This document shows positions 1 to 64,000 of a stretch of DNA of 64,000 bases, piece after piece. Origin of the DNA: Paramacrobiotus metropolitanus (lineage: Eukaryota; Tardigrada; Eutardigrada; Parachela; Macrobiotidae); NCBI RefSeq assembly GCF_019649055.1, contig NW_026570245.1, positions 1 through 64,000 of the forward strand. The letters run 5' to 3'. The notes beneath the pieces were generated by a model. It did not search any database. It was given only the letters and a program-made list of their open reading frames with translations, and had not been told where the DNA came from. Position numbers and translations under genes: made by a program. Every line of letters starts with the position of its first letter. Positions within the stretch are counted from its first letter, which is position 1.

Positions 1-491
1 TTTTTATTAGTTTTAATATTGGAAATTATGGATGGTTGTTTTAAGTATTAATATAATATTTTCTAGAATTATTATTAATTAATTACTAATAACTTTCTAT
101 CCAAAAATTGATCATGTTATGATTAAAAAAATTTGATGATAAATGATAATACAAGATATGTAAAAAATATATATTTTAATAAAAGAAAATTATTTTTGTA
201 TGTCTTATTTACGTTTGCTATTCCAGTTTAATTATTATTCAGCAATAAAATTAACATTATAATTATAAAGAAAATATGTGAAATAATTTTTTATTTTTTT
301 AAATAAAATAAATTGTTTTTGTTTCCTTTTTTACTGATTTTACTGCCATTTTTTTTATAAATAAATGTGATTAATATTGAGTATTTTAGATAATTGTCGA
401 ATAAATCGAAATTAATAATAGCCTTTTTTTTATTAATATTATTTTAATTTTTCCGTGATTTTTTGTGTAGATTTTGGCGTATTTAATTGAG
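1..491. other. AT-rich non-coding DNA, probably intron of an upstream gene
   Basis: The stretch is strongly AT-rich with homopolymer runs and no coding signature. It ends in an acceptor-like AG immediately before a sharp switch to GC-rich sequence, as seen at the exon borders of the other genes here. I therefore read it as the last intron of a gene that begins to the left of the window. Nothing else is visible. Confidence 0.4.
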
Positions 492-584
492 GGCCGGCGG
501 TCCAACGGGCGGCGACGCACGGCCAGCCGCACCGGGGCGGCGTCGGTGCAGTATCGCAAGCTGAAGACGGCCGACGAGGATTAG
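492..584 (+). CDS. Terminal exon of an unidentified gene (C-terminal about 30 residues)
   Basis: A short GC-rich island follows an AG at 490-491 and reads open to a TAG at 582-584. The encoded tail is basic and ends with the residues YRKLKTADED. The composition contrast with the AT-rich DNA on both sides matches the exons of the assigned genes. The peptide is too short and too low in complexity (Arg/Thr/Ser/Gly) to name a family. The rest of the gene must lie left of the window. The splice phase is not verifiable. It could also be a chance GC island. Confidence 0.4.
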   Translation, partial: GRRSNGRRRTASRTGAASVQYRKLKTADED

Positions 585-1749
585 GTTCGGTCTGGCGTGT
601 ATTTTGCGTGTGATTTATCTTGTTTTCGCGGAATAATGATTTCTCCTGTTTTTTTTTTAAATAAAATTAAATATGCACTGCTTTCTCGTGCCGGTTGTCA
701 TTTAATTTGTTTTTTGTTTGTCGATATTTGGCGCTTGAATTTAATTGTTAATATTCGTCTGCATCTGCACATTGTCGGTGTGTATCCATTTTTAAATAGC
801 GGCGCTTTAACTGTGATCCGATTTCCCGTTTAATGTTTTGCCATATAATCGAATTAATCGCGGATTTATTGTTCTCATTTTTCCCCGTGTTTTTGTCAAC
901 TTCATGCTGCATATTAAACGTGGTGTCTTGCAGGTCGGTCGATGTACTAGTATTTATTTGATTTTTAATAGACTGTACAATTTTGTAGCGTCATTGTATT
1001 TTTTATTTATTTTTGTAAATATTAATTTTTGTGTGGCAGAAATTATTATAACTAAATTACTAAACCAAAAAATTTTTAATTTTTTTTATTCTTTTACTGT
1101 ATAATTGATTGCATAATTTATCTTAGTTTTATTTGGCGTAAGTAATTTATTACATATTTTCGTTTTAAATTGATTTTATTCAACCGAAGTATTTTCTGAC
1201 GTAATTTTCGTTGATACGGAGTTTCATCTGCCCGAATTAATTTACAAAGTAGTTTTAACTTATAGTAATTTTAGTCAGCCGAAATAATTTATTATGCGTT
1301 GTTAGCTGATAATAAAAAATTCAGGTATAAATAAAAAAATATAAAATAAAAAAAGGAATTATAATATAAAATAAATATACAAATAATATTATTCAAAAAT
1401 TATTTTTACACATTCAGTTCATCTACAGCACTCTTACTTTTAATTATTGATATATAATATGTATTATTTTGACCACGTAAAATGTGAATTTCCTGTGTAT
1501 TTTTCGCTGAACATAATTTCCTTTTTTTTCCTACGTTAATCATCATCCGCGGATCGGCAGTTAATTACTTTTTATTACAATAGAAATACACCAAATAATC
1601 TGTGAGGGAACATCATCCATTAGCCGGCATTTCAACCCACTCTTGCATGCAAAACAAGCACTTTTCCCACCGCATATACTATACAGCAAATCTCTCTCTT
1701 CTCTGGACAAGTGAGCACCGCATTGTCTGGCCGCATATATACGAGTCGC
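585..1749. other. AT-rich intergenic DNA between two convergent genes
   Basis: No supported gene. The open frames here are short, low-complexity and lack splice or start context. This stretch separates the 3' end of the plus-strand terminal exon from the 3' end of the minus-strand GAS1-like gene, so it should contain both 3' UTRs. Confidence 0.5.
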
Positions 1750-3550
1750 TCATGTATAAAACAACAGCGCACCTGTTAAATAGCCTAAACTGACCGCGAC
1801 CACGACAGGTGACACGGACGACTGCACCGCTGTATTATACACCGGGATGTCTTCCTCGTAATCCCGCTCGTCGTCGTCCGCGGGCGGTGGGGCTGGCGTC
1901 AGCCGGTGCGCATTATTATTATTATTATTATTATTATGATTAGTGTCGAGCGCGTAATGCACGTTTTCCCCGGTGACCGCCAGCGCGATGAGCCGGCGGA
2001 AGGGGCGGGGCTTCCGTTCGTCCGCGGTGTGGGACGTTCGGACCGCCGCCCGGCTGCGGCTGAGCTGCCAGGCCAGGTCGAGGAGCGCGCGGGCGTCCTG
2101 CAGCTGCCAGCGCTGCTCGCCGCTCTCCTTATCGGCGTCGGCATCGTCGGCTGACGAAATGTCCTTATCTGCAACAGCCGGATTAAGCAATGCGGCCACT
2201 TGAAAGTTTCAAATTTCCCTCGGATAATCGGCCACTTGTTTTGACTATTCACCGATGCCGTTAAATGCGGCATTTTAGACGGTTTAACCTACATTCACGT
2301 GAGGTCAAGTTCGACAATAAAACACCGGCGTTCGTAAATTTTTCTAATCAAAGAAGAAACACAAACCATATTAATACCAGCAGAATATTATAAACCATAA
2401 TACCAGTAGAACAGAAAACAACTGACTAATTATTCCACAACTGGGCGAATTAAGAAATTATTTTAATAAAGCTGGCTAAGAAGAATTGGTTGAATTTTAA
2501 AGCAAAATAAATTATTTCAATAATTAACAATAGTTTAACAATATAAATTTAGTCCAGAATTTTACCGCAATAAAGTTTTCGATAGATTTATCGAAATGTA
2601 TCATGTCCAAAATATAACAAAATAATATATTCACACAAATGAAAAGATAAATTATTTTAAAATTTAACGAGAAAATTATGATATTATTGTGATGCAGTAA
2701 GTCAAATATTCCATTAAATAAGTGAAAAAATAAATTTACTTCCCGAAGTACAATGAAAAAATTCTTTCTATAATTATAAAAACATACTTCACTTTCACGT
2801 CCGAAAAAAATAATTCCATGCCATGAACTGTTCTCGTAATTCCACGAAAATATATTATTCCCCTATTTCGATAAATATTTCTAAATATCTTTCAACATTT
2901 CCTGCGCCACCCGTCCGGCTTACCGCTCTGCAGATGATTCTCCGTGACCCAGCGCTCCTCCTCCCCATCCCGTCCATAACACAACCGCGCCGTATTCCTT
3001 TTTTCCCTCAAACACACCTCCTCATCCTCCTCTTCACACCGGCATCCGCGCAGTCCCACCGCCTGCTCCTGCCGCTGCAGGACTTCCAAGCTATTCCGGC
3101 ATTTCTGACTACACCCCTGGCCCTTCAACATCCGCCGGCACAACCGGATAAAATACTCCCACGCCGTGCGGCACACCGCGTCGGCCCGGCACACCCTCTC
3201 CGCGGTGGCGCAGGACACCGTCGCGTTGCTGCGGAGCGCCTGCGCCACCTCCGCCGCGCAGCCGGCTCCCTCGAGGCGCTCCCGGAAGAGCAGGCACCCG
3301 GCGTCCTCGCAGCGGCACCGGCGGAATGCCGCGCCGAGCCGGTTGCCGAGTAAACCGATTAATCCGTCGCGACACCCGGGGAACAGTCACCGAGGGTGTC
3401 GGCGCACTCACTGCTGACGGTTAATAAATGTTCCCGGCAGTGGTCATCGGCGATGCAGTGCTCTTTCACGGCAGTACAACTCTCCAGGATCTCCTCATCC
3501 GCCGCGATTAAACCGGCGCAAATTATCAACAGGAATATTCTCTCCATCAT
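1750..3550 (-). CDS. GAS1/GFR-alpha-like cysteine-rich cell-surface protein
   Basis: Two exons: 3550-2924 and 2168-1750. The donor GTAAGC at 2923-2918 and the acceptor at 2171-2169 join in phase (G + AT = Asp). The start is one of two adjacent Met codons (3550 or 3547), followed by a hydrophobic signal peptide (MERIFLLIICAGLIA). Two cysteine-rich repeats follow. The second matches the GAS1 pattern closely: C-A-C-D-C, then FIRLC, then paired Cys, ending in ARLCYG. Exon 2 carries an Asp/Glu-rich linker, an Asn run and a C-terminal hydrophobic segment (VVVAVSLGYLTGALLFY) suited to a GPI signal or TM anchor. Total is about 348 residues, close to vertebrate GAS1 (about 345). GAS1 acts at the membrane as a Hedgehog co-receptor and is related to GDNF receptors. 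Exon 1 shows an apparent missing base near 3376-3384 in a CCCGGGG run: the frame before gives the first Cys repeat and the frame after gives the second. This is probably a sequencing error, otherwise a pseudogene. Confidence 0.8.
1912..1937. repeat. ATT microsatellite encoding an Asn run
   Basis: About eight ATT units in a row. They lie inside exon 2 of the GAS1-like gene, where the minus-strand AAT codons give a run of Asn. The run sits in the low-complexity linker between the Cys-rich domains and the C-terminal anchor, so length changes there should be tolerated. Confidence 0.8.
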
Positions 3551-3633
3551 TAAATAAATAAATTGATAACTCCGCAAAGACACGAAAATTATTGCAAAAA
3601 ATGGGTATTTAATCCGCGAGGAATATTAACGGG

Positions 3634-3702
3634 TTTTGCTGGTTGGAAAGACGATCAAACTGGCTCATTTAGAGAAAGTAAACGTCGTCAAAAAAGTGTA
3701 AT
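3634..3702 (+). repeat. Copy A of a three-copy dispersed repeat upstream of the GAS1-like gene
   Basis: Shares with copies B (3803-3855) and C (4563-4636) a core around ctggctcatttagag followed by aagtaaacg. Copies A and C also share the flank tgctggttgga. Copy A lies about 85 bp upstream of the GAS1-like start codon. Copies in a promoter region could be cis-regulatory, or remnants of a small transposon. Confidence 0.65.
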
Positions 3703-3802
3703 TATCAACCAAATACAACCGCGAATAATTTTAAAATTCCGTAAAAATCCCACAATTATTATTTAACGCGCGGTTGCAATATCAACATCACTAACGGCTG
3801 CA

Positions 3803-3855
3803 GCGGGATGAAAAGACGACCAAACTGGCTCATTTAGAGGAAGTAAACGTTGGCC
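3803..3855 (+). repeat. Copy B of the three-copy repeat
   Basis: The same core as copy A with one substitution (tttagaggaag in place of tttagagaaag) and more divergent flanks. It lies about 255 bp upstream of the GAS1-like start. Confidence 0.6.
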
Positions 3856-5150
3856 ACAATGGAGAATAGCAACAGGTTTATAGCGACACGTTGCCGATGA
3901 TAATATAACCACACAAATAATCTCGACACACGGCGCAGTGGAGCGTCTCAACTGACCAGCTGCTCCTTCGCGAATTGTGTTCCGGCATATGTAGAAACAA
4001 AATATATAAACCTTAACTACACGTGCAGACAGCAGCTCATAAAGTTCGCAGCGGGACGCTAAGGAGTTGTCCGGTAAGACGGTTAATCAGGCGCAGAAAG
4101 GCGCTGATTGGTTGGAGGGGGCGGGGACTGCGCCCGCTGACCAGTGGTCAAGCGGCGTACACGTATCAAGCGGATTAAGCCGGTGGCGGGCACGTACAGC
4201 AAACAGACGAGTGAATTAAGCTGTTTGCCCAGCAATCATCATCAATGTCCACTCATAACACGGCGATTATGGCGTTAGTACGGCGCAGACAGACTTATGT
4301 ATCCAGGCTGTAATTACCGCGAATGACGACATCTTGGTGAAATGTCACCCGATTGCATTCTGATACGTACAGATGTACTGTTTCCATTACTGCTTTTTTT
4401 TAAAATCACTTATTAATAAACTCTTAATGATAAAATTTAATAAGTCTTCGTAAAAAAAGCGTTTTCTACACTTGTTTAAGAAATAAAAATAAGGAAAAAC
4501 AATAATAAATTCTTATTCAATTTGTTTGTTATTTATTTTTGATTATTATTTATTCCGCGAAATGTGCTGGTTGGACAGACGACAAAACTGGCTCATTTAG
4601 AGAAAGTAAACGTCGCAACAAGTCGAAGGTGTAATTAATGGCAAACTTCAGCGAAAATTCGGCGAAATAAACCGGCAATTTCTGCATGGTTTTTTCAGGG
4701 TGTGGATTTCGTACTGACCGTTGCGAGTGGGTGGAGCCACTGCGGATGCGCTGATTGTTTCGAGTGTAATTGATTAGTTTGGCGGGACATTGTGCGCGAA
4801 TGTGCCTGTCAGCGCTGACGTTCAATTAGACGGCAGCGCGACGCGATCTAGATTATGAGTGTTGATGTATTGTTCCGGGGATGACTTTTCGGGGTGTAAG
4901 CGGAGACAGCCGGGGAGCGGGGGATTAATTACTGTGCGCCGGTGATTGATTAGCCTGTGCACTTCCGTGTATTAGTTGGCTGTATTGTCTGTACACTGTC
5001 CGGCATTGTCCGCCGGCTTAGCGGGACTCGTTAGGCCGCGGCCGCTAATTAGTCTCTCTCGCTACTGATCCTGCTGCGCCCATCCGCCGTACCTGTGCCT
5101 CACTTCGCACCTCATCAATTTACAGCTTGTCGCCGGCTAATTATACACCA
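3856..5150. other. Mixed-composition intergenic DNA upstream of the GAS1-like gene
   Basis: Apart from repeat copy C there is no gene. Parts (about 4020-4330 and 4660-5130) are GC-richer than the surroundings, as expected of upstream regulatory DNA, but I recognise no specific site. Confidence 0.4.
4563..4636 (+). repeat. Copy C of the three-copy repeat
   Basis: The core is identical to copy A over about 25 bp, and the match extends on both sides. It lies about 1 kb upstream of the GAS1-like start codon. Confidence 0.65.
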
Positions 5151-5640
5151 ACTAAGAAACATCATTTTTCGCAATTATACAGCAAAAGAAATGAAAGCAG
5201 AAAGAAAAATAATTTAGAATACTCATGAAAGAAAGCTGAAAAACGAAAATGAGAAGAAAATCAGACAAAGAAAAAAAGAAAATAAAAACAGAAGGGAAAA
5301 AAATGGGAAATAAAAAGAACGGATAGACACATAAATATGAAAAAAATGGGAATAAGAAACAGAAAAATGGAAATACGAAAAGAAAACGGGAAAATCAAAT
5401 AAAATAAAAATAAATGTAAATATTAAAATAGAAAAATACAGCAATAAGATTAAACAAAAGACTAAACTAAAAATAAGAAAATTAGCGAAAAAAGAAAAAT
5501 AAGAGGAAAAGAAACCCCGAAGTAAAAAAGCTGAAACAAAAATAAAAAAAAGAAAAATAAAAGAAAACCGTTTAAATAATCAAAATAAAATGCAGAAGAA
5601 AACTAAGAAAACAAATAAAAATTAAAGCAACCGGAAATTT
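5150..5640. repeat. Purine-rich low-complexity tract
   Basis: About 500 bp made almost entirely of A/G with occasional T on the plus strand (gaaaa, aagaaa, aaataaa words). The open frames in it are poly-Phe/Ser artefacts. The strand asymmetry is strong. No coding or structural feature is visible. Confidence 0.7.
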
Positions 5641-6479
5641 AAAAGTCAATATTTCCCAGTCAAATTTTCAGTTGTAAGCCAATCTGCGCCCGCAAAAGCT
5701 TGTATACTGTAAAAGTCGTACGCATTCCGTAATTAAATTAATCGCTTTTTATTATAAAATATTCAAGTACAATAATCAAATCGAATTGTCCATAAAATAC
5801 ACCGAGAATAATTCTGACGCGAATAAGTCTGAATAATCGTTGCCGGTAGCGGTTTTTATTTACCGACATCTGGTCGGAATACTGCGCAAATATTGACCAC
5901 AACTTGCCGAATAAATATCCCGGTATTTATGTTTAGTGACCAACCGATGCGGAATTATTTCCCATCAATAAATAAAAATGCCCGGACGCATGGAAATAAT
6001 CCAGGCATTTATCCGAGTAGTGTATGGTCAGCGCAGCGAACATTTTCGAACACGCCGGACCACACACGCCGCAGCCGGCATATTGTGGCTGCTTCGTCCA
6101 TCACTGGCGACTGTATATTGCCCAGCGGAGCGTCCCCGCGTCCAGCACACGTTATATGCGTTAACAAAGCAAAATAATTCATTCATCACGGGTAACAATG
6201 CGCCGTCAACGTGTGCTGGCCGGCCGCGCAGCGATAAATTAGCCCGGCCGAGTGACGACGCATTCCGCATATATGCGGATATACAGGGAAATTTAAATAG
6301 AACAATATGCGATTATGCATGTTGACAAGCCCGTTGGTGGCCAATTTAGACGCTGCATGCAGCCCGATATATCGCCGGTGATGACAGCCACGTTGATTAT
6401 GATATACTAGGCGCATTTACGTGATTGATGCCGATTCGGCCCGATCAGCATATCAAGTCGATGATTTTTAAATTATTTA
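5641..6479. other. Intergenic DNA without recognisable features
   Basis: Moderate GC with overlapping short frames on both strands. None has a recognisable domain or splice context. I see nothing to annotate. Confidence 0.4.
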
Positions 6480-6870
6480 AAATTTTCAAAGGTTTAAAAA
6501 TTATTTTTCCTACAAATAATTCAAAGAAAATTTTCTGGATCTTTTTTACGTCGGTTTGAATTATGGAAAATTAGATTTATCCTAAAAATAAATAACAGAA
6601 AATTGTCCCCGATTTTTCAACCTCATTTAAATGATGTAAAAGTATTTTTCTGTTGAAAATAATTAAAAGAAAATTGTCCGGATTTTTTATATCATTTAAG
6701 TGCTCTATACATAGATTCTTTATACAATAATTCACAGAAAATGGTCTGGACTTTTCTACATCATTTGAATGGTTTAAAAAAATAGACCGTATTTCTCGTA
6801 AAAATATTTTAAAGAAAATTGTCCGGGTTTTTTATATTATTTAAATAAAAAAAATTTATCCCTAAAATCG
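6480..6870. repeat. Degenerate tandem repeat, about 70-bp unit, about five copies
   Basis: The phrase agaaaattgtccgg with a following tttttatatcattta recurs in diverged form near 6526, 6597, 6664, 6732 and 6809. Spacing is about 67-77 bp. Unit divergence is high, so the array is old. Non-coding. Confidence 0.65.
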
Positions 6871-7379
6871 AATCAAATAAATCTACGGTTTTCATTTTTG
6901 TGGGGGAAAATGGAGGGTATCAGTGTGTGCCGGCGACTGCAGCAATCAATGGCCGTCTGCCTGTATAATATAAACCGATGAAAATTAGGCTGTGTCGCCG
7001 GTGCAATTGCTTTCCATTGGCCGTTTGCATCGTGTGTGGTCTGTTTTCATTGCTAATGCTACTCCGTGTCGCGCCCCATCCACCGTGTTTTTAATGTGCG
7101 AGAAATTGTTTTCAACTGCTTCCATTAACGTACAGCCCAGGGGAGCGTCATAATAAAATACGACTATAGTAGAAAAATTGGGAATTTTTTATTGAAAATA
7201 AACTGGATGCAAATTCTCGGAACAATAAAATTTTATTTCTTTTACAGCGCATATAAATTCATCAATTTATTTCAACTTATTCCAGAACACCAAGAGTTTT
7301 TCCATGAATCTAACTATTTTATAAAACGCGTAAAATAAAAGTGCCACCATTTTTTCCTTGTTTGTTATAATTAGATCCA

Positions 7380-7830
7380 ATTACTGTATTTTGTAGATTT
7401 ATTTACATTAAGCCAGAAATACAATTTCTAATGACCGTATTTTTCCTGATTATTAATGATAAAAGTTTCAGTTCTTTTTTTCCAATTCTGGAACAATTAA
7501 TCCTCAGTAATCCGGAAAAAAAATTATAAAGCCACTATTTTTCATTAATAAAATTTTTCTAAAAATTTCGAAATATTGTAACGTATTTTTCGTGATTATT
7601 GATGATAAGATTTTCAGTTCTTTTATAAATAACTATCTTCGACAAACGGGGGAATAAAATTTCTCATGTTACTTGTTAGCATCTTTCCTGAATTTTCCAC
7701 TTTTTAAAAGTACATAATTAATCCAGAATAATCCGGAAAAATTCCAAAGTCGGTATTTTTTATTAATAAAAATTTACAAAATGTCGAAATATTGTAAAAT
7801 ACGAATACGGCATTTTGCCTGATTTTTCGG
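7380..7830. repeat. Degenerate tandem repeat, about 150-210-bp unit
   Basis: A block containing gtatttttc, gattattaatgata, cagttctttt, taatccggaaaaa and cgaaatattgtaa recurs two to three times (from about 7434, 7577 and 7708). The order is conserved but spacing and bases have drifted. Non-coding. Confidence 0.55.
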
Positions 7831-7839
7831 TGAGCAGGG

Positions 7840-9133
7840 AATGATGCGCACATGTGCAAATCCGCGCCACTGACCACACACGACGCGTGCCAGCCAGTCA
7901 CGATAACGCCAACGTTGCAGCGCGGGCGGAATAATTCATGGAATGCCGTGGCAGTGCCGGCGATAATGTTAAAATTGTGGACGGGAGGCGGCGCGGGACT
8001 AGCATAATAAACACTGATTCACACTGTTGGAAAACTTTGCAACGTGGCATAATGCGCAAGGCGGAGATTCCGTGTTTTGGGAAGCCGGCAACCCGGCGCG
8101 GCCACCAGCGGCGGGTCAACGCCGAGGTCACCACGTCCACCAGTTCAACGCAACGGCGACAAACAACCGCCGCTGCGTTGAACTCATTTTCTTATAATTT
8201 TACTGTATTTTTCTGTTTATATGTATTTCTATTTCCTCCGCTCATTTTTATATGTATTGAGTGTTTATTTCCTTTGTAACCGAATTTATTCAACCGCATT
8301 CATAATCACTGAACATATTTAATGATTTATTGAATGGATTTTCTGTTTACTGAATCTGACATTACTGAACCAGATTTTCAATGTGCTGAATTAAGTATAA
8401 TTTTCTATTTAACACGGTAATACTTGATAACGGAAGTTTCTGATCAATTTTACTACTCTAATTTTGTTACTGAATGAATTTAAATAAGTACGCACTTCGC
8501 TACTCGAGTATTTGGTAAATTTTTACTGCATTTACTCATTTTCCAAAGTATATATGCAGTTTCCTTTTTCTCTATTTGCCGAATTTAATTTTTATTTACG
8601 GCATATATTCTACGTTTACGAGTTGAACTTTTCTACTTACTGAAATCTGTTTCCTATTTACAAAACTCATGTTTCTTCTGGCTAGATCGCTGCGATTATC
8701 CGTGCGGTAGAAACGCGCTTATCGGTCATTACGGAAGTGGTTGGAAAAATTCAGTTTTAACCACATCTTTCATTAATTCTATTTATTCCTGATATATTTT
8801 TGAACATTCTCAGCGGCGAAACATTTGTTTTCGGTTAGAAAAATGGCTTCATATAATGTGTAAAAAATATAATGCGCACTACAGATACCACATAAAGCGA
8901 TATGGGATTTTTCTTAAATTTATTTCGGCGTTAAATTACCTAAGAAAACTTAGTACCGACAGATCAGCTTCACGGCGGGCGCTGTAATATTCTTCCTCAG
9001 CAAATGGACGAAGAAAACTTGGTTAAGACACGCAGCACCGGAAGAGGCATTCTGCAGAAAAAGGCGAAACGATGCGGACAGTTCAACAGGTCAGGAAAAA
9101 AATCACGGAAGACAGTTTGGTCCGCTGTTGTTT
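7840..9133. other. Intergenic DNA, no gene seen
   Basis: The segment at 7840-8170 is GC-rich but has no recognisable coding content. The segment at 8280-8680 is T-rich with many scattered tactgaa words. The end of the stretch should contain the 3' UTR of EIF2B2. Confidence 0.4.
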
Positions 9134-12100
9134 TCACAGTTCTTCGTCGTCGGGATGGTAGAGCTCCGTCAGCAGCCGGTACACGTACGACGGCGCATTG
9201 CCTCCGCTGTTTAACAACGCCATTATGCATATTTAATTTTTCGGAGATTTTGAATATACAGGGGTGCCGCGCCAAGTTCGGACAGTTGTATAAAATGAAT
9301 TTTAAAATAGTTGTATTGATAGTTTTGCTTTTACTTTCTTAACATTGTTTGTGTAACTTTTTATTACGAATCTAGAACTGTCAAAACCAGTACGTTCTGA
9401 AATGCCAGTAGCGAGCCAAGCAGGGATTTAGGGGATGGGGTGGTGGTCGGATTTTGGGCGCTTATATCTGTCCCTCTAAACAATTCACCGACAGATATTG
9501 TTTCGTGGGTGTTTTGCAGACTATTAAGGGAACCAAAAGGTGTTCGTTACAAGTTGGCAAAAAATCGTGCTCCACCCGTGCCCGCGGTAGCCACGAAATA
9601 AGGTGTCTTTCCCATAGACTTGTATGTTACAACGCTCCTTAGGAACAATAGGGTTGCCCAGCGCACATGATGTGGAAACCTCGAATTAATATTTTCCATG
9701 CATGACGCATGGATAACATCATACAAATTTGACGTTTTGACTGAAATCAATTGCGCAAGCGGGGAGGTGGTTGAGCCGAACAAGTGGAACAAAAAAACGT
9801 CAAAGCTGGAGATTAAAAAAGTTGTAGCTGTTGTTTGAACTACTGGGAACGGAATATCCCGGGCCTGTTGTGAGGATAAAAGAACTCAAATTGACGTTCA
9901 GGGTTTCTAGAACAAGATTTTTCCAAAAACATTCACATAAGGCACCCTGCGACTGTACGGCGAGCAAGGCAGAGGAGGTCACCCTCCAGTTTTCGGGTGT
10001 CTGCAGTCAGACTGCAAAGGTCACGAACGCCTGATTGAAATCGTCTGGAAGATAGACTGATTTGCAGAAGGACTTAATGACAAACAGTTTAGAGCTATTG
10101 CTTTTAGACTACAACATCGACAGAATTTGTTAGCAAATTTTTAAAGGGGCAGAAACAAACAAGTTCGATGGGTCGAACCACTTTTTTCAGGTGGTCTGTT
10201 CTAGTTTTTCTTCTACTATAATCCAAAGCACGTTCTCAGTAGGGAAACCTGGAGTGCAAAAGATGTTGGACACACGCAGGGATCATATTAGCATTTGATA
10301 AGTTTTTGTTTGGTGGTGGATGATTTATGGGAAATTTTTAGAAAAACTGTCCGAACTTGGCGCGGCACCCCTGTAATATATTATTTTCTGCTGGTATAAA
10401 AGACAATAATCTACACATTTATTTTATATTTTCTGACACTTTCAAATAATATTTTTATATGGCCAACATTTTTTAAATTCTCCAAGATATATTTTGTCAT
10501 ACACCATTTTCTTTATGAAAACCAGTTGTACAGTAGATACGTTTCTTATATCCATTTTTTGGACATTTTCTACTCGTATATTTCATCTCTTAAATATTAT
10601 TTCTTATCGCCCGTTTTAGTAGTGTTTCTACAACACAATATCAAATATTCTTATTAGAATTTCTCGTTGTTTATTTGATTCTTAAATTTGTTTAATTAAT
10701 TACAGTTAATTATTGTTTAATTAATTTTAGTTATTAACTTTATTCTTAATTTCTTTTAAATATTTTTACGGGTAGATTTGACTGACATGTTGGAGATGAA
10801 GAGCGTGACGAGCTCGGGTGGGACGTAGTCGAAGACGGGATTGACCAGGTGGACGGCGGAGAGGATCTCGCCCTCGGAATAGCTCAGCACATCCTCCGGC
10901 GTGACGAATTTATTAAAGGCATCCTGCAGCATTCATTGGCTATTTAATCAACATTATTTTCTGAATTAAAAATCACGGGAATTCTCTTTATACTCGTGGG
11001 CATTTTTCGCGTTATTTATTTCATGAAAATAATAATGAGAAGAATAAAATATTCAAGATTACATATCCGGCAAGCGGTAGCAGTGTATTTAACTAATCCC
11101 TGTTTTCGATATTAATCCGAAAATCAGTTCTGGCGATTTTCTACTTATCACACATCTCTTCCGCTAATTATTATTATTTTTTGCATTAATTATCAGCAAT
11201 GTTTATAGTTATTTTTTTAAATGTTATGCAATTTTTTGTGAATTTTTATCCCGTAATCAGTTGAATTAATTTAACCCATTTGCGAACACAACTTGCAGAA
11301 TTTGTAAAACGAAGGAAATCTACAAATAAAAAGCATAATTTACCTGATCATACGTGCAGAGATACTGCGGCGCCAACTTGAACATGGCCGCGCACACCAC
11401 CAACTGCAAACAATCCCAATTAATCACACCGGAAACAAGCGTCAAGGGAAACGTCCATACCGGGACGGAATAGTGTTTGGCGGCCAAGGCGATCGTGTGG
11501 CTACCGCTGACGGCCTTCAGTCTGCAATTCAGCCCCCAAAGTTAACAAATTTCTTTAAAATTCACAACTTATCTTGGAGAATTTCTCAAAAATTAATTCT
11601 TTTCATTTTTAATTTCCTTATTTTCTTAAAACAAAATTTAAATCAAATTTATCACAATTATTTCCCTCGGGAACACGAATACTGTGCGGAATATGTATTG
11701 TAAAACCATCCGAAAAATGTAAAAATTATTGTAAAAATTATATAAAATTTATCTTTAAAATTTATTGAACAAATATTCACTGCAACGAACTGTTTGGTCG
11801 TTTTTATTTGGAAATTCATTGTATTTGGTGTGAGAGAAAATGAGATAACATACCCGCCGTTGGCGAGGACGGTGTGGGTGCCGATGATGACCTTGTTGAC
11901 GCGGGACATCATGGCGAAGACGGCCGAGTCGGTGATGATGGTGGTGGGGATGGGCGGGGTGTGCTCGGCCAGGCGTTTGGCCATTAAATGCCCGTGGAAG
12001 AACGGCGCCGCCTCCGCCACGATCACGTGGAATTTCCGCTTCTTCGCCGCATGCTACCGCCGGAGAACAACATTCTTCGTGCTCGGAAATGCAGCAGTGT

Positions 12101-15100
12101 GTTGAGAGGACAACAGACCTTGAGAAATTCCTCCACGGTCCGCGATTTGCCGATGGTGAGGATGACTTCGTTGGAGTGGATGTGCTCCAGCGCCTGCGTC
12201 GCGATACAGTCCACGCTGTCGCCACAAACAACAACAACAAATCGGCTGATTTATACACGAAATCCCCAATGAGCAATTCTTAAACAAATCCAAGATTCAA
12301 GCAAATTTTTCTTTTTACAATTTACTTGCTTTTTATTACCACCATCGTTTCAGAACATTTGACAACCTGATACTCTCGCTAATCCGTTTACATTAAAGGA
12401 AGTGGACCGGTAAATGGTACCGCATTCGTGTACATGCACGGAAACTAACACTTCCGCGCATTCCCAAACACTTTTTTTGTTCTGACATTCATGACATTCT
12501 GTAGCCATTAGATTTGTATACACTGGCGTGAAAACCGTTTGTTCGCGCAACATCCGGTTGGGAAATATTATCGGTGAAAAAACTTCCAAAAGTTTAAATG
12601 CCTTCAGGTGTACCAAAAGTCTCATTATGGGCCAATTTTGCACGTAAATGCATATACCGTATTTATCGAATTAGAAGCCCAGGGTTACAAATATTACAAA
12701 TGACCCACGGGGTGGGCTCCAATTACGGGCATGGGCTTGTATTTAGGGGCTTCAATTTTCAAACCAGCTTTTGGCATTTTTAATATGGGCTTTACGGTAT
12801 TTAATTAAGCCCATGGGCCTCTATTTCGGGGGGGGGGGCTTCAATTTTTCAAACCAGCTTTTTGGCATTTTTAATATGGGCTTTACGGTATTTAATTGGC
12901 CCATGGGCCTCTATTTCGGGGGGGGGGGGCTTCAATTTTTCAAACCAGCTTTTTGGCATTTTTTAATATGGGCTTTACGGTATTTAATTAAGCCCATGGG
13001 CCTCTATTTCGGGGGGGGGGGCTTCAATTTTCAAACCAGCTTTTGGCATTTTTTAATATGGGCTTTACGGTATTTAATTAAGCCCATGGGCCTCTATTTC
13101 GGGGGGGGGGCTTCAATTTTTCAAACCAGCTTTTTGGCATTTTTTAATATGGGCTTTACCGTATTTAATTAAGCCCATGGGCCTCTATTTCGATTAATTT
13201 TCAAACCAGCTTTTGGCATTTTTAATATGGGCTTTACCGTATTTAATTAAGCCCATGGGCCTCTATTTCGGGGGGGGGGCTTCAATTTTTCAAACCAGCT
13301 TTTTGGCATTTTTTAATATGGGCTTTACCGTATTTAATTAAGCCCATGGGCCTCTATTTCGGGGGGGGGGGGGCTTCAATTTTCAAACCAGCTTTTTGGC
13401 ATTTTTTAATATGGGCTTTACCGTATTTAATTAAGCCCATGGGCCTCTATTTCGGGGGGGGGGGCTTCAATTTTTCAAACCAGCTTTTTGGCATTTTTTA
13501 ATATGGGCTTTACCGTATTTAATTAAGCCCATGGGCCTCTATTTCGGGGGGGGGGGCTTCAATTTTCAAACCAGCTTTTTGGCATTTTTTAATATGGGCT
13601 TTACCGTATTTAATTAAGCCCATGGGCCTCTATTTCGGGGGGGGGGGGGCTTATAACTTTCAAACGACCTTAGGGGTGGGCTCTAATTACGGGGGGCTTG
13701 TATTTTGGGGGGGCTTCAAATTCGATAATTACGGTAACCACGTTTTCACACCGACCCACTGTTCTAGCATGTTTCAAAATTCTAAAATGAATTTCAAAAA
13801 TTTTAAAACTTATTTTAAAATTTGAAAAAAAATCATGGAAATCTGGATCGGTGTAAAAACGATCTTCACGGCCGTGTGCATTTACATGCAAAGTTTGAAG
13901 GAGATCGGTCCCTAATGAGACTTTTGGTACACCTGAACGCATTTAAACTTTTTGAAATTTTCTAACAGCCATAACTCCCGACCTGGATGTTGCGCGCATA
14001 AACGGTTTTCACGCCCATGTATACAGCTCATCTGGCTACAGAATGTCATAAATCGAAACAAAAATGTGTTTGGGAGTGCGCTAACGTGTAAGCTTCCGTG
14101 CATGTACACGAATTCGGTATCATGCACCGGCCTACTTCCCTTAAATCGCTTACTACATTACTCGTATTATTACAATTTATTTCAAAAAACCTAACCAATT
14201 TATTCCCATTTTTATTACGCTGTAATAAATTTACTACAATTGACTGCCTGCAGAAATTTTATGGACGTTTTTTTTGCTTATTGTGCAGTTTTTCTGACCT
14301 GGTATCCAGTTCCGATAGGAATTCATTGTATGCTTCGATAATCTGAGTCTGTCCAATAAATCAGTGCCGTTCAGATTTCAAAACGTCAACACATGTCGGC
14401 AAAACTGTTTTCACCTTCAGTCCGTCAATCTTGCTGGAGAAATCGTCCATTCGGTGGCCGGAAATGAAGAGATTCTACACAAGACATTTTGCTCACGATG
14501 ACACCGAGATAATCCGTTAAATTATACTATTATGACTACTACGAGGACTTTATCTATTTTTGTTATATTATTATTTATTGTTAATAGCAGTTAATTTATT
14601 TTTATTTATTTTCCCAACGAACGGCAACGTACGTGCAGGGATTCCCCGAACTCGGCGTCCTCCGTGGTGCCGCGGTCGGCCGCCTCCCCCGCCACCACCG
14701 CCGCGCCCTCGCCGCCGGCGGTGCCGTTACGCAGGGCGGTCGCTTGTGCGGCGCTATCGAAAACCAGGAAAAATTCCCCGCACGTTCAATAAATGCCAGG
14801 AACGTATGGCTTACTTGATGTACTCTTCCCGGATGATTTTCAAGGCTAGAAAAAAAACCCATCCATTGATAGTCACCTCCGTTCCCGACGGAAATAAAAT
14901 TTAACAAAAATAAACAGATAACTTCCATCAACAAATAACCTACTTTTAATCATAATTAAGCAAATTATTAAATTAGTAGTATTTCTTGAAATATAAATGT
15001 AACTTAATATTATATGTAACCCAAATTCTTCGGTAACTCATAAACGATAAACGAAACACATAAATAAATAAGCGCATAAAACAAGTAGCCAATTCTTAAA

Positions 15101-16143
15101 TAACCACCATGATCAAGCGTAATAATAAATATTTCCCGGTAATTTATTAAATTAATTATTTCAATTAACCACGGGGATATCTTTGAACATAAATAAATTA
15201 CAATTAATTATTATGAACAGAAAAAAAAAACAGAAAATAAACAACATAATTCAAAATAACCAAAACCGAAGCTACTTTGTGGTAGAAAAATTATAAAATA
15301 ATTGCACCGATTAACAACAGAAGAAGAAAAATGTATTAATATTTTTAATAAAACAACGCTTACTGCGTCGGACCACGTTGCCGATGACGGTCTCCGGAGG
15401 GCATGGTCTTGATGATGCGACGGCCTTCGCGGCGAATGACGTGCATTAGCTCCCTTAAACAAAAGCTAACCATCGTAATGAGCGACTTCCAGCACAGGCC
15501 TTATTTGTTTTCACCTGGCGTTGTTCCAGCGCACGGTGGCGACGATTTTCCGGAAGATCAACGCGGCTTCTTGAGCCGTCGCGTACGAACCGTATCGCTG
15601 ACTGAAAAATACCAATTAAATCCTAACTGAAATCCGCACGAAGCCAAGCTACCGTAAATAATTATTCTAAAAATTTCCGCAAATGCTACAATATTTATAA
15701 AATAAAAACTGAGGCACATTCTGAGTAATTCCCGAAATATTCCTCTATTTAATTCTAATTTACCACCTTTTTATAAATAAACATAAGAAAATAAATTAAA
15801 AATAAAAGTCATTTAAAAAATTTAAAAATAAAAATTTAAAAATAAAAAGAATACTACAAATAAATATCAGGAAATTAAAAGGTGGAAATAAAAAAAAGAA
15901 GAAAAAAGTAAAAAACTCCATATTCGAATTCGGATCAAATTCCGTTTCGTTGCGAATCTGTGTTCAACGTCACGAAAACGCCAATACTGACCTGTATTTC
16001 AGCTTGTTGATGAAATTGTCCACGGTTTCCTGCAGCGTTTCGCCCAGCTGCGGGCCATCCGCGGCGGCATATCCCGAGGAACTGGCTGGAGGTCGCGGAT
16101 GCTGCACGAGCGACGCTGGATACGCGAACGCTGCGTCGGCCAT
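9134..16143 (-). CDS. EIF2B2: Translation initiation factor eIF2B subunit beta
   Basis: Thirteen exons on the minus strand: 16143-15992, 15601-15515, 15453-15364, 14845-14815, 14753-14633, 14474-14415, 14342-14299, 12215-12119, 12053-11854, 11521-11461, 11403-11344, 10923-10787 and 9206-9134. All introns are GT-AG and all phases agree. The peptides follow metazoan eIF2B beta throughout: [17 protein letters not shown], a FHVIVAE-type strand, [19 protein letters not shown] and C-terminal [18 protein letters not shown]. The product is about 403 residues (human about 351), with a longer N-terminus and linker. It is a regulatory subunit of the decameric GEF that recharges eIF2 with GTP, and acts in the cytosol. 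Exon 3 carries one apparent extra base in a CCC run near 15399-15401. Before it the frame reads RREGRR, after it [10 protein letters not shown]. Since every other exon is clean, I suspect a sequencing error. Intron 7 and intron 12 host transposons. Confidence 0.93.
9259..10373. mobile_element. Tc1/mariner-type DNA transposon, probably non-autonomous
   Basis: A 1115-bp element with perfect 29-bp terminal inverted repeats (caggggtgccgcgccaag and onward; outer ends at 9259 and 10373). It is flanked by TA on both sides (9257-9258 and 10374-10375), the Tc1/mariner target duplication. The length suits the superfamily, but no frame inside shows a recognisable transposase or DDE/D motif. It is either a decayed copy or a non-autonomous derivative. 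It lies in the last intron of EIF2B2 (10786-9207), 53 bp downstream of the final acceptor in genomic terms. The perfect TIRs argue for a fairly recent insertion. Confidence 0.85.
12397..14140. mobile_element. Foldback MITE, TTAA-flanked, copy 1 (expanded)
   Basis: A 1744-bp element with long inverted arms (about 12397-12640 and 13880-14140) and TTAA immediately outside each end (12393-12396 and 14141-14144). The outer ends read as GG-rich into a CCGG core and mirror each other. Landmarks shared with copies 2 and 3 include gcgcaacatccgg, cttttggtacacct and tctcattatg. TTAA targets with such ends suggest piggyBac-type mobilisation, but no transposase is present. The centre is expanded by a minisatellite. 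It lies wholly within intron 7 of EIF2B2. Confidence 0.75.
12745..13655 (+). repeat. Minisatellite, about 91-bp unit, about ten copies, with long G runs
   Basis: Each unit has the parts caaaccagctttttggcat, taatatgggcttta, taattaagcccatgggcc and tctatttc, then a run of 8-13 G. One unit lacks the G run. Units are nearly identical apart from the length of A/T/G runs, so the array amplified recently. Single-strand G runs spaced about 80 bp apart are candidates for G-quadruplexes. Read as protein it gives only a repetitive artefact. It is the core of foldback copy 1 in an EIF2B2 intron. Confidence 0.9.
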
Positions 16144-16754
16144 CATTCGCCACACACACTCACTCTCCGCAACGCCAACCGCGAAAATATCCTAGTCTGC
16201 AGATGGACGTGTTGTATAACTACAATGGCTCAAGAATAAACGATCAACGCATCATACTTTAAAATTTATTCCAGTATCAAAACCAAATCAAGCAATCAAA
16301 TTATTTTATGAAAACGCCAGCAATATGTTTTCGTTTTACATCATTCACGTTGATTCACGAAAATGCCGTGCGTTGGTGGAACCAGTTGCTCAATTCCAAT
16401 TCCACTTCCGTTTCCATTACATCAGCACGGCATCCATCTGCCACTCCAATGGAATTCTTTCAGAATTGGAATATCGCTGATTGGTGCCCATTTCCATTTC
16501 CGTTTCCACTGATCAGTACGGTGGTAATCACTAATCACCCAATTCCAAATGGAATTATTTTCTAATGTAATCCGAGCAAAATTTTCCTGTCCGTGTTTTG
16601 CCGTTAGCGGTTTGAATTTGTAGTTTGATTTCTTCCTTTCCCGACTTCTCACTGACTTTTACCAAAAACTTTCATCGAAGTTTTGCAAATCTCTGATGGT
16701 TAAAAATTCTCCATGGATTTCTGATATTGTTACTGGGGAAGTAAGGTTTGCTCT
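16144..16754. promoter_or_regulatory. Divergent promoter region between EIF2B2 and DARS2
   Basis: The two start codons point away from each other across 611 bp, so both 5' UTRs and promoters must lie here unless further 5' exons exist. The DNA contains several variants of ccatttccgtttcca and caattcca (about 16390-16550). I see no clear TATA box. The arrangement is typical of housekeeping gene pairs. Confidence 0.5.
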
Positions 16755-19700
16755 GTGAGAGAAACGCAGCAGAAACGGCTCTTCAATGACGCCGCTGGCG
16801 CGCTGCCTATGTCGTCAGCGCATCCTGCGTCCTTCCCCTTTCCCGGCGCCCCTCGCCACCCGCTCCCTCCACCCCCACCCCCAACCTACCGAACCCCGCC
16901 CCGATTATCCCCCACCGTGCCCTACAACCGCTACGGCGCCGCTTTCCGCTCGCACCTGTGCGGGCGCGTCAACCTCACGGATGTGGACGCCCAGCGCAGT
17001 ATCTCCGTCTGCGGCTGGCTGCACAAGAAGCGCATGGACCACCGTTTCTGGCTGCTGCGCGACTGGAGCGGCACGCTGCAGGTGACGCTGGACGACCGGC
17101 AGCGAACGGAGTGGGCGGCGTGGCTGGGGGAGGTGGCGCTGGAGAGTGTGCTGCGCGTCAGCGGGGTGCCGCAACGGCGCCCGCCCGGGCAAGCCAATCC
17201 GCGGATGGCCACCGGGCAGCTGGAGCTGCGGGTGGAGCAGATGCAGGTGCTGAATCCGGCCGCGGCACGGCTGCCCTTCACGTGCGCGCAGTGGGAAGCG
17301 GCCGAGGCAAGTTGCGGAATTTTCGCGTTTTTTTCATTTTTTTTCGAGTTATTTTTCTTTTATTTTGTAATAAGTAATTTTATATTTTCTTTGTACGGTA
17401 TTTTCAAATTAGTTTTCTTTGTTTTTATGTTTATTTCATATCCATATTATTTGCATTTATTTTGCATTTGTTTTGATTTAATTTCTACCTGAGCTTTAAA
17501 TTTATTTCTCATTTTGTATGTATTTGTTCTTCGTTTTATTTGTGTTGATTTTGCGTTTTATTCGATTTATTTGTCATTTTATTTTGCAGTACAGTACTTT
17601 GCATTTATTTTGCATTTTTCTGTGTGTGGTTTAAATTTGTGAGCACTGTTTAAATTTGTTATTTGTATTATTTTCGATTTGGTTGAACTTTGTATGAATT
17701 TTATTTTTTTTTTGCCATCGAGTTTTTGTTTGTCGAGATTTATTTTAATTCGTTTCTGCAGTATTTTTCTGTTAATTTCATGTTATTTTTAATATAATTA
17801 ATTTGTGTTTTACCTCTAATTTCATTGTATTGTACTTATTTTCATATTTATGTGCTTTTTTGTGTGTGTGTGAATTTTTTAATGTGTTTATTTTGTATCT
17901 GTGTTCATTTTTTATGTGTCGAGTTTTTCATTTGATTTCAATTTATGTTTTATTTAATTCGGCAGCATTTTCCCTAAAACAAATTAATAAATTTTAAAAA
18001 TTAAACTGAATTTTTGCGCAGGTGGGTGAGCCGGTGCGGATGCAGTACCGCTACCTGGATCTGCGGCGCGCCGTCATGCAGCGCAACCTGCGTCTGCGCT
18101 CCTGGCTGCTGCAGCGTATGCGCCGCTTTTTACACGACCACGCCGGCTTCGTCGACGTGGACACGCCCTATTTATTCCGCGCCACGCCCGGCGGCGCCCA
18201 GGAATTCCCCGTGGCCAGCCAGCTGCCGGGGAAATTCTACTCCCTGGCGCAGAGTCCGCAGCAGTTCAAGCAGCTCCTCATGGTCGCCGGCGTCGATCGC
18301 TACTTCCAGGTGAGGGCCGACATTCACACCATTTTTTGCCGTTTTTTTTGAAGTTAAAAGAAAAATGATTTTATAAAGACTGATAAATTTTTTTAATTAA
18401 TTTTCCGAATATTTTTAATAAATTTTTTAAAAACTACATTTATTTTTCATCCGTTTCCAACGCTCCAGCACCGTTTGAATCAGGAATCACCTTGATCGGT
18501 AACGAAATGGAATTTATTGTTTTTTTGAATATTTTTTTCCTGCTGTTAAATAAAGAAATTAAACGAACTAAGAATTTTTTGCTGCTGTATCGTTATTTCC
18601 ACATGGTTATGTTCATAAAAAAAATGGGGAAAAATTGCGAAATAAAATGACAGAAAAATCATTGTAGGTAGCGCGCTGCTTCCGCGACGAGAGCAACAAC
18701 CCGGAGAAGCAGCCCGAGTTCACGCAGCTGGACGTGGAGATGTCGTTCGTGGGGATGGAAGATGTGCTGGCGCTGGTGGAGGATTTATTGCGCTTTTCCT
18801 GGCCGGCGCCGGAAATTCTGGCCGAGGCGGCGAATTTCCCCTGGACCGACCGCGATGCGCTGCCACCGCCGGCCTTTCCTTTTCCCAGGTCAGCAAATTT
18901 ATTTCTCCACTGCAGCAAACCATTTGTCAGAAATTATAGAAGAATTATGGGTAAAAAATGTCAGTTATTACAACTATGGAATATTTATGTGGTGTAGAAC
19001 AAACATAAGAATTTTTACAAAGGAAAAAATTTGAAATTTCTTTGTAAACAAATTTAAGAAAGAAAATGTAATTTATACAGATAAATATCTGTGAAATTAA
19101 AAAAAAAAACGGAGCAAAATCGAAGTTAGCGAAAAATCTACTTCAGAAGAATGTAAGCAAAATCGCCCGCTGCACATATAAAAAATTAATTAATTTAACT
19201 CATTTTGTTAAGCGGATGGATTCCATTCAAAATGTTTTTGACTTGCAATTTAGCAAATTGGAATTTTGCTTTTAAAAAAATTCATTTATGCAGAAAAATG
19301 CCTGAACAATTTGAATTAAATTAAAATCAAACCAAATAATCTGCATTGAATTTTCCATGGGTTTAAAAATTCTGGAATTTTTTTAAAAAAATGTATAAAT
19401 TTAGAAAATAAAGTAACATGATTAAAAGAGCAAAAATAAATTGCCTGCATTAATTACAGCGTGTGAATTTTAAAAAGGCGGCTAAATATGGAAAAATAAA
19501 ATATGGAAAATTCAAAAATTTGGAAAAATACGAAAAAATAAAATGTGGAAAACTTAAAAAATTAAGTAGAGAAAAACTCAAAAATATAATATAGAAAATT
19601 CAAATAAAATATGGAAAAATTCCAAAAAATTGTTTAGAATGTCCTACAAGGACGCGATGACCTCCTACGGCACGGATAAACCCGACACCCGCTTCGCCTG

Positions 19701-21290
19701 GCACATCCGCGACATCACCCCCTGGGCACGCGACTACCGTCTCTTCGGGAACACCCCCCTGCACCCCGGGTCCACCGTCCGCGCCTTCGTCGCCCCGGGC
19801 GCCGCGCCCCTCTGCAAAAAGGCTTTTAAGGACGCCCTGGACACCCTCGTGAAACGGGAATACCCCGGGGTGCTGCTCAGCTTCCTCACGCTCAAACCCG
19901 ACGGCTCGCTGTCCCGGGCGGCCCTCCCGCGGGAGGCGGCGGCCCAGCTGCACTCCCTGGTGGGCGGGATCCAGGGGGAGGATCTGGTGGTCGTTTGCGG
20001 TGGACCGGAGGAGCGCTGCTTGAAAGCCCTCGGGCGGTTACGGCTGGAGACGGCGGATTATGTGGAGAAAAACGGGAAGAGTGTCCGGGAGGATGCGTTT
20101 AAGTTCCTGTGGGTGGTGGATTTTCCGTTGTTCGCGCGGGCGGAGGAGGGGAGCGGGTGGGAGACGGTGCATCATCCGTTCACGGCGCCGCATCCCGAGG
20201 ATGCGCATCTCCTGCAGGTGCGTTCCCGAAATTGAGATTTTTAGCGGAATATATTTTAAATTAATTTTTTTTAAATCGTTGTAATTTTTTTAAAATTTTT
20301 CTTATATGCGAGCGCTTCCCTGCGTCATTTCGGAAAATATTGTTTGTTGTTTTACTGGATAATTTAGGGGACTAAGTGATAAAATGTATGCATTTGATTT
20401 TATATTGATTTAGGAAGTTTTTCGAATATTCTGAATATTGTTTTATTTTTGAGGAATTTTTCTGTATAATTTTTTATTTTCATTTGCTGGTTTGCATGCT
20501 GTGTTCCGCCTAGCAAGGAACATTTTTTACTTACCCGTTCCACTGCCGGATTAGAAGAATTCCGTGGTAAAAAGCCCCGCAGGGAATTTAATATTGCTTT
20601 TGCAGCAGTTTTTTTTAAATCGCGATTATTTCTAGGAAATTTTCTGTATTATTCAGAATGTGTCCATTAATAATTGTTTTGTTTTTTTTAATTTTGCAAG
20701 TTTAATTTTTTATTTGCTGATTTGGAATTTACACCTTGCTTAACAGAAAGGTTATGGTTAATGTATTAAAAACCGGTTTGGACCGGCTGATTAGAATAAT
20801 CACGGTTGCAAAAATGAACCTAAGAAACCTAAGGAACATTAATTTGTGCTTTCTTCAATAAAAAAATCCGCTTATCGACGGGTTTGTCTTGTAGGCCGGC
20901 GGGGATTTAAGCCGGATCCGCGGGCAGCACTACGACCTGGTGCTGAACGGCGCGGAGGTGGCCGGGGGCTCCATCCGGCTGGAGCGGGCCGCCGAGCAGC
21001 GCCACGTCCTGCAGCTGCTGCAGATCAACCCGGCGGACGTCGGGCATCTGCTGGCCGGCCTGGACAGCGGCTGCCCGCCCCACGGCGGCATCGCCCTGGG
21101 ACTGGACCGGTTGGTATGCCTCCTGGCCCGCGCGAAGTCCATCCGCGACGTCATCGCCTTCCCCAAGACCGCGCAGGGCCGGGATCTCATGGCCGAGGCG
21201 CCCTGCAGTCTCCCGGGCAAAACCCTGCAGCTGTACCATCTGGCGGTGACGGCCAACACGGCCCCTGACCGCTCCCATGACGGAGGATGA
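16755..21290 (+). CDS. DARS2: Mitochondrial aspartyl-tRNA synthetase
   Basis: Five exons: 16755-17306, 18022-18309, 18668-18888, 19638-20217 and 20895-21290, giving about 678 residues (human about 645). Class IIb synthetase of the bacterial/mitochondrial AspRS type, charging mitochondrial tRNA-Asp in the matrix. Residues 1 to about 60 are Pro/Arg-rich and can hold the import signal. The OB-fold anticodon domain follows (exon 1). QYRYLDLR opens the catalytic core; motif 1 lies near residues 217-236, FRDE of motif 2 near 285, and GIALGLDR of motif 3 near 611-620. The bacterial-type insertion carries YGTDKPDTR and HHPFTAPHP. The first intron has a GC donor (GAG then GCAAGT at 17307-17312); the others are GT-AG. 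All phases agree and no break is seen. The start at 16755 is the upstream-most in-frame Met; 16809 is an alternative. An AATAAA lies near 21450. Confidence 0.93.
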
Positions 21291-23156
21291 CGAATCCAGT
21301 TGGACGTTTCGTTTCTTAGTTGACGGTGTTCCAAGCTGTTGTTTTGTTGCGGTTTTCAGGGACTGGTTGACAGAATTGGACGTAAATGGAGACCGAAGAT
21401 CCGCTGGTCATTGTACAAACGAGTTCTACCAACCCGGAATGCCAGCATTAAATAAAATCGATGTGATGTGTATACGAGTATGGACTATGTACGGCTCACT
21501 TAGTTCACAAATAAAACAACAAAATACGGTTGTAAACGGCTATGACAAGAATAGTTCCTCTAATTTCTCCTGATCCGGTATACAGAGTGTATTGTGCCCA
21601 TCACGTACAGTAGGACCCGTTGTGCCCATTGTGCCCATTCTCGAGGCTTAGACCCGTTGTGAAAAGAAGTGAAATGAAATGGTGAAATAAAGTGAAATGA
21701 AATGAAACGTGAAATAAAAAATATACTGTTAGCCGCTAGATGAAATGGCACTACTTTTAGATCCGACCGCTGCCTGCCTCCGGCCGGACAGCGCGCTTTA
21801 TGCGTCGCACAGAGCGGTGCCTCTTTGAATTTTGTATGGAGATCCGCTGCCGGAAAAAATCTTTCGCGCGTAATCGTCCGGTAGCGGCCGCGATGCCCGC
21901 ATATGGTGTCCGATTTTATTGACCACCTTCTGAACTCCGTCGCCCCAGGGTCCGTATATTTTAAAAGCCGCGGGGATAAAGTTATACCGTGGCTGAAGCG
22001 GCACATGGACAATTTGTTGAACACCGAGACTTTGCTGACGACCTTCTGAATTCTGATGGCCGAAAAAATCAACTCCCGAAGCCCACTAAAAACCCAAGAA
22101 AATCTAAGATAACTCAACTTAAGATAACCTAAGATAAGTCCAAGATAACCTATGAAAAACCTAAAAAAACATGAACCTAAGCCTAACGCGACCAAAAAAT
22201 TCACAACCGAGAATCCAAAAAGAACCCCGGACTTAATAAAACACCAAGAAATCTGACAATGTTAATCATCAACATATGTCGGTCAGCAACATTGTCGTGA
22301 AGCATAACGGAGATCCATAAACTGATGTCCTACCGCGTCGGTCTATCCCCTAAAGAGGAAAAGATGGAAATTATGTAAGGGAAATTAGGAAAAGATGGAA
22401 AGTAGGTAAGTGCTGCTGTATCGCACAATTCATAGACCAGTTAGTGAGCTGTACCCATGGTACGAATGACGATGCTGATGAAACGCAACAGACTCGCATT
22501 CGGATTGTCCAACGGAAACCAACAAGTATATTCAAAACTTCTCCGCATTTTATTCACAATCAATCCAACTTTCCAAGTCTCGCGTTCCGGAAGGAGTATT
22601 GCAGTAAATATCTCCCGGTGTTGGCTGCCATGGACAATGCAGGAGAGAGCTGCTGGCCCTGTCATGCAGTATCCACGACAGCCAACAGAGACGCTGGTCT
22701 TGGCTGGCGGTCAGCTGCACCGGTTCCGCGTGATCAGCGTGATGACAGTGCGGAGGTCGCGGGTGTAGACGGGGTTCCATGGGGGCTGTCATAAAATTTA
22801 TCTGACGTCACGAAGAGCGTACGTCACGCTTTTCCAATTCCACAATCCCAATACCATTTCGCAGTGGTACTGGCGCTGGCGCTCGTGCAATTACTATGCG
22901 AACCTGTACATCAGGTACCCGGATTTGCACCGTTATCACGATGCAGAAGCGGGGATCCGATGTTAAGGTTCGAAAAGTACATATAGTGAAATCACTCAAA
23001 ACTCGTGTTTTAAGACGTTATTCGATGCGCTGAGATACGTATGTGAAAACGTTCTGCGTGGGGCCATTGCCATTGGATCGACGCGTCATCGAACTGCGCC
23101 TGCATGGGCGTGAAATTTACCATCGCTAAAAATTTGTGATTTACTCCCGAAATTAA
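21291..23156. other. Intergenic DNA with low-complexity stretches
   Basis: Holds the DARS2 3' UTR, a gtgcccatt repeat near 21590-21640, a gaaatgaaat-type simple repeat at 21660-21720 and an aagataacct-type repeat at 22090-22180. The short overlapping frames at 22440-22800 have no recognisable domain. No gene supported. Confidence 0.45.
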
Positions 23157-23160
23157 TTAA

Positions 23161-23839
23161 GGGATTTGGCCCGGTACATAGTACCAAATTTGTATACATC
23201 CACGGCAACTTTCGCTGTCGCGCACTCCCACACACTTTTTTGCATTGCTTTATGATGTTTTATAGCCAAAGGATTCGCATACATAGGCGAATAAACCGTT
23301 TGTGCGCGCAACATCCGGTTCGGGAGTTATTAGTGAAACAAAATTCCAAAAGGTTAAACGCACGGAGGTGTACCAAAGTCTCATTATGAACCTATGCTCT
23401 TCAAATTTTGCACGGAAACGCACGTTACTATGTATGAAGATCGTTTTCGTACCAAACCAGCTTTCTACCATTTTTTTTTAAATTTTGAATTAATTTTTAA
23501 AATTTTTGAAATTTATTTTAAAATTTGAAAAAAATAGTAGAAAGCTGGTTTGGTACCAAAACGATCTTTACAATAATGTGCGTTTTCGTGCAAAATTTGA
23601 AGAGCATCGGTTCATAATGAGACTTTTGGTACACCTCCGCGCGTTTAACCTTTTGGAATTTTATTTCATTAACAACTCCCGAACCGGATGTTGCGCGCAA
23701 ACGGATTTCACGCCTACGTATACAAATCCTTTGGATACAAAATGTCATAGAGCAATGCAAAAAAGTGTTTAGGAGTGCGTGACAGCGAAAGTTCCCGTGT
23801 ATGTACCCGAATTTGGTACTATGTACCGGGCCAAATCCC
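23161..23839. mobile_element. Foldback MITE, TTAA-flanked, copy 2
   Basis: A 679-bp near-palindrome with arms of about 300 bp. The ends read gggatttggcccggtac and its mirror, with TTAA immediately outside both (23157-23160 and 23840-23843). The centre is an AT-rich spacer. It shares gcgcaacatccgg, cttttggtacacct and tctcattatg with copies 1 and 3. No coding capacity. This is the cleanest copy and best defines the family's ends. Confidence 0.85.
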
Positions 23840-24181
23840 TTAAGGAATTAACTATGAAATCGGAATATAATCTGGAAAGTAATCCGGAGAATTGGTGATA
23901 TACTGTACGAGTACTACTCGTACTAATATCATTTTGAAAGTTAAGACTTTGATTACAGAGTAATTAATAAATTAGAGAACACGCGAAAAGCAATTATAAA
24001 TGGAGAAAATTAAGAAGATATTAAGAAAAACAGCGGAAAGTTTGGTCATTTAAACGGATAACTATTTGGAACAGGTTCGACGTTATTTTGGAAATTATTT
24101 AAAAATACATACAATAAATTAGTTGTTTAGAAAGTACTAGTAACTGGGAAATTAACTTCCGAAGGAATATGTGAAAGGCAG

Positions 24182-24220
24182 AAGAGACTACGACTAAAGT
24201 TCCTTTAGTCGTATTCTCTT
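24182..24220. repeat. Short inverted repeat (18-bp arms)
   Basis: Arms aagagactacgactaaag and ctttagtcgtattctctt with a 3-base loop and one mismatch. The structure would form a stable hairpin. No adjacent gene explains it. Confidence 0.7.
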
Positions 24221-24708
24221 AAATATATTTTTTTATTCGGCATGCAGCAGCCACCGCCCATTGGTTCTGTACTGCATATATGTATATCCACAAATACAGG
24301 TTCTTCTGTGTTTTTCTTCTTTCTGTTGACCTTTTTCGGCAGCAGCAGTTGAGCAATGTGCAATTGGCAGAAAACATTAAGAACTGCTCACACCATAATA
24401 ATTCTAATTCCATCCATAGAAACAGCTTGGCACTGAAACTTGCAAAAACAAATTAAACAACATCGCACTTCAGCCGAAGTTTTTCTGCGGCAGAACCACT
24501 ACATTTGGAACGCACGAAGCAGTACTCTGTAACTTACAGAGTGTAAGCCAAGAGACACTACACAGGGCACTATGCCACATGGAAATCCCCACTGAACCAG
24601 CATATACCATAGGCGTATACCGGACATCTATCCCTGCTGTTCGTTTTCAACCAAGTGTGAACCCAGCCACAGTGAAACACCATTGCACCACCACCGAAAT
24701 ATTGCCCA

Positions 24709-25053
24709 TTATATTAGGAGTACATTCATGTGCGAGCCGACATCCCGGTTAAATCTTGTCTGATGCAGATCAAGCAGATTAATGTTTTCTAAGCAGTTTA
24801 CCATATTATTGTGGCTTATTGCTCGGTCCAGTGACATGCTTACCATGAGCGTAACATTGACGGCAGACCGTTTTCGAAAGCTAGCCAAGCTGTTGTTCCT
24901 AATCCAGACTTCAGTTTTGTTCTTATTTACTAACGTACGGAACGATTTAATTAAATTAGACATGCGATCTGGCCCCATGAAGATATGATATTCCCCGATA
25001 TTTGGTAATCGTAAAAATATCTGCTTCGTGACTGACTTCGCATCTTCCTCCAT
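24709..25053 (-). CDS. Orphan open frame, possible exon or gene fragment
   Basis: A 114-residue frame begins next to a plausible acceptor (tgtgcag just upstream of its Met). It contains regularly spaced Leu/Ile/Asn residues (LPNIGEYHIF, LENINLLDLHQ), faintly resembling leucine-rich repeats. There is no neighbouring exon that extends it and no recognised family. It could be a remnant of an LRR protein or chance. Confidence 0.25.
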   Translation of the reverse strand: MEEDAKSVTKQIFLRLPNIGEYHIFMGPDRMSNLIKSFRTLVNKNKTEVWIRNNSLASFRKRSAVNVTLMVSMSLDRAISHNNMVNCLENINLLDLHQTRFNRDVGSHMNVLLI

Positions 25054-25783
25054 CCTGCACAGTCTATTTCTCGCTAAAAGCGCTTAATAAGAAGTTCGCG
25101 TTCAGATGCTATAAGAGCAATTTTTTAGTTTGCCACACTTCCGTGCCCTGGCGTCGTGGTGCATGTTACATCATGGACTCATGGTTGGCCAATATTCATT
25201 ATTCACAGTCAGCCACTTTTTACGACAATCCAGCGGTCGGTTGATGTGGCTTTGATACAGCAGGCGGCAGGATAAATTAATCAGCTGCTTGCAAAACGGC
25301 ATTGGCAGTGCAGTGGAATGAATTCAACTGCAACGGCACGCATTCGGTTGAACAATTGGATCTGTCTCCTGAACCCTTACAAACGTTACAGCACACTTTT
25401 ATTACAGTTACACTGACGCATACACACAATTGCCCATTAATTTTGCATACTGCAGTGTAAAACGTAAACGGGCCGCACACAAACACACAAGTAGAGGAGT
25501 CACATGTCGATACTCGTATGCATGTACGAGTACTCGTATGTACATACACCGTGCCTCGTTTAAAAGATCGGAGCCGCAGATTGGAAATTATTGTAATCCC
25601 GGCATTCCTTCAACCAGTGCTGGTACGAATACCTGATGCTGCAAACTGGATCATTGCGGATCATCAGTATGGATTAATCCTTCGCTCCGCAGGATTTCAT
25701 CCGCTAACCGTCAACAACGTCCACCGTCTGTTGAGTGTCCATCTAAAAGCGTCCATGGAGCCGCTTCTGTTTACTAACAGCAC

Positions 25784-25850
25784 CTTCACCGGAACTGGTC
25801 AAGCCAGCGGCAGCTTCACCTCACCGCTGGCTTGACCAGTTCCGGCGAAG
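25784..25850. repeat. Strong inverted repeat (27-bp arms, 13-bp loop)
   Basis: The arms are ccggaactggtcaagccagc with flanks, and its mirror, with a single mismatch. They are separated by a 13-base loop. Could be a cruciform or the tip of a decayed foldback element. No gene context. Confidence 0.8.
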
Positions 25851-26100
25851 GATGAAAGTGGATCGGCCAACGGCTGGATATTACCATGATCAAGAAACAG
25901 CTGCCCGGTGACTACAAGCCTGTCGACAAATTGAGCATGTAAAAGTACAGGTGGAGCGATATTAGCGCGAAGTTAGCGCTTGAATAATGGCCACTGCACT
26001 ACGGTTATCGCACTGCGTAACTACGCTTCCCAGTTAGCTTCTCCCTTACTGCACCCGTGCACCAACCGTTTTCTAGCCAAGGCAGTTACAATTATTCTGA

Positions 26101-26747
26101 CGAGGCGCATACCCCAACTCTTGATTCTCTGATCAACCTGTGCTTGGTGTCGTTAGATTCCTTAGAATTTTAGCAATCTTTTCCAAAAATCAACTTTTCC
26201 CCAGCTAAAGAACTGGGATTTAGAGATCTCTGAAAACCCATCGCACACATGATGGCTGACTTTGCAAAGAACGTCAGCAGACGCTGTTCCGACCGCAATA
26301 CGATCTACGGCGTCCATTTACGGATGCGTGCTTACGCAACCGTCTTTTATGGAGATTACAAACTGCAGTGTTTGTCGATAGCTATCGCACCTTTTTACCC
26401 CATTGCGCGCACTAGCAATGACTGGCTGCATCGGCATCAATGCAACCGTGGACGATGGCGCGCGCGATAGGGCAAAAAGCCGAAACATCTATCGAGAAGC
26501 GCAATACAGAATCAACAGATTTGTAGCGAGACTAGTCGCAGGTACTGCGCACAAATGCGTATGGCGTATGCTGACGTGATGATCGAAGTCAGCCATCATG
26601 TATGCGCTAGTTTCTCAGAGATTTCTAAATCCCGGTTCTTTAGCTGGGGAAAAGTTGATTTTTGGAAAAGATTGCTTAATTTCTGCGGATTCTAACGATA
26701 CCAAGCACATGTTGATCAGAGAATCAAGAGTTCGGGTATGCGCCTCG
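26101..26747. mobile_element. TIR element with about 170-bp inverted ends and candidate 3-bp target duplication
   Basis: The ends read cgaggcgcatac inward on both sides. Inverted similarity extends about 170 bp through ttgattctctgatcaac, ccagctaaagaac and tggctgac. TGA lies directly outside each end (26098-26100 and 26748-26750). A 3-bp duplication would fit PIF/Harbinger- or CACTA-like mobilisation, but this is inference from ends only. The interior has no transposase. The element stops 46 bp before the Polinton target duplication. Confidence 0.65.
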
Positions 26748-26793
26748 TGAATAGAATATCTGGCGTGCACCCAAGCCACCAGCCAGCAAAATG

Positions 26794-26799
26794 CGTGTT
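26794..26799 (+). repeat. Polinton target-site duplication, left (cgtgtt)
   Basis: The six bases cgtgtt directly precede the left terminus and recur directly after the right terminus at 49919-49924. Six bp is the standard Polinton duplication, so both ends are exact. Confidence 0.95.
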
Positions 26800-26954
26800 A
26801 GAAGATATAGCGCTAGTTTACCGTCAGCTCCGAATCGGTCCGGTTTTCGACCGGTCCGCGGTTCGGCTTGTAATCGGTTCGGTTTTCAGTCGGTTTGAAC
26901 CGGACTGGAGCCGATTGTCCCCTTTCTTTGGTTTATTTTTCCCCACCCTCTTTT
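26800..26954 (+). repeat. Polinton left terminal inverted repeat
   Basis: Matches the right end (49774-49918) in inverse orientation. The outer 100 or so bp are identical, then comes a short length difference, then another 40 identical bp. The outer part is built of variants of cggttcggtttt. The inner part holds a pyrimidine block (cccctttcttt ... ccccaccctctttt), read on the minus strand as an AATAAA-bearing 3' cassette for the leftward gene that ends at 26985. Confidence 0.95.
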
Positions 26955-26984
26955 ATTTATTCATGACATTTTATTTTATGGTAT

Positions 26985-28209
26985 TTACAAGTGAAAATAT
27001 AAATTATCAGGACCATTGGAGGCAGGACAGTTGTGCTTCTTACATAAATGATCCCAACGCGGATCAGAGAGAGGCTCAAAATCTCTAAGTTTACAGTTGC
27101 AGTAATAACACTGAACACAATCTTGTGTGCCAAAATGAAAAAATCCATCTCCAGCTAGTTCCATGGGTGAGGGTTTCAGATGTGGCCATCCTTTGAACGA
27201 TTCCAAACGTGACTCTAAAGTGTCGTAGTTGCCGAAATCATCTATTTCGCGATTGGTTAGGGTGTTGCTGGCGTGTTCGGCAAGTTTATCGGCGAGCGTA
27301 ATGCTGTTCTTGTATCCATCACACAGTTGTAGCCATGCCTGCGGTATACTTTTGAGACCGTGCCAAGCTCCGGCAATAGCACCCGCCAAGGTTGCAATTC
27401 CGTCAGTGCATCCACCAACCCGTATTGTAAGCGCCATGGTCGCTTCAAAAGCATTTTCAGGCGCCAGACTGGTTCCTTTTAGTACGCAGTAAATAGCCAT
27501 AGGTACTGCTTCTAGTCCCGCGGAATCATTACCAAGGGCTTTCACCACGATATTTGTTTCTTGCGACAGCAGCGTTTTTAAAATGAACTAGTTTTGGTTG
27601 ATACAGCTGAAGGTTAATGCCTGAGTCACACAGCGTGATTAGCATGTCCAGAAACTGTTCTGGAGTAAAGTAGGGGTATTGTAGGGCTACGGCAATAGCG
27701 TAGGCTTGAAGTTCACATGCTCCGTAAGCTTCCATTGCGGGATGTGTGAGTTCGGCAACGCTACGTACGTTGCGGATCATCAGCTCTGTCTGATGTCTAA
27801 AGTAAAGTGGGTACGCTGGAATCCACGCAGCTGGGCCGTATCCTTTGAGGAACGTTTTCGGTACAATGTTTTTCGGTAATGTGTCAAAGGTGTTGTAATT
27901 GCTCCACTTCCAGTGATGTATTATATCCTTAAGCTTCCCAAAAGCCGAGCGTATGACGGGATGTGCGCTGTAATAAGCTTCAACGCACGCTCGAGCGGCA
28001 GACACTGCATCATAACCCCCATCATCCAGCAATGCATTACCCAGCGCGTTTGTTAAGACGGTCTTCTCACGATAAGAGCGGTAGTCTCGTGTATCAACGA
28101 ACAACTGCGCAACCTTGTGAACAATGCCATGATACGCCTTCAAGGGAACGCATAAGCATTCCCCCAGCATACCCCCAACTAAGCAACCACGAAATTGGTC
28201 CTTCTCCAT
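26985..28209 (-). pseudogene. Polinton cargo: ADP-ribosylhydrolase (ARH3-type) with C-terminal BIR domain
   Basis: The N-terminal region reads as an ADP-ribosylglycohydrolase: FRGCLVGGMLGECLCVPL at the start, then the all-helical body. Near the end of that region come the motifs ALGNDSAGLEAVPMAIY and GGCTDGIATLAGAIAG, which correspond to conserved ARH3 blocks. Directly after it comes a BIR zinc-binding domain (RLESFKGWP, then CYYC, then a His and Cys), as in inhibitor-of-apoptosis proteins. Known ARH3 enzymes remove ADP-ribose from serine and from poly(ADP-ribose); BIR domains bind caspases or IAP antagonists. Whether this copy had activity cannot be judged. The gene looks broken (about one break). 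It is leftmost in the element and faces the left TIR. Confidence 0.8.
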
Positions 28210-28607
28210 TTTCCTTGCGAATGATAGATTTTCCAGTGCAACTCGAGTTTAAATATTCTATAGAATAAAGTTACTTTATTTACAACCAATCACCGCTCTC
28301 ATTTCTAAAACATTTTTGAGTTTCCAAGCTACGTCACGTACGGTTTAGCCAATCGATAGGAGCTTACAGTATATAAGGGCGTAGCTATTTTTCGATTTTT
28401 CAGCCAATCATAGATGAAATAAAGTGTTTTTTTGTTTTGAATGACGTAAGTGTGAAAAAGGCGGAGTCTGATCGGAATTTACGACCAATGGGGTAAGCGG
28501 TTGGTTTTCTCAGACACAGCTGGTGAGTATAAAAGCGACGCGACTGGCCTTTTCCAAATCAGTCTGAAAAAAAGTTGAGAGCAAGTTTTTGCCATATCTC
28601 AACAGAA
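28210..28607. promoter_or_regulatory. Polinton divergent promoter region with two TATA and four CCAAT boxes
   Basis: TATA boxes lie at 28370-28377 (tatataag) and 28528-28535 (tataaaag). CCAAT occurs near 28287, 28349, 28403 and 28483 on the plus strand. The downstream TATA is about 80 bp from the first rightward Met (28608). The leftward ARH3-BIR gene starts at 28209, with only a weak AT-rich box for it near 28245. The density of promoter words is far above that of the flanking DNA. Confidence 0.7.
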
Positions 28608-29054
28608 ATGGATTTCGCACGCATTTTAGATGTTGTTGGTGATCATGATGGCTACACTGTGTACAAAGTCAATAGTGTGGTTAGCCTGTTCTGGAATGCT
28701 AAAGAAGTACGGGCATTTCTTGTGTTCGAAGCAAATGCGGATGCTGAGGGCTTGCGTAAAGCATGGAATAAAGGAATCCGATTCGGATACAATGAAATCA
28801 CTGAATTGCTAAAGATCCTGAAGAGTGGACATTTGAAAGATTCGCTGGATAACGCAGCATCTGAAGGCAAACAGGAGAAAATGAAATTCGATGGCCCCGC
28901 TTGCCTGGAATTGACTTTGAAGGTGCACGAAAAGTACGGGCGCACAATCAGGTTTTCTCAGCCCGGGCGCTCTGTTCAGCTACCATACATGGGATTCATC
29001 GATGTGGCTCGAATCTTGGACGATAGCTTTAAAGCGCAATCTCTTATTGTTTAG
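28608..29054 (+). CDS. Polinton protein of unknown function, 148 residues
   Basis: An intact frame from the Met at 28608, the first after the TATA box at 28528; an upstream Met at 28575 is also in frame. The protein is mixed alpha/beta in composition, with no signal peptide or TM segment, and contains LLKILKSGHLKDSL in its middle and LPYMGFIDVARILDDS near its end. I do not recognise it. As first gene after the strongest promoter and directly before the TBP-like gene, it could be an early or regulatory protein. That is inference. Confidence 0.6.
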   Translation: MDFARILDVVGDHDGYTVYKVNSVVSLFWNAKEVRAFLVFEANADAEGLRKAWNKGIRFGYNEITELLKILKSGHLKDSLDNAASEGKQEKMKFDGPACLELTLKVHEKYGRTIRFSQPGRSVQLPYMGFIDVARILDDSFKAQSLIV

Positions 29055-29133
29055 CCGCTCTTCTCATGTTTTGTAACACTATAAAAATGTTGCTGTTGTT
29101 ATTTTTGTTTGTTTTTTATTAGTCCCTTTTGTT

Positions 29134-29829
29134 ATGAGAAAAAAAAGGCTGAAAAACGCCATTATTTGCGACAGTCTCAGCAGTGAAGTATATAAAGCCT
29201 TCTTGCTGACACTGTTGCAAGTAATGCGTTCAGTCATGGATATCCACAACATTATTCTGGCGGTACAGCTCAACGAGAAAGTTGATCTGCAGCATGTTTT
29301 AGAAGTTTTCGGGGAACATGCTACGAAGGTGAAAAATTTCAACGCAGTTAACATCAGACTTGTAGACCAGTCACATACATTCTGCCAGATCTTCCAGAAT
29401 GGTAAGGTAATCGTAATAGGTGGCAAGTCCATAGAAGAATCAAATGGGCTATTAGAACAGTATTTGAGAATGTTGAGGGTAAACTGCATCGACGTGACTA
29501 TTAAGGAGCGCTTTGTGGCAAATATAGTCTGTACGTATGCTTACAGTGAAATAATAAATTTAAATAAGCTGTATAGCCAGATTTTGAAAGAAAAGCCAAC
29601 GGGTGTCGCATTTTTCTATGAACCTGAGCTTTTTCCAGCGATCAAACTGCGGTTTCCGTTATTGAAAACTACCGTAAACGTTTTCCATACTGGAAAGTGT
29701 GTGGTTCTCGGAGCGAGATCACTGTTGCAGATTCAACGCACAATTGAACAGATTAAAACCTCCTTGAAAAGTATACCACTACGGTGTGGAAAAGTGAAAA
29801 AATCTGATCGTTTCAAAAGCAACATTTGA
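29134..29829 (+). CDS. TATA-binding-protein-like protein in the Polinton
   Basis: 231 residues with two successive TBP-type repeats. Repeat 1 (about residues 35-125) runs from DIHNIILAVQLNEKVDL to the strand FQNGKVIVIGGKS, matching the TBP pattern NIV..V.L...LDL ... IF.SGK.V.TGAKS. Repeat 2 (about 125-220) has VANIVCTYAYSEIINL, the hallmark YEPELFP, then VFHTGKCVVLGAR, matching NIV.SCDV...I.L ... YEPELFPGLIYR ... IFVSGK.VLTGAK. TBP binds the TATA minor groove and nucleates RNA polymerase II initiation in the nucleus. The frame looks whole. I do not know TBP as a usual Polinton gene; giant viruses encode such proteins. It may drive the TATA-bearing promoters of this element. A host-derived capture is equally possible; divergence from cellular TBP is large. 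Confidence 0.85.
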   Translation: MRKKRLKNAIICDSLSSEVYKAFLLTLLQVMRSVMDIHNIILAVQLNEKVDLQHVLEVFGEHATKVKNFNAVNIRLVDQSHTFCQIFQNGKVIVIGGKSIEESNGLLEQYLRMLRVNCIDVTIKERFVANIVCTYAYSEIINLNKLYSQILKEKPTGVAFFYEPELFPAIKLRFPLLKTTVNVFHTGKCVVLGARSLLQIQRTIEQIKTSLKSIPLRCGKVKKSDRFKSNI

Positions 29830-29897
29830 GAGTTTTTGCAATTGAGTGCATTGTGAAGTGGCCGATAGTTAGCAGCACAAATCAGGAGAAATTAAAA

Positions 29898-30533
29898 ATG
29901 GAAAAACTGAGTTTTGATTTCCGCTTTAAAACTCCCTGCGCGATATATATTTCTGGTCCAACTATGTCAGGAAAATCGACTTTTACAATGAAACTCTTGC
30001 GAAATCTTACGTAGAGTTTCAATCCACCCCCTGTTAGAATAGTATATGCTTATGGTACTTGGCAAGATGCCTTCCAGGATTTTGGAAAAGATATTGAACT
30101 TGTCCAAGGTCTTAATCCCATCGTAGAAGATGAGAATTTTTTCGACAAAGACGTCCCGAGCCTGCTAGTTTTAGATGATCTAATGGAGGAAATTGCTGGA
30201 ACGCCAAGGTGTTCCTCGATTTTCACTCGCGACGTTCATCATAAAAATGTTTCTGTAATTTTTATATCTCAAAATTTATACAAACAAGGAAGGAGCATGC
30301 GTGATATCGCTCTGAATTCTCAGTACTTGGTAATTTTTAAATCAGTTCGCGATGTTCAGCAAGTTAAAACACTTGCACGTCAGTTAGGTATGCCACATAT
30401 GCTGGAGGCCTACCGAAAGGCTATAAAGGAACCCTTTGGTTATTTACTGATAAACCTTAGACCCGAAGCTCCAGACAATGTTCGTCTTCAGTCGCACGTG
30501 TTTGAGTACAGACGCATATATGTAGAAAAATGA
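29898..30533 (+). pseudogene. Polinton genome-packaging ATPase (FtsK/A32-like)
   Basis: Walker A reads GPTMSGKSTF near the N-terminus, and a Walker B-type strand (LLVLDD) follows about 80 residues later. Further on, FISQNLYKQG and the C-terminal QYLVIFKSVRD strand follow the A32-like packaging ATPase family that pumps DNA into capsids of Polintons, adenovirus-like and nucleocytoplasmic large DNA viruses. Its end overlaps the next start codon (ATGA at 30530). The region looks broken (about one break). Confidence 0.8.
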
Positions 30534-30850
30534 AACCAGAAGAAATTTTTCGACTTATTGAAGCGTTAAAGCTTCTGACACCACGTCAGAGAAGAAGCTT
30601 TTTCCAGCTGGCAACTAAACAACAAATAAGCGCAATCGAAGAAGCCTGCCTAAACCTAGTTAAGCAACCCACCGGTCTTAGCAAAATTGATTTAGCTCGG
30701 GCTCGAAAACATTCTTCAACAATCAAACGTCTAGCTGACCGCAGTACAGACCGTTCAAAGAAACGTAAAATATTGCAACAAAAAGGAGGATTTCTCAACG
30801 TTTTGCTTCCAGTATTAGGAACGTTAGTCTCCACTTTTCTAGCAAAATGA
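30530..30850 (+). CDS. Polinton small basic protein with hydrophobic tail (pX-like position)
   Basis: 106 residues, Arg/Lys-rich in the middle (ARARKHSSTIKRLADRS), ending in a Gly-Gly followed by a hydrophobic helix (FLNVLLPVLGTLVSTFL). Small basic proteins with such a GGF junction and hydrophobic tail are common in Polintons and adintoviruses, where they are compared with adenovirus core or membrane-active peptides processed by the viral protease. Start and stop overlap both neighbours by ATGA. Confidence 0.6.
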   Translation: MKPEEIFRLIEALKLLTPRQRRSFFQLATKQQISAIEEACLNLVKQPTGLSKIDLARARKHSSTIKRLADRSTDRSKKRKILQQKGGFLNVLLPVLGTLVSTFLAK

Positions 30851-31947
30851 AGACGTACGTTTTAGTTCCCGAAACCGAGTTTTTAAAACAGAAGCATGCT
30901 CGGGAAGGTGTTCCCGCGCCGACTGCTTGGAAAAAGGCTCAAGACATTGGTCATGAAATTACACAGCAGCTCATGGCGAAGGCTGCTTTGGATTACCAGC
31001 GTTTAAACAATACGGGTAACGCTCCAGTCGCGACTCCATTGTTGGAAACAGTGCAAGTTGAATCTGGTGCTCCTGCTACCAATACATCACCCATAATGAT
31101 TGATAAAAGTATACAAGCTCATTCTACAGGTGTTCTTAAAGATCAATATAGTCAAGCGGGTCCAAACGTAACCCATCAAGTTGTGCAGGCTGTTCCGACA
31201 TTTCATGAACAGGGTACTCAAGCAACAGCCCCACCGTTAGTTGAATATAAGTATGTCGAGGTACCATCACAACCAATTGTACAATATGTACAAGTGCCTG
31301 GTGAGCCGCAAATACAAGTCGTTCCAAGCAAACCGGTAGTCAAACATGTTTATCGGAAACCGAAAAAACCCCCTTTGGTCAAAAAAGTCCATGTTAGACG
31401 CATTCCGAAATCCGATAACACTTTAAATGCCGCTATAGAATACGCTCCTACTCCGCCTAGTGTTCCGATAGTGGAATTTCCTGCTGATGGTGTGTTAGAA
31501 TATCAAGTACCTGACAATGGATCCGTCCCGGCTGTGGAAAAAAACCAACTAGCTATTGAAGGGTTAAAAGCGCTTGCCGTTAAACCGAAAACTTCAAACC
31601 GGCTCCGGCAAAAGGACAAAGATCAGCAACTTGCTATTGAAGGGTCGAAGACGGTGGCAATTAAGCCAAAAACCTCTAACAAGCTCCAAAAGGCCACACC
31701 AAAACCTAAGCAAAGGGCTGCAATTGCTAGTGGTTCTCAAAGACTAGCAATAGAGGCCAGTGAGAAAGAGCAGGCAGCTATTACCGACACACCGCCGCTT
31801 AAGGCTTTAACATTCGAACAATCAAATAAAGCTGAAAGTTCAGGTCAGAACAAAATTCAGTTGAGAAAACGTAATAAACCGTCAGGACCTCCCGCTAAAA
31901 GACACAAAGGTGGTATACAAAGAGGTGGCTGGCTCTCGTACACATGA
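30847..31947 (+). CDS. Polinton Pro/Lys-rich protein with internal repeats
   Basis: 366 residues, rich in Pro, Lys, Val and Gln, probably largely disordered. Internal repeats include LAIEGLKALAVKPKTSN and QLAIEGSKTVAIKPKTSN, with a third weaker unit. The tail is KRHKGGIQRGGWLSYT, again with Gly-Gly sites that could be cleaved by the adenain-like protease. Unknown function; a virion-associated or DNA-condensing role is plausible from composition and from its place between the small basic protein and the integrase. Joined to both neighbours by ATGA overlaps. Confidence 0.55.
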   Translation: MKTYVLVPETEFLKQKHAREGVPAPTAWKKAQDIGHEITQQLMAKAALDYQRLNNTGNAPVATPLLETVQVESGAPATNTSPIMIDKSIQAHSTGVLKDQYSQAGPNVTHQVVQAVPTFHEQGTQATAPPLVEYKYVEVPSQPIVQYVQVPGEPQIQVVPSKPVVKHVYRKPKKPPLVKKVHVRRIPKSDNTLNAAIEYAPTPPSVPIVEFPADGVLEYQVPDNGSVPAVEKNQLAIEGLKALAVKPKTSNRLRQKDKDQQLAIEGSKTVAIKPKTSNKLQKATPKPKQRAAIASGSQRLAIEASEKEQAAITDTPPLKALTFEQSNKAESSGQNKIQLRKRNKPSGPPAKRHKGGIQRGGWLSYT

Positions 31948-32992
31948 TGAAGCCCACATTAGATGATTTGTATTTGAATCCTGTTTCTCAAGGAAGTTTA
32001 GGTGGCATAGACCGCTTGTACAAAGAAGCCAGGAAACATGGATATACACGAAAGCAAGTTAAGGCTTACTTAGAAACCAAAGACGCATATACACAACACA
32101 AACCTTTTCGGTCTAAGTTCAAACGCCGAAAAATTATTTCCGTTAATGTGGGTGACCAACATCAAATCGATCTTGTGGATTTTCAAAAATTTGCTAGTTA
32201 TAACGATGGGTTTAAGTATATTCTTATGTGTATCGACTGCTTTTCTCGTTATGCATGGGCAGAGCCGGTTAAATCCAAACGGCCTGCTGATATTCGTGGA
32301 GCGCTTTTGAAAATATACAAGAGTGATTATCCTCCATTACGCGTTCAAAGCGATAATGGCAAGGAATTTGTTAGTAAAGACATGCGTAAGTTTTTTGAAG
32401 AATGTAATGTTACATTTTTTACAACAAAAAACGATGATGTAAAATGTGCGATGGTTGAACGTCTAAATCGTACCATTGAAGACCGGTTGTATGTGTTCAT
32501 GACCGAAAACAACACATACCGATTCATAGATATCCTTCCTAAGGTTTTATCCGCTTACAATTCTACAAAACACTCGGCTACAGGAGTAGCCCCTAAAGAC
32601 GTCGGTCCTGATGAAGCTGAGCAAATTCTCCAGAAGATGGTTGATGAACAAAAAGGTATGAAAAATCCAAAACCAACATTTTCTGTTGGTGATCATGTAC
32701 GTTTGGCAAAAAAGAAACAGACATTTGAAAAAGGGTACGAGACTCGTTTCACAGAAGAAGTTTTTAAAATAACCCACGCTACACGAAGCGGGAGCCATTA
32801 CCTTTACACAGTCGAAGATTTAAGTTTTATCCGGAAGAGTTATCTAAAGTCACAATGGCAGAAAAGCCATATCATAGGATCTCTAGGATATTAAGGGAAA
32901 GGAAACATAAAGGAAAAGTACAATACTTAGTACGTTGGTATGGATACGGTCCTGCTTATGACTCGTGGGAAAACAAAGAAGATTTGAAATGA
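31944..32992 (+). pseudogene. Polinton retrovirus-type integrase with chromodomain
   Basis: Retroviral-type rve core: an HQIDLVDF strand supplies the first Asp, VQSDNGKEF the second, and MVERLNR the catalytic Glu, in DDE order. A YILMCIDCFSRYAW segment is typical of Polinton and gypsy integrases. The region ends with a chromodomain signature (YLVRWYGY, then SWE). Integrases of this kind insert Polintons with 6-bp duplications, as seen at the ends here. The region looks broken (about one break). The start overlaps the preceding stop, and the end overlaps the minor capsid start at 32989. Confidence 0.85.
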
Positions 32993-33731
32993 GTTTTTGC
33001 ATGACATTGCCGTCTTCGGCGTCAGAGGGGTTATACCCTGAAAACTGCCCTGGTAAATTTACAACGCTGCTCGCTAGACCTATAGATTTAGACGGTGCGT
33101 GGGAAGTAGGTCTTTCGGAAATTATTCTACCGCCTATGCGGATAAAGTTTAATACCGGATTATCCATTGCTGTCTCGCGTTACGGTATGCCGTCTAGAAC
33201 TCATAGATTCGTCGATCAACATGCTTTTGAGGATGAAAATCATTTAATTCGGACGGTTAACAAACTGCTGAGGAAAACGTAGATGATAGGGACTCGAAAA
33301 CCTACGGCCAGATAATAGCGAGTGGTCAAGCAGCTCAGTTAAACATCACGCCGGGCCTCGCTTTAACTTTTACGGGCTCCGAATACGCGCGCGCACTAGG
33401 TATACTACACCAGTACACATATAACAGCAGAGATGCTCTGTCTCATATGTTATATCCGGGACTGCATAATCGTCTCGTGCATGTGTATTGTGACGTGATT
33501 ACACATGGGTTGGTAGGCGACTCAATGGTGCCTTTACTACGCACCTTATCGACTCAAGCGAATTCATTTCGAGAGACAGTAATTCGTTTTGAAAATCCGC
33601 ATTATATGCCGCTAGCCTACCATACGTTTCAAACTATAGAAATAGCGATGCGCGATGATTTAGGGAAGGAGGTACTCTTTCATCCAGGTACATCAGTAAT
33701 TAAATTACACTTTCGACCAAAGAAGCATTAA
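32989..33731 (+). pseudogene. Polinton minor (penton) capsid protein
   Basis: The position between integrase and major capsid, the size (about 245 codons) and the opening motif fit the single-jelly-roll minor capsid of Polintons: FTTLLARPIDLDGAWEVGL followed by EIILPP. Later, FHPGTSVIKLHFRPK resembles the usual C-terminal strand. It would form the pentameric vertices. The region looks broken (about one break). It is followed one base later by the next gene. Confidence 0.75.
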
Positions 33732-33732
33732 A

Positions 33733-34116
33733 ATGGTTCTACAGGAGTTAAAATTTGACGAGCACCGCTACACCCAGATCTTCACCAAACAGCATGGGTA
33801 CGGCATGCCATATTATCGTGGCGCACCCATGAAAGGTGGTAGTTTCTGGGGACGTGTGATTGGATTTGCAAAGGGTTTGTTCAGCAAAGCTGCGCCGCAT
33901 ATAAACAATTTAATTGCAACGGCCCAACCTCACATGAAAACAATGGCCAGCAAAGCTGTGGAATCCGTAATCGATAAAGCTGTTGAGCGTGTTAGCGAGA
34001 AATTACGCAACACGGCTCAACAACAGGGGTCGGGTATTAAGGGTCGTCGTCGAAAGAGAATGATCAAACCCACGAAACGTCAACGCGCAATAGACGCTAT
34101 AAAAGACAAATTGTAA
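33733..34116 (+). CDS. Polinton pVI-like small capsid-associated protein
   Basis: 127 residues. A Gly-Gly-Ser-Phe motif (KGGSFWGRVIGFAKGLF) opens an amphipathic helix, then comes a basic tail (GRRRKRMIKPTKRQR). The layout resembles adenovirus pVI: a membrane-lytic helix released by the viral protease and a DNA-binding tail. Lies 1 bp after the minor capsid and 2 bp before the major capsid. Homology is inferred from layout only. Confidence 0.55.
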   Translation: MVLQELKFDEHRYTQIFTKQHGYGMPYYRGAPMKGGSFWGRVIGFAKGLFSKAAPHINNLIATAQPHMKTMASKAVESVIDKAVERVSEKLRNTAQQQGSGIKGRRRKRMIKPTKRQRAIDAIKDKL

Positions 34117-34118
34117 CG

Positions 34119-35465
34119 ATGGCTCTTATTGAAGCTGGCTCAGAACCCTCCATGCTTTTGGAAAGTCACTTGTTTTATCTTCCAGCTACGCTAACGGAAA
34201 GGTGGAATACACATGACTATGACTTGGGCCCGTCTCAAGCCGTAACCGACGATTCAAACGATATTGTATTTACAATTTCACCGTGTCAAACCGAGCTGAT
34301 CAGCTTAGCTGACATTAGATTTTCATGTGATTTACACGTTACTAATTCTGCTGGTACTGTTCCAACAGAAAAAGACTGTCTTGCACCAATTAACAATATT
34401 TTGCATAGTTTATTTCAATCAGTTACGGTTTCATTGGGAGGTCGCAACATAACCGATAACAGTCCCTTGTATCACATTCGAGCGTACATTGAATCCCTTC
34501 TGGGTTTCACTGTTCAGGCTCAGAACAGTCAGTTGAGCCTGTGTGGATTTGCGTTGGACACTGACCTTGACAAAGACCCGTTATACATGAATGAGATAAA
34601 TGGGGCAACAACATTTCATAGTAAGGGTGCCGAAACGCGAAGAACATGGTTGCAGACTTTCCGTCCGTTGCAGTTGTCTGGTAAACTACACTGCGATTTG
34701 TTCCAGCAAGACCGTCCACTAATTCCTGGTGTAGAGTTGAGCATTAAACTAATACGAAACAGGGCTAATCTTTGTTTTCTTACTGATAATGATCTAGCGG
34801 CTCCGAAGGCTTTTGCTATTCGAAACCCCAAGCTGAAAGTTCGAAAGTATGAACCTTCTCCAGACTTTTTAGCAGCCATGACAAAGCAACTAGTCACAAC
34901 TAATGCAAAATATCACATCGAACGGGTTGCTTTAAGACAAACCACAATGCAATCAGGCCAGCAGCAACTATCCTGGGCGAATATTGTTATTGGACAGTTA
35001 CCCAAGGTAATGTTCTTTGCAATGTCACCCAATCGCTCATTCGTTGGCGATTTTAAGTCAACTCCGTTCAATTTTCATCATTTCAACGTATCTAACTTAA
35101 GTGCTGAAATTGATGGACAGCTTTTTCCTACACGGGGGTACAACTTAGATTTCCAGAACGGTGCGTCAATTGAGGGTTATGAAGGGTTGTTAGATACTCT
35201 AGAGCGGCTGCATGAAGGTCATGGTGAACTACCGTTTGACAGGTCCGTATTTAACAAGGGTGGTTTCAATATTTTTGGGTTTGACTTCACTCGCGGCCAC
35301 ACGGGCAGAGGAGCCTTGTCACTGATAAGGCAAGGTAATTTAAACATCAATGTTAAATTTGCAAAACCGCTACCTGAAGGTATAGTTTGCATAGCTATGA
35401 TGGTCTTCGATAACATTATCGAAATTAACAACAATCGCCAAGTACTTTTCGACTTTGCGCCATGA
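34119..35465 (+). CDS. Polinton major capsid protein (double jelly roll)
   Basis: 448 residues, intact. N-terminal features typical of Polinton hexon proteins are present: LFYLPATLTERW, then DIVFTISPCQTELISLAD, then PINNILHSLFQSVTVSLGG, which shows the conserved start of the first jelly roll. The second half contains RPLIPGVELSIKLIRN and FGFDFTRG. It forms trimeric capsomers of an icosahedral shell. The end overlaps the protease start by ATGA. Confidence 0.9.
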   Translation: MALIEAGSEPSMLLESHLFYLPATLTERWNTHDYDLGPSQAVTDDSNDIVFTISPCQTELISLADIRFSCDLHVTNSAGTVPTEKDCLAPINNILHSLFQSVTVSLGGRNITDNSPLYHIRAYIESLLGFTVQAQNSQLSLCGFALDTDLDKDPLYMNEINGATTFHSKGAETRRTWLQTFRPLQLSGKLHCDLFQQDRPLIPGVELSIKLIRNRANLCFLTDNDLAAPKAFAIRNPKLKVRKYEPSPDFLAAMTKQLVTTNAKYHIERVALRQTTMQSGQQQLSWANIVIGQLPKVMFFAMSPNRSFVGDFKSTPFNFHHFNVSNLSAEIDGQLFPTRGYNLDFQNGASIEGYEGLLDTLERLHEGHGELPFDRSVFNKGGFNIFGFDFTRGHTGRGALSLIRQGNLNINVKFAKPLPEGIVCIAMMVFDNIIEINNNRQVLFDFAP

Positions 35466-35962
35466 ACAGCCTACAAATAGATTCAGCGCTGAAACAAGAT
35501 CCTAACGTTCGCGACATTTTTGTCGGAGTATTTGCCAGTGATACGCTGCCAGTAAAAGAATTTCCAGGTGCATACATATCTAACACTCAACCGTCAGGTG
35601 CGGCGGGTGAACACTGGGTAGCATTTTATTGTACAAAACCCGGTACGATAGAGGTTTTTGATTCGTACGGAAAAAATCCCGGCGACTACTCAGATGACAT
35701 TGAAAAATGGATAGACAATGACTTTGTTATAATGTCGAATACTGAGCGACAGAACACCGATAGTACTGTATGTGGTCAATATTGTATGTTTTTCGTTTTA
35801 TTACGTTGCTACGGGTTTTCGTATAAAGACGTCATGTCTGCTCTCACTAAGCATAAAGGGGTGAATGATAAATTTGTATGTAAATTCATCAACAAGTTCT
35901 TCCGACTAAGGACTGTAGTCCGTGACGCAACATTTATACGCGACCTTATAAGAAATGGTTAA
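35462..35962 (+). CDS. Polinton adenain-like cysteine protease
   Basis: 166 residues, intact. The C5/Ulp1-type triad is visible: His in GEHWVAFY, acidic partner in IEVFDSYG, and Gln/Cys in STVCGQYCMFF. It processes capsid precursors at Gly-rich sites, consistent with the GG motifs in the neighbouring small proteins. Overlaps the major capsid by 4 bp and the next gene by 8 bp. Confidence 0.88.
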   Translation: MNSLQIDSALKQDPNVRDIFVGVFASDTLPVKEFPGAYISNTQPSGAAGEHWVAFYCTKPGTIEVFDSYGKNPGDYSDDIEKWIDNDFVIMSNTERQNTDSTVCGQYCMFFVLLRCYGFSYKDVMSALTKHKGVNDKFVCKFINKFFRLRTVVRDATFIRDLIRNG

Positions 35963-36155
35963 GCCGTTAGCTAAAAAAGCAGCATCAGTATTCTTTGCAG
36001 TACTGGTCACCATGCTGCTGGTAGTTTTCAATACTTTAGAAATCGTTTCCTATTTTATCAAGTCTGCTAATCGTACGCAGTTGGAAGAATCAAGAAAAAT
36101 TACAAAAGAGGTGCTTGATGTGATGGTGAGCGACGAAGCGACGCAAACAGATTAG
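35955..36155 (+). CDS. Polinton single-pass membrane protein, 66 residues
   Basis: A short frame with one strong hydrophobic helix (VFFAVLVTMLLVVFNTLEI) near the N-terminus and a polar tail ending ATQTD. It is last in the rightward gene train and overlaps the protease gene by 8 bp. The role is unknown. Size and single helix would suit a virion membrane or exit protein. Its stop lies 45 bp from the end of PolB, so the two transcripts converge. Confidence 0.5.
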   Translation: MVKPLAKKAASVFFAVLVTMLLVVFNTLEIVSYFIKSANRTQLEESRKITKEVLDVMVSDEATQTD

Positions 36156-36160
36156 GTTTT

Positions 36161-36200
36161 CCCCTTTCTTTTATTGATTTTTTCCCCACCCTCTTTTTTC
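36161..36200 (-). terminator. 3'-end cassette shared with the TIRs
   Basis: The block cccctttctttt ... ccccaccctctttt repeats the inner part of both TIRs. On the minus strand it contains AATAAA (36175-36170), 25 nt past the PolB stop. The same signal in the same gene-relative orientation follows the leftmost gene (in the left TIR) and the rightmost gene (in the right TIR). Confidence 0.6.
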
Positions 36201-39200
36201 TATCGCGTGCCAAAAGGCAGCGTTGTAAAATCATCCAACATGATGCGCTTGTCGTAAACAAGCTTCAATTTCTTAGCTAACTGAACAGTATTAATTTCTT
36301 GGGTTTTTCCATTTCGTTTGATGTATTCTGGATATACAACCTGAACATGCCCATCCACACCATCCAGTAACCGCTTCAGCTGGTTAAAATCCAAGGCTTT
36401 TCCAGTCCGCGTCAGCTCCTTCGTGACCGAGTCCCAATCCAAAATATCTTCCGTAAATCCGTTCTGCATCATACCTTTCACTTTCAACTCAATGCGCCCC
36501 GTATCGGTTTCGTAGCTGTACACTTTTGGACCACAGGAGACAAATTTAACGATGTGATTCTCGCCAGCTTCTAGCTGGTTATCCCAGTCCCCAAGAATAC
36601 TGCCGGTATCAGGAAGCCAGTCGCCAGGCCGGTGGATAAATATTACGGAATCCGTGTCGTAGTACAGCAGGCGCTCGCCCAACTTTTCCATGAGGGATAA
36701 TAGTATAAGTCGCGCATGGCTGGTGGTGAAAGCGGCAATGACAACATTCGTACCGTTGCTGCCTTCATTGTAGTCATCCACTTTCGAGTGTGTTACCATC
36801 AGACACGTTGGGCTTACGCCATAGACATCATGTATTTCAATAGCTTTTGAACGACACAGATCAGAATACCGTTTGGGGTCGTAGACAAACTCCGTTGAGT
36901 TCATATCGCAACTTTGACCGGTTTTACCCCATAGACTGTTCACCACAATCTTGGTTGTGCTCTTCTTTCCAGCATCGAAAACCATAGCATCAGGATCCAA
37001 GGAAATGCCTTCGCGTTCTTTAACCGTCTGAATAAACTTGGCTTTCTTTTCATCGGTATCGCACCACGCAGGCCAACCACTGGCTTCCATTTTCACTTTT
37101 AAAAACTTGTCCATGTATGCCGCAAAGAGCTTGGTGTCAGACTGCGTCCAGTGCCACACTTCATACATTTCCACAACACGATACCCCACATCTATCGCAT
37201 GATGTAGTTCCGGTGTCGCCCAAACCCCTTCGAAACAGCGATCATCGTCTGTATGCGCACAGCGGCTCGCCGCTTTTTCCATCGCGCATTTTTTGCACAG
37301 AACAAACATGAGCTTGCCGTTTATCGTGGCTGGTAAGACTGGATACAGGCATTGATCCGGAGCCGCTACCTTGCAGTAGACCAGTCCAAAATAATCTTTG
37401 GCATCCTTGAAATTGGACACGATTACTTCAGGATGGCCAACCGGGTATGCCTTGGTCTTGTTTACGAATGGGTACAAGCTAACAACGTCATAGTGCCTAA
37501 TTTCTTCGTCATCTTTCACTTGGTAATACAAACGACTGGCATTCGTACCCTGACTACCCTGACTTTCAAGGAAGCGTTCGCGTTCCTGGAACTCTTCGTA
37601 AACTTCGCGCATTTTCTTCTTGGAGTATGGTACAACATCGTTTTCTTCAGTACAGAAAGGATGTCCATGGAAGACGCAGCCGTTATACTCGTAAACGGTT
37701 TGTGTCTCCTTGTCAAAACCGTCTACAAAGTATCGCCCAATTTTAACTTCTTTACCGTTCCGACCATGGCGTATACGGCCGTTTGCGCTCATGTTCTCCC
37801 ATTCCAGCCATTGCGTGGCTTGAATACTAGTCCGTCGGTTTCGGTGCGGTCCGTGACTGGATAACGCGGCAACTTTGTTCTCGGGAAGGTGAAACATTCT
37901 CCAGTACCGGTAGCAGGCCGAAGGCATGGTCATACTTTCCATTGGATTCAGCGACGTCAGAGCTTGGTAATCGCTGATAAACTTTAACGCACACACACGC
38001 AAAACCGTAACATCGTTCGAGCAATATGTCATCATCTGCTCGCGAAAATTGAACACCCCATTGGCGGCCGCTTTAGCTTCAGCGTGCCACTTAAGAAATT
38101 CTTCTTTTTGCTTTCTTCGCATTCCATCAATCATATACTGTTCCGGCTCGGGCCAGGGCAAATCAGTTTTATCCCAGTTTTCAGGCTTATTAAATCGATG
38201 TGGGAAGTCGCCTTTCTGCACTTCGATTTCCAGGCCAACCGCTTTTGGTAACTGACTCAACTTCAAAGCCAGAAAGTTAAGGGTATCACGTGACCGGATC
38301 CCCAGTTTGCGGTACCGCAATTCCAACAACTGCGTCCCACGCTTGATGACCTCCACTCCTTTCAAACCATTGTCCAACATGTACTTCAGAACAAAATGTC
38401 CATCATAGCCTCGAAAATTGTGTGCTATGATAGTGAATCCCCGATGCTTTTCTTGAAACAGCCAGCGCCCAAATGCCTCATCAACTTCCGCATTCATCGG
38501 CTGACCATCTTCCGGAAAACGTACTTCCGAACCATCAGCATATTGCGCAACGATGCATGTGGGCACGTGACCATTCACTGGATCGTTGTAGGTTTCGTAA
38601 TCGAAGAAAATGTATTTCATTTCTTCTTTCTGCCATGGTGGCGGTGCCTTGAGCGGCTTTATGTAGCACAAATGCGTAGCTTGGAGAAAAAAACCATTGC
38701 ACGTGTTGCAATAAATTTCCCCGCACTGGTGTGTTACGTTTTGCCACGAATGGATAGGTTCACAAAAACACCGCATGTCTGGCAGATGAACATTTGCTCG
38801 CAATAATTCTTTCCATTTTTTCTTTTCTTCTTATGGATATCGTAACACTGTTGGTTGTGGAACCGACGGCTGCATTCAGTGCAGGAGATTGGATTGTCCA
38901 CGAGACAGTCGCTCTTGTTGCGGTAGCACGACCTACATTTCCCCTCGCAACGATGACGTTCTTTATGATGATACGGTCGATCGCAATCATTGCAGAAGTA
39001 GGGTGAGCAGTAAAAGCCTGTCGCGGTTGTGACCAGGTCAAAATGCTCATTGTCCAGCAACAAAAAAATCTCCTGCATATCATGGGTTTTACGTTCGGGT
39101 ACCCGTGCAATAATCATGTCGCCTTGATTGGCCGATATAACTTTAATTTGAAACTCGGGAAATTCATTTTCCTGTAGCACACCTAGGGCATCAAGGTCGC

Positions 39201-40194
39201 AGTAATGGCCAGGTTGCAGATCGCAGTTATTCATTATCTTGATGGCCTCCGCTTCCAAGCTGCGAGTGCGGTTAGCGCGAATATAATTGTTCCATTTATT
39301 CTTATGCTGCGGAACTTCAAGGTCATGCGTCAGGCGAAATTTCCCCAGGAACAACGCGGCAGGCAAGCACAGGTTATTTTCTACACGGACGCTTACAATG
39401 GATTTCTTGAAACGATTTCTGTCATGCTTAACATGCTGATGCCTGAGGAACCAGGATCCACCAGCCGGCATGATAGAACGCCAGATCCGTATGGTGAAAG
39501 AATCGTCAATCACCAGCTTCTGGCCGGAGTTCAGAAGCTCAATACGATGCATAAAAGCGGGTATGCTAAAGTCAGAGAGCTTTCGCATGGTTAAATAGAA
39601 CGCTCTTTCAAGCCCATCCGATTTGAGAGCCACAACAACACGGTCCGTCGGGGCAAATTCTTTAAAGCACAAATCCATTATGACGCGCAGGATTTCCGGC
39701 ATGATGAGCATGGTTTCTTCCTTTGCAAAAATTCGCGGTAGCGAGGCTATCTGGACACGGTATTTCTGTTCAGTGCTGTTGAAGGTTTTGAAAACGCGTT
39801 CCGACTCTTTGACCAATTGAAACAGACTTGAGAAATCGGGCAGCGATTCATCTCGGACCACATTTCCACCAGCTTGCGGCACTGGAGGATCTTCATACTG
39901 CCAGTCGTCCAGTTGCGCAAGAGCAAGAGCGGCAGCTAAAGATCCGGGGCTCAACTGATCAACCTGATCCAGGTGCAGCAAAGCCGTTGCTAGAGTCTGT
40001 TCATCGTGTTCATTGAACTCATTGGGATTAGCAATCATGTGATCAAAGGCTGCTTGATCTTCAACGGTTAACTGGTACGCATCATTAACTTGCTGCTGCT
40101 GCTGCTGCTGCTGCTCATCATCGACATCCATCCACGGCTCACTGAGAATGGCCGCAATAGCCGCATGATCAGAAGCAGTCAACTGATAAGTCAT
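36200..40194 (-). pseudogene. Polinton protein-primed family B DNA polymerase
   Basis: About 1,300 codons, the largest gene of the element. Its N-terminal part has a Gln run from a CAG repeat, then a Cys/His-rich cluster (CNDCDRPYHH and later CXXC pairs). The exonuclease domain opens with IFFDYETYNDP and continues with GHFVLKYML. The polymerase palm carries YYDTDSVIF, and VVNSLWGKTGQ lies upstream of it. This protein-primed PolB replicates the linear element from its TIRs. The gene looks broken (about one break). A TATA box (40252-40245) and CCAAT boxes lie upstream. Confidence 0.92.
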
Positions 40195-40244
40195 TTTTGC
40201 CAGACGGGAAAGATTAAAATGAAGAAAAGTCTCGTGCCGCGCGG

Positions 40245-40252
40245 CTTTTATA
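40245..40252 (-). promoter_or_regulatory. TATA box of the Polinton PolB gene
   Basis: tataaaag on the minus strand, about 50 bp upstream of the PolB start at 40194. Two CCAAT motifs on the same strand lie near 40284 and 40315. Confidence 0.7.
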
Positions 40253-40651
40253 CACGAGCTGAATTACTGTAGCGTGTGCTTATTGGTCTGATGTTTTCTG
40301 TAATACGATGTAATTGGTTAACACTGTTTAAGCCACACCTTTGGGCGTTCCAGTGGGCGCGAGTGGATACTTACCGGCGCTAGCAGCGCCGGTAAGTAAC
40401 CGCTCGGCCTTTCTTTCGACATGTTTTAACGTGAAAAACTAACGAAAAAGAACCACGTTGTATTATTTCCACAGCAACAACAACAATCTCCATCAAAAAC
40501 AGTCTACACCACAACATTGTAATTCCACTATTACTGTAACCATTATCCCACGGTATGCGGTATCAAATAAGAGGTATGAAAACTGTACTGCCATTATCCC
40601 ATGGTATGTATTGTATGTAAAGACAAAGCCATAAAAGAAAAACACTACGAC

Positions 40652-41957
40652 ATTTTAGTTTTGCGTGTTCATCTCAGTCTCTTGCTTCTTGGCAGGCGGT
40701 TCCTCGGTGTCGTTGTCGTCGTCGTCGTCCGAATGCTTCCGTTTGTTGCCGCCTTCGACAGTGTCCACAGGCTCAGTGCCGTTCAGGTACTCGTCCAAGT
40801 CAATGTCTCCTACCAGGAGAGTGTCGTCCAATTCCTCTTCGGCTTCGGTCTCCGGAATCGCGTCGATTTCTCCTTCTTCAGCTTCAGTCGCCGGCTCACT
40901 CTCCAACGTGTCGTCTGCGAGAACGTGTTCACCTTCTTCTTCGTTTTCGTCACCCAGGTCGCTTTCAGCTTCATCCGACGGATCGCCCTCAAAGAAACCC
41001 GAGTCAAGCGAGTTGTCCGGGGCGCCAGCAACGCGTTCGTAGTAAAAGTCGTGCAGTCGCTTCTACAAAAATCAAGTAATGAATATAAATTGAATTTTGC
41101 ACAGAAAAATACATCAACGGCGAGGGTTCTTACCATAAAATCAGTAGACGAAGAAACACGAGAAGGACGCCAGCATTGCGAGTGTAACGCTGAAGATCGA
41201 ACCACATATTCTTCGCCTGCGAGTAGTACGTGTAGTAGGTGTGGATCTGGTCAAACTCAGTGCGTGAAGCCCAGTCCGAGATCAAATTGTTGGCTCGCTC
41301 TAAAATGTTAAGCATTTTGTAAGTGTTGGAACAGACAAACACAAAAATCTTAAAAAAAATTGGAAAATTCAGTGTCTCACCAATGTACTGTGCAAGTAGT
41401 GGAAATTCGTCAGGCAAATCCGGAGTGGGAACAACGAGCCGATAGTAGAAATCGTGAAGTTGCTTCTACATAGAAAATTTTGAAATTAGCAAAAAATCGT
41501 AAACCAAAATCAAAGTAGAATTAAGAAATGTAAATTCAGGTGAAGAATAAAATTTACAGTGGCTGCTTACCAGAAATTCAGCGACATGGAGAAACAAGAC
41601 GAGAGCATCATAATGGCGGATGTAGTAAGCAAGGTCAATCCACAAAGCATAGGCTAAGTTGTAGTAGCCGGAATAACGCCGGATTCTGCGGCAGTGGTTG
41701 AGAGCCAACCAATCCGAAAACAATTCATTTGCGATCTCTAGAAGAAGCCGAGGTTTTCTTTAGGCAATAGAGTAATAACCGTGTTATAAAAAGCCTCAAT
41801 ACAAATTATGAAAGGTCACCCTTACTAATGTCAGAATATTAAATTTGAAAGTTATTAGTTACAAGTTATTAGTAATAAGTTATTAGTAGGTACTGTTTGA
41901 ACTTACCAGTGTACTCTTCAAGCAGGGAAACTCGTCAGGAAAATCAGGAATAGCCAT
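40652..41957 (-). CDS. Polinton cargo: spliced gene with a duplicated module and an acidic tail
   Basis: About five small exons on the minus strand with clear GT-AG borders. Two copies of one module can be recognised. Each has a PDEFP motif, an SDW motif after a splice site, a Tyr-rich helix (YSGYYNLAYALWIDL in the first, YYTYYSQAKNMWFDL in the second) and an LHDFYY motif. The last exon encodes a long Asp/Glu-rich tail with a basic patch (KRKHSDDDD). No family recognised. A TATA box lies at 42044-42037. One exon of this gene looks damaged (about one break). Intron-bearing cargo in a virus-like element may mean a host-derived gene. Confidence 0.5.
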
Positions 41958-42036
41958 GGGGATGCTGAAGATCCAGTTGCAGTGGTGCGTAAAAGAAAAC
42001 TGTCCGAATGATTTGATTTTGTGTTAGAGAAATCGA

Positions 42037-42044
42037 CTTATATC
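42037..42044 (-). promoter_or_regulatory. TATA box of the duplicated-module cargo gene
   Basis: gatataag on the minus strand, about 80 bp upstream of the Met at 41957. A CCAAT lies further upstream near 42084 on the same strand. Confidence 0.6.
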
Positions 42045-42059
42045 CTCTGAGTTGGAACT

Positions 42060-42912
42060 CGACATTTTTTCTGGTGCGCAGCCATTGGCTGCAGGTGATT
42101 TGTAAACTCCCACTACCCTTGACCAGACTGATGTGGTCCGAAGCAGAGAGTTTTTGGTCTGGTGGACACTGGTTCTCTAACGATGTGGGTTGGGCTGTAT
42201 GATACGTGGAGCTACCAAGGAAAATTCCTTTTGACCCATTCGGTAAGAAGGGACGAGGGGAGAACCATTGTAAGACTCCGGAAAAACCGTTTCTTAAACA
42301 ATGGAAGTCGCGACGGAATCCGGGTCGCAGATATCAAGGTACCAGACCAAATCAAAAAGAGCGTGTAACCCAGATAAATAGGATTATGTCGGTACTAAAA
42401 CAATGCAATCCTTGTCAGTGTCGCGACGAATCCGGAATATTAGCTAGGCAACAGGGCAAATGAACAGGAGCACGACAGCCATTATACCAAAATTCTCAAA
42501 CAATAGAAACCAGGTCGCTGACGCGACTTATTCAGGATCTGTGATACGGATGCAGGGTAAATCAAATTGTCGCTTGACCTAGAAAAACAAGAACATAATG
42601 GCTCTTATCCGGGTCGCGAGACGGATTACTGTTTATTACTTGTCATCCAACCTCTTGTCATAGGTCTCCTCTCAACTTTCCTTTACTTCAACACATACCG
42701 AAAATTCCACAGAAACTTGTCTTTTCTCTTAACATTTGTACTAAGAAACTCAACCGTATGCTTCGTGCCTTGTTGGTTAAAACTTTTTCCTTACACGTAT
42801 GTACGGGAAAAGTTAGGTTTAGTCTTACGAAGGAGAAAGAGCCTTAACCAGACCGACTGTAAGGAAACAAAAGGACATGTACAGTGAAAAATCTGGAAAC
42901 GAAATTTTCGCT
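42060..42912. other. Polinton intergenic stretch between two divergent cargo genes
   Basis: No recognisable gene. Several variants of gtcgcgacgaatccgg occur (near 42308, 42420, 42610), and related words bracket the stretch: ttgaccagactgatg near 42119 and ttaaccagaccgactg near 42845. The longest frame (42567-42887, with a hydrophobic patch) has no family. It could be a decayed insertion. Confidence 0.35.
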
Positions 42913-42920
42913 GATATAAA
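42913..42920 (+). promoter_or_regulatory. TATA box of the Ser/Pro/Arg-rich cargo gene
   Basis: gatataaa on the plus strand. The next Met codons are at 42978 and 43059. Confidence 0.6.
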
Positions 42921-43058
42921 CCAACTGCAGCCACAGTTAATCCATCAGTTGCTTGAGCAGCAGTTTTTGGACGCTTCTTGGATCTTTTTGTATTACCTTA
43001 TAACAGCGCTGTATACTGTTCTGTTAGTAAGCTTAAGTTAACGAGTGACCTTTGCATA

Positions 43059-44517
43059 ATGTCTTCCCGAGCAGATTCAGTAGCATCTACCGGATCTTCT
43101 TCATCCTCATTGTCCTACGCATCATCCACTTCCTCCGATGGCGTGTATCGACCATACAACTTGGTTGATCCTCGTTGTCCGTTTGCTAACGCTTGTCTGG
43201 AGATCGATCAGTTTTTTTATGTGCTCACTCATACGCCAACGACTGCAGAGCTGGCTGCCATCTCCAATAGAGCATTCGGTAAGACAATTTTCAAATTATT
43301 TTTTTTGTCTATTATTACAACAAAATTAAATTAAACAGAAATTGCTAACCGTATACGCCGTGATATGCTGGCCCGACGTCCAAACATAAGCGCCATGGAT
43401 AATCTTCCTGATGCCTGGGTGCATGCTATCCATCTGGCTAATATGATTTTGGTAAGTTCCACGATAGATTTGGTTTAGTTTTTTGCCCCGCCTTCAAAGG
43501 AGTGATATATTTTGTTAGCAAAAATATATTGGCCGGATTCTTTATATAGTATAGTTTTATACCATTTACAGGAGACATTCAGTTTTTCCATGACGCCCGT
43601 CTTATTTCTTTGGTTGGTCCGTATGGTCCTTGCGCCGCCTACAATTCAGTCTACCAGTTTGGCGTGACCGGCACCGTACCGTTCATTGGTGAGAACCCTT
43701 AACCGCCTCGCAGCCTCCCGCACCGCCAAGTCCACCACCACCTACTGGCTTCTACACTCCAGCCAACGACTATTCTGCAGACAACACCCACCACATCCAC
43801 ACTCCAATCAACGACGGCGGCGTCTATACTGCCGCTTACGGCAGCGTCTACTCTCCGTTGCCTGACGACCATGAGCAAGAGCTAGCATTTTCCCTGCCAC
43901 AACGTTCTCGCACTCCGGAACCGACCCAGATGGTGGAGTACAGTCCTGCTTCTCCTGACATGTCAACTTTGAGCCATTACCTTACGCAGCCAGCACATAC
44001 CTCTCGTTGGAATGTTGCCCGCGTTGCCCGGGATCGAATGCCTTCACCGATTCGCACACAGCCCTTCAATTTGATTCGCTTGACGTCACCATCTTCTCCC
44101 AGTAGTCCATACCGCTCACGTCTGTTGGATGCGCCACGAGGTGGACGCCGCCGCTCTTCAACTCCACCGTCACCCACAGTGCCTTCCACGTCTGATGCTT
44201 TTACTACACCGACTCGCAATCCATGCCGATCACGCTTTGTAAATGCACCGCAACGCCGCCGCCGCCCGCCAACACCGTTCCATTCAACGACTCCGCGCGC
44301 ATCAACGCCAGTACAAGACTATTCACCAGAGGACCAGACCGCCGTTGAAAGAATCAATAGCCTTCTTTCCCAACCTTTTATCCTTGACCAAATTAACCGC
44401 ATCGCTAACTCACTCAGGGACCATTATCCGGAGGAAATTTACAGCCAGCCGACTACGCGAAAGCGCTCCACCAATTCGCCGAACGAATCAGACCCCCGCC
44501 GTCGCCGCTATAATTAA
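43059..44517 (+). CDS. Polinton cargo: spliced Ser-rich then Pro/Arg-rich protein
   Basis: About four exons on the plus strand. The first begins with a Ser-rich stretch (SVASTGSSSSSLSYASS) and then a folded-looking segment. The last and longest exon is Pro-, Thr- and Arg-rich with repeated PSSPSSPYRSR/PTRNPCRSRF units and ends in a basic RRRYN tail. Such a protein is probably disordered and could bind nucleic acid or condense DNA. No family recognised. The start at 43059 gives the Ser-rich N-terminus; 42978 is an upstream in-frame alternative. Confidence 0.45.
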
Positions 44518-44584
44518 CTCGCAATTTGCCTAATTTCTAATATTTCTTGTTTTTAAAAATTGTTTTGTTTGTTAGGAATCTCGG

Positions 44585-45563
44585 ACTTGAACCATTGGTC
44601 ACTGTCTTGTGTCTTTGTGGTAGAGGTTTAGCCTGGAACTAATGTTGTGGTATGTTGTACTACTGTTGTACTAATGTTGTACTAGCCAACTGTGTTATGT
44701 TGTAGTGGGTGGCGATTTGTATTAAACTACGTTAAACACAGTGTGTGGTGCCATGTATTAAACTATGCTGTCTAGCTTGTTTATAAGCACGAAGAAGCTC
44801 TGTCTAGCTTAATCATTAAATCAAGTTTTTAGTCTATCTGCACTGGTATAATTGTAACAAGGATAGGTCCGGCTGTATAGGTTAAGATACTATTACATTT
44901 TGTGCCCATTCATTAAGTAAAAGAATGTCACGATTAGCTCCGGTTAGCTTCCATGAATACGGAACTACCGTATTGTTTTATGAGATGAGTGGCATCGTTC
45001 TTTGAATATTAAATGCTTTTAATCCGGGTTCAACGTGTTTGTAGTCGGGAGTTTATTGTATATCAAATTATACACTAGCGGTCTATGGGTCAATAAAACA
45101 AAACCCTTTTATCAACAGAGGTTTCATTAGTATCCGGGTTAATAAGACAGCTAGTGACGTAACACAGTGGTCCGAGCGAAGCGAGAATACGCGCCCTCTC
45201 GGTGTGTGCGCGTGAAGCCGAAGCCCAATTTCAAGTCTGTGTAATAGATGGCTGTTGTATCAGTACGCTCGTATTAGTTTAAGCCCGCCCACATGGGTTC
45301 TCTCTGATATTAGCGCGTTTCAGTCACTCATTGTTTTAGGAACGGTTTTTATTGGTGGATTCCAAACTGAAGTACGTCCACGTAGGTTTCTCTCTGATAT
45401 TAGCGCGTTTCAGTCACTCATTGTTTTAGGAACGATTTTTACTGGTTGATTGGAAACTGAAGTACGCCCACGGAGGTTTCTCTCTGATATTAGCACGTTC
45501 CAGTTACTTTCGGTAATACAAGCAACGTTGGTATTGTTCAGTGAAACGTTACGGTTGGTTACT
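44585..45563 (+). repeat. Polinton internal inverted repeat, left arm
   Basis: About 980 bp that recur in inverse orientation at 47788-48770 with near identity; I saw only a few differences, mostly in run lengths, until similarity fades at the outer edge. The arm holds two to three tandem units of about 98 bp beginning ttctctctgatattagcgcg (45298-45495). Part of the arm (about 45056-45215) is repeated directly just inside it at about 45566-45715. Confidence 0.9.
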
Positions 45564-46041
45564 AGTATATCAAATTATACACTAGCGGTCTATGGGTCAA
45601 TAAAACAAAACCCTTTTATCAACAGAGGTTTCATTAGTATCCGGGTTAATAAGACAGCTAGTGACGTAACACAGTGGTCCGAGCGAAGCGAGAATACGCT
45701 CTCTGTGCGCGTGAAGCCTGCTGCGCTCGGCCGCGGCTTTGGCTTTGCGCGCGCGCCTCGAGGGCGCTTTATAATGGACCTATGGTACACATCTTTATAA
45801 AGTGTTTTTTTGTTTCTGCGACAAATCATTGAACCAGTATAACTATTTTTTAAACACAGTTTAATAGACCGACAACAGATTTCATTCAGAGTTCACATCA
45901 AGAAGTTATTGTTAGACATATTGTTATTGTTAACATTTTCTTAACAACATTGCACCCATCAACCGCAAGTTACATAAAAGCCATCATTAGCAAAATGGTT
46001 TAGCTAAGGTAACAACATGAAGAAGAGAAAACAATTCATCA

Positions 46042-47536
46042 GTCTAAGTAATAACCAAATGCGTTCAACCAGCCCTCCACTTCGGTCATACCAACTGTGT
46101 CCTCCATCGCACTGTTGTCCAATGAATACTGAGTAGACGCAAACGGCGGCTCGAATTCATCATCATCGATGTCTCCCAAGAATCCGTCGTCCATTTCATT
46201 ACCGCCGTCTTCATCATTGTCCTCCATGTCGGTATCCTGGCCTCCGTCCAAACGACCGCTTCACCCCCATTATCCGACTCAAAGCAAAGCGTTTTCATAC
46301 CTTCATCCGAACTGTCAGAGTCATCCAAAGTAATGACGGGCGGCTCTTCTTTGTCTTCAATGATGATAGGATTTTCGGCACTGCCAAGTGGATCGTCTTT
46401 CACGGTAATCACGGTTTGAGTGTTCGGGAACGTAAACTTCTGCGGAACGAGGATGCACTTTTTCACTGGCAATGGCGCCTTGAAGTGTGGAGACGGTGGA
46501 GTAGGAATAGTCGAAGGGACAGGCAGGGTGTCTTCAATGGTCGTACCGTCAGCGAACGTTGCCTGGAATGTAATAGTACCCGAGGAAACAATGCGGTGCT
46601 GGCTAACGGGAAACTCCATATGCAGAGTAGTCGGCTGGTCAGCTGTGACAGATACTGGGAATGGTTGAGTAGGCTCAGTGATGACAGCCGCCGGCAATGG
46701 TGGAGTAGGTTGAGGTGGCTCAGTGATGACAGCCGCCGGCAATGGTGGAGTAGGTTGAGGTGGCTCAGAGAAGACAGGTGGTGATGGTTGGGGGGTGGGC
46801 TCCCGCTGCCGGGTAAAATCGTAACCGCCAAAGTCCGGGGTTGGAGAACGGCTTGACGGTGGAGAGGGTGTCGGTGATTGGATTACCCGCTTGGCTTGGT
46901 TTTGCTTCTTCTTCGGCTTGGCTTTGAAGTGGATGGCTTCACTGATGATGAAGACTTGGCTTTGAGCTTCTCCTTCTTCTTTCGGTCACGCCCACACTGC
47001 CTGCCATTATGATGGGAACCGTATCCAGTTGTAAGTTGGTACGACGCGGATCGGGAACAATGTCACAACTCAAAAGGCAACCGACCACTAAACATATTAT
47101 ACGGATGTAGCATTATTTTTGTGAAATAAAATAAAAAGTCAATATACCTCCAACCGGTTGACCGCATGTAGCAAACGGTCTACCTCCTTTCCCGGCTTAC
47201 TCCATGTACAGCTTCCGACAAACTTCTTGACACTTGCACACAGATCTAATAAATTAAATTTTCATTGTTTAAGTTTAACCCTTTTAACAAATATAAACGA
47301 AAACGTACCGATATTATACTGGGCACACTCCCGTTGCTCTTGCTCCGAAATATCGTCCCACTTGGTTTTCAACCCTTTGATTATAGCTACAAATAGTTTT
47401 CTCTTAGAAAAATACTATTAAATAATTTCGATAATAAAAAAATAAATTTATAAAAAATTTATGAAAGGGGATAAGACTTACCACACTGCTGGCGGCACCA
47501 CTCCTGATAATCCGCAAGATACTTGAAGGGAGCCAT
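46042..47536 (-). CDS. Polinton cargo between the inverted repeats: spliced Pro-rich acidic protein
   Basis: On the minus strand, short first exons with GT-AG borders (first exon begins MAPFKYLADYQEWCRQQ) lead to a long Pro-rich region. That region has tandem PLPAAVITEP units, then a segment with the words TITFQATFADGTTIEDTLPV, and finally an acidic tail rich in Asp/Glu/Asn. No family recognised. The gene is the only clear content of the 2.2-kb segment bracketed by the 1-kb inverted repeats. A TATA-like box (gtataaaa) lies near 47657-47663. It looks damaged (perhaps two breaks). Confidence 0.4.
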
Positions 47537-47656
47537 GGAGCAAAAGATAAACTGAACTAACTAAAAATATAAGGGAGATCCTGGCAGGTATTCCAAGGTA
47601 GGTGGATTGGATTAAAAAAAACTTTGGAATGAAAAAATTTGCTTGGTCGCTGAGGT

Positions 47657-47663
47657 TTTATAC
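47657..47663 (-). promoter_or_regulatory. TATA-like box of the bracketed cargo gene
   Basis: Reads gtataaaa on the minus strand, about 120 bp upstream of the Met at 47536. Confidence 0.5.
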
Positions 47664-47787
47664 TCAAAAAAAGTGTAGGTTTCAACTCTTAAAAGTTAAC
47701 ATAACGTATGAACTATTGTTTTAGTTACTTGTACTACGCAACCCGTTAACTGAACTCCGTTGACCAGACTAAAAATTGACGTTTAGA

Positions 47788-48770
47788 CTAGTAACCAACC
47801 GTAACGTTTCACTGAACAATACCAACGTTACTTGTATTACCGAAAGTAACTGGAACGTGCTAATATCAGAGAGAAACCTACGTGGGCGTACTTCAGTTTC
47901 CAATCAACCAGTAAAAATCGTTCCTAAAACAATGAGTGACTGAAACGCGCTAATATCAGAGAGAAACCTACGTGGACGTACTTCAGTTTGGAATCCACCA
48001 ATAAAAACCGTTCCTAAAACAATGAGTGACTGAAACGCGCTAATATCAGAGAGAACCCATGTGGGCGGGCTTAAACTAATACGAGCGTACTGATACAACA
48101 GCCATCTATTACACAGACTTGAAATTGGGCTTCGGCTTCACGCGCACACACCGAGAGGGCGCGCGTGGTCCTCGCTTCGCTCGGACCACTGTGTTACGTC
48201 ACTAGCTGTCTTATTAACCCGGATACTAATGAAACCTCTGTTGATAAAAGGGTTTGTTTTATTGACCCATAGACCGCTAGTGTATAATTTGATATACAAT
48301 AAACTCCCGACTACAAACACGTTGAACCCGGATTAAAAGCATTTAATATTCAAAGAACGATGCCACTCATCTCATAAAACAATACGGTAGTTCCGTATTC
48401 ATGGAAGCTAACCGGAGCTAATCGTGACATTCTTTTACTTAATGAATGGGCACAAAATGTAATAGTATCTTAACCTATACAGCCGGACCTATCCTTGTTA
48501 CAATTATACCAGTGCAGATAGACTAAAAACTTGATTTAATGATTAAGCTAGACAGAGCTTCTTCGTGCTTATAAACAAGCTAGACAGCATAGTTTAATAC
48601 ATGGCACCACACACTGTGTTTAACGTAGTTTAATACAAATCGCCACCCACTACAACATAACACAGTTGGCTAGTACAACATTAGTACAACAGTAGTACAA
48701 CATACCACAACATTAGTTCCAGGCTAAACCTCTACCACAAAGACACAAGACAGTGACCAATAGTCCAAGT
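47788..48770 (-). repeat. Polinton internal inverted repeat, right arm
   Basis: Inverse copy of 44585-45563. The inner edge is sharp (ctagtaaccaac at 47788 pairs with gttggttactag ending 45563). The outer edge fades over about 20 bp near the motif ccattggtcactg. The extreme similarity means recent duplication or ongoing gene conversion. Confidence 0.9.
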
Positions 48771-48928
48771 CTAATACTCCAAGTAATGCTGTACGTGGAG
48801 ACGACGAATCCGACCCATACGATAATCTTGCAGTATAACTAGGGGTTGGGCTACACGGTGATGAACCAATAGCTGGCGAGCACACTGTGCTAGGTGTTTT
48901 GCCTTGAGTTGACACGACTGATAGATAC

Positions 48929-48936
48929 TATATAAA
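48929..48936 (+). promoter_or_regulatory. TATA box of the BIR-BIR-RING gene
   Basis: tatataaa on the plus strand, 40 bp upstream of the Met at 48976. Two CCAAT-type motifs lie at about 48757 and 48866. Confidence 0.7.
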
Positions 48937-48975
48937 CGCTAGCATTTCAGTGCGGCAGTTCAGTTGGTAGCCAAA

Positions 48976-49731
48976 ATGGATATGACACAGATGAGCAATC
49001 GCTTCGGGAGTTTTGAAAACTGGCCGGATCAGTCCCTTGCCCCTAAAGAACTGGCAAGCCAAGGGTTCTTTTATCAAGGGCAGCATGACGAAATCCACTG
49101 CGCATACTGTGGCTATATTATGGGTGACTGGGTGAACTCACGGTATAAACCATACTACCGACACCGTTTAGCACGTCCAGACTGTGTTAGGGCTATGGAG
49201 GAATCCGGATCAAGAAAACACATTCCGCACTCACCGGCAATGAAAGACTACAAGACACGCTTTGCTACTTACGCTGAATGGCCTGCTAACAAGCACCAGC
49301 AACCCAGAGATATGGCTGCAGCCGGCTTCTATTATGAAGGCCGAGATGACTGTGTTCGCTGCTTTCACTGTGGTGGTGCACTTCATGCTTGGGACAAAGA
49401 TGATGTTCCGTGGGAAGAGCACGCTTGGACTTACCCGAAATGTCCGTATCTTGTACAAACAAAGGGCTCAGCATTCATCAACGATGTTCGTAAAAAACGC
49501 CAAGAAGCCGAAACAACATGTTGTGGATTAACACGAAAAGCTCAAGAACCTACAACTTCTGAAGACCCCAAAGAGAAATTACGCTGTAAAGTCTGCTAAG
49601 AAAATGATTCGGAAATCATGTTCAGACCATGCGGTCATTTAGTTTGCTGTGCAAAATGTTCAAGCAAGCTGCTGCTGTGCCCAATTTGTCGGGGTGTCAT
49701 TTTCCATAAGTGCTGGGCTTTCTTCTGTTAG
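48976..49731 (+). pseudogene. Polinton cargo: inhibitor-of-apoptosis protein (BIR-BIR-RING)
   Basis: Two BIR domains. The first (about residues 8-75) has RFGSFENWP, then CAYC, His and Cys ligands. The second (about 90-160) has RFATYAEWP, then CFHC, His and Cys. A RING-type cluster (FRPCGHLVCC, then CPICRG) follows. This is the layout of animal and baculovirus IAPs, which block caspases and ubiquitinate partners. A start at 48964 is also in frame; 48976 is 40 bp from the TATA box. The gene looks broken (about one break). It is the last gene before the right TIR and mirrors the BIR-bearing gene at the left end. Confidence 0.85.
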
Positions 49732-49773
49732 TTTTTATTGTCTGTATCATGCATGTTCATTCATGTTCATAGA

Positions 49774-49918
49774 AAAAGAGGGTGGGGAAAAATAAACCAA
49801 AGAAAGGGGACCAACCGGTTCAAACCGACTGAAAACCGAACCGATTACAAGCCGAACCGCGGACCGGTCGAAAACCGGACCGATTCGGAGCTGACGGTAA
49901 ACTAGCGCTATATCTTCT
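49774..49918 (-). repeat. Polinton right terminal inverted repeat
   Basis: Inverse of 26800-26954. On the plus strand it begins with the agggtggggaaaaataaacc cassette, whose AATAAA (49791-49796) lies 60 nt past the IAP stop. Confidence 0.95.
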
Positions 49919-49924
49919 CGTGTT
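49919..49924 (+). repeat. Polinton target-site duplication, right (cgtgtt)
   Basis: Exact copy of 26794-26799. Confidence 0.95.
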
Positions 49925-50764
49925 ACGTGGCTAAACCGGGTGGCGTGGCGCCGTAGTACGGAATTAAGCGTCACCCCGTCAGTTTCGAAAGTTATTTACT
50001 GTATTTACGAATTCTCGATCTGTCGACAGGCTTGTACTGCGTTGTACAAACTGACGATCTACGACCACAAGGCGTACTGGACAGTTTGTTTCTGACCTTT
50101 AGCGGACTTCTTTCCGGCTCGACACCTTATTTAAAGACGAAAAGCATGTACGGCCAGTTATAATTATTATTATTATTATTCTGCTAAGGCCACGCTCTAT
50201 GGAAAAGTCTGGCTGCACTTCAATTAGACTCAGTAAACTTATTGACCAGATGCTCCGGTAAGTCCGGAGGTCCCGAAAAAAAAATGGAAGAAAAACGTAG
50301 ATGTACATGATATCTCGTCACACCTACAGATAGTCGAATAGACGTCAGCATATAAAAAAGTTAAAGTGTCAAAAGTATGAAAAAAAGCGTTCAGTATTCG
50401 TATTTAAAGTATTGCAAGCTCTGATTGCATTGTTTTTTTTCTGGGACCCGTGGTCCAGTATCATCTTAATAACTTTTGTAAAAACTTTCACGTTTTTTCC
50501 GTTTTTTTGTGTGGCTGGAACATCTGTGAATTTTCTATCGCTTTCCTCGTGCGATTTACGTAGTTTAATTTTCCTTAAGTGAAAGACTGAAAGGTTACGG
50601 CTATGTACCTTTTTAACCCACGGAAACATCTAAGTTGCTTTTTTTATTTGTTAAATTTGCGCAGGCTGACAGGCGCTGCGCGTTGCACGTTGTGCTAGCT
50701 TGCAGTATCTGTACACAGAACAACTACAGTTTCCGTCCTCCGAAGTCGTGATAATCACTAAGTA

Positions 50765-51015
50765 CTGGGAAACATGCACGTTGTCGTGCATTGACAGACC
50801 GGAGCGCAGCACCTTTATGCGAGTGATAAATAATTTTTAACGTCCTACCATTAGCACGTCCTACCATTAACACTTGACATATAATTATTAATTTCTAGTT
50901 AGCAACAAAAACAGCCAGCAACACTTTCCTAACGACCTTCCGTAACGGACAGAAATCAACGAAAGCTTAGTCTGGACTCTTAAATACACAGAACCTTCGC
51001 TACGCTCCGGTCGAA
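50765..51015 (+). repeat. Diverged direct repeat, copy 1
   Basis: Shares ttgtcgtgca, cggagcg, cgaccttccgtaac, agaaatcaac and cgctacgctccg, in the same order and spacing, with 51255-51512. This is a segmental duplication or two copies of one decayed element, 490 bp apart. Confidence 0.65.
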
Positions 51016-51254
51016 TAGTTAATTTGCAGTCTTGCCTGATTCAGTTGCTAGATTTATGCACTTGCTTGAATCGAATACACTGAAATGAGTGAATGTGTAC
51101 AGCACTGTTAATGTCGCGGTAGCTGTGCTAAATGGACAAGTCGACTGTCTGACAACACTTTTCTACTGTGCGGAAAAATACAACAATTTGACTGTTGCTA
51201 CGGCACCGGACATCCGCTATAAGTATATAATAATGATACTGTACTTAAAATAAA

Positions 51255-51512
51255 AACTATGGAAAAATGCATATTGTCGTGCACTGGCCGACCCGGAGCG
51301 TAGTAGCTTTTTGGTTATGCGAGAGATAATTGATTTGTAACGTTCTACCAGTGGCACGCTTAATAATTGACCTATTTATCAGTTTTAACTCAGCAACAAA
51401 ACCAGCCAGCCATACTATCGTAACGACCTTCCGTAACACCCTTTCTTAGCGGATAGAAATCAACAAAAAGCACTGGTTTTGAACATAGAAGACCTCCGCT
51501 ACGCTCCGACAT
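51255..51512 (+). repeat. Diverged direct repeat, copy 2
   Basis: Partner of 50765-51015. The two differ by many substitutions and small indels, so the duplication is old. Confidence 0.65.
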
Positions 51513-52032
51513 TAATTAAACTACAGTATACAGATTTTATAGATCTTGCCAAGCTTTATTGCGTGATTCTCATGGCAACAACCAAACACAATTGCTACAC
51601 ACAGCACACTCGTAAAACAGTCTTTTCTGTATTTTGTTTTCGGTCGCTAAACCGTCGGTTTATACGGTTGCCTAATATTTATTTACTGTAGAAAAGATGC
51701 CGAAAGAGTGATGATGCGCTGTCAAACAACGAAGATCCTGCTGAGATTCCCGGGAGAAGGACAATCCGTCACGCATCCGTCTGGTATTAAGAGGTCAGTT
51801 TTAGCTGCGCGGCCAGTCGTCGCCCCAGCCAGCGGGATATGAATCGATGGGATGAACAGTGTGCACGGTGTTAATTGGCGTTGGCTTACAATGAGCCAGA
51901 TACTTTGAGATACTCTGGGATAGCCGTTTGTCCAGCACCGGCAGGAGAGTGTCCTGTCCATGAATGCCACATCCTGATCCTCCATACGGTGTCCAGCCCA
52001 CCAGGATGACGAGCTGGACAGCGCAGCGCATC

Positions 52033-54088
52033 ATGATCGTTGTTCTAATAATTATTCTCTCCGTTGGCTTTTTCGCATTAGCCCCGACTCTACCGACATT
52101 CAGCCAGTTCGCGCGTCATTTCAGCTATAGGCGATCAGCGCCACCCTGGAAGGACATGAATCCGGTAACCACTTTGAATAAGCCATTGTGCTAGTTCTGC
52201 CTTAACCACATTTCGGATGCGTTCCACATTACAAAACTTGGTATTCCTTAGTACTCTCGCATATATAACCTTGTCTAGAAACCTTACTTCGTTTTGTCTC
52301 ATATTTCGGGTCACTTTAAAATGTATATACAACAAATAATACAAAGTATAAAAACGTATACTTGAAATGACCGAAACATGAGCCAAAACGAAGTACCAGT
52401 AACTATTCAGCAGACGATTTTTGCAAAGCTTAAGAGTATCGTGTCTCCGGCGGCCGGTGCGCGAATCCATAGGGTGACAATGTCGGCAACGCGATCAACG
52501 TCCCAGTATAGAACTTATAAAAAAACGTGTCACCTTTCATTGTAGAATTGTGCGTCCACCGAAGCCACCGCCCAAGAGCCGGACGCGGACATGGACCGGC
52601 TGCGTTGCGGCTTACTGCTGCGTATGTCTGGTCGGATCGCCGCGGCACAGCAATACCGTCAGCAGCGGCGCCAGGCGTTCCCGACGGTCTCCAACAGCAC
52701 GCCCAGCGGTGCATCTCTGGCCCGATTCCTGACGTACAATTTCCGGCCGATCCTGGACGCGGGACTGGGCAATTTCTTGTTCCAGACGGCCACGCTGGTG
52801 GGCTGTGCGCACCACAACCACCGCATTCCGGTGCGGATTAGCCACGACCTGCGGATGGTCCTGTTCGAAGGAATGGATATCGACTACATGGACCCGTCCG
52901 TCCTCTTCCCGAACAATTCGCTGGCAGCGCAGACTCTGGGTAAGCGTGGATATAGATCTTCTTAAAACTTTGCTGTAAAAGTAACATGACTATAAAGTCG
53001 AAAGTGAACCAATATCAGATCCATAGCAATTTTTTCCGATTTTAAAATGAATTTCAAAAATTTTAATTCATTTTAAATTTATGGGAAAATGCTATGAACG
53101 TGAAATTAGTTCACTTTCGACTTATGACCATGCGCCTATTATAGCAAAGTTTCAAGAAGATCGGTTATAACCAGACTTTTGGTACACAACAATGCATTCA
53201 AACTTTTCGCCCATTTTAATACGCCATATCTCAGCAATCGGATGTTGCGCGCACAAACGGTTTTCAGAACAGCGTACACAATTCATTTAGCTTTAGAACG
53301 ATATAAAGTAATACAAAGAAGTAATACGGAGTGCGCGAAAGCCAAAGTTTTAGCGTATGCGTCTCATTTTTGACGCTATGTATCGGGCCATTTTCCTTAC
53401 GACTTATGACGCTGTTTGTTTAGGCGACTTGGGTCCGGGAAAGTTCACTCCCGTCTTCCACAACATCAGTTCGCGCTTTCCCCACGACGCCGCGGCGTTA
53501 TCCGGGTACGGGCAATCCTGGAAGTATTTCCACGGTGTCGCCCCCGAGATCCGCGCGCTGTTGACCTTAAAGGAAGCCATTCAACGGCAAGCCATCAACG
53601 CCATTCTGGAGGGTCTGCAGAGCCTGCGCCTTCGTGGCACCCTGAGTCGCGGTAGTCACAACCAGCAGCCGGTGCGCGTGGGGATCCACGTGCGCCGCGG
53701 CGACATCGTCAACAACGCCGGGTTCGCCGCGCACGGCCACGTGGCCGCCACGGAGGAGTACCTACTGCGCATGGCGCTGCGCATGCAACGCCGCTACCCG
53801 CACGCCGTCTTCTTCGTCCTCAGCAACGACCTGGAATACTGCCGTCGGCTCTTCCGCGAACCCAACGTCGTTTTCGTCGCCGGGAAGCCGGCCACCGTGG
53901 ACCTGGCCGTCATGACCTTTATGGATGTGCTGGTGCTGAGTGTGGGCAGTTATGGATGGTGGGCGGCGTACCTGAGCGACGCGCAGGAGGTCGTCTATTT
54001 CAAGGACTGGCCGCGCAATGGCAGTGAGTTTGCGCGGGGCCTGGCGGCGGAAGACTACTTCCTCCCGGCATGGCACGCTGAGAATTAG
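52033..54088 (+). CDS. GT11 alpha-1,2-fucosyltransferase-like protein
   Basis: Three exons: 52033-52164, 52546-52939 and 53424-54088, all GT-AG and in phase, giving about 396 residues. Exon 1 encodes a short cytosolic end and a type II signal anchor (IVVLIIILSVGFFALA). Exon 2 has the N-terminal donor-fold motif GLGNFLFQTA. Exon 3 has the GT11 GDP-fucose motif VGIHVRRGDIV, then VFFVLSNDLEYC and the C-terminal SVGSYGWWAAYL. GT11 enzymes in the Golgi add alpha-1,2 fucose to terminal galactose; invertebrates often carry expanded families, so the exact acceptor cannot be told. The stem after the anchor is short and Arg/Pro-rich. No break is seen. Intron 2 is largely occupied by a foldback element. 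Confidence 0.88.
52285..52403. repeat. Imperfect inverted repeat in intron 1 of the fucosyltransferase gene
   Basis: Arms of about 45 bp: acttcgttttgtctcatatt ... on the left is mirrored by ... catgagccaaaacgaagt on the right, with several mismatches, around an AT-rich centre. Possibly a remnant of another foldback element. Confidence 0.6.
52960..53405. mobile_element. Foldback MITE copy 3, left arm truncated
   Basis: The right arm carries the family landmarks (cttttggtacac, ggatgttgcgcgca, caaacggttttcag, cgggccatttt) in the order of copies 1 and 2. The centre is a palindrome with aagtcgaaagtgaacc and its mirror. The left arm is short. Flanking TTAA is not preserved (TTAC on the right). It is the most diverged copy and fills most of intron 2 (52940-53423) of the fucosyltransferase gene. 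Confidence 0.7.
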
Positions 54089-54753
54089 CCGGGTAACTGC
54101 TCAGTCAGCGCCAGCAATCACCAACGACAGATCCTTTCAACTACGTCGCCGTCTGGTGTCTATGGCATACTGCTTCGCGCTTTTGAAATAATCGTTCTAC
54201 TAAAGTCTGATGCTCGTAATGTTTGTTTTTACAAGTTTCAGTGCTAAAGCTGTTGTTACGGGGAATTAGAATTATTATGCTACGAGCAGTTTTTATTGTT
54301 TTTTTGCCAGATGCACATTGCTCAGTTGCTGCTGCCGAAAACAAAGGTCAGCCGAAAGAAGAAAAACGTAGAAAAAAATGTGTTTGCGGATAGGTCGTAC
54401 AAGTACGGTGCGTCTGTACGCAGTACAGGTACTGATGGTCGTGCATAATTGTGCTATACATAATACATAACGTACATATATAGGGGGAAAAAAGTCTAGC
54501 CGAACCAGTCCCTTGCACTTCTGATGTAAGCCAGCTGGTGGTTTACGTTGTGGCTTGACAGTGTTCTATGTAGAGCGCTGCTTTTAAGGCTGTGCGGGCG
54601 GCATTGACGGTACATGTGGTTTTAGCTGCACCAGGCTGTAATACAGTTTTAGCCTGCTTACCTGCAGGTTGTACGAGTGCTGCTTACCTGTTATCAGTAC
54701 GTGCAAGCTAAAGAAGAAGGTCTGTATTGTAAGCGTACATTTTACGGAAAAGG
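54089..54753. other. Intergenic DNA downstream of the fucosyltransferase gene
   Basis: The 3' UTR should lie here. I see no gene, and only weak AT-rich and gtac-rich words. Confidence 0.4.
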
Positions 54754-55503
54754 CTACTCGTATGGTCGTTTAAGTGAAACACTACCCGTACGGTCGTTCG
54801 GTTGGCCACCTATGGCAAGTGAATGGGCGATGATCGTTTAAGTGAAACACCCGAAATAACATTTTCCACAAACCGATTTTCTTACGGATTTTTTCCTCTT
54901 CCAATTACACAGGATGTACCCTTTACAGAGGACTTGAAAATTTTAAAAATGCTTGAACCGTTTTCTTTACAAATGAGACGTAAAGAAATCAGTGACGACA
55001 GCGCTTTAGCCGCGCCACGAGTGCCACTGCACTACGCTCAAATATTTGCAATCACCGCCATCCATGGGGGGCTGTTAATTCAGTTTAAGCAAATTTAAGT
55101 TCAGTTGAATTTTTTTCTTCGTTTGTTTGAAGTTGGTGTCTTCAAACTGTATTTGGTCTATTTAGACCAAAACTAATAGTTTTGATCTAAATAGACATCT
55201 TACACCGCGATGGGACTGCCACCCATGGATGGCGGTTACTGCAAATATTTGAGCATAGTGCAGTGGCACTCGTGGCGTGGCTAAAGCGCTTTCGTCACTG
55301 ATTTCTTTACGTCTCATTTGAAAGAAAACGGTTCAAGCATTTTTAAAAATTTCAAGTACTCTGTAAAGGGTACATCCTGTGTAATCGGAAGAGGAAAAAA
55401 TCCGTAAGAAAATCGGTCGAAAATGTTATTTCGGGTGTTTCACTTAAACGACCATCGCTCATTCACTTACCATAGTGTTTCACTTAAACGACCATACGAG
55501 TAG
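54754..55503. mobile_element. Foldback element, about 750 bp, no coding capacity
   Basis: The ends ctactcgtatggtcgttta and its mirror lie at 54754 and 55503. The arms are about 310 and 290 bp, similar over nearly their full length with scattered mismatches, and contain two copies each of gtttaagtgaaacac. The 100-bp centre itself folds (ttggtctatttagaccaa, and tagttttgatctaaataga mirrored nearby). No target duplication is obvious. The frame at 54823-55098 is just one arm read through. Confidence 0.8.
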
Positions 55504-56807
55504 TTTAACAAGTATTAATGCTGACAACCGCGTAACAATTGTTGCGGGTAGATAGTAAATTAATTAATTGAATTAAGTTACGTTCGTTGACCTTAAGTTA
55601 CAAAATAGTTCAACATTCTGTATAAAGCGGTTGCAAACATCGAAAGTCCTAAGTTGTATATTTTCGACCGATTGCGTCTTCGGTTCGCACAATGTTGGAA
55701 ACAAAATAAAAGAAAGATGGTGTGTTTGCGGACCACATTACCTAATACTGAATTGGTTCATTGGGAAGAGCGGCATCATGTTTGCAAACCGCCTTATACA
55801 AAACGCTGAATTATTTACTCCGTTAACGCGAACCCTGGAATCCCTTAGGCGCATCGCAAAGCAAACTGTACCGCTGTCCCCCGATCCGTTCGTCGTAGCT
55901 CCATCTCGCGTCTCGAGCAACGTTTTCCGCAAATTAATTAATTAATTAGCCGATATATTTAATTCATCGGCCCCGGTGTTTGGTCTGTCAGGTGTTGCTG
56001 CGACGCGTCCGTTGTCGTTACCGAGCTTACGTTGACAGCACGCAATTCCCGCAACAGGATGCGAGCTGCACTTCGGTTTGTTTAGCTAGGAAGTTCTGCC
56101 TTTCTGCGCGGCTGTTGACAATGTGGCTCTTGTGTATTGTGGTGATACAATTATTACAGCAGTAGCCGGTTCGGCTGCTGTGTATTGTAGTGGATTGATT
56201 AATTTCGCTATCTGTCTGCTGTTAGTGACATTTATGACAATTTTCTTACCGCTGTCTAGCTGAATGACAAAATGTTTACCCGGCAATCTGTTGAAACGAC
56301 AACTCGATGATCGACATGTACATGTCCAGTGTTTAACAACTAGTCGTCCATGTTGCTGGACGACTAGTTGCTGAACATTCTGAATTGATGGTATTCTGAA
56401 TCCTGAATCTTGGTGATATTCTGAATTTCTGGCGGCTTAAGGAAACACAAGAAGAGCATGGAAAAAATAAGAAAGCATAAGAAAACATAAGAAGCCTAAC
56501 AATAACATTAAATTAAAAAAAAAACCGAAAAGCATAGGAAACATAAGAAAAACGTAAGAAAACTACTACGAAAGCTACGAAAGTATAGCAATCTAAGAAA
56601 CTTAAGAGAACCTATGGTCTAAGAAACACGAAACACGTATATTTGTACAACCAAAGAAAAAAGATAGCAAAAAACCAAAAACCGGGCTGATACGCAAGCT
56701 GTCGGCCAATGGATATAATACTTAGTAACTTCATCAAGATCGTCGAGCAGCAAAATTTGTAGAAAACCGAATGGTTGGTGAATGGTGAGCAATCTGTGGG
56801 TAGTCAG
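55504..56807. other. Intergenic DNA, no gene seen
   Basis: Holds a hairpin at 56337-56370 and an A-rich stretch with aagaaaacataag words (56440-56640). A faintly similar pair of features (tctgaattctgatgg, then A-rich repeats) occurs at 22040-22190. Open frames near 55630-56290 have no recognisable domain. Confidence 0.4.
56337..56370. repeat. Perfect hairpin (14-bp arms, 6-bp loop)
   Basis: caactagtcgtcca and tggacgactagttg around tgttgc. No adjacent gene. Confidence 0.8.
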
Positions 56808-57291
56808 TGTCACGAGTACGACTGGTTGAAGTACATTTTGTATGGACAGTTATACTTTGATGTGGTTTGCAACGGAAGGAAGTGGCCAGAAAGTATCAGC
56901 CAATTAGTAAAGTGTTAAGTGTACTTTGATCTCTCATAAAACAATCAATAAAATGTTGTCTCATGGTTTGTCTATGAGTGTTTTAAGTTGAAGGCGTGTT
57001 CTGTCATCTTTCATATTTTGGATCAGAAATCGCTTCTGAGTGCTTGAGGAGAAGAACTCCTTGTGAATGAATTAATGTCATCTTGCATAGCTAGCAGCTC
57101 TGGAATATCTGGTCTTGGGAAGTGTTCTCTGGCATATCTTCTTGTCCTAGATGTTGTTGCACTGTTAGTCTGAATGAGTCTGTATAAAGGTCACCGTTAG
57201 CAGAACGATTGGGTTAGCGTCGTGCCTGAGTTAGCTGTTTAGTAAGGTCATTCACCACCATAAACCATCAGTAGCTTTACCCTATCTGACA
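56808..57291 (+). repeat. 5' LTR
   Basis: TGTCA ... TGACA ends. Contains aatcaataaaatg, a possible polyadenylation signal, and gtctgtataaagg, a possible TATA-like box. Paired with the 3' LTR. Confidence 0.92.
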
Positions 57292-58667
57292 TGGAGGCAT
57301 TTGGTGGTGAAAGTCATTCTATGTGTTTTTACGCGCGGTTGTGTGGTTTATCGAGTCGACTAAATGCAATAGTCATTGTTACCTGTCCGATTTCACCTGT
57401 GCGATTTTACCTGTGAACCCGGATCGCCTGCCTGTTACCGGTCTACAGTGGGATACCTTTGTGTTTGTTCTTGCGGATTGGATGCAGCTGGATGCCGGCG
57501 AGCACGGTGCCAACCGGGTGACGCGGGTGAATTCGCGGTTGAAGAACCACACGGATTTTGTAAGTGGCAGATCGATAGCCGTGTCTAGTGAAGCATGCTG
57601 TTTAATTTTGTTGCGATGAGTCATTTCTCCCTGCGTTAAAAAAATTGTTCCGTTTTGCACGATATTGCATGGAATGTGGTTACTACGTGACTTTTAATGG
57701 AACACCAGCGTGAATGGTATCGGTTAACTTTCGTTCTTGATACCGGGTTACGATTCAGTAAGATAGAAGTCAGCGTTAAAAGTAATGGGATACAGCAGTT
57801 GGTGCATTACGTAGGTAACATTTGTTCTTATGTCCCATGTGTACAAAGAGTCGAAGTTTTTAACCCAGACGGAAGTGTGGGAACGATATACCCATTGAGA
57901 TAGAAAGAGGTACAAGGTCAACGAACAGTAATTATTATGCTAATCATAACTTTCGTTTAACTACAATAGCTGTGCTAGTCTGTGTAACCCGCCGACATAC
58001 CATGCGTTTGTCAGCTGTTGTTTATCGGCTTGTACCGTAGATGTGATGAAACTCTTGTGGCCTCGTTGTTGCTTTCGTAACGTTCGCGGCCGGTATTTTA
58101 TTGGGCGTGACCGGCAATATTATTTGCCGGTAACCTGATGTAGTTAACAGCATGCAAGTACACGTTTCAGCATTGTTGGGCAGCGTTTTGTTTAATGCAT
58201 CAACTTTATAGTAAACAGTGTCAGTTACCGGCACTTGCTTATGTAAGTGATAACTTTTGTTGAGCAAAAAAAAAGCTGAGTTTCCTCTGTATTTCTGTTC
58301 ACTGTGTAAGTCTGTACTGCCGTGTTCATCCTGGCTTGTGCACATGTACACGCGCGGCGCAATCTCGTAGCTGTTGTTGGTACATAAATACCGGTACAAC
58401 GGGTACATACCTTTTGTTGTGTACTCTGTACATGTGATTTATTAACATGCACGGCAATGCCAATATACTCGTACCAGTTGTAATGATAATTTAGCTCTGC
58501 TTTAAGTAATAATTCTAATGATAATTGTAACTGTTAACCTTGAATTACAATGGCTAATAATAGCAATAAGCTATGCCTGCTACAAGAAGCACCTTACCGT
58601 TAACACATGTGAGTGAAAGGGAGCTTGTTGATAAAAGCGAAAAAGCCATAAAAGTAGAAGTAACAAA
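57292..58667 (+). other. Leader region of the LTR element
   Basis: 1.4 kb between the LTR and gag with no recognised gene. A short frame at 57697-57903 has protein-like composition (RLTFVLDTGLRFSKIEV) but no known family. Long leaders are common in non-autonomous LTR elements. Confidence 0.4.
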
Positions 58668-59462
58668 GTGAAGCCGATTACCAGTAAAGAGCCGGTTACA
58701 GGCGCGAGCAAGGTTACAACCAATGATCTGAATAGTACGGTTACTGGGAATAACAACGAGTTTCTTAATTCTCAGGATAACGATATTTTGCCGGTTACTG
58801 CAAACCTAGAGTTGTTTGAGGAGAGAAAATTTGTTGGTGCAGTTGTACAGAACAAAATGGATGCAGCTGCAGTAAACAAATTAGCTGATGCTTTAAATAA
58901 ATTAAATCCTGCCAAAGTCGACCGGAAGGTTAACCTTGCAGATTTGCCGTCATTTTCTGGGCAAGACTCAGAATCGGCGGCAGATTTTCTGATAAAATTC
59001 AAACTTTTTGGTGAATATTTCGAATGGGATAATGAAAAGTTGAAAGAAATGTTTCCGATGCGGTTAAACAAAGACGCTTTAAAATGGTTTATTACGAATA
59101 AAACTAAGCTACCAGACTGGGATGAAACTGAGAAAGAGTTTCTTAAAGTGTTTGGCAAAAGTGCGTACGACCTTGATCTGCAATCACTAAGCTTTTCTAA
59201 TAATCCATTACAAAATCCTCTGGGTTACGTTTTCGAGATTCTCGATTACCTTCGCATAACAAACCCTCTTGCAACAGAGCAGGAAAAAAGTACGCGTGAT
59301 TTTGAGCACATGCCACCTGAACTGAAAGCAGCAGTTATCGAAGACAGACCAGATACTGTTGATAGGTTTGTTGAGAGGCTTAAAGACATTAAAAGAAAAC
59401 AACAGTACTTGTCGGTTGTCGGTAAACATGATACATCGATAAAAAAACTAACGTGGCAATAA
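58668..59462 (+). CDS. Retrotransposon gag (Ty3/gypsy-type capsid domain)
   Basis: 264 residues. After a polar N-terminus, the capsid domain shows LPSFSGQDSESAADFLIKF, then MFPMRLNKDALKWF, then the helical C-terminal half. This is the common retrotransposon gag pattern (F.G......F...F........ L...A..WF). No zinc knuckle is seen. The frame looks whole. An in-frame Met at 58668 follows a long leader; the exact start is uncertain. Confidence 0.85.
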   Translation: MKPITSKEPVTGASKVTTNDLNSTVTGNNNEFLNSQDNDILPVTANLELFEERKFVGAVVQNKMDAAAVNKLADALNKLNPAKVDRKVNLADLPSFSGQDSESAADFLIKFKLFGEYFEWDNEKLKEMFPMRLNKDALKWFITNKTKLPDWDETEKEFLKVFGKSAYDLDLQSLSFSNNPLQNPLGYVFEILDYLRITNPLATEQEKSTRDFEHMPPELKAAVIEDRPDTVDRFVERLKDIKRKQQYLSVVGKHDTSIKKLTWQ

Positions 59463-61848
59463 GTCCGAAATGTAATGAGAAAGTACGGTATACAAAGTAG
59501 CGCAGGTGTAAAACTAAAGAATAATAATAATTAATGATCGTCGATCAATTTTTTGCGTGTTAGTTCAAAGCCTTTAAAAATAAAAACTATGACAGTAAGG
59601 CAACAGGCGGACAGTATGGAGTATATTAGTTATAGCTGTGTGTTGAAAATAAAATTTTTCTTTGAGTGAATAAAGTTGTATTATTCATTTTAGCCATGGA
59701 CAGTCAGGGCCCTGGTCTGTAAATGGTGCATTTTCAAAATATACAAACAAAATTGTGTATGATGATGATGTAAGAAATGAGATTTTTGTGAGGAATTTAG
59801 AGAGTTGATAGTGTTAAATTAATGATTTATTTTGCCGCCTGTTGTCTATAAATTTTTATCTGTCAGTAATGATTTTGCAGTCTAAACATCAGCTAATTCA
59901 GAATGTTGCTACAAATTTTTGAAAAACTGTGGTAAAATACCGTTACTTTCACTGAAACTAAGGTACAAGTAAGTTCCTGTTTAGTTATCCAATCGTTTTT
60001 AACTGGCCATGGGGGAAGCCCTAATAGTCGGTTACTTTAGTCATAGTTTATTGTATACCTGCTTTCAACAAATTGTATATTGGAAGGCTCCTAAAATTTG
60101 CAATTTGCCAAGCAAAGTGGAACAATTACTTGTATTTATTTAATCGGTGATTATTGTCAATAGAACTAGAATTTATTCACCTAAAAACAAATAAAAATGT
60201 CAAAATTTGTGATCTGTATAAATCTATGGTTAGAAATTAAAATTCACAGACAGCGCAATTGTACGACTAACCTTTTAATGATTTGTGTAACTGACTATAA
60301 TACAGTGGTCTATTTCTCACTTTTCCAAACACGCGGAACTGTCTGTATGTTCCATGCATCCAAAACTGCGTGTAGGACGCACAAAATAAAAAAACAGGCT
60401 TGTGCGAATATATTACAGCGGCAGCAGTAAATGCGGTGCAATGCGCTCGTATGTTGTCAGATGTCTGCACTGACTCAGACGTTACGCATTGAAGCGTAAC
60501 GCACTGAACCACCAAGTTGCCGGCATGTGACTAAAGTTCGATTACTCATGTTGCATTAATAAACCTTTCTGTTTCCTTGGTTTTAACGCGGGCGCATTAT
60601 GCTTGGTTAAATGTTGGTTTCAAGTTACATCAACCACATTTTGGTTAAGATGGCATTTTCTTCTGTTTCATTTTGCGTTTTTTTTCAAAGTGAAAATTGC
60701 ATCTTCGTTTGGTTTGCACCATGTGTTGTGTTGTCGCATGTATTCATGTTCAATACAGTGTACATTTCTGTTTTTCTTTGTCTGTTTTCTTTGAGTTGCA
60801 GGACTGCAGTTTTATTGGTTTCCGTTTCCCTAGTTTTGCATGCACGGCTATATCGATCGATTTTTCGTATGAGCGCCTTGTGCGGCCCGAAGCGCCAAGG
60901 TTGGGTGGAATGTTTTTGCAGTCACCGCAGATGAGAATGAGCCAGCAGATCAATGACCTGCAGCGAGGACAGCATAAGTAAAGAGCCCTGCTGTTCAATG
61001 TGAGATGCGTTCGTCGATAATGAACTGGATAAATCGCGACATGCCACGTGCAGTAAATATACTGGATGCAACACAATTATGCAGCTTTATCCGCTACTGA
61101 AGCGTGCTGTTCTGACCGTGAATGGACCGATAAGGGATGTTTTTGTCGAATAATTCAGCGCAGATTGGTCCAGCGTCTGCGGACACACTAACTTTTGCCA
61201 AAGCGGAATTCACCAAAGCCTAAGAAGGTGCGCGTGATCTTTGCAGTAGATGCAGTGTGGATGCGGAGTGGACAGCATGATGTGGATACGGAGTGACAGC
61301 TGATGCTGATTGCGAAGTGGGATTGGATTTGGTTAACGGGTTGGTCGAGAGCGCCCGTAGTATGGAAACGGGGTGGTCATTAGCGCCCATGTTGAAGTGC
61401 GTATATGTTTTGGGAGAGATATCAGGTTGGCTGTCGGCGCCTGGTATTTTGTGAATGCGCTGCGGCATATCATGTGTGCCGCGGAAGTTCTCTCATCAGT
61501 TATTGCTATCGCTTTTACACCTATGGATGGTCTGAGTCTGTACCGCTACCTGTTGTGGTACTACCTGACGTTATTTTTCGTGACCTTTCCTGATGTTAAC
61601 TGTGGTGCCATCAATGGACATTTCCTGTCCTAATCTTATTTCAAATTTCAACATCGTATTATGTTCCTGACCTGACCACGTGCCACCACCTGTCAGCTGT
61701 ATTACGCCAGGAGTTTTACCCGGGGCCTCCATGTAGCCAACGGTTCTCGTGGCTGTAAGTCAGCTGTCTTAAGTTTCGTCAGCAATGGATGTTCGGATGG
61801 ATCCTGTGGACGTTCGTGCCGAGGACGTCACGGTCCAAAGAAGGAGCG
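59463..61848 (+). other. Non-coding 3' interior of the LTR element
   Basis: 2.4 kb without any pol-related motif in any frame. Contains scattered ggatgcggagtgg-like words (61250-61320). The short frames present have no recognised domain. Confidence 0.5.
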
Positions 61849-62335
61849 TGTCACGAGTACGACTGGTTGAAGTACATTTTGTATGGACAGTTATACTTTG
61901 ATGTGGTTTGCAACGGAAGGAAGTGGCCAGAAAGTATCAGCCAATTAGTAAAGTGTTAAGTGTACTTTGATCTCTCATAAAACAATCAATAAAATGTTGT
62001 CTCATGGTTTGTCTATGAGTGTTTTTAAGTTGAAGGCGTGTTCTGTCATCTTTCATATTTTGGATCAGAAATCGCTTCTGAGTGCTTGAGGGAGAAGAAC
62101 TCCTTGTGAATGAATTAATGTCATCTTGCATAGCTAGCAGCTCTGGAATATCTGGTCTTGGGAAGTGTTCTCTGGCATATCTTCTTGTCCTAGATGTTGT
62201 TGCACTGTTAGTCTGAATGAGTCTGTATAAAGGTCACCGTTAGCAGAACGATTGGGTTAGCGTCGTGCCTGAGTTAGCTGTTTAGTAAAGGTCATTCACC
62301 ACCATAAACCATCAGTAGCTTTACCCTATCTGACA
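61849..62335 (+). repeat. 3' LTR
   Basis: Direct copy of 56808-57291, identical apart from three single-base run-length differences. Confidence 0.92.
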
Positions 62336-62851
62336 TCAGGTTGTTTTAAACAGCAATGTGTCGGTCAGCAAATTGTCAGCAAGTGTTTATTCCATTGCGA
62401 TTACGCAACGTAACTCAAGGTCATCGCAACAATAGAATATTAGCAGTGTTGTTTTACTTGTAAAAGCAAATAGTAAACCTTACACATTCTGGTGAGCCGT
62501 TTTTGTGGTTTACTATTGAAATAAATAGTAAATAGACCGCGAAAAAGAAAAGTAAATGGTAAGTAAAAGTTAGAGAGCAGATGGACAGCGTCTAATTAAT
62601 AACTTAATTAACATACTATATGCTCGCAACAAATGTTACCTGGCTAGTATTTTCCGTGAGATTCACGTTTGCAATACTGTACAGATTTTCTGCTTTAGCT
62701 TAGCTAAAGCAGAAAATCTGTATTGCAAATTTGTTTTGTTGCAATGTGTTAATGTTTTGTTGCAGCGCAGGTGCCATTGAGAACCGACCACTACTGTGCA
62801 GATACAAGCGCGAGCTACGTGGCAACAGGATGTGATATGCATCGCTTCAGT
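62336..62851. other. Intergenic DNA with a long hairpin
   Basis: Between the LTR element and the next TIR element. Apart from the hairpin at 62667-62734 nothing is recognisable. Confidence 0.4.
62667..62734. repeat. Long hairpin, about 30-bp arms with one bulge
   Basis: tacagattttctgctttag and its exact mirror around a single unpaired base form 21 perfect pairs. After a 5-base bulge on one side, tttgcaata and its mirror add nine more. Confidence 0.8.
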
Positions 62852-63688
62852 GGTGGAGGTCAATTACATTTGGGTAACCGTTGCGCGACGGGTAACGGTG
62901 GAACGCGTAAAAAATTACGAATGAGTCAGCAAAAAATGAAATGGCAAAAAAGAAGACGAGTAAGTTTACGTGCCAGGGTGGAAATTGACCATCCAAATGT
63001 AAAAAAGTTATCGTTTAATGCAGCTCCTCTGTGATTCAGAGTGGATCTTTTCTCGATATGAAAACAGTACATAATCTCATTGGAACTTAATTATGGATTA
63101 CGAGTGTGCAACATAATATCATCTTTTGTTATTTTTCTGGTATGGCACCGACGAAAAAAACAGTGTAACTAAAAAATTTTCAGTCTGATCTTGAGGTGGC
63201 AGCAGAGCAGGCCTCTATTAGCCACCTTTGGTTTTATGGGTCCTCGCTTCTTCTTCTTCGCGGAGACGTCCTCTAACGAGATGTCGTAATGGCACAGCAC
63301 GTGATAAAAAATAGGTGCAACCAACAGCACTTGTGTTCAGCAATGCGATCTCGATATGATGATGATAATTATACCCCAAATAAAATCGTAAACAATAATA
63401 AGCACAACAACTTCTAAAGAGAAATGATTTTGTGCGTCAAGCCAACAACTAAAATTTTTTCAGAACTTCAGAAATTTGCTGATCGGTGCGCGTAAGAAGT
63501 TTGGGTAATGGTTGCGCTTCGACGTCGAAGCGCAACGCTTACGCGGACAAGTAAGCCAAAAACCCATCCCAGATTTCGCGATTACCAATCAGAATGTTTG
63601 CTTGATTACGCGCAGTTACGTCACACTTTTTAGGCGTTTCCCCGTTACCCGACGCGCAACGGTTACCCAAATGTAATTGACCTCCACC
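62852..63688. mobile_element. TIR element, about 840 bp, candidate 3-bp target duplication
   Basis: The ends ggtggaggtcaattacattt and the inverse are perfect for about 38 bp, then continue with small differences through cgggtaacgg. AGT lies outside both ends (62849-62851 and 63689-63691). There is no transposase inside; the frame at 62771-63034 runs across the left end and is not a gene. A 3-bp duplication would fit PIF/Harbinger-like mobilisation, by inference only. Confidence 0.7.
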
Positions 63689-63691
63689 AGT

Positions 63692-64000
63692 AATATTAAT
63701 TCAATCGCTCATAATTTCAAAATTAATTATTATCACAATCGTCTATCGACGTACTCGCACCAGTAATTTTACGAACTGTACATGTCGATTTTGTCGAAGA
63801 AGGTAACATTACACAAAAAGAAAATCATTTTGATGAAAATAATAATATTCTAAACGAAGTATCAAAATTTCTGAGTGCTATAAACATGGCAGTTTATGTA
63901 ATAATTTTTGTACTTACTACTTACTGGCACTGCTATATGTATACACATAATGTTGCATTTTAGAACGGCGTACTGCGGTTCATCTCAAACAGGAAGAGTA
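63692..64000. other. AT-rich DNA at the window edge, no gene seen
   Basis: No supported feature. Confidence 0.4.

Follow-up and report, generated by a model that had tools for sequence, protein, structure and literature searches.

Does a Polinton in a tardigrade genome encode its own TATA-binding protein (TBP), and what would such a protein do there? The question is raised by a frame on the forward strand (29134–29829) of a 64,000-nucleotide stretch of the Paramacrobiotus metropolitanus genome (contig NW_026570245.1, positions 1–64,000; hereafter, the window), in which a preliminary description made from the letters alone had recognized two TBP repeats. Polintons are frequently put close to the root of many DNA viruses of eukaryotes. 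The 231-codon frame is open throughout, and the Pfam TBP family PF00352 matches it in two stretches with 88.7 bits (cut-off 22.9; E=2.3e-25), as the claim of two repeats led one to expect. Sequence matches in the PDB are TBP chains, span residues 32–220 and reach E=1.5e-11. The structural check that the preliminary description had proposed gave a concordant answer: a model predicted from a 61-row alignment has a mean pLDDT of 89 (mostly 93–98 in the core, taken in blocks of ten), the PDB entries at Foldseek ranks 1–44 are TBPs or TBP-containing complexes (best E 1.5e-14), and the saddle fold aligns to 3oc3_C with a TM of 0.86 by target length. Among predicted viral structures, the top named matches are giant-virus TBPs (best 50 of 61 matches at E≤0.001). 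The strength of the profile and fold matches rules out a chance resemblance, and we conclude that 29134–29829 is confirmed to encode a two-lobed TATA-binding protein.

The gene lies within a complete Polinton insertion of 23,119 bp (26800–49918). A repeat search within the window and direct comparison of both ends delimited terminal inverted repeats of 104 nt that begin with AG and are 100% complementary (left, 26800–26903, + strand; right, 49815–49918, − strand), flanked on both sides by the 6-bp target duplication CGTGTT (26794–26799 and 49919–49924). These ends, a viral/organellar-type DNA polymerase B (PolB) and a retroviral-type integrase are the Polinton features present. At the left end, an ADP-ribosylglycohydrolase gene with a C-terminal BIR reads in two frames on the − strand (26985–28209; PF03747, E=4.3e-11 and 4.7e-14; PF00653, E=6.9e-14). 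The first rightward gene, ORF159 (28575–29054, +), has no Pfam match and is present in all eight loci of the window's lineage (L001–L008, the window being L001); it is conserved, has its own TATA box TATAAAAG (28528–28535, +; 80 nt 5′ of the ATG at 28608) and has weak relatives in L024 and L025. The TBP gene follows, and then a packaging ATPase candidate (29898–30533, +), recognized by its Walker A motif GPTMSGKST and its position, with a C-terminal piece that has no Pfam match. The gene order had thus been described correctly, and so had the contrast between an intact TBP frame and broken neighbours: the ATPase candidate is interrupted by an in-frame TAG (30012–30014), and three further genes, the ADP-ribosylglycohydrolase/BIR gene, the minor capsid candidate and PolB, each read in more than one frame.

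The rightward block continues on the + strand with ORF106 (30530–30850), a conserved gene with no Pfam match above cut-off; the proline/lysine-rich ORF366 (30847–31947; DUF7239, 25.3 bits against a cut-off of 24.6); the integrase (31944–32894; PF00665 rve, E=1.4e-13); a minor capsid candidate (32965–33731), named by position only, whose two pieces lie in different frames and are both conserved in other elements; ORF127 (33733–34116), a small basic protein without a Pfam match; a major capsid candidate of 448 aa (34119–35465), proposed from its size, order and conservation, which has no Pfam match and shares 45% and 44% identity with its counterparts in L027 and L028; and an adenain-like (C5) cysteine protease candidate (35462–35962), which follows the capsid gene and whose PF00770 match (E=0.043) lies below the Pfam cut-off. 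Within this late block, the genes at 30530, 30847, 31944 and 35462 overlap the preceding stop codon in ATGA junctions, an operon-like packing. PolB occupies two frames on the − strand (36200–40194); PF03175 matches 36200–38803 (E=8.7e-42), and the piece at 38734–40194 has no Pfam match and matches other elements. A TATA box TATAAAAG (40245–40252, −) lies 58 nt 5′ of the PolB ATG. Near the right end is a second BIR (IAP-like) gene with two BIR stretches (48964–49599, +; PF00653, E=3.2e-38). The element therefore has two BIR genes, one of them fused to ADP-ribosylglycohydrolase, and BIR-like frames also occur near TBP in L010, L021, L025 and L026; judged from their sequences, the BIR genes are possible anti-apoptotic cargo. 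The right part of the Polinton also contains a nested element of ~4.2 kb (44575–48780; inverted arms of 535 and 380 nt, 99% complementary), and just left of the Polinton are two fold-back repeats, 23151–23849 (arms 85–95%) and 26091–26757 (arms 87% complementary), which are perhaps small non-autonomous elements. The window also holds a gene (53357–54085) that matches a fucosyltransferase of Paramacrobiotus metropolitanus with 99% identity across 93% of the gene's length.

The TBP gene probably starts at the ATG at 29236 rather than at the beginning of the frame, giving a protein of 197 aa, because the nearest environmental homologues begin there (MEIVNI...) and because the conserved upstream 'VYK' coincides with a TATA box, TATATAAA (29189–29196, +), 47 nt 5′ of this ATG. 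The box is identical in L007 and reads TGTATAAA in L024, a lineage with 45% identity.

To what extent is this gene a feature of other Polintons? A genome search with the window protein gave at least 152 matches (150 of 290 candidates scored) and one with the Pfam TBP family at least 150 (150 of 493 candidates scored); once both sets were merged at 3 kb and the cellular gene of the host was set aside, at least 194 TBP-like loci remained. Of the 120 integrase loci obtained after merging (126 of 1165 integrase candidates scored), 95 have a TBP among the matches listed within 8 kb, while random placement would put one within 15 kb in 3.4%. The 25 integrase loci with no listed TBP within 15 kb may lack the gene or may have it beyond the matches listed. 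Conversely, a listed integrase lies within 15 kb of at least 99 of the 194 TBP loci, again among the matches listed. We inspected 27 non-host loci, eight from the best matches (L001–L008, one lineage, ~3.7 kb each) and 19 picked by hand, and Polinton genes adjoin TBP in all 27, the window included. The 28th locus, L009 (C4, about 3690–4174, − strand), is the candidate cellular TBP gene; it reads in two frames two bases apart, which is either an assembly error or a damaged copy.

Three arrangements recur. TBP lies upstream of the ATPase in the same direction (L001–L008, L017 and L024–L026), is divergent from it (L012, L013, L015, L021 and L023), or comes after the protease and convergent with PolB where PolB is in the stretch (L011, L014, L016, L022 and L027); in L010, L020 and L028, TBP also comes after the protease, and only the protease side is in the stretch. 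L018 and L019, within ~27 kb on C140, are rearranged remnants of Polintons, in which fragments of TBP occur with ATPase pieces duplicated in inverted orientation. A single odd element is rejected as an explanation, given that TBP recurs across diverged Polintons. We conclude that TBP is a real, recurrent gene and a component of tardigrade Polintons.

Where does this TBP come from? A protein database search with P0001 alone gave no matches, and one with a 10-row profile gave 259 of 2705 candidates, of which 120 were listed. In a quick tree of 130 rows, the 14 Polinton rows fall together with 74 of the 112 database rows (SH-aLRT 95), separate from host, yeast and Arabidopsis TBP and from the insect TBP-related factors (TRFs). 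A careful tree of 48 rows agrees, with a group of 31 rows supported at 96/88 (99/93 with P0096 and P0116 added) that splits into two clades (99/98 and 100/99) and in which the window TBP pairs with L024 (96/96); both trees have long branches and omit giant-virus, mirusvirus and herpesvirus TBPs. The 10-row profile also retrieved the insect TRFs (P0080, P0081, P0085, P0087 and P0093), which are TBP paralogues; unlike the Polinton proteins, all five have L114, T124 and T215 unchanged, and the TRFs fall with cellular TBP. A recent capture or pseudogene of host TBP or of a TBP-related factor has in its favour family membership alone, with 29% identity to the host TBP piece; a recent pseudogene of host TBP is the outcome that the preliminary description had named as fatal to its reading. 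The AU test rejects, under the model used, both a tree in which the window TBP is held with three TRFs and the TBPs of host, yeast and Arabidopsis (p=2.8e-7) and one in which the window TBP and L024 are held with host TBP (p=2.3e-4); a host pseudogene or TRF is thereby ruled out, and at least 194 loci in the genome also speak against recent capture, to which we give almost no credence. Some metagenomic relatives lie on contigs of 12–26 kb according to the database listing, and IMG/VR scans with P0001, A1, A2, A3, capsid A4, P0026 and P0060 yielded no confirmed loci; these relatives may come from the genomes of other animals, tardigrades included.

The coding sequences point to purifying selection on most Polinton TBPs. 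Specifically, dN/dS is 0.09–0.22 in all seven TBP pairs with L007 (dS 0.39–0.65), 0.08–0.20 in the seven computable of ten pairs in the L011 group, and 0.19 for L020–L028. Higher values were obtained for L001 with L003, L004 and L006 (0.42, 0.67 and 0.85), whose C-termini read in another frame, and for L002–L003 (0.96), L013–L023 (0.52) and L015–L023 (0.38), where dS is 0.02–0.11 and substitutions are few. The pairs among L017, L025 and L026 as well as L001–L024 are saturated.

To ask which parts of the protein are kept, we counted residues in 82 rows (10 Polinton and 72 database sequences; 45 in clade II, which includes the window protein, and 37 in clade I) using yeast numbering, at positions that we take to contact bases or TFIIA in TBP. 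The intercalating aromatics F99, F190 and F207 are kept in all 82 rows and F or Y is found at 116 in 80; the window TBP has F at all four. Of the dyad asparagines, N159 is kept in 81 rows and N69 in 73, and both are kept in the window TBP. The window TBP also keeps the TFIIB-contact glutamates, of which E188 is present in 81 of 82 rows and E186 in 65 (42 of 45 in clade II and 23 of 37 in clade I). Several base contacts have changed. Common to both clades are L114 to Q (80/82), T215 to L (82/82) and V203 to T (73/82), while the replacement of L205 differs by clade, being N in 39 of the 45 rows of clade II and V in 35 of the 37 rows of clade I; moreover, T124 is N in 58 of 82 rows, and V122 to T and V213 to N are found in 36 of 37 clade I rows. 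Of the changed base-contact positions, L114 and T215 are the same in host, yeast and archaeal TBP. At the TFIIA lysines 133, 138 and 145, the window TBP has N, Q and V, and the loss of TFIIA contacts is uneven: 38 of 82 rows have K or R at 133, as do at least 16 of the 37 rows of clade I at 145. The yeast variant TBPm3 (I194F, V203T and L205V) reportedly uses TGTAAA, and V203T with L205V in most clade I rows recall two of its three changes. In PMC10005294, three second-repeat substitutions are described as letting TBP use TGTAAA.

In sum, the window protein resembles cellular TBP in its two-lobed saddle, the four intercalating aromatics, the dyad asparagines and the TFIIB glutamates, but differs from it in having only 24–28% identity (Foldseek ranks 1–44), changed base contacts, no TFIIA lysines and a place in a separate clade.

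If such a protein reads promoters, which promoters would these be? The preliminary description had credited the element's genes with strong TATA boxes, and this holds for the early side and not for the late block: matches of 8 of 8 positions precede three of four early-side genes (ORF159, TBP and PolB, at −80, −47 and −58) and only one of eight late-block starts (the capsid candidate, at −21, inside ORF127), in a scan of the window element for which the minor capsid was given an uncertain TTG start and the start of ORF159 was displaced by one base. Upstream of the late genes of this element, no shared motif rose above 20 shuffled controls (6-mers exact, 7- and 8-mers with one mismatch), and TATTWAA, TATTTA, TGTAAA and TGTATA were not above shuffles; TATTWAA and TGTAAA precede none of its eight late genes and one of its four early-side genes. 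Clade I TBP genes have no 8-of-8 TATA box. In at least 10 of 13 clade I loci (L010–L016, L022, L023 and L027), an upstream frame with a similar end (e.g., LPQTTLSKAETFANWL and LPVSTLRKAVRFALW) runs 13–68 nt into the TBP gene, an overlap that suggests coupled translation of TBP with an upstream partner gene. Because clade I TBPs lack the box, some of them follow the protease and most overlap an upstream frame, an early-expressed TBP is not general, and therefore the early-TBP picture applies to the window's lineage.

We also considered the partners of the protein. TFIIB domains were found at three loci only in the whole genome (8/8 candidates scored, a search that a very diverged TFIIB could escape) and in none of the 18 window-element ORFs scanned against Pfam. 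Because three TFIIB-domain loci stand against at least 194 TBP loci, Polintons seem, from these counts, to bring TBP without a companion TFIIB; the small number of TFIIB loci and the glutamates kept in the window's clade fit the use of host TFIIB. Some lineages carry acidic C-terminal tails that contain tryptophan, of 198 aa and charge −9 in L017, of 272 aa and charge −33 with seven W[FILV] motifs in L025, and of 32 aa and charge −8 with one such motif in L026; from their composition, these tails look like acidic activation regions. The TBP of the window's lineage has no acidic tail, its C-terminal end being basic, and the window TBP has no W[FILV] motif.

Virus-encoded TBPs offer points of comparison. 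The ORF24 protein of KSHV resembles the Polinton TBP, beside which it is set by description, in being a virus-encoded TBP fold, with host Pol II used by the virus, and in combining retained phenylalanines with polar residues where the DNA interface is normally hydrophobic (PMC12529657; PMC7498053); its phenylalanines are needed, asparagines occupy normally hydrophobic interface positions, and the late promoters are TATTWAA (PMC12529657). ORF24 differs in having further N- and C-terminal domains and in working with five other viral factors, and it was not among the viral fold matches listed (best 50 of 61 at E≤0.001). Giant viruses and mirusviruses are likewise DNA viruses that encode TBP: the gene is conserved in Mimiviridae (PMC3620924), and it was found in 59% of mirusvirus genomes as opposed to 0% of Nucleocytoviricota in the clusters of one study (PMC10132985). 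A TFIIB-like gene accompanies TBP in nearly every TBP-encoding dsDNA virus, and roughly 40% of viral TBPs retain the first TFIIB glutamate (PMC7221094, whose positions C.L3.2 and C.L3.4 appear to correspond to E186 and E188). CpV-BQ1 (PMC12085832) and megavirus, which has its own RNA polymerase (PMC11464507), likewise have a TFIIB-like gene. The giant-virus type thus has a companion TFIIB, in contrast to the Polintons here with only three genomic TFIIB loci. With Polintons/Mavericks and adintoviruses, the window element shares the integrase, PolB, the inverted ends and the 6-bp target duplication, and it has candidates for the ATPase, capsid and protease. The main texts of the Polinton papers PMC11071308, PMC11071296 and PMC10120064 contain no mention of 'TATA' or 'TBP'; an excerpt of PMC10675990 places TBPs in algal elements of putative mirusvirus origin and not in Polinton-like viruses; the relevant passages of three papers containing both 'polinton' and words that begin with 'TBP' report no such protein; and no Polinton TBP was found in the papers searched, a scope that excludes the adintovirus paper (veaa055).

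From the sequence we infer a role in promoter recognition. Our working hypothesis, which we regard as evenly balanced between right and wrong, is that the Polinton TBP is the element's own promoter-recognition factor and drives an early-to-late switch on host machinery. The early genes, which in the window's lineage are ORF159, TBP and PolB, have ordinary TATA boxes from which host TBP would read them. As the Polinton TBP accumulates, it would bind a non-canonical minor-groove site via its changed base-contact residues and bend the DNA with its four retained aromatics. Host TFIIB, via the retained glutamates, and host Pol II would then be recruited to the TATA-poor late block with its ATPase, integrase, capsids and protease. 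The protein would probably be less TFIIA-dependent, as the window protein lacks the contact lysines and the group does not conserve them, and some lineages may gain an activation region from their acidic C-terminal tail with its tryptophans. The outcome would be an early-to-late switch like that of the ORF24 of beta- and gamma-herpesviruses. The fuller proposal, that animal Polintons have a herpesvirus-like early-to-late switch in which a private TBP of a virus-specific lineage has shifted its minor-groove specificity (L205 to N or V by clade, V203 to T in both) and borrows host TFIIB and Pol II, is more tentative, and we would expect it to fail somewhat sooner than to hold.

The same observations can be read differently. 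A Polinton TBP with ordinary TATA specificity could simply add to a limiting dose of host TBP, so that the element's TATA-box genes are read well, without any early-to-late switch: the perfect TATA boxes before early-side genes, the window protein's full set of four aromatics and two dyad asparagines, TFIIA lysines that are not lost throughout, the absence of TATTWAA and TGTAAA before late genes and the failure to find another late motif are all consistent with this, but base-contact positions that are invariant in host, yeast and archaeal TBP have changed (L114 to Q in 80/82 and T215 to L in 82/82), and we consider it unlikely, albeit worth keeping in view. Retained TFIIB glutamates together with the absence of TFIIA lysines in the window protein would also suit a decoy or shut-off factor that binds host TFIIB or promoters, forms dead-end complexes and blocks host transcription. 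A pure decoy, however, needs neither DNA-kinking residues, which are conserved over deep divergence, nor the activation-like acidic tail of some lineages, and this makes the idea improbable. Finally, TBP adjoins the ATPase in some arrangements and sits between the protease and PolB in another, which could hint at a DNA-architecture role in replication, packaging or the choice of integration site, e.g., steering integration to promoters. Yet the position of TBP varies between lineages, and therefore it is not tied to one partner, and the TFIIB-contact surface is retained; we regard such a role as distinctly improbable, more so than that of a decoy.

If the proposed early-to-late switch driven by a Polinton TBP is true, TBP would be a lineage-defining core gene of this Polinton group and its many metagenomic members would belong to Polintons of other hosts, either free or integrated. 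A TBP that is conserved, has changed DNA-contact residues and lacks a companion TFIIB would represent a minimal natural case of promoter re-routing by one factor, and with it the way in which a virus tells its promoters from those of its host can be tested. At least 194 loci in one animal genome, along with the metagenomic relatives, constitute a large natural set of TBP variants. The gene content and residues described here suggest that Polintons may rely on a promoter-recognition factor of their own to express their genes, in the manner of some herpesviruses.
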